From positions 1-35,702 of the forward strand of contig JAGWVB010000011.1 in NCBI GenBank assembly GCA_018971105.1: DNA of 35,702 nt, in the 5' to 3' direction. This DNA comes from Burkholderiales bacterium. Its GTDB lineage: Bacteria; Pseudomonadota; Gammaproteobacteria; Burkholderiales; Burkholderiaceae_C. Positions 1 through 35,702 of this stretch are shown here, piece by piece; position 1 is the first letter of the stretch; each line of letters starts with the position of its first letter. The position numbers and the translations under genes are program-made. The notes under the pieces are model-generated. The model saw only the letters and a program-made list of their open reading frames with translations, searched no databases and was not told the origin of the DNA.

Positions 1-689
1 GCGCGGCCGACGCGCCGCTGGCCTGCGCCGGCGTCGCGCTGGTGGCGGCCCTGCTGCTGGCGTTGCCCGCCTTGTTCGTCGCCCACCTGCATGCCGACAA
101 CCATTCGGCCGTCGCGCCGACGCTGCAGCTGCCCGCGGCGCTCGCCGACGGCTGGCATGCCGACCCCGACGCCGGCGCCGCCTTCGTCCCCACCTTCCTC
201 AAGCCCGCCGCCGACGCCGGCGGCGTCTACAGCTCGCCTCAGGGCGCCGTCGGCCTCTATGTCGCCTATTACCGCGACCAGAAGCCGACGAGCAAGTTCG
301 TCGGCGGCGAGAACTGGATCGCGCTGCCGGGCGACGCGACCTGGAACACGCTCGAATTCCACGACACGCCGCTCGCCGTCGACGGCCGGACGCTCGACGC
401 GCAGGGCGTGATGCTGGTCGAGCGCGACGAGGCGGCCGGGAACGATCGCAAGCACCTCGAGGTGCGGCGCCTGCACTGGACCGCCGGCCGCTGGTACGCC
501 GACGACGCCGAGGCCAAGGTCGCCAACCTGATCGCGCAGCTGCGCGGGCAGGGCGACGACGGCGCCGAAGTGCTGCTCTACACCTATGGCGCCGACCGCG
601 CGGCCGCCGATCGCCGGCTCCAGGCCTTCGCCGCCGCCAACCTCGACGCCATCGGCCGCGTCCTGCTCGACACGCAGGCGCGGCGCTGA
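1..689 (+). CDS. epsI: EpsI-type domain, C-terminal part of exosortase A (5' truncated by window)
   Basis: The reading frame is open from the first bases (codons from base 3) and ends at the TGA at 687-689, so the true start lies upstream. A hydrophobic stretch rich in Ala, Leu and Val (about bases 18-90) looks like a last membrane helix. The soluble part that follows has the EpsI (DUF3485) look: a Trp near its start, a 'YVAYYRDQ' strand and a 'GGENW' turn. In betaproteobacterial EPS loci this domain is commonly fused to the C terminus of the membrane protease XrtA, which sorts PEP-CTERM proteins. The catalytic exosortase Cys/Arg/His part is outside the window, so fusion versus a separate gene cannot be decided. 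An internal GTG at 42 is possible but would cut the helix. Confidence 0.75.
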   Translation, partial: AADAPLACAGVALVAALLLALPALFVAHLHADNHSAVAPTLQLPAALADGWHADPDAGAAFVPTFLKPAADAGGVYSSPQGAVGLYVAYYRDQKPTSKFVGGENWIALPGDATWNTLEFHDTPLAVDGRTLDAQGVMLVERDEAAGNDRKHLEVRRLHWTAGRWYADDAEAKVANLIAQLRGQGDDGAEVLLYTYGADRAAADRRLQAFAAANLDAIGRVLLDTQARR

Positions 690-715
690 ATCCACTCGAA
701 CCAGGAACGGACTCC

Positions 716-1983
<1,268 letters not shown>

Positions 1984-1996
<13 letters not shown>

Positions 1997-3138
1997 ACGC
2001 GACCCGGCCGCCGCTGGTCGTCCATCTCGTCTACCGCTTCGACACCGGCGGGCTCGAGAACGGCGTCGTCAACCTGATCAACCGCATGCCGGCCTACCGG
2101 CACGCGGTGGTCGCGATGACCGAGGTCGTGCCGGCCTTCGCCGGCCGCGTCACGGCCCCCGACGTCGCCTTCCACGCCCTGCACAAGCCGCCCGGGCATG
2201 GCGCGCAGATCTACCCCGCGCTGTTGCGCCTGCTGCGCGCGCTGCGACCGGCCATCGTGCACACGCGCAATCTCGCCGCGCTCGAATGCCAGGTGCCGGC
2301 GGCGCTGGCGCGCGTGCCGGTGCGTCTCCACGGCGAGCATGGCCGCAACGTCGAGGATCCCGACGGCCTGAGCCGGCGCCACCAGTGGATACGCCGCGCC
2401 TACCGGCCCTTCGTGCACCGCTACGTGGCGCTGTCGCGCGACCTCGCCGGGTATCTCGAACATCGCGTCGGCGTGCCGCCGCGGCGCATCGAGCAGATCT
2501 ACAACGGCGTCGACATCGACCGTTTCCACCCCGCCGCCGGCGCGCGCGTGCCGATACCGGGCTGCCCCTACGACGACCCCTCGCTCTGGCTCGTCGGCAG
2601 CGTCGGCCGCATGCATGGCGTGAAGGCGCAGACGCTGCTGGCGCGCGCCTTCGTGCGCGCGCTCGAGCAGGCGCCGGCGCTGCGCCCGCGCCTGCGCCTG
2701 GTGCTGGTCGGCGACGGCCCGCTGCGCGCCGAGGCGCAGCAGATCATCGACGCCGCCGGCGCCTCGGAACTCGCCTGGCTTCCGGGCGAGCGCAGCGACG
2801 TGCCCGCGATCATGCGCGGGCTCGACGCCTTCGTGCTGCCGTCGCAGGCCGAGGGCATCTCGAACACGATCCTCGAAGCGATGGCCAGCGGCCTGCCGGT
2901 CGTCGCGACCGCGGTCGGCGGCAACCCGGAACTCGTCGTCGCGGGCGCGACCGGCGAGCTCGTCGCGGCGGACGACGTGCAGGCCCTGGCCGGGAGTCTG
3001 TTGAACCTGGCCTCGGACGCGGCACGATCGAAGGCGCTGGGCCGGGCCGGGAGGGAACGCGTCGAGCGGCAATTCAGCCTGCCCTCGATGGTCGCCGCCT
3101 ACCAGGGCCTGTACGACCGGATGCGCTCGGCGCGCTGA
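1984..3138 (+). CDS. GT4 sugar transferase, PEP-CTERM/EpsH1 system-associated (stp2-like)
   Basis: A 384-residue cytoplasmic GT-B glycosyltransferase. The N terminus 'PPLVVHLVYRFDTGGLENG' closely matches the exosortase-associated sugar transferase family named stp2. The C-terminal half holds the nucleotide-sugar binding signature EGISNTILEAMASGLPVVA (E-x7-E). The GTG at 1984 is chosen because the family N terminus starts a few residues later; it overlaps the end of the dehydrogenase gene by 13 bases, indicating tight coupling. A CTG at 1993 is an alternative. The frame stays open further upstream, but that part is antisense-like Arg-rich shadow of the previous gene. It probably adds one sugar to the lipid-linked repeat unit; donor and acceptor are unknown. 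Confidence 0.85.
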
Positions 3139-3341
3139 GCCCGTGCGGCTGTCGGCGCGTGCCTGCGCTGCCGTGCAGTTTGTCATGGCAGGGCCTGGGC
3201 ATGCGGCCCGCGCACGGCCAGGGCCGTCACGGCTTTCGTCGACAATCGTCGCGGGCGGGGCGTCTGCGGCTGCGCCGCGCGCCGGCGTGCGGCGAGCATG
3301 GCCGGCGTCACCCAACAACAGGAAGGCTTGCGGACCTCGAT
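3139..3341 (+). promoter_or_regulatory. 203-base intergenic region with sigma54-like GG-N10-GC element and a palindrome
   Basis: This is the longest gap in the left + strand run, so a promoter for the amidotransferase is plausible. At 3186-3201 there is TGGCA followed by a GC such that GG (3187-3188) and GC (3199-3200) are exactly 10 bases apart, the minimum rule for a sigma54 (-24/-12) promoter. The -12 box reads GGGCA instead of TTGCA, so the match is imperfect. A short perfect inverted repeat, ACGGCC-AG-GGCCGT, lies at 3214-3227 just downstream. No good sigma70 pair was seen; TTGTCA at 3180-3185 has no matching -10. The functional call is an inference. Confidence 0.25.
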
Positions 3342-5294
3342 ATGTGTGGCATCACCGGCATCTTCGACACCCGCGCGGCACGCGAGATCCCGCCCTCGAC
3401 GCTGCAGCGGATGAACGACACGCAGACGCACCGGGGTCCCGATGAGGGCAGCGTCCACATCGAGCCCGGCGTCGGCTTCGGCCATCGCCGGCTCTCGATC
3501 ATCGACGTCGCCACCGGCCAGCAGCCGCTGTTCAACGAGGACGGCTCGGTCGTCGTCGTCTTCAACGGCGAGATCTACAACTACGGCGAGCTGATCCCCG
3601 AGCTGCAGGCGCTGGGCCATGTGTTCCACACCAAGAGCGACACCGAGGTCATCGTCCATGCCTGGGAGTCCTGGGGCGAGGACTGCGTGCAGCGCTTCCG
3701 CGGCATGTTCGCGTTCGCGCTCTGGGACCGCAACCGCCAGACCTTCTTCATGGCGCGCGACCGCCTCGGCGTCAAGCCGATGTACTACGCGCTGCTGGGC
3801 GACGGCATGCTGCTGTTCGGCTCCGAGCTCAAGTCGCTGCTGGCCTACGGCGGCAGCGGCGGTGCCCTGGTGCGCGAGATCGACCCGCTGGCGGTGGAGG
3901 AGTATTTCGCCTTCGGCTACATCCCCGAGCCGCGCACGATCTTCAAGGGCGCGCGCAAGCTGCCGCCGGCGCACACGCTGGTGATCCGCCGCGGCGAGGC
4001 GCTGCGCGAGCCGCGCGAGTTCTGGGACGTGCGCTTCACGCTCGACGCCAAGATCTCCGAGGCCGAGGCGCGCGAGGAGCTGCTGCGCCGGCTCGACGAG
4101 TCGGTGCGCCTGCGCATGATCGCCGAGGTGCCGCTGGGCGCCTTCCTCTCGGGCGGCGTCGATTCCAGCGCCGTCGTCGCGGCGATGGCCGGGCTCTCTT
4201 CGGGGCCGGTCAACACCTGCTCGATCGGCTTCGACGACCCGGCCTACAACGAGATCGAGTTCGCCCAGAGCGTCGCCGACCGCTACCGCACGCAGCACAT
4301 GGTCGAGACCGTCAGTGTCGACGACTACGGCCTCGTCGACACGCTGGCGCATCTCTACGACGAGCCCTACGCCGACAGCTCGGCGATCCCGACCTACCGC
4401 GTGAGCGAACTCGCACGCAAGCGCGTGACGGTGGCGCTGTCGGGCGACGGCGGCGACGAGACCTTCGGCGGCTACCGCCGCTACAGCATGCACATGCTCG
4501 AGGAGCGCATGCGCTCGGCGCTGCCCGCGGGGATGCGGCGCCCGCTGTTCGGCATGCTCGGCCGCGTCTATCCCAAGGCCGACTGGGCGCCGCGCGTGTT
4601 CCGCGCCAAGACCACCTTCCAGGGCATGGCCCGCTCGTCGGTCGAGGCCTATTTCCACAGCATGTCGCAGCTGCGCGAGCCGCTGCGCAGCCAGCTCTAC
4701 AGCGCGCGCTTCAAGTCCGAACTCGGCGGCTACAGCGCGATCGAGGTCTTCCACCGCCATGCGGCCAAGGCCGGCACCGACGACCCGCTGGCGCTGATCC
4801 AGTACCTGGACCTGCACACCTACCTCGTCGGCGACATCAACACCAAGGTCGACCGCGCCTCGATGGCGCATTCGCTCGAGGTGCGGGAGCCGCTGATGGA
4901 CCATCCGCTGGTCGAATGGGCGGCGACGCTGCCGAGCGCGTTCAAGCTCAAGGGCAGCAACGGCAAGGCCTTCTTCAAGAAGGCGCTCGAGCCCAGGCTG
5001 CCCGAGGACGTGCTGTACCGGCCGAAGATGGGCTTCGCGGTGCCGCTGGCGCGCTGGTTCCGCGGCCCGCTGCGCGAGCGCATGCGCGCGTCGCTGCTCG
5101 AGGGGCCGATGCAGGACTGCGGCATGTTCAACGAGTCGACCGTGCGCGCGCTGATCGCGGAACATGAATCGGGCAGCCGCGACCACAGCCCGGCACTCTG
5201 GGCGCTGTTGATGTTCGAAGCCTTCCTGCGCGGCCAGTCGGGCGTCGCAGCCGGCGCCGGAAGCGCCGTCAGCGCGAATACGGTCGCTGCCTGA
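3342..5294 (+). CDS. XrtA/PEP-CTERM system amidotransferase (AsnB-like, class II glutamine)
   Basis: A 650-residue asparagine-synthetase-like amidotransferase. The start Met is followed by Cys2 (MCGITGIFD), the N-terminal nucleophile that releases ammonia from glutamine once Met is removed. HRGPDEG and the FNGEIYNY segment complete the glutaminase domain. The synthetase domain has the ATP-pyrophosphatase loop LSGGVDSSA (from about Ser270) and GDGGDETFGGY. It belongs to the amidotransferase family typical of exosortase A loci and probably converts a carboxylate, perhaps a uronic acid, to an amide; WbpS-like uronamide formation is the precedent. The ATG at 3342 is fixed by the required Cys2. 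AGGAAGG lies rather far upstream (3320-3326) and GGAC (3332-3335) is closer. The C terminus is Ala/Val rich and not conserved. Confidence 0.9.
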   Translation: MCGITGIFDTRAAREIPPSTLQRMNDTQTHRGPDEGSVHIEPGVGFGHRRLSIIDVATGQQPLFNEDGSVVVVFNGEIYNYGELIPELQALGHVFHTKSDTEVIVHAWESWGEDCVQRFRGMFAFALWDRNRQTFFMARDRLGVKPMYYALLGDGMLLFGSELKSLLAYGGSGGALVREIDPLAVEEYFAFGYIPEPRTIFKGARKLPPAHTLVIRRGEALREPREFWDVRFTLDAKISEAEAREELLRRLDESVRLRMIAEVPLGAFLSGGVDSSAVVAAMAGLSSGPVNTCSIGFDDPAYNEIEFAQSVADRYRTQHMVETVSVDDYGLVDTLAHLYDEPYADSSAIPTYRVSELARKRVTVALSGDGGDETFGGYRRYSMHMLEERMRSALPAGMRRPLFGMLGRVYPKADWAPRVFRAKTTFQGMARSSVEAYFHSMSQLREPLRSQLYSARFKSELGGYSAIEVFHRHAAKAGTDDPLALIQYLDLHTYLVGDINTKVDRASMAHSLEVREPLMDHPLVEWAATLPSAFKLKGSNGKAFFKKALEPRLPEDVLYRPKMGFAVPLARWFRGPLRERMRASLLEGPMQDCGMFNESTVRALIAEHESGSRDHSPALWALLMFEAFLRGQSGVAAGAGSAVSANTVAA

Positions 5295-5323
5295 GGCAGC
5301 ACCAAAGACACACGGGAGTCAGC

Positions 5324-6640
5324 TTGAAAGTATCCGTTTTCGGCCTTGGCTATGTCGGCGCCGTTTCCTGCGCCTGCCTGCCCGAGCTCGGGCACCAGGT
5401 CATCGGTGTCGACACCAATCCGCTCAAGGTCCGGTTGATCGGATCGGGCGAATCGCCGGTCGTCGAGGCCGGCATCAACGAACTGATCGCCGCCGCGGTT
5501 GCGCGCGGCGATCTGCGCGCCACGCTCGACCTCGACGATGCGGTGCGCAACAGCGAGATCTCGCTGATCTCGGTGGCGACGCCTTCGAACCCCGACTATT
5601 CGCCCAACCTCGCTGCCGTCGATGCCGTCGTTGCCAGCATCGGCCTTGCGCTGCGCGACAAGGCCGATCCGCATGTGCTGGTGCTGCGCAGCACGCTCGC
5701 ACCGGGAACGACGGCGAACCGCCTCGTCCCCATCCTCGAGCAGGCCGCCGGACGCAAGGTCGGCGACCGGCTCTCGCTCGTCTTCAATCCCGAATTCCTG
5801 CGCGAAGGCTCGTCGGTCAAGGATTTCCGCCAGCCGCCCCAGACCATCGTCGGCAGCTTCGACGAGGCCGGGTACCGAGCCATCGAACAGCTCTACCAGG
5901 GACTGCCGGGCGCCTTCGTGCGCACCTCGCCAGCGATCGCCGAATCGGTCAAGTACCTGTGCAACGTGTTCCACGCACTGAAGATCGTCTTCGCCAACGA
6001 GGCGGGTTCGGTGCTCAAGGCCTACGGCCTCGACGGTCCCGAGGTGATGAAGATCTTCTGCCAGGACACGCAATTGAACATCTCTTCTGCGTACATGCGG
6101 CCCGGTTTCGCGTTCGGCGGTTCCTGCCTGCCCAAGGAGGTCAAGGGCTTCATCACGCTGGCGCGCGACCGCAATGTCCATATCCCGTCGCTGGGCGCGC
6201 TGCTCGAAAGCAACGAAAGCCACCTCGATCGTGCCTACCGGCTGGTGGCGCGCAACGGCCGTCGCCGGGTCGCGCTGTTCGGCCTCGCGTTCAAGCCCGG
6301 CACCGACGACCTGCGCGATTCGCCGCTCGTCGGTCTCGCCGAGCGGCTGCTCGGCAAGGGATTCAAGCTCGCGATCTACGACAGCCATGTCAAGCTCAGC
6401 CGCCTGATGGGCAAGAACAAGGAATTCATCGAGCAGGAGATTCCGCACCTCGACGAACTGCTGCGCGAAAGCGCCGATGAAGTGCTGGCGGATGCCGAGG
6501 TCATCGTCGTCGGCCACGCCGAACCCGCGGTGCGGCGCCTGATCGCCGAGCGCGCGCGCGGACGCCGCATCGTCGATCTCTCGGGTTATGCCGACCTGCG
6601 CGGCATCGAGGGTGCCGAGTACGAGGGAATCTGCTGGTGA
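5324..6640 (+). CDS. algD: GDP-mannose 6-dehydrogenase (AlgD type)
   Basis: A 438-residue NAD-dependent enzyme that oxidises GDP-mannose to GDP-mannuronic acid, the step that commits mannose to a mannuronate-containing polymer. The resemblance to Pseudomonas AlgD runs the whole length: N-terminal FGLGYVGAV, RSTLAPGT, NPEFLREG, the catalytic GGSCLPKE with Cys at residue 268, FKPGTDDLRDSPL and the C-terminal EGICW. The start codon is TTG, with GGGAG five bases upstream (5314-5318), and the encoded N terminus matches the family at once. The gene is 29 bases after the amidotransferase and overlaps the next gene by four bases (GTGA). GDP-mannose supply genes are not in this window. UDP-glucose dehydrogenase is the main alternative, but the N and C termini favour AlgD. 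Confidence 0.88.
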   Translation: MKVSVFGLGYVGAVSCACLPELGHQVIGVDTNPLKVRLIGSGESPVVEAGINELIAAAVARGDLRATLDLDDAVRNSEISLISVATPSNPDYSPNLAAVDAVVASIGLALRDKADPHVLVLRSTLAPGTTANRLVPILEQAAGRKVGDRLSLVFNPEFLREGSSVKDFRQPPQTIVGSFDEAGYRAIEQLYQGLPGAFVRTSPAIAESVKYLCNVFHALKIVFANEAGSVLKAYGLDGPEVMKIFCQDTQLNISSAYMRPGFAFGGSCLPKEVKGFITLARDRNVHIPSLGALLESNESHLDRAYRLVARNGRRRVALFGLAFKPGTDDLRDSPLVGLAERLLGKGFKLAIYDSHVKLSRLMGKNKEFIEQEIPHLDELLRESADEVLADAEVIVVGHAEPAVRRLIAERARGRRIVDLSGYADLRGIEGAEYEGICW

Positions 6641-7872
6641 GCGTTCGCCGCCCGCGGCTCGTCTTCGTCTCGCCGCTGTTCCTCTATCCGGCCGATGCGG
6701 GCGGCAAGATCCGCACCACCAACATCCTGCGCGGCCTCAAGGGTGGCGCGTTCGAGATCACGCTGCTTTCGCCCGCGGCCCCCGGACAGGCGCAGACCTG
6801 GCGGGCCGAGATCGACGGCCTGTGCGATCACTACCTCTCCTGGCCGGCGCCCCGGCCGCGCCCGAACTGGCGCCGCGCCTTCGACCTCTTCGATGCGATC
6901 CCGGCCAACGTCGTACCCGACCGCGTGCAGGCCGCGATCACCGTCGTGCGCGGCGCGGTCGAGGCCGGTGCGGCCGATCTGGTGGTCTTCGATTTCGTCC
7001 ATTCGAGCGTGCTCAAGCCCGAGCGGGCAACGTGCAAGACCTTGTGCTTCACGCACAATGTCGAGGCCGAGATCTTCGCCCGCCACGCCGAGCAGGCCTC
7101 CGATGCGCTGCGGCGCCGGGTCTGGGCGTCGCAGCACGCGAAGATGGTGCGCTTCGAGGCTCATTCGCTGCGCGGCTACGACAAGGTGATCGCCGTCTCG
7201 GAGCGCGACGCCAGGCATTTCGCCTCGCAATATGGCGTGGCCGGTGCCGAGGCCATCCCGACCGGCGTCGACCTCGACTACTTCGCCTGGCAGGAAATGC
7301 CAGGCGAGGCCAGCGACGTGCCGACCGTCGTCTTCACCGGATCGATGGATTCGGCTGCGAACCGCGACGGCGTCGAATTCTTCCTCGATGCGGTCTGGCC
7401 ACAGGTCGCCGCCGCCTTGCCGCAGGCGCGCTTCGTCGTCGTCGGCCGCAATCCGCCGCCGGCGCTGGTCGCGCGCGGTCGGTCCCAGCCCGGCGTGGAC
7501 TTCACCGGTTTCGTCGACGACGTGCGGCCCTACCTGCGCTCGGCCCAGGTTTCGGTGATCCCGCTGCGCGTCGGCGGCGGCACGCGCATCAAGGCCTTCG
7601 AGGCGATGTCCAGCGGGTCCCCCGTGGTTTCGACCGCGCTCGGCGTCGAGGGCCTGGAGGTGGAGCCTGGAGTCCATTTCCTGCAAGAAGACGGCGCGGC
7701 CGGCTTCGCCGCCGCAGTCATCGGGCTGCTGCGCGACGCCGACGCACGGCGTCGCCTCGCCCGCGCCGCGCGCACTCTCGTCGAGTCCCGCTTCGGACAT
7801 CGCGTTGCAGCGCGGGCGTTCGAGGACATCTGCCTGCGTGCGTTGCACGCGGCGCCGGCCGCGGGCGCGTGA
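6637..7872 (+). CDS. GT4-family glycosyltransferase (stp1-like)
   Basis: A 411-residue GT-B glycosyltransferase. The N terminus 'FVSPLFLYPADAGGKIRTTNILRGL' resembles the PEP-CTERM/EpsH1-associated sugar transferase family stp1, in which a hydrophobic strand and PxxxGxKIR open the acceptor domain. The donor domain has VFTGSMD near the middle and RVGGGTRIKAFEAMSSGSPVVST near the C terminus, the GT4 nucleotide-sugar site. The GTG start at 6637 overlaps the algD stop in GTGA, so translation is probably coupled. It should act at the inner face of the membrane on the undecaprenyl-linked repeat unit. Because it directly follows algD, mannuronate from GDP-ManA is a possible donor, but this is only inferred from position. 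Confidence 0.8.
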   Translation: MSVRRPRLVFVSPLFLYPADAGGKIRTTNILRGLKGGAFEITLLSPAAPGQAQTWRAEIDGLCDHYLSWPAPRPRPNWRRAFDLFDAIPANVVPDRVQAAITVVRGAVEAGAADLVVFDFVHSSVLKPERATCKTLCFTHNVEAEIFARHAEQASDALRRRVWASQHAKMVRFEAHSLRGYDKVIAVSERDARHFASQYGVAGAEAIPTGVDLDYFAWQEMPGEASDVPTVVFTGSMDSAANRDGVEFFLDAVWPQVAAALPQARFVVVGRNPPPALVARGRSQPGVDFTGFVDDVRPYLRSAQVSVIPLRVGGGTRIKAFEAMSSGSPVVSTALGVEGLEVEPGVHFLQEDGAAGFAAAVIGLLRDADARRRLARAARTLVESRFGHRVAARAFEDICLRALHAAPAAGA

Positions 7873-7874
7873 CC

Positions 7875-9089
7875 ATGGCGGGGCGCATCCGCACGCTGCT
7901 GTTCTCGTCGCTCTACCCCAGCGCGGAACGGCCCCTGCATGGCGTCTTCGTCGAAGCGCGGCTGCGCGAGTTGCTCAAGTGCGGCCGCGTCGAGACGCGC
8001 GTCGTCGCGCCGGTGCCCTGGTTCCCTTCGACATCCGAACGCTGGGGCGAATACGCGCGCCATGCGCGGACGCCGCGGCGCGAGCACATCAACGGCGTCG
8101 AGGTCCTGCACCCGCGCTATGCGCTGCCGCCGCGCGTGGGCATGACGATCGCGCCGCTGTCGATGGCGCTGGCGTCGCTGCCGACGCTGCGGCGCTTGAT
8201 CCGATCGGGGTTCGACTTCGACCTCATCGACGCTCATTACTATTATCCGGACGGCGTCGCCGCGACGCTGCTCGGCGCGCTGCTGGGCAAGCCGGTGACG
8301 GTGACGGCGCGCGGCAGCGACATCAACCTGCTGCCCGAATTCCTCGGTCCGCGGCTGTGGCTGCGCTGGGCCGGGCGCCGGGCGCGGGCTTCGATCGGGG
8401 TCTCGGCCGCGCTCGTCGACCGCATGCGCGCGCTCGGGCTCGACCCGGCGCGCCTGCACGTGATGCGCAACGGTGTCGACCTCGAACGTTTTCGGCCCCA
8501 TGACCGGGCGGCGGCGCGGCGCGAACTCGGCATCGGCGGCGCGCCTGTGCTGCTTACGGTCGGCAACCTGCATGAATACAAAGGCCAGCGCATCGCCGTC
8601 GACGCGCTGGCATGGCTGCGGCGCGACCATCCCGAGGCGCGGCTGCTGATCGTGGGAGCCGGCCCCGACGAGGCGGCCCTGCGCGCGCGCGTCGACGCTG
8701 CCGGCCTCGCCAACGCGGTGCGCTTCGTCGGCACCGTCCCCAATGCCGAGCTTGCGCGCTGGTACAGCGCCGCCGACCTGCTCGTGCTGGCCTCGAGCCG
8801 CGAGGGCTGGCCCAATGTGCTGCTTGAATCGATGGCCTGCGGCACGCCCGTCGTTGCGAGTGCAGTCGGCGGTGTGCCCGAAATCGTCGCGGCGCCCGAG
8901 GCCGGCATCGTCGTCGATCAGCGCGAGGCCGCCGAATTCGGCGCCGCGATCAAACATCTGCTCGAAGCCCCGCCGGCCCGTGCCGCCGTGCGCGCCTATG
9001 CCGAGCGCCATGGCTGGGAAGTGACGAGCCGCGCACAACTGGCCTTGTTCGATACGCTGGCCGCGGGAGATCTTCGATGCGCGACATAG
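7875..9089 (+). CDS. GT4-family glycosyltransferase
   Basis: A 404-residue GT-B enzyme. Residues 1-180 form the acceptor domain (opening RTLLFSSLYPSAERPLHG, with TARGSDINLLPEF at about residues 142-154). The donor domain follows, with MRNGVDLERF, LLTVGNLHEYKGQ and the E-x7-E region REGWPNVLLESMACGTPVVAS. The overall pattern is that of teichuronic/colanic-type GT4 enzymes with no further specificity visible. The ATG at 7875 is two bases past the preceding stop. A GTG at 7869 overlaps that stop as GTGA and would add two residues; the sequence does not decide between them. The 3' end overlaps the ligase gene by 13 bases. Confidence 0.85.
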   Translation: MAGRIRTLLFSSLYPSAERPLHGVFVEARLRELLKCGRVETRVVAPVPWFPSTSERWGEYARHARTPRREHINGVEVLHPRYALPPRVGMTIAPLSMALASLPTLRRLIRSGFDFDLIDAHYYYPDGVAATLLGALLGKPVTVTARGSDINLLPEFLGPRLWLRWAGRRARASIGVSAALVDRMRALGLDPARLHVMRNGVDLERFRPHDRAAARRELGIGGAPVLLTVGNLHEYKGQRIAVDALAWLRRDHPEARLLIVGAGPDEAALRARVDAAGLANAVRFVGTVPNAELARWYSAADLLVLASSREGWPNVLLESMACGTPVVASAVGGVPEIVAAPEAGIVVDQREAAEFGAAIKHLLEAPPARAAVRAYAERHGWEVTSRAQLALFDTLAAGDLRCAT

Positions 9090-10399
9090 TCCTCTCGGCC
9101 ATCATCGGTTGGCTGCTGGTGATGACGCTCCGCCAGCCCGTCTACGGTGCCTATCTATGGGCCTGGCTGTCGATCATGAATCCGCACCGGCTGACCTATG
9201 GATTCGCCTATTCGTTGCCTTGGGCCCAGATGACTGCGCTCGCGACCCTGGTCGCGATTGTTTTCTCGAAGAAACGCCATCCCCTGCAATTCAACGGCGG
9301 CATCGGGTTGCTGATTTCGCTCTGGCTCTGGATGACGCTGACATCGGTGCTGTCGATCAATCCGCCTGATTTGGTGTGGGAGCGCTGGATCTTCGTCAGC
9401 AAGGTCTATTTCATGCTCCTGGTCACGATTGCAATCGTGGGCGGTCGAAAGGAACTCGATACGCTCATCTGGGTCGTCGTCGGCTCGATCGGTTTCTATG
9501 CACTCAAGGGCGGACTCTTCACCATAGCCACAGGCGGCTCGTACCGGGTATGGGGCCCTGCCGGCAGCATGCTCGAGGACAACAATGCGCTGGCGGTGGC
9601 GACGCTGATGATGCTGCCGCTGCTCTATTACCTGCGCCATACCGCGACCAAGGTCTGGCTGCGACATGGATTGCTTGCGGCGATGGTGCTGTTCGGCGCT
9701 TCGGCGCTGGGATCCCAGTCGCGCGGCGCACTGCTTGCTCTGCTGGCGATGGCGTTCGTGCTGGGCCTCAAGAGCAAGGCGCCAGTGCGCTTCAGCGTTG
9801 TCATCACCCTGGCTCTGGCCTTGGGCATCAATTTCATGCCCGACAGTTGGACCCAGCGCATGGATACCATCGGTCACTACTCTGACGATGCCTCGGCAAT
9901 GGAGCGGATTTACACCTGGAACACGCTATGGAACGTGGCCAAGGACAGGCCGCTCATCGGTGCTGGTTTCCACGCTGACAATGTCGAGGTCTTCAGGCGC
10001 TACGCACCCGACGAACCGAGATTCACCCGCTTCATCGGTACGGCCTGGGTCGCCCACAGCATTTATTTCGAGGCACTTGGCGAGCAGGGATTCGTCGGCC
10101 TGGGCCTGTTCCTGGGCATGTGGTTCTGGGTCTGGCGCGCCTGCGCGCGTATGGCCAAGCAGGCCCGCAAAGTGCCCGAGTTGGCGGATTGGATGCCATT
10201 GTTGATGAGCATGTGCCAAGTTTCGATGATTGCCTATCTCGTCGGCGGCGCCTTCCTGGCGCTGATGAATCTGGATCTGCCGTTGTACCTGTTGGCCTTC
10301 GTCACGATTTGCGACCGCGAGATCCGGCGCTATCAGCAGAAGGCGAAGCCGCTGCTTCAACCCGGAAAGCTGGCTCAACCCGGAAAGGTGGCGCCGTGA
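9077..10399 (+). CDS. O-antigen ligase/polymerase-like membrane protein, exosortase A-associated (probable O-glycosylation ligase)
   Basis: A 440-residue polytopic inner-membrane protein with about ten hydrophobic segments. A periplasmic loop holds 'RMDTIGHYSDDASAMERIYTW' and 'WVAHSIYFEALGEQGFVGL', the H-x-x-Y/E-x-G-x-x-G pattern of WaaL/Wzy-type ligases and polymerases. The N terminus (MRDIVLSAI, then MNPHRLTYGFA) matches the exosortase-associated putative O-glycosylation ligase family. It should move lipid-linked glycan onto an acceptor or polymerise it on the periplasmic side. The gene overlaps its upstream neighbour by 13 bases. The last residues contain a small duplication, QPGKLAQPGKVA (see the repeat). 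A second protein of similar type starts near the window end. Confidence 0.85.
   Translation: MRDIVLSAIIGWLLVMTLRQPVYGAYLWAWLSIMNPHRLTYGFAYSLPWAQMTALATLVAIVFSKKRHPLQFNGGIGLLISLWLWMTLTSVLSINPPDLVWERWIFVSKVYFMLLVTIAIVGGRKELDTLIWVVVGSIGFYALKGGLFTIATGGSYRVWGPAGSMLEDNNALAVATLMMLPLLYYLRHTATKVWLRHGLLAAMVLFGASALGSQSRGALLALLAMAFVLGLKSKAPVRFSVVITLALALGINFMPDSWTQRMDTIGHYSDDASAMERIYTWNTLWNVAKDRPLIGAGFHADNVEVFRRYAPDEPRFTRFIGTAWVAHSIYFEALGEQGFVGLGLFLGMWFWVWRACARMAKQARKVPELADWMPLLMSMCQVSMIAYLVGGAFLALMNLDLPLYLLAFVTICDREIRRYQQKAKPLLQPGKLAQPGKVAP
10358..10393 (+). repeat. 18-base tandem duplication at the 3' end of the ligase gene
   Basis: The 12-base core caacccggaaag occurs at 10358-10369 and again at 10376-10387, a period of 18 bases, so six codons are duplicated (QPGKLA repeated). 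The second copy supplies GGAAAGG at 10382-10388, seven bases before the GTG start of the deacetylase, so the duplication also copies that gene's ribosome binding site. Confidence 0.7.
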
Positions 10400-11412
10400 G
10401 ATCTGCGGGATCGTTGGTAGGCGCGGCGAGCCGCATCGGTCTGCATGGTGTCGACGTCCTGTCGGGGCCCCGGCTTTCCATCCTGATCTTCCATCGCATT
10501 CTTCAGGCTCCCGATCCGCTGTTTCCGCTCGAATTGGACGTGACCCGGTTCGATAGACTGATGGGAGTTGTCGCCGCCGGCTTCAATGTGCTTGCGCTTG
10601 CCGATGCGGTGCGTCGGATCGAGAACAACACGCTCCCGGGGCGGGCCCTGTGCATCACCTTCGACGACGGCTATGCCGACAACCATGACCTGGCATTGCC
10701 TGTGCTGCTGCGCCACGGTCTCACCGCCTGCTTCTTCATTGCGACCGGTTTTCTCGACGGCGGCCGCATGTTCAACGACACCGTGATCGAGGCCGTGCGG
10801 CGCTCTCCGCTGGATCAAGTCGACCTGACCGAAATGGGTCTGGACCGGGCCGCGCTGACGACGCCGGCACAGCGCTCGGCGGCTATCGGCCGGCTGCTTC
10901 CGTCCATCAAGTACCTGCGCCCGGAACAGCGGCCGCAGATGTTGGAGCGTCTGGTTCGGCTCTTGCGATCAGCACCGCTCCCGGACGACCTGATGATGAC
11001 TGCGGCCCAGGTCGGCGCGATGCATCGGGCTGGAATGGAGATCGGCGCGCATACCGTTAACCATCCGATCCTGGCGCTGCTCGACGTGGAAGAGGCGGAG
11101 CGCGAAATGGCCGCCAGTCGGGATGAACTCGAGCAGATCATCGACGCACCGGTCACGCTGTTTGCATACCCCAACGGCCAGCCCGACCGCGACTATGACG
11201 CGCGTCACGCCTTGCTAGCCCGGCGCCTGGGCTACGCCGCGGCCGTCACGACCGCTCCGGGGGTCGCGGGTCCTGGAGCCGACCGATATCAACTCCCGCG
11301 TTACACGCCCTGGAACCCCTCGCCCTGGCTATGGGCGACCAAGATCGCTGCCTCGCGCACAGGGCGGCAATTCGCTACCGCAGCCGCGTCATCGCAAACC
11401 GAGCCCAATTGA
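10396..11412 (+). CDS. Polysaccharide deacetylase (NodB-type, carbohydrate esterase 4 fold)
   Basis: A 338-residue deacetylase-family protein. The metal-binding signature is visible as TFDDGYADN (Asp90/Asp91) and GAHTVNHP (His219 and His223). A third motif FAYPNG precedes the C-terminal barrel strand. Such enzymes remove N- or O-acetyl groups from glycans. A short N-terminal hydrophobic patch (SILIFHRIL) is part of the fold and not a clear signal peptide, so location is uncertain. The GTG start overlaps the ligase stop as GTGA, with GGAAAGG seven bases upstream. The region between the two motif pairs is longer than in a minimal NodB domain. Family is clear; the substrate is inferred to be the EPS of this locus. 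Confidence 0.85.
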   Translation: MRSAGSLVGAASRIGLHGVDVLSGPRLSILIFHRILQAPDPLFPLELDVTRFDRLMGVVAAGFNVLALADAVRRIENNTLPGRALCITFDDGYADNHDLALPVLLRHGLTACFFIATGFLDGGRMFNDTVIEAVRRSPLDQVDLTEMGLDRAALTTPAQRSAAIGRLLPSIKYLRPEQRPQMLERLVRLLRSAPLPDDLMMTAAQVGAMHRAGMEIGAHTVNHPILALLDVEEAEREMAASRDELEQIIDAPVTLFAYPNGQPDRDYDARHALLARRLGYAAAVTTAPGVAGPGADRYQLPRYTPWNPSPWLWATKIAASRTGRQFATAAASSQTEPN

Positions 11413-11509
11413 ATTCGATTCATGCCTGGGCTTGCTTCGCGGTGGGCGCCATGGCCGTCCGTGCGGTTAGCTGCGCGCCGAGGGCGCCTGGCTCGAGAGG
11501 ATTTTTTGC

Positions 11510-13252
11510 ATGAGTCTGCTCATCGCCCTTGTCGCCAACGGCCCTGCGGCGGGCCTGTCACCCACGATCGAGGCCGCGGCCCTGGCGAATGCTGCCAGCC
11601 GAGGCTTCATTCATCCTACGCGCCTGGAATGGCCGGGTGGGCATGCGCTGTGGTTTGCCACACCTGCCAGCCCGCGCAGCAGCGGCGGATGCCTCGTCGA
11701 AGGTCGGCGCTTTGCGGCCTATACCGGAACCGTGCACTGGAAGGGGCTTACCGGCGAGGCCTTGCTACGCCGACTGCTGCGCGAATTCAGCCGCCCGCAG
11801 GACATGCCTTTGCGAGATTTTTCGGGCGGCTTCGCGATGCTGTTCAGCCAAGGCGATGAAGTCTGGCTGTTCAGCGATGCGGTAGGTCTCCAGCAGTTCT
11901 ATGCGACCTGTGCTGGTTCGGTCATCAGCAACTCGCTGTACCTCTGCCGCTCGCTGCTGCGTCGCCCGCAACTGAACCGGCTCCGGGCGCAGGAATACGT
12001 GCTGTTGGGTAGCAATCACGCCACCGAGACGCCGCTGCAGGAAATTCGCGCTCATGACGCCAGCCAGATGGTGGACTTGCGCAGCGGGGCCAGGAGCACG
12101 CTACACGCAGCAGCCGACTGGCGCGTGAATCGGTCTTTTGCGACCACCGCTGAAGCAGTGGAGACCCTGTCGTCGCTGATCGATACGGATTTCGAAGGCA
12201 TGCTTCAGGCCTTTGGCCCGCAGATCGGCATGGCACTTTCGGGCGGATTCGACTCGCGCCTGTTGCTGGCGGCTCTGCAGCGCCACGGCATCGCGCCCGA
12301 TCTCTATGTCTATGGTGCACCCGACGACGACGATGTGCGTATCGCTGCGGCCAAGGCTTCCGAACTGGGGATGCCAATCGCCTGCATCGACAAACGCCAG
12401 ATCAATAGCGCCCGGCCACCCATCGACCGCCCGCTTATCGCGGGCAATCTGGCCTTTTTCGATGGACTGCCGGTCGATGGGGTCTTCGATCGCGGTGCCG
12501 ATCAGATTACGCGGCAATTGCAGATGACCGGCGGAAGGTTGAATCTCAACGGCGGCGGTGGCGAAATCCTGCGCAACTTCTTCTACCTTCCCGATCGCGC
12601 CTACAGTGCGACCGAGCTCGTGGGTGCCTTCTACTCGAACTGGATGCCGCGAGCGGTGCCAGATTCCGACGAACGCCGAGAACTTCATGAAGCGACTGCC
12701 GACGGGATCCTTGGTGAACTCGGTTTCGAATCTGGAACATTGCGGACGCGGGCCCGCAAGCTGCCGCGCGTCGATGTCGAACTGGTGTACACGCTGTTCC
12801 GGCTGCGCTGGTGGATGGCCCGCAACAACACCATCGCCACTCTCCACGGCGCGTTCATGACGCCACTCGCGCATCCCCGGTTGATCGAGTTGGCGGCCCA
12901 AGTCCCATTGGCCTGGAAGACCGATGGCGATCTCGAAGCCGCGGTCATCACGCGTCTCGCACCAGCCGTCGCGCGCGGACCCAGCAACTACGGTTTCGAT
13001 TTCAGCCGGGGGCCCGGGGCAGCTCACCGGCGCTACATGAACGCAACGCTGGTCCGTCCGATCATGATTCGACGTGCCTCGGCCCGCTTGCGTCGGCTGT
13101 TGGGACGCAACCCGAGCATTCCGTCGCCTGCCGAATGGCAACGGGCCTTCCCCTTGCCCGCGGTGGATTGGATCGACGTTCGCTACCTCACCGACAGCGG
13201 CCAATGGAACCGGCTGCTGACGTTGTGTGCACTGCTCGATGATGGACTTTGA
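11510..13252 (+). CDS. Asparagine synthase-like protein without the N-terminal Cys2
   Basis: A 580-residue AsnB-related protein, the last gene of the left + strand run. The N-terminal domain keeps the glutaminase-like strand order (DFSGGFAMLFSQGDEVWLFSDAVG) but starts MSLLIA, so the catalytic Cys is absent and glutamine hydrolysis is unlikely. The synthetase domain keeps the ATP-pyrophosphatase loop as LSGGFDSRLL (Ser244 to Arg250). The canonical GDGGDE segment is replaced by LNGGGGEILRNFF. Such proteins could use free ammonia, take ammonia from a partner, or catalyse another adenylation-dependent ligation. The ATG has GAGAGGA eight bases upstream. It follows the deacetylase by 97 bases in which no clear promoter was seen, and runs convergently into cysNC. 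Confidence 0.75.
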   Translation: MSLLIALVANGPAAGLSPTIEAAALANAASRGFIHPTRLEWPGGHALWFATPASPRSSGGCLVEGRRFAAYTGTVHWKGLTGEALLRRLLREFSRPQDMPLRDFSGGFAMLFSQGDEVWLFSDAVGLQQFYATCAGSVISNSLYLCRSLLRRPQLNRLRAQEYVLLGSNHATETPLQEIRAHDASQMVDLRSGARSTLHAAADWRVNRSFATTAEAVETLSSLIDTDFEGMLQAFGPQIGMALSGGFDSRLLLAALQRHGIAPDLYVYGAPDDDDVRIAAAKASELGMPIACIDKRQINSARPPIDRPLIAGNLAFFDGLPVDGVFDRGADQITRQLQMTGGRLNLNGGGGEILRNFFYLPDRAYSATELVGAFYSNWMPRAVPDSDERRELHEATADGILGELGFESGTLRTRARKLPRVDVELVYTLFRLRWWMARNNTIATLHGAFMTPLAHPRLIELAAQVPLAWKTDGDLEAAVITRLAPAVARGPSNYGFDFSRGPGAAHRRYMNATLVRPIMIRRASARLRRLLGRNPSIPSPAEWQRAFPLPAVDWIDVRYLTDSGQWNRLLTLCALLDDGL

Positions 13253-13322
13253 GGGGCAGATTTACCGGCGCCAACCCAATTCTGACCCGCCAGCGATCCG
13301 CCTACGCTCTGATTCAACAGCC

Positions 13323-15236
13323 TCAACCGTCACCGAGCACCCTCGCCACCACCAGCGCCGCCGCCTCCTCGGGCGTCAGCGTCGTCGTGTCGAGCCGGAT
13401 CTCGGGCACCGGCGGCGGCTCGTAGCGGCTGTCGACGCCGGTGAAGTTCTTCAGCTGGCCGGCGCGGGCCTTCCTGTACAGGCCCTTCACGTCGCGCTGC
13501 TCGGCCAGCGCCAGCGGCGTGTCGACATGGACCTCGATGAACTCGCCCTCGGCCACCATGCGCCGCACCATCTCGCGCTCGGAGCGGAACGGGCTGATGA
13601 AGGCCGTGAGCACGATCAGCCCGGCGTCGGTCATCAGCTTGGCGACCTCGCCCACGCGGCGGATGTTCTCCACGCGGTCGACGTCGGTGAAGCCGAGGTC
13701 CTTGTTCAGGCCATGCCGCACGTTGTCGCCGTCGAGCAAGAAGCAATGCTTGCCCAGCGCGTACAGCTGCTTGGCGACGAGGTTGGCGATGGTCGACTTG
13801 CCGGCGCCGCTCAGGCCGGTGAACCAGACGATGCGCGCACGCTGGTGCTTCTGCGCCGCGAGCTGCTCGCGCCCGATCTCCAGCGCCTGCCAATGGATGT
13901 TGTGGCTGCGCCGGAGCGCGAAATGCAGCATCCCGGCGCCCACGGTCGCATGGCTCATGCGGTCGATGACGATGAAGCCGCCCAGGTCGTGGTTCTCGGC
14001 GTAGGGCGCGAAAGGCACGGCGCGGTCCAGCGCCAGGTTGCAGACCCCGATCGCGTTCAGCCCCAGCGTCTTGCCGGCCACATGCTCGAGCGTGTTGACG
14101 TTGACCTGGTACTTCTCGGCCGTGACGGTGGCGGCGACGGTGGTGGCGCCGATCTTCAGCAGGTAGGGCCGGCCGGGCAGCATCGGCTCGTCGGCCATCC
14201 ACACCAGCGTGGCCTCGAACTGGTCGGCGACCTCGAGCGGCACCGCGGCCGCCGTGATGACGTCGCCGCGCGAGCAGTCGACCTCGTCGGCCAGGCACAG
14301 CGTCACCGACAGGCCGGCGACGGCGCGCGGCAGGTCGCCGTCCAGCGTCACGATGCGGCTCACGGTCGACGTGCGGCCCGAAGGCAGCACGCGCACGGCG
14401 TCGCCGACGGCGACGCAGCCGCTGTTGATGAAACCCGAGAAACCGCGGAAATCGAGGTCGGGCCGGTTCACCCATTGCACCGCCATGCGCAGCGGCGCGC
14501 GCGCCAGCGCCTCCTCGTCCAGCGCCACCGTCTCCAGATGCTCGATCAGCGAGGGGCCGCGGTACCAGGGCATGTTCGGCGAGGCCGCGGTGATGTTGTC
14601 GCCCTTGAAGCCCGAGATCGGCATGGCGACGAAATCGGCGATGCCCAGGCCGGTGGCGAAGGCGCGGTAGTCGGCGACGATCTCGTCGTAGCGGGCCTGG
14701 CTGTAGCCGACCAGGTCCATCTTGTTGACGGCGAGCACGACGTTGCGGATGCCGATCAGGTGCACCAGGTAGCTGTGGCGCCGCGTCTGCGTCAGCACGC
14801 CCTTGCGCGCGTCGATCAGGATCACCGCGAGGTCGGCCGTCGACGCGCCGGTGACCATGTTGCGCGTGTACTGCTCGTGGCCGGGCGTGTCGGCGACGAT
14901 GAACTTGCGCTTGTCGGTGGCGAAGAATCGGTAGGCGACATCGATCGTGATGCCCTGTTCGCGCTCGGCCGCCAGGCCGTCCACGAGCAGCGCGAAATCG
15001 ATCTCCTGGCCCTGCGTGCCGACGCGCTTGCTGTCGGCGACGAGCGCGGCGAGCTGGTCCTCGAAGATCATCTTCGAGTCGTAGAGCAGGCGCCCGATCA
15101 GGGTCGACTTGCCGTCGTCGACCGAGCCGCAGGTGATGAAGCGCAGCAGCGACTTGTGCTGGTGGCGGTCGAGGTAGGCGCCGATGTCCTCGGCGATGAG
15201 CGCGTCGGCGCGGTAGGAGCTCGCGTCCGGTTGCAT
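13323..15236 (-). CDS. cysNC: Bifunctional sulfate adenylyltransferase subunit 1/adenylylsulfate kinase
   Basis: A 637-residue CysN-CysC fusion (NodQ type). Residues 1-460 are the EF-Tu-like GTPase: P-loop GSVDDGKST (37-45), DTPGHEQY, and NKMD for guanine recognition. From about residue 465 comes APS kinase, with P-loop [19 protein letters not shown] and FISPFRSER. With CysD it turns sulfate and ATP into APS using GTP energy, and the kinase part phosphorylates APS to PAPS. The ATG overlaps the cysD stop as TGATG. It is the last gene of the long - strand run. Because the kinase makes PAPS and the same run encodes a sulfotransferase, polysaccharide sulfation is the likely purpose; general assimilation is the alternative. 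Confidence 0.95.
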
Positions 15237-16132
15237 CAGAAATAGCCCTCCTGCTTCTTCTTTTCCATCGAGGCCGACTGGTCCTGGTCGATCGCGCGGC
15301 CCTGGCGTTCGGATGTCGTCGTCAGCAGCATCTCCTGGATCACCTCGGGCAGGGTCGCGGCGCGGCTCTCCACGGCGCCGGTGAGCGGGTAGCAGCCCAG
15401 CGTGCGGAAGCGGATCGACTTCAGCACCGGTGCCTCGCCCGGGCGCAGCGGGAAGCGCTCGTCGTCGACCATCAGCGTCAGCCCGTCGCGCACGACGGTG
15501 GGGCGCATGGCGGCGAAGTACAGCGGCACGATGGGGATGTTCTCGAGGTGGATGTACTGCCAGATATCGAGCTCGGTCCAGTTCGAGATCGGGAACACGC
15601 GCACGCTCTCGCCCTTGGCCTTGCGCGCGTTGTAGAGCTTCCAGAGCTCGGGGCGCTGGTTCTTCGGGTCCCAGCGGTGGCTGGTGGAGCGGAAGGAGAA
15701 GATGCGCTCCTTGGCGCGCGACTTCTCCTCGTCGCGGCGACCGCCGCCGAAGGCGGCATCGAAGCCGTGCTGGTCCAGCGCCTGCTTCAGCCCCTCGGTC
15801 TTCCACAGGTCGGTGTGCAGCGAGCCGTGGTCGAAGGGGTTGATGCCGCGCGCCAGGGCCTCGGGGTTGCGATGCACGAGCAGTTCCATCCCGCTCTCGC
15901 GCGCGACGCGGTCGCGCATCTCGTACATGGCCTTGAACTTCCAGGTCGTGTCGACATGCAGCATCGGGAACGGCGGCCGGCTCGGATAGAAGGCCTTGCG
16001 CGCCAGTTGCAGCATCACGGCCGAGTCCTTGCCGATCGAGTACAGCAGGACCGGCTTCTCGCACTCGGCGGCGACCTCGCGGAAGATGTGGATGCTCTCG
16101 GCTTCGAGACGTTGCAGGTGGGTCAGCGCCAT
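15236..16132 (-). CDS. cysD: Sulfate adenylyltransferase subunit 2
   Basis: A 298-residue catalytic ATP sulfurylase subunit that partners CysN. The N terminus [20 protein letters not shown] is the canonical CysD opening and sets the start at 16132; the longer open frame upstream is Pro/Arg-rich and overlaps the acyltransferase. The ATP-pyrophosphatase loop is [10 protein letters not shown]. Further family blocks are [25 protein letters not shown] and the C-terminal [12 protein letters not shown] with a basic tail KKKQEGYF. The gap of 91 bases to the upstream acyltransferase shows no convincing promoter (TACGAT-like -10 without a -35). There is no strong Shine-Dalgarno before this ATG, so it may depend on read-through from the operon. 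Confidence 0.95.
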
Positions 16133-16223
16133 GGGTGCGGTTCGGGTGAGCGAGGGTCGACCGGGGATCGTAGCGTCCGGGCGCGATAGCATGCGCTGCG
16201 GCGCGCACCGGAGATCGGGAATT

Positions 16224-17309
16224 TCAGGCAGTTCCGGACGAACTGGCTCGCGCAAACAAGCGGCGCTGCAGGAAGGTCCGCGACGGTTGCTCGATCCAAC
16301 GATAGGTGAGCCACGCAAATGGCAGCACCGCCAGCGACGCTACGAACGCAAACAGGAGCGCTCCGGCCATGTTCAGCGGCGCGGGGTGCAGCGTGACGAG
16401 GATCAGCGTCGCGATCGGGCGGAACGCGTTGTGAATCAGATAGAGCGAATACGAGATCTGTCCGAGCAGGTGCAGCGCCGGGTGGCTGAGCAGGGTCGCG
16501 ACGCGGCCGCGATTGCACGAGACGGCACCGACGACGAGCGGAAACGAGAGCGCGATGAAGAGGTCGATGCGCAGCAGCAGCAGCAGCACGCTCGCCGCCA
16601 GCAAGGCCGCGGTGACCCGGTCACCGCCGAGCCGTTGCGCCCACGACTGGTCGCCGGTCCAGCGATACACGAGCATGCCTAGCGTGAATTCGGAAAAGCA
16701 GCGCATCGCCCCGCCCACCGGGTCGTCCGCAGCCAGTCCCAGTCTCGGCGACGCCAGTGCGATCTTCAGCAGCAGCGCCAATGCCGCCAACAGCGCCAGG
16801 CCGACGACGACGCGCCGTCGGCTGAAGACGGCATAGATGAGCAACGGGAAGGTGACGTAGGCCATCAATTCGGCGCTGACCGACCAGGATGGGGCGTTCA
16901 TGTTGTGGCCCAGTCCTAGCCCTTGGAGCATCAACAGGTTGGTGACAATGTCGATGGGGTAGCGCAGTTCACCGAAGAACATATTCGTGCCGGTCGCGCC
17001 GATGCTGAGCCAGCCCGCCAGGAGCAAGGCGAGCGTGATGAATGCGTTCAGAGGCAGCAGTCGGATAGCCCGTCGCTGAAGGAACGGGCCATAAGCGCTC
17101 CAACCGCCCTGCTTGAACTTGCTCAGGTACGTGTAGCACATGATGTAGCCGCTGAGCACGAAGAAAAAATCCACCGCCAGATAGCCGTGAGGGACGAGCG
17201 AGGGTATGACCGAGGGGCAATGATCCTGGGCCGTCCTGGAGAAATGCTGCATCACGACCGCCAGCGCCGCGATGCCCCGAAGCGAGGTCAAGGCCTTGAT
17301 TTCTTTCAT
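16224..17309 (-). CDS. Acyltransferase family 3 membrane protein (OafA-like)
   Basis: A 361-residue polytopic inner-membrane acyltransferase. The opening [22 protein letters not shown] carries the Arg and His of the R-x10-H motif in the first helix, and [12 protein letters not shown] follows in the second. About ten hydrophobic segments are visible. These proteins pass acyl groups, usually acetyl, from cytoplasmic donors to sugars on the periplasmic side. The start at 17309 is chosen because family homology begins there and because it overlaps the upstream stop as ATGA; the open frame extends further but is not membrane-like. A run of five CAG units at about 16572-16586 encodes consecutive Leu residues. 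Likely O-acylation of the EPS is inferred from context. Confidence 0.88.
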
Positions 17310-18361
17310 GTGCGCGGCACCTTGGGACGGATTTTGTTGCGTATCTGGTTTACTCGGCGATCGATCAACGCGATCGATGCGTAGGACCAGGCGAAGACGA
17401 TCAGCAGCGCGAGCAAGAAGACCTGCGCGCCAGGCTTGTTCATGCCGAATGTCGGTTTGGGAAAGAGAAAGTACGACGCCATCAGACCAGCTTGCCAATG
17501 GCTGAGGTAAATCGGGTAGCTGAAATCCCCGAACCACTTATCGACCGCCTTGCTGCAGAATTCATGACCGCGGTGGAAGAGCACGACAACGGCCACCGCC
17601 GAAAGCACTAGATTCAGGTACTTGCCGGTGTCCACGACGAAGGGCGAGGAATTGACCTTGTGTCGCATCGAATAGACGGCAAATAATGCCGCGTTCGACG
17701 CCAGCGCGCCGAGTACCGCGGCGGGTGAGATCGCTGTGCCAACGCCGAGCCGGCGCTGAACATCACCCTTGACGAAATAGAGCAGGGCGCCGAGCGCGAA
17801 CGGCAACGAGGCGGCGGGGATGTTGGCGTAACGATAGGATTCGCCTTGCCCGTCGATATAGCTCCAGGCTAGATAGACCAGGCTCGCCCCGAGCCAGCCG
17901 AAAGTCCGATTGCGCGTGCGCGACAGGCCCAGGCCGATGCAGATGTAGAAGAAAATCTCGACCGTTAGCGCCCATGTCGGGGGTGATAGACGCGGGTCGA
18001 CCGTATAGGGGAACCGCGCCGGGAAGATCATCGTCAGATTGAACACAATCGAAGAGATCCGGTGCGGGATCTGCATTGTGTCCTTATATGCATAGGCGTA
18101 GGCGCTCGAGGCGATCAGAATGACCGCGATCGAGAACAGCGCCGCCGCCCAATACATCGGGTAAAGTCGGAAGAATCGGTTCGCTGCGTATCGCTTGATT
18201 CCCTGAAGGTCGTAGCCGTAAGTCTCGTGCATGATCGTCGTCATCAGGAAGCCGCTGAGGACGAAAAACGAGAACACCGCGTAGGTGCCGATGACCGGAA
18301 TCCCGAGCAGATGGAAGGCCATCACGCTGATGGCGAGGATCGTTCTGTAGAAGCCGAACAT
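17306..18361 (-). CDS. Acyltransferase family 3 membrane protein
   Basis: A 351-residue second acyltransferase-3 protein directly upstream in the same operon. The opening 'FGFYRTILAISVMAFHLLG' has the Arg and His in helix one; FSFFVLSGFLMTT follows in helix two and NRFFRLYPMYW lies after it. About ten hydrophobic segments are seen. It is clearly diverged from its neighbour, so this is not a recent duplication and it may use a different position or acyl group. The stop overlaps the next start as ATGA. GC content is lower than in the flanking cysD or exosortase-associated genes (one hand-counted line near 17461 is about 52%), hinting at a separate origin. Twenty-four bases separate it from the GT2 gene upstream. 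Confidence 0.87.
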   Translation of the reverse strand: MFGFYRTILAISVMAFHLLGIPVIGTYAVFSFFVLSGFLMTTIMHETYGYDLQGIKRYAANRFFRLYPMYWAAALFSIAVILIASSAYAYAYKDTMQIPHRISSIVFNLTMIFPARFPYTVDPRLSPPTWALTVEIFFYICIGLGLSRTRNRTFGWLGASLVYLAWSYIDGQGESYRYANIPAASLPFALGALLYFVKGDVQRRLGVGTAISPAAVLGALASNAALFAVYSMRHKVNSSPFVVDTGKYLNLVLSAVAVVVLFHRGHEFCSKAVDKWFGDFSYPIYLSHWQAGLMASYFLFPKPTFGMNKPGAQVFLLALLIVFAWSYASIALIDRRVNQIRNKIRPKVPRT

Positions 18362-18385
18362 GCGAGCCCTTATGTGTTCGAAGAC

Positions 18386-19369
18386 CTAACGCAGGGTCAG
18401 CGCGGCCGCGAGGCACCGCCAATGCTCGCCCTGGCTCAGGTCGTAACGTGTGGCCGCCAGTGCCGCAGCGATGGCGTCGCGATGCCTGCCCTGCTTGCGG
18501 AAGTGATAGGCCTGGCGCAGGTAGCTCTGACCCAACCGGCGGTCGATACTGGCGCGATACGGCCTGTATTCGGGAGCCTGGCGCAGCCAGCCGAAGAATC
18601 GGGTTGCGAAGAAGGCGGCGGCTGGGTAATCCTGATTTGTCAGGCTGCCGGGTCGATAGCGGTAGTACATCAGCGGCGTTGGTACGTAAACCATGCGGCC
18701 TGCGATGCGCGCCAGCTGTATCCAAAGATAAATGTCCTCTCCGACCTCCAGTTCCTCGTTGAATCCACCGGCACGCTCAATCAGGCCGCGTCGCGCTGTA
18801 AAAGTTCCGGAGTGACCGATCGGCTCGTGCTCTATAAAAGCACGAACAGGAGCTTCGATTAAACGAGGTTCGCCGGTGCCGTCATCAGGCTGCACCAAAC
18901 TACGCCACGGCGCCCGAAGGGACTGGCGATAATCCGACCACTCATGGCGTTCCAACGTCCGATTAGCGGCATTTTCGTTGTAGTAGTCCGAACTGATCAG
19001 TTGCACATCCGGGTGGATTGCTGCGGCGGACATCTTGCTGGCTAGATTTCCGGGTTCCCAAAGATCATCGCCGTCCAGAAAGGCAATCCATTCGCCACGA
19101 GCGTGGGTGAGGCCGAAATTTCGAGCGCCCGCGGCGCCTTGCCGTCTCTCGTTCAACAGGAGCTTTATTCTCGGATCTCGCAACGCCCGCTCGCGAACCA
19201 CTTCTCGTGTGCCATCGCTCGATCGGTCGTCAATCACCAATACTTCGAAATCGGAGAATTCACGCTGAATGCTGATGGAATCCAGCGTTTGTCCGAGCAA
19301 GTCCTGAAGGTTATGGACAGGAACGATTACGCTTAATAGGGGGCGAGTGTCTTGCACAGTTTCTCGCAT
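18386..19369 (-). CDS. GT2-family glycosyltransferase
   Basis: A 327-residue GT-A glycosyltransferase. The opening LSVIVPVHNLQDLLGQTLDSI and EVLVIDDRSSDGTREV form the nucleotide-binding half, and AFLDGDDLWEPG holds the metal-binding D-x-D-type site. 'GGFNEELEVGEDIYLWIQLA' carries the catalytic acidic region (E-D). The C-terminal 70 residues are helical and basic. The ATG at 19369 overlaps the preceding stop as TGATG and is preferred over a TTG one codon earlier. No membrane helix is evident, so it is likely peripheral at the cytoplasmic face, adding one residue of the repeat unit. Confidence 0.87.
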   Translation of the reverse strand: MRETVQDTRPLLSVIVPVHNLQDLLGQTLDSISIQREFSDFEVLVIDDRSSDGTREVVRERALRDPRIKLLLNERRQGAAGARNFGLTHARGEWIAFLDGDDLWEPGNLASKMSAAAIHPDVQLISSDYYNENAANRTLERHEWSDYRQSLRAPWRSLVQPDDGTGEPRLIEAPVRAFIEHEPIGHSGTFTARRGLIERAGGFNEELEVGEDIYLWIQLARIAGRMVYVPTPLMYYRYRPGSLTNQDYPAAAFFATRFFGWLRQAPEYRPYRASIDRRLGQSYLRQAYHFRKQGRHRDAIAAALAATRYDLSQGEHWRCLAAALTLR

Positions 19370-20340
19370 CAAGAAATGATATTATGATATCGCCGGCCGG
19401 GCATAAGAAATCGGCGCGCCAGCAACGGCATTCGCCTCCGATTATCGAAAGACCCCCGCGTACCTATTAGCCCATCCCAGAGCCCGTCCAAAGTGGCCTC
19501 CACAACTTCTTGAGGCTTGTTTCTCGTTAGCAATTCTCCACGTAGGCGATTGAAATCCCACCACAAAGTTCGCCAACGTTCGGTGAAAGATCTGATGTAG
19601 CGCTTTCGCATGACAATCTTGTTTCTCGTCATGTAGTAGTAATAATGCGGCTTCCTGATTCCTTGATCGATTGGATTGTCATGCAGAATCTCGGCATCGA
19701 AAACCATGACATTTCGGAAGCCCGCCGCGATAGATCGCATTGAATAGTCCATATCCTCAAAATAGGCGAAGAGTCCTTCGTCAAGATAACCAATTAACTC
19801 GACAAGGCGCCGATGGACAAGGAGCGCCGTTCCCCAAAGCAGCATAAGCTCGGGCTGCTCACTCTGGATGCGCCGAGCTTGCGCCAGATCTACCGGGTCC
19901 ATGTCGTGGCTTTCCCTGTCGAGCATGGATCCACAAAATTGAATTCGATCCGGGTGACTGGCGTAGCGGATCAGTGGGCTGGCAAGACCCATGTTGGGCC
20001 TGGATTCCGCGAAGTGAACAAGTTTCGTCAGGCAGTCGGGTGCCACGGACGTATCGCTGTTCACCAGCCAGATATATTGAGCGCCGCCGACCAGCCCTGC
20101 CTTGATCCCTACGTTGCACCCTCCTGAAAATCCGAGATTCTCCGCATTGCAAACTAATTCAATGCCCTTTGCGCGGGAGAGAATTTCAACAGAACCGTCC
20201 CTTGATCCGTTGTCGATCACAATGATCCTAAAATTCCCGTAATCCGATCTCTGCAGCGATGCCACGCACTTGAGCGTTTCTTCTGCGCTATTCCAGTTCA
20301 GGACAACAACGTAGACGAGTGGTTGCGTTTCGTTAGGCAT
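19369..20340 (-). CDS. GT2-family glycosyltransferase (rhamnosyltransferase-like)
   Basis: A 323-residue GT-A enzyme of the WcaA/RfbF-like type. The opening VYVVVLNWNSAEETLKC, RIIVIDNGSRDGS, ENLGFSGGCNVGI and WLVNSDTSVAPD are the hallmarks, with D-T-S in the position of the D-x-D motif. Further on, LDEGLFAYFEDMDYSMR is the catalytic acidic block common in rhamnosyltransferase-like GT2 proteins. The sugar cannot be assigned from sequence. GC is low: one hand-counted line in the gene (19621-19680) is about 42%, far below the 70% of the flanking exosortase-associated genes. It is separated by 12 bases from the methyltransferase upstream and ends at the TGATG shared with the next gene. Confidence 0.85.
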   Translation of the reverse strand: MPNETQPLVYVVVLNWNSAEETLKCVASLQRSDYGNFRIIVIDNGSRDGSVEILSRAKGIELVCNAENLGFSGGCNVGIKAGLVGGAQYIWLVNSDTSVAPDCLTKLVHFAESRPNMGLASPLIRYASHPDRIQFCGSMLDRESHDMDPVDLAQARRIQSEQPELMLLWGTALLVHRRLVELIGYLDEGLFAYFEDMDYSMRSIAAGFRNVMVFDAEILHDNPIDQGIRKPHYYYYMTRNKIVMRKRYIRSFTERWRTLWWDFNRLRGELLTRNKPQEVVEATLDGLWDGLIGTRGSFDNRRRMPLLARRFLMPGRRYHNIIS

Positions 20341-20352
20341 TGAAGCGACATC

Positions 20353-20991
20353 CTAAATGCATGCCTCAGATTTTCTAAGAAGACTCACTAGGTTGAACTC
20401 ACGCCGGGCCTGTCCAATAACATTGAACGACCCTCGAAAGCCATACATCGCAGCGTGGCGGTTCACGTCATCGAAGTACATCGGAAAAGTTTCGTGCGAA
20501 ATGATATTGACATGGGTAGGATCGCGAAAGGCTTCTGAGAACGGAAACGTCGGCGTGCTCGAAAGCAGGACGCCATTCGGTTTCAAGACTCTCCAAATTT
20601 CGTTCATCAACTCCACGAAGGGAAATCGTCGTTCAGGGGCGTAGATCACGCGGGGCACATGCTCCAGGAAATCGTATGCGGTCAAGAATTCAAAACTGTT
20701 GTCGGGGAATGGAATGGGCTCTACGGTCAAATCCGCGTAACGAATATTTCCTCTCCCGTCGCCCCGAATATCAAGACCGTAAACGTGATCCGCCCGAAAT
20801 GGATTCCTGGGATTGCCTCCGCAACCGATGTCAAGCGTGCTGGACGATTTAAGTCCCGCAACGTCTGCCCGATACTGGGCTACGTAGGCGTCTATTTCGA
20901 GGATAATCGGAACATCTTTAATCCCCCGGTTCAAGTCGGCAATCAGCGAAATCAACTTGCGCGCTTGAAGAACTTTATCGGCGATTCTCAT
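20353..20991 (-). CDS. Class I SAM-dependent methyltransferase
   Basis: A 212-residue methyltransferase. Motif I is LDIGCGGNPRN (about residues 53-63), followed by an acidic end of strand two in YGLDIRGDG, and PFPDNSFEFLTAYDFLEHV as motifs II/III. 'EIWRVLKPNGVLLSSTPTFPF' is the typical type-11 post-motif. The C-terminal part, rich in aromatic and His residues, may bind substrate. In an EPS operon it probably O-methylates a sugar, or modifies a nucleotide-sugar, though a small-molecule role cannot be excluded. The gene is AT-rich (about 42% GC at 20341-20400). The ATG is preceded by a weak AAAGA. An 82-base AT-rich gap precedes it and may hold a promoter. Confidence 0.8.
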   Translation of the reverse strand: MRIADKVLQARKLISLIADLNRGIKDVPIILEIDAYVAQYRADVAGLKSSSTLDIGCGGNPRNPFRADHVYGLDIRGDGRGNIRYADLTVEPIPFPDNSFEFLTAYDFLEHVPRVIYAPERRFPFVELMNEIWRVLKPNGVLLSSTPTFPFSEAFRDPTHVNIISHETFPMYFDDVNRHAAMYGFRGSFNVIGQARREFNLVSLLRKSEACI

Positions 20992-21011
20992 GAGTCGTCT
21001 TTCAATTTTCA

Positions 21012-21038
21012 GTATTAATCACCAAGTTTGCGATTCAA
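21012..21038 (-). promoter_or_regulatory. Possible sigma70-type promoter ahead of the methyltransferase
   Basis: Read on the - strand, TTGAAT (21038-21033) is followed after 15 bases by TAATAC (21017-21012), about 20 bases before the methyltransferase ATG. The 15-base spacer is shorter than ideal. The gap is AT-rich like its neighbours, so chance matches are likely. It would let the glycosyltransferase half of the operon be transcribed separately. Confidence 0.25.
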
Positions 21039-21073
21039 TTCGCGACAACTGGATATGGAGATATTGCATAAGA

Positions 21074-22744
21074 TCATTCTTTGATGCGCCAGTCCGGGGT
21101 ATGCGCGCGCAGCCAATACTCCAGCATGATCAAAATCCAGGCCATCGTGCCGTAATGTTGCGGGTGCGAAGGCAGCAGGCCGTCAAAGAGTTCGCGCCCG
21201 AACTCGGGGCGCACGATGCCGCGCGAGACGAGGGAGGAGACGGCATCGGTTGAAAGGCGCTTGAGGCCTTCGTGCTGGACCATCCAGACACCAAAAGGCA
21301 ATCCGAATCCCTGTTTTTTCTTAGTGATTACGCCGTCGGGCAGAAAACCGCGCAAGGCCTCCTTGAAGAACCAACGCAAGGCGTCGCCTCGCAGCTTGTA
21401 TTCGGCAGGCAGCCGCATCGAGAAGTTGACTAATGCGTCGTCGAGCAGCGGGAATCCGACCGAAACTCCCGCCATCGTGGCCGTTCCGACGACCTTGGGC
21501 AGATCGCATTCGGCCAGCGTGTAACGCCAGTCATAGGCCAGATGGCGATCGATCTCGTTGTTGCAGTCGGCCTCGGCCCAGACCACGCGCTGCTGCCGAT
21601 CGGTGTCGGCGATGTCGATCGAGGCGAGGAAGGCGGACGTCAGTACGGTCGATTCTCCGATCCGGCGCACATGGTTGTAATCCTGTCCTCGGACGGGCAT
21701 CGGCAGGTTAGCTAGCCGGATGTAATTCGACCCCTTACGCAGGCCGGGGAGGCGCGAGACCAGGCCGTGGCCGAAAAAGGGTTCGAGGAAGCCGCGGCGG
21801 ATGAATGATGGAATTCGCGCGTAGGGCTCGAACAAGCGTTGCGTGGCATAGCGTGAATTCCCGCCGAAGAGTTCGTCGCCGCCATCGCCGGCGAGCAGCC
21901 GCGTGATGCCGTCTGCGCGAGCACGTTCGGCGCAATGGAAGGCCGGCAATGCCGACGAATTGCCGAAGGGCTGGTCGTACCCGGCGGCGACCTTGGGGAT
22001 GTCTCGAACCAGATCCTCAGGCGTGAAATAGATCTCGCGGTGCTCGCAACCGAAGTGCTTGGCTGCCATCCGCGCGTACGCCATCTCGTCGTAACCCTTG
22101 GCGTCGAACCCGATCGAGTAGGCAACGGCGGGGCGGCCTGCGGCGAGGCCGATCATGCCGGCGACGGTCGAACTGTCTGTGCCGCCACTGAGATAACAAG
22201 CAGGCCTGCTGCCGTCAAGTTGCCGAGCGACTGCATTCTTTAGCAGTACACGAAACTCGTCGCGAAGTCTTTCGAAGGAGGGGTCGCGCAGCGGATCGAA
22301 CTTAGGGGTCCAATAGCGATGCTGGGTCAGCCTTCCGTCTTTGAACAGGGCCCAATGTGCAGGCGGCAGGCGCTGTACTCCTGCGAAAACAGTACGCGGC
22401 GATGGCACGACGTGGAAGTAGAGATAATCGAACACAGCCTGGTTGTCGAGCGTCTTGCTGCCGAGTCCATCTGCGCGTTCGCTGCAAATCAAGCGACCCG
22501 CGTCGATGCGCCAACACAACGTGCGAATGGCGTAGCGGTCGACGGCAAGAAAGACACTACCATCGTCCAAGGTGATGGCAACTGCAAAATCGCCTTCGAC
22601 GCGAACTGCGGCCTCGGCCGGTCCAACTCTCGCTATCAGCGAGCGCCATGCATGGACTGTGTCACCCGCGGCAGCTTCTTCCGGAAAGCGCGGGTGTCCT
22701 AGAGACAACGCGATAGGTGGCATAAGCGCCGCTTTGTTTTCCAT
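21074..22744 (-). CDS. Asparagine synthase-like amidotransferase without Cys2
   Basis: A 556-residue AsnB-like protein. The N terminus is MENKAALMPPIALSLGH, so the glutaminase nucleophile Cys2 is missing, although the domain is otherwise still visible (VEGDFAVAITLDDGSVFLAVDRYA, then FAGVQRLPPAHW). The synthetase domain looks intact: YLSGGTDSSTV, LLAGDGGDELFGGNSRYA, a 'GFPLLDDALVNF' block and KKKQGFGLPFG. It should adenylate a carboxylate and amidate it with ammonia, or join it to another nucleophile. It differs from the canonical Cys2 enzyme at 3342 and from the more degenerate copy at 11510. It lies between flippase and methyltransferase, 15 bases after the flippase stop. Its GC is higher than that of its two neighbours. 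Confidence 0.85.
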   Translation of the reverse strand: MENKAALMPPIALSLGHPRFPEEAAAGDTVHAWRSLIARVGPAEAAVRVEGDFAVAITLDDGSVFLAVDRYAIRTLCWRIDAGRLICSERADGLGSKTLDNQAVFDYLYFHVVPSPRTVFAGVQRLPPAHWALFKDGRLTQHRYWTPKFDPLRDPSFERLRDEFRVLLKNAVARQLDGSRPACYLSGGTDSSTVAGMIGLAAGRPAVAYSIGFDAKGYDEMAYARMAAKHFGCEHREIYFTPEDLVRDIPKVAAGYDQPFGNSSALPAFHCAERARADGITRLLAGDGGDELFGGNSRYATQRLFEPYARIPSFIRRGFLEPFFGHGLVSRLPGLRKGSNYIRLANLPMPVRGQDYNHVRRIGESTVLTSAFLASIDIADTDRQQRVVWAEADCNNEIDRHLAYDWRYTLAECDLPKVVGTATMAGVSVGFPLLDDALVNFSMRLPAEYKLRGDALRWFFKEALRGFLPDGVITKKKQGFGLPFGVWMVQHEGLKRLSTDAVSSLVSRGIVRPEFGRELFDGLLPSHPQHYGTMAWILIMLEYWLRAHTPDWRIKE

Positions 22745-22759
22745 TGTATTTGCTTTCTA

Positions 22760-24226
22760 CTACGCGCCAGGAAAATTCTGCCCGACGAAGCGGGCCCGCA
22801 ACGGTGCTGACGCATTGATCAATTCTCGCCATAGCGGGTGGGCTATCCAACGAACAACCAGTAGCCATACGATTGCCGTCATGGGAGCATAGATTATGAG
22901 GCGAATCAAATAATTACTTGCGTCAGCAGGCTTGGTGAACTCGAAGATAAGCAGCGGCGCCAGTGCAACCAGCGCGACGAATAGTCCAGCGCTAACAGCG
23001 GTCCATAGATGCTTGAGCGTAAATCGAGCAGCAATCCACATATGCCATTGCGACAGTGCGGCAGTCCCAATAGTAGACGCCAGTGTGCCCCAACACGCAC
23101 CTCTTAAACCGAATGGAAAAGCAAATAGCAGTCCTAAGACCTGCAAGATTTGCTGAAAAAACTGAAGCCGGGTTGCAACCTTGATATGGCCACCTGACAT
23201 CAATGCTTCCTTGGCCATCGTGTGGACGACTTCAATGATTCCCGCTGCGCACAGTATCCTGGCAAGCGGAACTGCCGCATCCCACTGTGAACCATATACG
23301 ATCCGAATTAGTGGGAATGCCGCAAGGCCAAGAAAGCCGATCACGGTAAAGGAGAGGCAATTCAGTAAATTAGAGCTGCGACAATAAGCGTCGCATATCG
23401 TGCCTTCGTCGCGTGCCGCACGAGCGAAGTACGGCATGCAGACAGGTCCGAAAGCCCTTGCGATTAACATTCTAAACATTTGCATAAGACCGCCTCCGCG
23501 ACTAAACATCGCGACGCCGGTGACGCCCAGTACCCTGCCTAGGATCATTTCAGGCGCACCGCGTCCAAGCTGACCGATCGCATACAAGCTGCTTGCGTAT
23601 GCGCCGAATCTCGCAACTTCCCCGGCGCCTTTTATCGAGGGCCAGCGTGGGATCGCGGGGGGGCGTAGGGCCATTGAAATTATCACCGTGACGGAGATGC
23701 CGGCCAAAGATGACCAGGCTAGGCTCAGTGCGCCCATTCCTTTAACGCCGAGCGTGATTGCTACAAGGAGGCCGGCTATATCCGATGCCACGCTACAATA
23801 GAATATCGGTTTGAAATTTAGCTCGCGTCGAAACCAGGCCATGTTGATGGCCCCGAATGGTATTAGCAGGAAATTCAGTGTCTGAACCCGCATGACCATT
23901 GTTATTTCAGAAGACTTGTAGAATGTGCCCACTGGTGCTGAGGCAATCAGCATCGCAAAGGCCATCGTCCAAGAGGTAATTATGTTGGTTGCGAATGCTG
24001 CGCGTATTTTTGAATTTGTAAGATCCTTGGCTTGAATCAAGTATTCGCTGATCCCGAAATCACGGACCGTACTGGCGATGGCTGAAAATACGGCGGCGAT
24101 GCCAAATACTCCGATTTGAGCTGGTGTCAGTATTCTTGACAGTATGGCCGTCGATACTAGTTGCAAACCGATGCTTACATAGCTCTGCAAAGCCGAATAG
24201 GCTATCGATCGGCGCAGGCTAGACAT
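22760..24226 (-). CDS. wzx: Polysaccharide flippase (Wzx, PST/MATE-like family)
   Basis: A 488-residue polytopic membrane protein with about 12-14 hydrophobic segments. The opening 'RRSIAYSALQSYVSIGLQLV', then SRILTPAQIGVFGIAAVF, is the standard start of Wzx-type lipopolysaccharide/EPS exporters. A conserved-looking ILGRVLGVTGVAMFSRG block sits mid-protein and WDAAVPLARILCAAG begins the second half. It should flip the lipid-linked repeat unit across the inner membrane before polymerisation. Composition is AT-rich for this locus; the line 24001-24060 counts at about 42% GC. It is separated by 12 bases from the GT2 gene upstream and 15 from the AsnB-like gene downstream. Wzx proteins are usually matched to repeat structure, which fits an exchangeable cassette. 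Confidence 0.88.
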   Translation of the reverse strand: MSSLRRSIAYSALQSYVSIGLQLVSTAILSRILTPAQIGVFGIAAVFSAIASTVRDFGISEYLIQAKDLTNSKIRAAFATNIITSWTMAFAMLIASAPVGTFYKSSEITMVMRVQTLNFLLIPFGAINMAWFRRELNFKPIFYCSVASDIAGLLVAITLGVKGMGALSLAWSSLAGISVTVIISMALRPPAIPRWPSIKGAGEVARFGAYASSLYAIGQLGRGAPEMILGRVLGVTGVAMFSRGGGLMQMFRMLIARAFGPVCMPYFARAARDEGTICDAYCRSSNLLNCLSFTVIGFLGLAAFPLIRIVYGSQWDAAVPLARILCAAGIIEVVHTMAKEALMSGGHIKVATRLQFFQQILQVLGLLFAFPFGLRGACWGTLASTIGTAALSQWHMWIAARFTLKHLWTAVSAGLFVALVALAPLLIFEFTKPADASNYLIRLIIYAPMTAIVWLLVVRWIAHPLWRELINASAPLRARFVGQNFPGA

Positions 24227-24238
24227 TTTGTAGTCCTA

Positions 24239-25240
24239 TCATCGGGATTCATTCCAACTGTGCCAGTGGCAATGGATACAGTACATAAACCACTTCAATC
24301 CCGGCCCTGCGCCAAGTGCCTGCCATGCATAAAATTGAGCATTGACCCAATCTTGACCGTCGGCGAACTCAAGCGCAATTTTCTTTAACGCATAACTCTT
24401 GTGCAACCTTGCATGGCGCCGGATCGCCGGCTCGGCGCTCCGGGCGAGCACACGGTCCATCACCAGCGTCTGGTACAGGCGCTTGTCGATGGTGGCCGTG
24501 CGGGTCGTCACGTTGTCGCGCCGACCCGGATCGGGAACGTGGTGGCGGGCGACCACGGCGGGGTGGTGGATCATCAGCCGCGCCGGCTCGATCAGGTCGA
24601 GGTAGAGCTTGCGGTCCTGCTCCCAGCGTATGCCCTCGTCCATGCCGCCGACGCGTTCGTAGAGTTCGCGCCGGATCGTGAAGACGTTGAGGTGGCAGAA
24701 GCCGTCGACGCGCAGCAGGTCGGCCACCGTCACCTCGTAGCGCCCCTGCTCGTCGGGGCGGCGCCCGCGCGCCTGGAGGTCGGGGGCGAGCCCGCCCAGC
24801 CACAGCAGGCCCAGGCTGCGCTCGCCGATCCAGGCTTCCTGGTTGCCCATGTAGAGGTCGAGCACGCGGCCCTGCGCCGCCGCATCGCCGATCGCGCGCG
24901 CGACGCGGCCGAGGTGGGCGGGGTCGGTCCAGCGGTCGTCGTCGTCGAGAAAGCAGAGGTGGCCGCCGCGCGCATGCGCGGCGCCGGTGTTCAGCGCATA
25001 GCTCGGGCCATGGCCGCGCGGCCGCTCGACGAGGCGGTGCAGCGACCAGCTTTCACCCAGGCTGCGCGCCGCCGCATCCCAGATCGCCTGGTACGCAGCC
25101 AGCGATTCGGCGCTCGATCCGTCGTCGACGACGATGATCTCGACATCGTCGCGGCCCTGCGCCAGCACCGAGTCCAGGGCCTGGGCGAACAGCGCCGGCC
25201 GGTTGCGCGTCGCGATGACGACCGAGATCAGGGGTTCCAT
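24239..25240 (-). CDS. GT2-family glycosyltransferase, possible composition hybrid
   Basis: A 333-residue GT-A glycosyltransferase. The opening LISVVIATRNRPALFAQAL and EIIVVDDGSS begin the nucleotide-binding half and LCFLDDDDRW is the D-x-D region; 'GGMDEGIRWEQDRKLYLDL' holds the catalytic acidic pair. The first 270 or so codons are about 70% GC. The last 60 codons (24239-24420) drop to about 49% (89 of 180 bases by hand count), while the adjoining line 24421-24480 is 72%. The break falls near the RHARLHKSYALKK segment. This looks like the junction of a foreign cassette, with the 3' end of this gene replaced or inherited from elsewhere. The reading frame is intact, so the enzyme may still be active. 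Confidence 0.85.
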   Translation of the reverse strand: MEPLISVVIATRNRPALFAQALDSVLAQGRDDVEIIVVDDGSSAESLAAYQAIWDAAARSLGESWSLHRLVERPRGHGPSYALNTGAAHARGGHLCFLDDDDRWTDPAHLGRVARAIGDAAAQGRVLDLYMGNQEAWIGERSLGLLWLGGLAPDLQARGRRPDEQGRYEVTVADLLRVDGFCHLNVFTIRRELYERVGGMDEGIRWEQDRKLYLDLIEPARLMIHHPAVVARHHVPDPGRRDNVTTRTATIDKRLYQTLVMDRVLARSAEPAIRRHARLHKSYALKKIALEFADGQDWVNAQFYAWQALGAGPGLKWFMYCIHCHWHSWNESR

Positions 25241-25246
25241 CGCGTC

Positions 25247-26119
25247 TCAGGCCGGTTTGGGAGCATCGGCCAGCAGCCAGCGGCCGAGGAGCTCGCGCAG
25301 CAGGCCGCGCGATTCGGTGGCCGAGAAGGTCTGGTCGGCATCGGGCAGCTCGTGGCGATCGAGCCGGCGCGGCGACTTCAAGGCCTGTTGCCAAGCCGGG
25401 GACGAGGCGACGAGTTCGTCGAACTCGCGGCTGACCTGGCTGCGCCCGCTCATCACCAGCAGCAGGTCGCCGCGATAACGGGTCAGCCCGTGGCACATGC
25501 GTTCGATGAAATGCGGCGTCGCGGCGCCGGCGCTTGGTCGGGCGCCGACGAGTGCCGCGCAGCGCGAGCGCGCCCGGCGCGCCAGCGTGCCCAGCGCGGG
25601 GCGCGGGTCGTATTCCATGCGCAGCACCTTGGCCCAGAAATCGCGGTCGAGGATGCGGCGGCCGAAATGATCCACCGCGACCTTGTCGGCCGTGGCGTCG
25701 GTGTGCACCCAGGGGTTGCCGAGCGCGATCCCCGTCACCTCCGGGTATTGCCAAGCATTGATCAGGATCGCCGAGGCCGCGTCGCAACCGCCCCAGAGCA
25801 CAATCTCCTCCAGCCCCGGCACCTGGGCCCGGAACGCGGCGATGGCCGCGCCGATGTCGGCGCCGACATCCTCGAAGCCGCGGAACGGGCCCTCGCTGTC
25901 GCCCAGCCCGCGGTGGTCGAAGCGCATCATCGGGACGCCCAGCGCGGCGAGATCGCGCGCCAGTTCGACCTGCAGCCGGTTCACGCCGGCGCGGTACTGC
26001 GGTCCGCCGGCGACGATCAGGAGCAGGCCGCGCGCCGCGACCGGCTCGGGCCGGTGGACGATGCCGACGAGTTCGCTGCCCTCGCACTCGAAGACGATGG
26101 GCAGTTCCGTCACGTTCAT
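25247..26119 (-). CDS. Exosortase A system-associated hydrolase 1 (alpha/beta-hydrolase fold)
   Basis: A 290-residue alpha/beta-hydrolase-fold protein of the family known as exosortase A system-associated hydrolase 1. 'VAGGPQYRAGVNR' and RFDHRGLGDSEG near residues 35-75 are the oxyanion/strand-4 region. The nucleophile elbow, normally G-x-S-x-G, reads GGCDA with Cys112 in the nucleophile place. C-terminal PDADQTFS may hold the histidine-region loop, although the usual His is not obvious. It could be a thioesterase or acyltransferase with a Cys nucleophile, or a non-catalytic partner. The start overlaps the stop of hydrolase 2 as ATGA and the longer open frame upstream is a shadow of that gene. 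Its substrate is unknown; the nearby acyl carrier protein and ligase suggest acyl chemistry. Confidence 0.88.
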   Translation of the reverse strand: MNVTELPIVFECEGSELVGIVHRPEPVAARGLLLIVAGGPQYRAGVNRLQVELARDLAALGVPMMRFDHRGLGDSEGPFRGFEDVGADIGAAIAAFRAQVPGLEEIVLWGGCDAASAILINAWQYPEVTGIALGNPWVHTDATADKVAVDHFGRRILDRDFWAKVLRMEYDPRPALGTLARRARSRCAALVGARPSAGAATPHFIERMCHGLTRYRGDLLLVMSGRSQVSREFDELVASSPAWQQALKSPRRLDRHELPDADQTFSATESRGLLRELLGRWLLADAPKPA

Positions 26120-26955
26120 GCCTGCGCTCCCATCAGGCGCGAGGTCGTCGCGATCAGGTCCGGCGCCGCCTCGGGGACCTGCAATTGCCAGATCTTGGGG
26201 CAGACGGCCGTGGCGCCGGTGATGTCGATGCCGGCCGTGCGCAGCTGCTCCAGCGCCCGCTGGCTCGGCAGCGCCAGGCCGCTGTCGGCGGGGCCGATCA
26301 TCTCGATCCAGTCGATGCGCGGGGCCGGTGCCGTGAGGTGGTCGGTGAGCCGCATCGCCGCCAGGCCCTCGGCCAGCGCCGGCGTGAGCGGATAGCCGCC
26401 GACCTCGATCGTCTCGCCGGCGCGCAGGCGCGCACGGATCGATTCGGTGGTCTCGCGCGCCTCGGCGTGCACGATCTGGGTCGCGATGCGCAGCCGCAGG
26501 TGCTGGTTCAGGAACTGCTTGCCGTCGAGCACGGGCTGCCAGAACAGCAGCCGCTCGACGTCGGTCTCGCGCGCCGCGGCCAGGCGCGCGGCCAGCAGCG
26601 CGCCGGTGCGCACGCCCCAGACGGTGAGCGGCAGCGCGCTGTCGTCGGCCAGCCAGCGCGCCGCGCGCCGGGCGTCGTCGAGCCAGAGGTCCCAATCGCC
26701 CTCGGGCGTCGAGCCGCCGCTCTCTCCGGTGCCGTGATAGTCCAGCAGCAGGCAGCGGTAGCCCAGCGCCGCCAGCGCGCGCGCCTGCCTGGCCGCGTGG
26801 GCGCGGCAGCGGTTCATCTCCTCGGTGAACGGCGGCAGGTAGAGCACGGCGCCGCGGCAGCTGCCGGCGGGGACGATGTCGAGCGCGAACAGGCGCCGGC
26901 CTCCCAGTTCGAGGAAGCGCGGCCGCGCGTGCGACGCCCGTGCGGTCGTGTTCAT
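26116..26955 (-). CDS. Exosortase A system-associated hydrolase 2 (alpha/beta-hydrolase fold)
   Basis: A 279-residue alpha/beta-hydrolase-fold protein of the family known as exosortase A system-associated hydrolase 2. The family-typical LYLPPFTEEMNRCR and LLLDYHGTGESGG are at about residues 39-80. The nucleophile elbow is GVRTG, with Arg116 where a Ser or Cys is expected, so classical hydrolysis is doubtful. 'FWQPVLDGKQFLNQHLRLRIA' follows and is a strong family marker. It is a paralogue of hydrolase 1, and the two genes overlap by four bases (ATGA), which favours a complex. Its own start overlaps the sulfotransferase stop in the same way. Confidence 0.88.
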   Translation of the reverse strand: MNTTARASHARPRFLELGGRRLFALDIVPAGSCRGAVLYLPPFTEEMNRCRAHAARQARALAALGYRCLLLDYHGTGESGGSTPEGDWDLWLDDARRAARWLADDSALPLTVWGVRTGALLAARLAAARETDVERLLFWQPVLDGKQFLNQHLRLRIATQIVHAEARETTESIRARLRAGETIEVGGYPLTPALAEGLAAMRLTDHLTAPAPRIDWIEMIGPADSGLALPSQRALEQLRTAGIDITGATAVCPKIWQLQVPEAAPDLIATTSRLMGAQA

Positions 26956-27728
26956 GTCGTGGCGGCCAGTTGCACCGAGCGCTGCGCGCGCCCGATCAGC
27001 GTCGCACGATGCTCGGCGTAGGCCTGCAGCGCCTCGTCGTGCAGCGCCGCGGGGATCTCGATCTCGTCGTAGCTGCGCTTGTGCGCCGCGACCTTGCCCG
27101 ATTTGAGGCGCGCCGAATGGTCGCCGGCGGCGCCGCTGCCGGTGCGGTTGAAGACGCCGTATTCGGTCGGGATCGGTGACGACAGCTGCAGCCAGTCGCC
27201 GAGCGCGGCGAGCGTCGGCGCGGTGTCCGAGACGATGAGTTCGGCGTCGAGATAGAAATACGGCGACCGCAGGTCGCGCGCGACACGGGCCAGCGACTTC
27301 AGGCGATCGATGTAGTAGCGCGCGGCGCCTTCGACCTCGGCCTCGGGTTGCGCCGGCAGATGCTCGCGGTACAGCACCACGAGGCTGCGGATCGACTGCG
27401 TCGGTTCGCGCAGCATCAGGATCGTGCTGCTGCTGCGCCGTTCGAGCAGCGGCATGGCCACGGCATGGCCGTCGTGCAGCACCTTGTCGAACATGTAGCG
27501 CGCGCCCGGCTTGGCGTCGTGGTCGGCGAAATGCAGCATCTTCTGGCGCCACAGGCTTTTCCAGCTGTAGTAGCCGATGTGCATCTCGTAATAGCCCTCG
27601 ATCTGCGGATGGCTGCCGAGCAGATGGCCGAGCAGGCTGGTGTTGGCCCGCATGTGGCTGAGCAGGAAGATGTTGCGGTGGCGCAGCACCAGCGAGGGAT
27701 TGGAGGCTAGGGCCGACAGCAGCGACAT
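26952..27728 (-). CDS. Sulfotransferase-family protein
   Basis: A 258-residue protein resembling PAPS-dependent carbohydrate sulfotransferases. The first strand and loop NIFLLSHMRANTSLLGHLL (about residues 19-37) match the 5'-phosphosulfate-binding loop, with the basic residue and Ser/Thr expected there. 'LMLREPTQSIRSLVVLYREH' (around residues 104-123) fits the 3'-phosphate site, R-x-P followed by Ser. The protein has no signal peptide, so it should act in the cytoplasm on nucleotide- or lipid-linked sugars. PAPS could come from the cysD-cysNC genes at the end of the same run. Start ATG at 27728; the stop overlaps hydrolase 2. Other P-loop nucleotide-binding proteins are the alternative, but both motifs in order and the context support this call. 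Confidence 0.78.
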   Translation of the reverse strand: MSLLSALASNPSLVLRHRNIFLLSHMRANTSLLGHLLGSHPQIEGYYEMHIGYYSWKSLWRQKMLHFADHDAKPGARYMFDKVLHDGHAVAMPLLERRSSSTILMLREPTQSIRSLVVLYREHLPAQPEAEVEGAARYYIDRLKSLARVARDLRSPYFYLDAELIVSDTAPTLAALGDWLQLSSPIPTEYGVFNRTGSGAAGDHSARLKSGKVAAHKRSYDEIEIPAALHDEALQAYAEHRATLIGRAQRSVQLAATT

Positions 27729-27734
27729 GGGGCT

Positions 27735-29489
27735 TCAGTTCCGGGTGGGTTGCAGCCAGGCGTCGACGGCGGCGCGCACCTGGCCGCAGACGCGCTCGTA
27801 GGCGGCGCGCGGCTTGCCGTAGGGGTCCGGCACCTCGACCTGGGCCGGGCCCGACGCGATGGCGGCACCGAGCAGGTAGGCCTTGCCGGCCGCGCCCGGG
27901 TGCTCGCGCTGCAGCCGGTCGAGGTGCGCGGCTTCCATCGCGAACACGATGTCGGCGTCCGCGACGAGCCGGGCGTCGAGCGTGCGCGACTGCCATTGCG
28001 CGAGGTCGACGCCGGCGGCGGCGGCGACCTCGACCATCGTCGGATCGGCGGGCCGGCCGGCCGGGCTGTGGAACCCGGCCGACGCGTATTCGTGGCGGCC
28101 GGGGTAGCGGCTTTCGGCGTAGGCCTGGGCCAGCGCGCTGCGGTTGATGTTGCCGTGGCAGAGGAAGACGACACGCTGCGCCGAGTGCAGGCGCTGGCGC
28201 GCCGGTGCCGCGGCACGCAACTCGCGTTCGAGGCGGCGGCGCTGCGCGACGATGGCGCCGAAGCGGCGCGCCTGGTGGCGCGCGATGCGGCCGAGGTCGA
28301 CCAGCCCGGGCCAGGGATCGCGCCAGGTCTGGACATCGAAATGGTGCCGCGGCGAGAACATCAGCAGCCAGTCGCGCAGCACGTCGCGCTTCGACGGCAG
28401 CGTGACGAGCTGCGGCGGCGCGGCCTTGCGCAGCACATGCTCGAGCCAGTCGATGTCGCGCGCGAGATGGCGCGCGACGACGCCGCTGCGCGCCGGCGGC
28501 CAGGCGCCGACGCGGCCCTGGGTCCACAGCTCGTGCAGCATGGCCGGGAAATCGGCGCCGGCGGCCACGGCCAGCGGCAGCGAGCCCCAGAAGCGGCCGT
28601 TGATCTCGACGAGCACGTAGGCGCCGGTTTGCGGCTGGTACTTGAACTCGACCATCGCCACGCCATGCCAGCGCAGCGCCTGCACGAGCCGGCGCGAGGC
28701 CTCGAGCAGCGCCGGCACGGGCGCCTCGCTCACGCGCAGCGTGCTGCCGCCGCCGGTCAGCGGCACCTCGTGCAGGCGGCGGTGCTGGAACGCGTAGCGG
28801 AGCTCGCCCTGGTCGGCGATCAATTCGATGCCGACACCCTCGCCCCGGAAATAGGACTGCAGGATCACCGCGCCATGGCGCAGCGCCGATGCCGCCTCGG
28901 CCGCGAGCCCGGCGTCGTCGAAGGCGTAGGCCACGCGCAGCTGCACCCGTCCGCCCGCGTCGCCGCCCACCGAACGCGCCGGCTTGACGACGACCGGATA
29001 GCCCAGGTCCTGCGCCGCGGCCACGGCCTCGGCGGCCGATGCGACGACGACCGAGCGCGGGATCGGGATGCCGAGCGAGCGCGCGAGCGCGCCGGTGCGG
29101 TCCTTGTCGAGCACCTGTTCGAGCGCCTCGGTGCTCGCCATCGCGATGGGCTCGCCCTCGAAGCGGGCGCGTGCGCGCATCAGCGGCACCAGGGTGCGCT
29201 CGGTGACCGGGATCACGAGCTCGCGCCGCCGCTCGTCGAGCTGCTGCCGCAGCCAGGCGATGAATCCGGCCTCGTCGCGCAAGGGATCGGGGTAGCGCAG
29301 GCAGGCCACGACATGGCGCGAACGGCCGGCCAGCGGCCGCTCGGCATCGCTGGCCACCTCGACGGCCAGTCCGCGCCGCGCCAGCGAACGCACGATCGTC
29401 AGCGTCGACGCCTGGTCGGCGTCGAGCACCAGCACGGGGGCCGGGGCGGCGTTCTGGCGTGACGGGTCGGACTTCACTCGGGAAGGCAT
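27735..29489 (-). CDS. ATP-grasp domain fused to low-molecular-weight protein tyrosine phosphatase
   Basis: A 584-residue fusion. Residues 1-430 form an ATP-grasp ligase: an N-terminal Rossmann-like part (VLVLDADQASTLTIVRSLARRG), the ATP-binding strand YPVVVKPARSVGG, and the metal-binding EINGR with Glu295, Asn297 and Arg299. Residues 438-584 form an LMW phosphatase: FLCHGNINRS, the C-x5-R loop with Cys444 and Arg450, and the general-acid loop PDPYG with Asp555. Both active sites look complete. ATP-grasp enzymes of this sort join a carboxylate to an amine or thiol. LMW phosphatases in EPS operons usually act on BY-kinases, none of which is encoded here. The ATG at 29489 starts the first domain; the longer frame upstream is not homologous-looking. 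The gene is six bases from the sulfotransferase. Confidence 0.85.
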   Translation of the reverse strand: MPSRVKSDPSRQNAAPAPVLVLDADQASTLTIVRSLARRGLAVEVASDAERPLAGRSRHVVACLRYPDPLRDEAGFIAWLRQQLDERRRELVIPVTERTLVPLMRARARFEGEPIAMASTEALEQVLDKDRTGALARSLGIPIPRSVVVASAAEAVAAAQDLGYPVVVKPARSVGGDAGGRVQLRVAYAFDDAGLAAEAASALRHGAVILQSYFRGEGVGIELIADQGELRYAFQHRRLHEVPLTGGGSTLRVSEAPVPALLEASRRLVQALRWHGVAMVEFKYQPQTGAYVLVEINGRFWGSLPLAVAAGADFPAMLHELWTQGRVGAWPPARSGVVARHLARDIDWLEHVLRKAAPPQLVTLPSKRDVLRDWLLMFSPRHHFDVQTWRDPWPGLVDLGRIARHQARRFGAIVAQRRRLERELRAAAPARQRLHSAQRVVFLCHGNINRSALAQAYAESRYPGRHEYASAGFHSPAGRPADPTMVEVAAAAGVDLAQWQSRTLDARLVADADIVFAMEAAHLDRLQREHPGAAGKAYLLGAAIASGPAQVEVPDPYGKPRAAYERVCGQVRAAVDAWLQPTRN

Positions 29490-29551
29490 CTCGCTGGGAT
29501 CTGGCGCTCGAGGATTCGGCCGCGGGCGACGGCCGAGCCGGGACGATCGGA

Positions 29552-30331
29552 CTAGGGTTGGGCCGCGCTGGCGGAGGCCACGGCCGACGCTGCGGCGGTC
29601 GACGCGGCCGGCGTTGGCGCCGATGTGGCCGATGCCGCGGACGCTGCCGCTTCGGGCGGGGCGGGGTCGGTCCATTGCCCGACGGCGACCAGCTTCTTCT
29701 TCAGGTCATCGCGTTCCATGCCCAGGGCCATGGCGATGTGCGCCTGCTCGAGCGCGTCCTTGTAGCGCTTGATCTCGAAGTACAGCAGACCCAGGTTGTA
29801 ATGGGTCATCGGGTTGTCGGTGTCGGCTCCGCGCACGGCGTCCAGCTGGGCTGCGGCTTCGGGTATCCGGTTCCACTTGATGAGGTAGTCGGCGAACAGC
29901 ATGCGCACGATCAGGTCGTTGGGGCGGAAGCGGATCGCGCGCAGGTAGTAGCAGTCGACGCTGAAATCGAGATTGCCGGGCTGGGTCGAGTGTTCGCGCA
30001 GCGAATAGCGGGTCAGGGCGGCGAGGCCGCGCGGGAAATTCGGCATCGCGTGCAGCAGGAAGCTGAGTTCCTCCGCCAGGGTGCCGGTGTTGCCATGTTC
30101 CAGGTTCTCGATATTCGGCGTGAAGTGGTTCGCCTCCGTCATGGAGATGAAGCCGGGACTGATCGTTCGGAAATCGAAAGGACCTGCGGCCGCAGGAACG
30201 GCGAACGAATTTGTGCGCGCGCAGGGTTCGACCAGATTCTCGGCATGCACCTGGCCCCAGGCCGCATGCCCGACGCAGGCGAGCGCGATGCATGCCAGCA
30301 ACCCTCGCCACGTGCCCCGCGACCGCTTCAC
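29552..30331 (-). CDS. Secreted TPR-like protein with Ala-rich tail
   Basis: A 259-residue exported protein. The N terminus VKRSRGTWRGLLACIALACVGHAAWGQ is a signal peptide, with cleavage probable after AWG or nearby. Two to three tetratricopeptide-like helix pairs follow: PMTHYNLGLLYFEIKRYKDALEQA is a clear TPR, preceded by a weaker unit ending in RIPEAAAQLDAV. The last 35 residues are almost only Ala, Ser, Pro and Thr and are likely disordered. GTG at 30331 is chosen as start, one base after the ACP stop, since the signal peptide begins at once; an ATG at 30385 would put 18 residues in front. It may be a periplasmic assembly scaffold or outer-membrane partner for EPS export. No recognised family name can be given. 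Confidence 0.7.
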   Translation of the reverse strand: MKRSRGTWRGLLACIALACVGHAAWGQVHAENLVEPCARTNSFAVPAAAGPFDFRTISPGFISMTEANHFTPNIENLEHGNTGTLAEELSFLLHAMPNFPRGLAALTRYSLREHSTQPGNLDFSVDCYYLRAIRFRPNDLIVRMLFADYLIKWNRIPEAAAQLDAVRGADTDNPMTHYNLGLLYFEIKRYKDALEQAHIAMALGMERDDLKKKLVAVGQWTDPAPPEAAASAASATSAPTPAASTAAASAVASASAAQP

Positions 30332-30332
30332 G

Positions 30333-30584
30333 TCAACCCCCGACCCGTTCGCCCACGAACCGGCACAGGCTGCCGACGGTGGCAAAGGTCTCGCCGCTGA
30401 TCTCGTCGTCCTCGACCGCGATGCCGAAGCGGTCCTCCATCGCGCCGACGAGGCTGACGACGGCCATGCTGTCGAGTTCGGGGATCGAGCCGAGCAGGCG
30501 CGTGTCGGCGTCGAAGGACTGGGCGCGGCCGTGCAGACCGAGCACGTCGTCCAGCATGTTCAGCACTTCCTTGTTGGTATCCAC
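30333..30584 (-). CDS. Acyl carrier protein, exosortase A-associated type
   Basis: An 83-residue acidic carrier protein. ELDSMAVVSLVGAMEDRFGI carries the phosphopantetheine Ser39 in the D-S-M context and the acidic helix II that follows. Length and charge fit an ACP. It is the first gene of the long - strand run and is divergent from the AMP-forming ligase, which is the obvious charging enzyme. The start is GTG at 30584; no strong Shine-Dalgarno is evident, and an internal ATG at codon 10 would cut helix I. In exosortase A loci a dedicated ACP usually accompanies the ligase, the decarboxylase and the two hydrolases. The group carried is unknown. Confidence 0.85.
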   Translation of the reverse strand: MDTNKEVLNMLDDVLGLHGRAQSFDADTRLLGSIPELDSMAVVSLVGAMEDRFGIAVEDDEISGETFATVGSLCRFVGERVGG

Positions 30585-30856
30585 GCAGTTGTCGCTTCTT
30601 CGATGGGGGTGGGGTGGAGGCCGCGCCGGGAGGGCATGGGCACACCGGTACGCCCGCGATCATATCGGCGCCGATTCCCGGCCACGTGACCATCTCGGCC
30701 GCCTCGGTGGGAGTCGTGCCATTGTTGGCGTTTCCGCCACGCCGGTCCCCGCGCGCGTCGTTGAAAATCCCGCCCACGGGCCGCCCCTCGCGGCGGGCTA
30801 ACATCGTCCAACCCGGCGCCGGTTCCGCTGCCGAACCCGCCCGACCCCACCCCGAC
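30585..30856. promoter_or_regulatory. 272-base divergent intergenic region between ACP and acyl ligase
   Basis: This region must hold promoters for both the long - strand run and the + strand ligase-decarboxylase pair. On the - strand a perfect TGGCACG (the sigma54 -24 box) occurs within about 30713-30723, but the bases where the -12 box should be read CCACC and not TTGCA. TTGAAA at 30761-30766 and TAACAT at 30799-30804 are too far apart (32 bases) for a sigma70 promoter. A short GC hairpin, CCGCC(6)GGCGG, lies at 30781-30796 and could be an operator. No promoter is assigned with confidence. Confidence 0.4.
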
Positions 30857-32464
30857 ATGAGCCCATATCCTCCCGAAGCCGCGCTGCTGCACGAGCTGAT
30901 CTTCCGCGCGCGGGCGCTGACGCCGCAGGCGCCGGCGCTGACCTATGGCGCCGAGACCTGGACCTATGAACGTCTGGCGCAGGACACCGCGGCCTGCGCG
31001 GCCGGCCTGCGCGGCCTGGGCCTGGCGCGCGGCGAGCGCGTCGGGATCTGGCTCGAGAAGCGGTTCGAGACCGTCGTCGCGAGCTTCGGCGCCGCCGCCG
31101 CCGGACTCGTGATGGTGCCGATGAACCCGCTGCTCAAGCCCGAGCAGGTGGGCCACATCGCGCGCGACTGCAACGCCCGTGTCATCGTCACGTCACCCGA
31201 GCGTGCCGCGCTGCTGGCCGCGGTGCTGCCGCAATGCCCGGACTTGCGCCACCTGGTGCTCACCGACGGCCCCGCCGCGGCCGCCAGCGGCGGCGTCGCG
31301 CCGCAGCGCTGGAGCGAACTGCTGGCCGCGCCGCCGGCCCCAGGGCATCGCGTCATCGACACCGACATCTGCGCCATCCTCTACACGAGCGGATCCACCG
31401 GGCTGCCCAAGGGCGTCGTGCTGAGCCACCGCAACATGGTGGCCGGCGCCAAGAGCGTCGCCGGCTACCTCGAGAACCGCGCCACCGACACGCTGCTGGC
31501 GGCGCTGCCGCTGTCGTTCGACGCCGGCTTCAGCCAGCTCACGACGGCCTTCCACGCCGGCGCCCGCGTCGTGCTGCTGAACTACCTGATGCCGCGCGAC
31601 GTGCTCAAGGCGATGGCGCGCGAGCGCGTCACCGGGCTCACCGCCGTGCCGCCGCTCTACATCCAGCTCACGCAGCTGGAATGGCCGGCCGAGGTGGGCG
31701 AGCATCTGCGCTACTTCGCCAACACCGGCGGGCGCATGCCGCGCGAGACGTTGGACGCGCTGCGCGCGCGCCTGCCGCGCGCGCTGCCGTTCCTGATGTA
31801 CGGCCTCACCGAGGCCTTCCGCAGCACCTACCTGCCGCCGGCCGAGGTCGACCGCCGCCCCGACAGCATCGGCCGCGCGATCCCGAATGCCGAGATCCTC
31901 GTGCTGCGCGAGGACGGCAGCGAATGCGCGCCCGATGAGCCGGGCGAGCTCGTGCACCGCGGCGCGCTCGTCGGCCAGGGCTACTGGAACGACCCCGAGA
32001 AGACGGCCGAGCGCTACCGCCTGCTGGGCGCCGGACGCGGCGGGCGCATGGCCGGGCTGCAGCTGCCCGAATACGCCGTCTTCAGCGGCGACACGGTGCG
32101 CCGCGACGCCGAGGGTTTCCTGTATTTCATCGGCCGCCGCGACGAGATGATGAAGACCTCGGGCTACCGCGTCAGTCCGACCGAGGTCGAGGAGATCCTC
32201 TACTCGACCCGGCTCGTGGGCGAATGCGTCGCCTTCGGCGTCGACCACCCGAGCCTGGGCCAGGCGATCCAGATCATCGCCACCGCGCCCGACGGCAGCG
32301 CCGCGCTCGATGTCGCCGCGCTGCTCGCCGCATGCAAGCTGCGCATGCCGGCCTACATGGTGCCCGCGGGCATCCACCCGATGGCCGGCCCGCTGCCGCG
32401 CAACCCCAATGGCAAGATCGACCGCAAGTTGCTTGCCACGGCATTTGTCGAAGGCCGGGGCTGA
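30857..32464 (+). CDS. Acyl-CoA/ACP ligase (AMP-forming), exosortase A system-associated
   Basis: A 535-residue ANL-superfamily adenylating enzyme. The phosphate loop is LYTSGSTGLPKGVVL, followed by an aromatic-acid-style LPLSFDAGFSQLT, MYGLTEAFRSTYLPP (A5) and FSGDTVRRDAEGFLYFIGRRDEMMKTSGYRVSP (A7/A8). The C-terminal NPNGKIDRKLL carries the catalytic Lys. It matches the exosortase-associated ligase family. It should activate a carboxylic acid as acyl-AMP and load it to the phosphopantetheine of the divergent ACP, or to CoA. The ATG at 30857 sits at the family N terminus. The decarboxylase follows by eight bases, so the two are co-transcribed. Confidence 0.9.
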   Translation: MSPYPPEAALLHELIFRARALTPQAPALTYGAETWTYERLAQDTAACAAGLRGLGLARGERVGIWLEKRFETVVASFGAAAAGLVMVPMNPLLKPEQVGHIARDCNARVIVTSPERAALLAAVLPQCPDLRHLVLTDGPAAAASGGVAPQRWSELLAAPPAPGHRVIDTDICAILYTSGSTGLPKGVVLSHRNMVAGAKSVAGYLENRATDTLLAALPLSFDAGFSQLTTAFHAGARVVLLNYLMPRDVLKAMARERVTGLTAVPPLYIQLTQLEWPAEVGEHLRYFANTGGRMPRETLDALRARLPRALPFLMYGLTEAFRSTYLPPAEVDRRPDSIGRAIPNAEILVLREDGSECAPDEPGELVHRGALVGQGYWNDPEKTAERYRLLGAGRGGRMAGLQLPEYAVFSGDTVRRDAEGFLYFIGRRDEMMKTSGYRVSPTEVEEILYSTRLVGECVAFGVDHPSLGQAIQIIATAPDGSAALDVAALLAACKLRMPAYMVPAGIHPMAGPLPRNPNGKIDRKLLATAFVEGRG

Positions 32465-32472
32465 AGGAAACC

Positions 32473-33714
32473 ATGAACGATATCCGCATGCCGCCACGCC
32501 ATGTCGCGATGGATCAGTTTGGCTGCCGCGAAGGTGAACTCGTCGTCGGCGGCGAGAAACTGACGACGCTTGCCGCTCGCGTCGGCCAGTCTCCCTTCTA
32601 TGCCTACGACCGCGGCCTGTTGCGTGCGCGGGTCGCCGAACTACGTGCCGCGCTGCCGCGCGCGATTCAGTTGCACTACGCGATGAAGGCCAATCCGATG
32701 CCGGCGCTGGTCTCGCTGATGGCGGGTCTGGTCGACGGCATCGATGTGGCTTCGGCGGGCGAGCTCAAAGTTGCGCTGGATGCCGGCGCCGACCCGGCCG
32801 AAATCAGCTTCGCCGGCCCTGGCAAGCGCGATGCCGAGCTGCGCCAGGCGGTGGCGTCGCGCGTGTTGGTGAATGTCGAATCGATGCGCGAACTGCCTGC
32901 GCTGGCTTCGGCGGCGCAGGAACTCGGGTTGCCGGCGCGGGTCGCCTTGCGTGTGAATCCGGATTTCGAGCTCAAGGGCTCGGGCATGAAGATGGGGGGC
33001 GGGCCGAAGCAATTCGGCATCGACGTCGAGCAGATTCCGGCTGCGCTCACCGAGGTCCGCCGGCTCGGCCTGGCCTTCGAAGGCTTCCATCTTTTCGCAG
33101 GCTCGCAGAATCTGCGTGCTGATTCGATCTGCGAGGCACAGCAGAAATGTTACGAACTCGCGCTGCGGCTGGCTGCCGAAGCGCCGGCACCACTGCGCTT
33201 CCTCAATCTTGGAGGAGGCTTCGGCATTCCGTATTTTCCGGGCGAGTCGCGGCTCGATTTGACCCCGATCGGCGCCAACCTCGAATCGCTGCTGGAGCGT
33301 GCGCGGCTTGATCTTCCACAGGCCAGGCTTGTGATCGAGCTCGGCCGCTACTTCGTCGGCGAGGCGGGCGTCTACGTGACCCGCATCGTTGATCGCAAGG
33401 TCTCGCGCGGTCAGGTGTTTCTTGTCACCGACGGTGGTCTCAACCACCACCTGGCTGCGTCGGGGAATTTCGGTCAGGTGTTGCGCAAGAACTACCCGGT
33501 CACGATCGGCAACAAGGTCGGTTCGCCGATGCGCGAAGTGGCATCAGTCGTGGGGCCGCTGTGCACGCCGCTGGACATATTGGCAGATCGCATGGACTTG
33601 CCGGTGGCCGAAGTTGGAGATTTCGCTGTCGTCTTCCAGTCGGGGGCTTATGGTGCGAGCGCAAGCCCGCGCGGATTCCTTGGTCATCCCGAATACCTCG
33701 AGGTCCTGGTCTGA
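32473..33714 (+). CDS. PLP-dependent decarboxylase, exosortase A system-associated
   Basis: A 413-residue fold-III (alanine racemase/LysA-like) decarboxylase. The PLP Lys72 is in HYAMKANPMPAL. 'FAGPGKRDAEL' and GFHLFAGSQNL carry further cofactor contacts, LNLGGGFGIPYFPG is the phosphate-binding Gly-rich loop and the catalytic Cys lies in GPLCTPLDILA near the C terminus. It matches the exosortase-associated pyridoxal-dependent decarboxylase family, related to diaminopimelate and ornithine decarboxylases. AAGGAA lies just ahead of the ATG. It may act on an amino acid, or on an acyl-ACP-bound amino acid made by the ligase next to it; the substrate is not known. It ends four bases from the convergent beta-helix gene. 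Confidence 0.9.
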   Translation: MNDIRMPPRHVAMDQFGCREGELVVGGEKLTTLAARVGQSPFYAYDRGLLRARVAELRAALPRAIQLHYAMKANPMPALVSLMAGLVDGIDVASAGELKVALDAGADPAEISFAGPGKRDAELRQAVASRVLVNVESMRELPALASAAQELGLPARVALRVNPDFELKGSGMKMGGGPKQFGIDVEQIPAALTEVRRLGLAFEGFHLFAGSQNLRADSICEAQQKCYELALRLAAEAPAPLRFLNLGGGFGIPYFPGESRLDLTPIGANLESLLERARLDLPQARLVIELGRYFVGEAGVYVTRIVDRKVSRGQVFLVTDGGLNHHLAASGNFGQVLRKNYPVTIGNKVGSPMREVASVVGPLCTPLDILADRMDLPVAEVGDFAVVFQSGAYGASASPRGFLGHPEYLEVLV

Positions 33715-33717
33715 GGT

Positions 33718-34746
33718 TCAGCCGACTGGAAGATCGGCAAGCTTGATGCGGCGATTGCCACCGCCATCGGCGGACTCGGGCAGGCCGACAGTCCCAGGAC
33801 CGGCCCAGGTATTGCCGATGGCTCGCATGGGTGTGTTGCCCTTAAGTTTCTCGGTCCAGACATGAACGAATCTCCCGTCTGGGCCGGCGCGGTTGATGAA
33901 GACGTTCGATTCCAGAAGCATGCGTCCGGAGTCTTCATCGCGTGCCTCGGCGCCCATCGCCAGCATCGTATCGTTCCGGGTCAGTGGGCTTTGGCCGATC
34001 ACGTTGCCTACGACCCTGTTGTCGCCGCCGTTGGGGAATTCCAGTTCGTAAGAAGCTTCGCCGGTCATGCCGTCGTCGATGCGGTTGTGCTTGACCCAAT
34101 TTCGGCGCGCCCGCGACTTGACCAGGTGTCCACGCCAGCCGCCCGAGAACCGGCTGCGACTGAGTTCGAGCGAGCTGATGCGGCCGACGTAGAGCAGGTG
34201 GTGCAGCAGACCCTCGTGACGCGGAGCGGCGCCGAAATCGCAGTTGTCGATCGACAGGGCCGGCCCTTCGTTGTTGGACGTGATGAGTCCCATTTCATTG
34301 TCATAGAAGCGGCAGCGATGGAGTGTCAACCGCGCCCCTTCGAAGCGGATGCCCGCGCCATTGCCATCCGGAACGCGGGCGCCGCGGAATTCGATGTTTT
34401 CGACGGCAACCTGGGTACCCCGCACGACCAGGATCGCCTTGCCCTCCGCATTCCGACCGTCTGCGATCAACCTGGCACCGGCGCCGAGGCCGACAATCGT
34501 GAGTCGCGCCTGGTCTATGACGGCCACGTCCCTTCGATAGACGCCCGGGTCGAGTTCGATACGGTCGCCGCTTCGTGCTTCCTGCACCGCATCGCGCAAC
34601 GCCGTCCAGCGCCGGCCTGGGCCGACGGCCAGGGTACGCGCCTCGTCCATTGCAGCAGCCCGGACCAGCCCGGGCGCAACGAGCGCCCAGACGATACGGC
34701 GCCGGGCTGGATTGGTCAGCGGAGTGACTGATTTCATGATTGGCAT
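33718..34746 (-). CDS. Secreted right-handed beta-helix protein
   Basis: A 342-residue protein. It begins with an export-like N terminus (RRRIVWALVAPGLVRAAA). The body has short repeated turns of a right-handed parallel beta-helix: WTALRDAVQEARSGDRIELDPGVYRRDV is the typical opening, then IVVxN/IxFRGxR-like coils, for example VAVENIEFRGARV and LTLHRCRFYDNEMG. Such folds occur in pectate/alginate lyases, C5-epimerases and other polysaccharide-binding proteins. No catalytic motif was recognised, so activity is not assigned. In a locus with AlgD, a lyase or epimerase acting on mannuronate is attractive but unproved. The ATG at 34737 (MKSVTPL) is an alternative start. It is divergent from the last gene and convergent with the decarboxylase. 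Confidence 0.68.
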   Translation of the reverse strand: MPIMKSVTPLTNPARRRIVWALVAPGLVRAAAMDEARTLAVGPGRRWTALRDAVQEARSGDRIELDPGVYRRDVAVIDQARLTIVGLGAGARLIADGRNAEGKAILVVRGTQVAVENIEFRGARVPDGNGAGIRFEGARLTLHRCRFYDNEMGLITSNNEGPALSIDNCDFGAAPRHEGLLHHLLYVGRISSLELSRSRFSGGWRGHLVKSRARRNWVKHNRIDDGMTGEASYELEFPNGGDNRVVGNVIGQSPLTRNDTMLAMGAEARDEDSGRMLLESNVFINRAGPDGRFVHVWTEKLKGNTPMRAIGNTWAGPGTVGLPESADGGGNRRIKLADLPVG

Positions 34747-34763
34747 GGCACGCCGCAGTTGGG

Positions 34764-34795
34764 CTGAAAATTGGTCGATGCTAGCGGCTTATAGT
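34764..34795 (+). promoter_or_regulatory. Possible promoter for the membrane protein at 34864 (bidirectional -10)
   Basis: CTGAAA at 34764-34769 and TATAGT at 34790-34795 are 20 bases apart, longer than the ideal 17. The AT patch CTTATAG reads CTATAAG on the other strand, so it could also serve as -10 of the divergent beta-helix gene. The region is the only AT-rich spot between two divergent genes. Evidence is weak. Confidence 0.25.
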
Positions 34796-34863
34796 GACCG
34801 GCGAGGTCGTCGAACAGTGATCTCGAATCCCGCACGCAACGTGCCAGTCGCTTGGAAGCGTCC

Positions 34864-35702
34864 TTGAAACTTTCCGATCGGCACCCGTCCAGGACGCGCC
34901 GGCCGCCCGTGCGAGCGATGGGCCATGCGGTACTGGCGCTGCTCTCGTTCGCGCTGGCGATCTGGCTCGGGTGGCACCATCCGCTGTCGCCGTCCCTGGT
35001 CCTGCTCTTCTGCTTTGGGTATGGGGCGCTCGCCGCCTGGCGGCCGGTTGCGGCTCTGGCGCTGTTGCCGATGCTGCTGCCGGCGATCGATCTGATGCCC
35101 TGGACCGGCTGGCTGACTTTCGAAGAATTCGACATCGCGGTGCTTGCGCTTGCAGCCGGCTGCCACGCCCGATTGGCTTGGGATCGCGCATCGCCGGTGC
35201 ACCGCAGCGGCGCGAGCGCGCTCAAGACCCTGGTTCTGCTGACATACGCGGGCGCGCTCGGCGTCAGCCTGGTTCGGGGGTTCCATGATGCGGGAGGCTT
35301 CGTATTTGGCTGGTGGCAGGGCTACCAGGAGCCGATGAACAGCGTGCGCCTGGCAAAGTCATTCTTTCTCGCCTGGCTCGTGCTGCCGCTGTGGACCGCG
35401 GCGCTGCGCAGAGCGCCGGAGCGTTCTGCGCGCGGATTTGCGCTCGGCATGGCCGGCGGCCTCGGCGTCGTCGGGCTGCTGCTGCTGTGGGAGCGCTGGG
35501 CGAACACCGGGCTGGCCAATTTCTCCAGCGACTACCGCACGACGGCGCTGTTCTGGGAGATGCATGTCGGCGGCGCCGCGCTCGACGGCTTCCTCGCGCT
35601 GACGATGCCGTTCGCGCTGCGCGAATGGCTGCGCGCCGGCAGCGCGCGGCGCTGGTTCCTCGCCGCGGGCCTGGTGCTGATCGGCGCCTACGGCTGCCTG
35701 AC
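34864..35702 (+). CDS. Polytopic O-antigen ligase/polymerase-like protein (3' truncated by window)
   Basis: The frame is open from 34864 to the end of the window without a stop, giving at least 279 residues. A basic N terminus (KLSDRHPSRTRRPPVRA) is followed by six or more hydrophobic segments, for example HAVLALLSFALAIWLGW, SLVLLFCFGYGALAAW and GMAGGLGVVGLLLLW. 'GWWQGYQEPMNSVRLAKSFF' and 'LANFSSDYRTTALFWEMHVG' look like a periplasmic loop of large Wzy/WaaL-like proteins found near exosortase loci. The start is TTG with GGAAG five bases upstream; GTG 34909 or ATG 34918 are alternatives. The catalytic loop and any C-terminal TPR part lie beyond the window, so the call is tentative. Confidence 0.6.
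   Translation, partial: MKLSDRHPSRTRRPPVRAMGHAVLALLSFALAIWLGWHHPLSPSLVLLFCFGYGALAAWRPVAALALLPMLLPAIDLMPWTGWLTFEEFDIAVLALAAGCHARLAWDRASPVHRSGASALKTLVLLTYAGALGVSLVRGFHDAGGFVFGWWQGYQEPMNSVRLAKSFFLAWLVLPLWTAALRRAPERSARGFALGMAGGLGVVGLLLLWERWANTGLANFSSDYRTTALFWEMHVGGAALDGFLALTMPFALREWLRAGSARRWFLAAGLVLIGAYGCL

Follow-up and report, generated by a model that had tools for sequence, protein, structure and literature searches.

An exopolysaccharide operon of a Burkholderiales bacterium is likely to make PAPS and to use it for glycan sulfation. The window, which is the whole stretch of DNA analysed (35,702 nucleotides; contig C75, positions 1-35702), belongs to a genome assembly of 4.82 Mb in 499 contigs that is 98% complete. 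Within the window, a minus-strand gene run that contains a PAPS-type sulfotransferase is closed by cysD and a cysNC fusion. The gene identities, the operon layout, the second set of sulfate-assimilation genes, the single APS kinase match, the fold and conserved residues of the sulfotransferase, and its recurrence with exosortase A (XrtA) genes were all obtained by computation. The pathway itself, with the activities of its enzymes, its acceptor and its sulfated product, is inferred as follows. CysD and the CysN half of CysNC would convert sulfate and ATP to APS, which the CysC half would phosphorylate to PAPS. As acceptor of the sulfuryl group, the sulfotransferase would use a sugar in the repeat unit of the XrtA exopolysaccharide or in another glycan made by the cluster, probably in the cytoplasm and ahead of export by the Wzx-like flippase. 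Cysteine would be made via a separate cysH-cysD-cysN set with an APS-reductase-like CysH, so that PAPS would not be needed for it. The original prediction, a sulfated exopolysaccharide, is supported by these results, and the placement of sulfate on the exopolysaccharide is the step that we infer.

Organization of the exosortase A locus

The locus had been assigned to the exosortase A system, and this was borne out by XrtA-system models that scored above their cut-offs in the window (TIGR03097, TIGR03098, TIGR03099, TIGR03100, TIGR03101 and TIGR03108), and by XrtA itself, which is encoded at the very first bases of another contig, C328 (TIGR03109, 347 bits; cut-off 208). C328 also encodes FemAB, a deacetylase, an ATPase, a tyrosine kinase, an export protein and a PepA-family protein. 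Since C328 starts with XrtA and the window starts with EpsI, the two contigs probably abut, with C328 adjoining the start of the window; a search of these ends for exact overlaps of 20-119 bases gave none. The PepA-family flocculation PEP-CTERM protein of C328 (L108:14771-15610, minus strand) scores barely over its cut-off (81.5 against 80), and its presence on the XrtA contig suggests that the bacterium is a floc-former. Judged by the sulfotransferase, the closest named relative is a Burkholderiales MAG (93% identity).

The plus strand of the window encodes exosortase-associated EpsI (42-689; TIGR02914, 72 bits against 43), a TviB-like nucleotide-sugar dehydrogenase (716-1996; over the cut-off of TIGR03026 with 382 bits, and below that of the TviB model, 472 bits against 592), the XrtA system amidotransferase (3342-5294; TIGR03108, 1044 bits against 817, the match starting at residue 353 of the ORF 2286-5294), a second UDP-sugar dehydrogenase (5324-6640; PF03721, 162 bits), a putative exosortase A-associated O-glycosylation ligase (9077-10399; TIGR03097, 443 bits against 188), and a polysaccharide deacetylase whose true start lies within its ORF (10120-11412; PF01522, 77 bits). 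Farther along the same strand are the exosortase A-associated acyl-CoA ligase (30614-32464; TIGR03098, 766 bits against 592, matched from residue 91) and PLP decarboxylase (32224-33714; TIGR03099, 621 bits against 478, matched from residue 101).

On the minus strand, the run upstream of CysD consists of two acyltransferase 3 family membrane proteins (16224-17309, starting at ATG 17309, with a putative role in O-acylation, PF01757, 89 bits; and 17306-18361, PF01757, 67 bits), two GT2 glycosyltransferases (18386-19372 and 19369-20340; PF00535, 112 and 75 bits), a SAM methyltransferase (20353-20991; PF08241, 39 bits), an asparagine-synthase-like amidotransferase (21074-22744; PF00733, 239 bits), a Wzx-like flippase (22760-24226; PF13440, 172 bits) and a third GT2 glycosyltransferase (24239-25240; PF00535, 81 bits). 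These are followed, farther upstream, by exosortase A system-associated hydrolases 1 (25247-26119; TIGR03100, 256 bits against 168) and 2 (26116-26952; TIGR03101, 243 bits against 203), the sulfotransferase, and a fusion of an ATP-grasp domain with a low-molecular-weight phosphatase (27735-29675; PF01451, 80 bits; PF02786, 50 bits). The true start of the fusion gene probably lies below 29552, as judged from the gene order in the related locus L008. A TPR protein (29552-30385, minus strand) has weak TPR matches that are below cut-off.

Intergenic gaps from the ATP-grasp gene to CysNC range from -4 bp to a maximum of 91 bp directly ahead of CysD. These gap sizes confirmed the earlier description of a minus-strand run that ends with cysD-cysNC and includes the sulfotransferase. 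Between positions 13000 and 31000, one promoter-like site was found (2.9 expected), and a terminator scan gave 15 terminator-like sites (11.5 expected, sd 2.9), nothing of which was usable.

The two UDP-sugar dehydrogenases, the amidotransferases, the deacetylase and the acyltransferases suggest a uronic-acid-rich polymer that is partly amidated and acylated; with sulfate added, such a polymer would resemble a glycosaminoglycan (GAG). Three asparagine-synthase-like proteins are encoded in the cluster (3342-5294, 11510-13252 and 21074-22744), and the XrtA amidotransferase cut-off is passed by the first only, the other two having diverged.

The sulfotransferase

The sulfotransferase gene (26952-27728, minus strand) encodes 258 amino acids. 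A chance ORF was ruled out by 601 related proteins found at E≤1e-3 (the query included). The window protein scores 23.2 bits on the Sulfotransfer_3 model (PF13469), below the cut-off of 27, which was passed by all six homologues tested. All 50 structure matches listed for the predicted model are PAPS sulfotransferases, and the protein is thus predicted to adopt the PAPS sulfotransferase fold. Besides an unrelated match, a profile search of solved structures returned just CurM (E 0.01).

Residues R27, E48, K82, R107 and S115 are invariant among the compared sequences. R27, E48 and S115 are kept in 120/120 sequences (the window protein and 119 listed homologues) and in 37/37 of the loci described below, where the conservation of R27 and E48 was partly preselected by the scan patterns. 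In the available text of two studies, such enzymes are characterized by a basic residue in the 5′ PAPS loop, a Ser in the 3′ site, and a Glu or His base between them (PMC6637879, PMC11625862). In the window protein, these correspond to R27, S115 and E48. Its PAPS loop has the deviant sequence RANT, which, together with the score below the Pfam cut-off, means that routine annotation can miss this sulfotransferase. The homologues and the predicted PAPS sulfotransferase structure indicate that the PAPS-type sulfotransferase originally placed at this position is a real gene.

Recurrence of the sulfotransferase in other genomes

A scan of GTDB genomes for the window sulfotransferase gave 37 loci, hosted by Denitromonas and other Zoogloeaceae, Rubrivivax MAGs and many Gammaproteobacteria. 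It had been proposed that exosortase loci be surveyed for co-occurrence of cysDNC with this sulfotransferase family. Of five XrtA marker genes, one or more were found in 18/37 loci (16/27 among loci of 15 kb or more), and PAPS genes were found within 15 kb of the sulfotransferase on the same contig in 6/37. In four of the latter (G003, G004, G005 and G007), the linked gene encodes CysNC; in G031 it encodes a stand-alone CysC, and in G016 CysD lies at a contig end, with CysNC on a different contig. The arrangement of the window's genome recurs in G003, G004 and G005: in each, the linked gene is the sole APS kinase match, and another CysD is encoded elsewhere, next to a CysH of the APS type. In G002, cysDNC is flanked by a permease gene and the XrtA acyl-CoA ligase gene, and the sulfotransferase is on another contig. 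No APS kinase was found in 4 of the 37 genomes, among them that of the nearest relative, L008, whose contig stops short of the expected cysDNC position. A relative of the fusion of ATP-grasp and low-molecular-weight tyrosine phosphatase is present in 23/37 loci. The loci of Alteromonas portus (L035) and of a MAG labelled as Rhodospirillaceae (SAT126; L036) have identical gene layouts and identical coordinates, which suggests that the MAG is mislabelled or contaminated.

In a sample of 120 genomes of the window's own family, the sulfotransferase was found in one, the window's own, and its distribution is therefore patchy.

An acceptor other than a polysaccharide, such as a tyrosine of an exported (e.g. 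PEP-CTERM) protein, a lipid carrier or a small molecule, for which PAPS would be supplied locally, is unlikely. By Z, the fold nearest to the sulfotransferase model is that of the tyrosylprotein sulfotransferases (TPSTs); Foldseek, however, places the CurM sulfotransferase first and ranks heparan sulfate 3-O-sulfotransferases as high as TPSTs. The neighbours in the window (glycosyltransferases, flippase, sugar dehydrogenases and O-ligase) also argue against such an acceptor, as does the presence, in 22/37 other loci, of a GT2 gene best matched by 24239-25240 within 200 bp of the sulfotransferase; in the window, these two genes are separated by the two hydrolase genes.

Sulfate activation and the cysteine route

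The preferred reading, glycan sulfation with dedicated PAPS, also depends on the cysD-cysNC pair, which occupies exactly the interval originally given (13323-16132). CysNC (13323-15236, minus strand), a fusion of the ATP sulfurylase large subunit (GTPase) with APS kinase, scores 1026.5 bits on NF004035 (cut-off 715) and 241 bits on the APS kinase model TIGR00455 (cut-off 139); it aligns with 1zun_B, and the APS kinases that it matches include 3uie, 4rfv and 4bzp. CysD, the ATP sulfurylase small subunit (15236-16132, minus strand), scores 531 bits on NF009214 (cut-off 413) and matches 1zun_A at E 2e-140. The two genes share one base. Translation and alignment with solved homologues revealed intact motifs in both proteins, SIGKDS among them, which presumably serve in nucleotide binding and kinase activity. 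With curated models exceeded and motifs intact, the earlier identification of CysD and of CysN with a fused APS kinase holds, and the two proteins are predicted to form PAPS.

A second cysDN/cysH set, whose existence elsewhere in the genome had been left as a check, is present on contig C80, where cysH-cysD-cysN is followed by a uroporphyrinogen-III methyltransferase gene. This excludes the possibility that the operon holds the only sulfate-assimilation genes of the genome. The C80 CysN is devoid of a kinase part, its match spanning just the CysN portion of the fusion model. The C80 CysH carries CC...CxxC cysteines, which are the mark of APS reductases, enzymes that do not need PAPS; some few CysH proteins accept both APS and PAPS. 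The C80 protein reaches 231 bits against a cut-off of 235 on the APS reductase model, compared with 144 bits against 254 on the PAPS reductase model, and the NCBIfam name obtained over cut-off is phosphoadenylyl-sulfate reductase (250 against 154). By its sequence, the C80 CysH should be of the APS reductase type and should not require PAPS, a strong but not absolute assignment. The single APS kinase match in the whole 98%-complete assembly is the CysNC of the operon. Taken together, the CysH type, the kinase-less CysN and the sole APS kinase indicate that PAPS is apparently made for sulfation and not for cysteine, and they make the case for dedicated PAPS stronger than originally put. The cysD-cysNC pair is probably not the ordinary sulfate pathway of the cell.

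APS kinase was found at E≤1e-15 in 29/120 genomes of the family, with 28 candidates scored per genome, and is thus an optional gene in the family. In L072, L074, L092 and L096, cysD-cysNC precedes a permease gene whose product matches CitMHS, TrkA_C and sodium:sulfate symporter models, and this recurring module probably serves sulfate uptake and activation. CysQ disposes of the by-product PAP. No CysQ over cut-off was found in the window's genome (best match 97 bits, cut-off 229), and the same-genus genome G131, in which cysDNC adjoins CysQ and an amidotransferase, has no copy of this sulfotransferase; both observations count against a simple story.

It is highly improbable that cysD-cysNC is a second, differently regulated copy for cysteine synthesis that came to lie at the operon end by chance. 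Such a copy would agree with the NCBIfam name of the C80 CysH, and with the family genomes of L072 and L074, in which the permease after cysDNC is sulfate-symporter-like and none of the XrtA genes of the window was matched nearby. However, a CysH with CC and CxxC cysteines should not need PAPS, the remaining 91/120 family genomes show no APS kinase under the search described above, and CysQ adjoins cysDNC in Denitromonas halophila (L091) and in G131 (L071). Furthermore, eight ORFs that lie close to APS kinase genes, one in each of eight loci (seven from the window's family and one from G009), all score over the Sulfotransfer_3 cut-off; they were picked non-exhaustively, by motif or weak profile match, from 35 stretches, and weaker motif matches in L071, L077, L081, L099 and L104 lie outside the eight scanned ORFs. 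It is barely credible that the operon PAPS serves mainly a second sulfotransferase with TPR repeats on contig C314 (L109:4827-6302, minus strand), with the operon enzyme minor or inactive: the C314 protein scores 149 bits on Sulfotransfer_3, far over the operon enzyme, and has a cytidylyltransferase and a short-chain dehydrogenase nearby, but the operon sulfotransferase retains its catalytic residues and shares a tight run with cysDNC, and use of PAPS by both enzymes is mutually compatible.

Dedicated supply of PAPS for sulfation can be set against CysH type across the 37 genomes. CysH was found in 24 of them, APS-type in 14 (including G013, which also has a second CysH match with an internal stop and without the cysteines, plus a weak untyped third match) and without the cysteines in 10 (including G011, typed from a below-cut-off match). 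Strict PAPS linkage was found in 5/14 APS-type genomes and in 0/10 genomes without the cysteines (PAPS-type; one-sided p 0.047); if G003, G004, G005 and G007, which comprise a MAG of similar layout and three named Zoogloeaceae, are collapsed into one, linkage is 2/11 against 0/10 (p 0.26). These counts agree with, but do not prove, selection for a dedicated supply in cells that lack housekeeping PAPS. An APS kinase anywhere in the genome was found in 12/14 APS-type genomes and 28/119 other family genomes (p 8e-6), a rough guide, given the different taxonomic make-up of the two samples and the lack of CysH typing in that of the family.

In a tree of 20 CysNC proteins, the five rows labelled as XrtA-linked did not group; five changes were counted, at least three of which are forced by starred branches, and the window row has no starred placement. 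The count is inflated by L091, which closely duplicates L010 but was labelled non-linked on account of a broken contig. The tree is compatible with repeated recruitment, yet 500/500 label shuffles gave equally low counts.

Comparison with known sulfation systems

In Sinorhizobium, NodP-NodQ lie beside NodH and serve Nod factor sulfation, and a further sulfate-activation set is located elsewhere. This precedent, drawn in the original prediction, is apt as a way of working; the separate cysteine set lies on C80 here. In both systems, a sulfotransferase that acts on carbohydrate (putatively so in the present case) is accompanied by ATP sulfurylase and a CysNC-type fusion. They differ in that the Nod acceptor is a lipo-oligosaccharide, whereas an XrtA exopolysaccharide locus is concerned here. 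NodH is described in the available text as a PF13469 sulfotransferase (PMC11625862), and RXG is reported for NodH, compared with RANT in the window protein.

The synechan xss cluster of Synechocystis 6803 likewise contains sulfotransferases within a Wzx/Wzy exopolysaccharide cluster, and the available main text mentions neither PAPS, APS kinase nor exosortase (PMC8205485). The same text describes sulfated polysaccharides as exclusively cyanobacterial (PMC8205485); contrary to this, six bacterial genera are reported in the accessible part of another study (PMC11625862). In Pontiella sulfatireligans, for which the text at hand reports a measured sulfated GAG-like polymer, a putative sulfated GAG cluster has a PF13469-type sulfotransferase among glycosyltransferases; this organism belongs to another phylum, and exosortase, PEP-CTERM, PAPS and adenylylsulfate kinase do not occur in that text (PMC7356697). 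The Xanthomonas RaxST system, as far as the available text describes it, is similar in that a TPST-like sulfotransferase requires PAPS supply genes (RaxP/RaxQ), but the acceptor is a peptide tyrosine, and the PAPS enzymes are core genes outside the rax cluster (PMC6637879). The XrtA floc-forming clusters of Zoogloea and Aquincola are, by description, of the same kind as the present one, and have a PepA-family protein near XrtA, as in the window's genome; in the text available, 'sulf' occurs just in the phenol-sulfuric acid assay (PMC9850573).

Implications for granular sludge

Sulfated GAG-like polymers were measured in granular sludge, where, according to the available text, BLASTp with reference sulfotransferases gave few matches (PMC10483923), and the producers among community members were called unclear in the accessible text of a further study (PMC7356697). 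Among open-licence PMC titles and abstracts on exosortase or PEP-CTERM together with sulfation, none describes a sulfated exosortase-linked exopolysaccharide. We tentatively consider it possible, with rather less than even chances, that the XrtA/PEP-CTERM exopolysaccharides of floc- and granule-forming Betaproteobacteria are GAG-like (with uronic acid, hexosamine, amide and sulfate), that lineages with APS reductase recruited cysDNC more than once for PAPS, and that enzymes of this sulfotransferase family account for some of the sulfated GAG-like material of granular sludge whose source has been missing.

The bacterium itself probably decorates a surface polysaccharide with sulfate. With one APS kinase and an APS-reductase-like cysteine route, one deletion should end PAPS-dependent sulfation without cysteine starvation. 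The single APS kinase makes for an unusually clean genetic test, and likewise in the cultured, non-pathogenic Denitromonas iodatirespirans, in which one contig holds both the sulfotransferase and cysDNC, the APS kinase match is again single, and an APS-type CysH and a second CysD are encoded elsewhere. D. ohlonensis is less clean in this respect, with a further, weaker APS kinase match. Sulfated granule polymers have been measured and their genes have been hard to find; the locus offers candidate genes, as a concrete gene set for sulfated polymers in relevant Betaproteobacteria.
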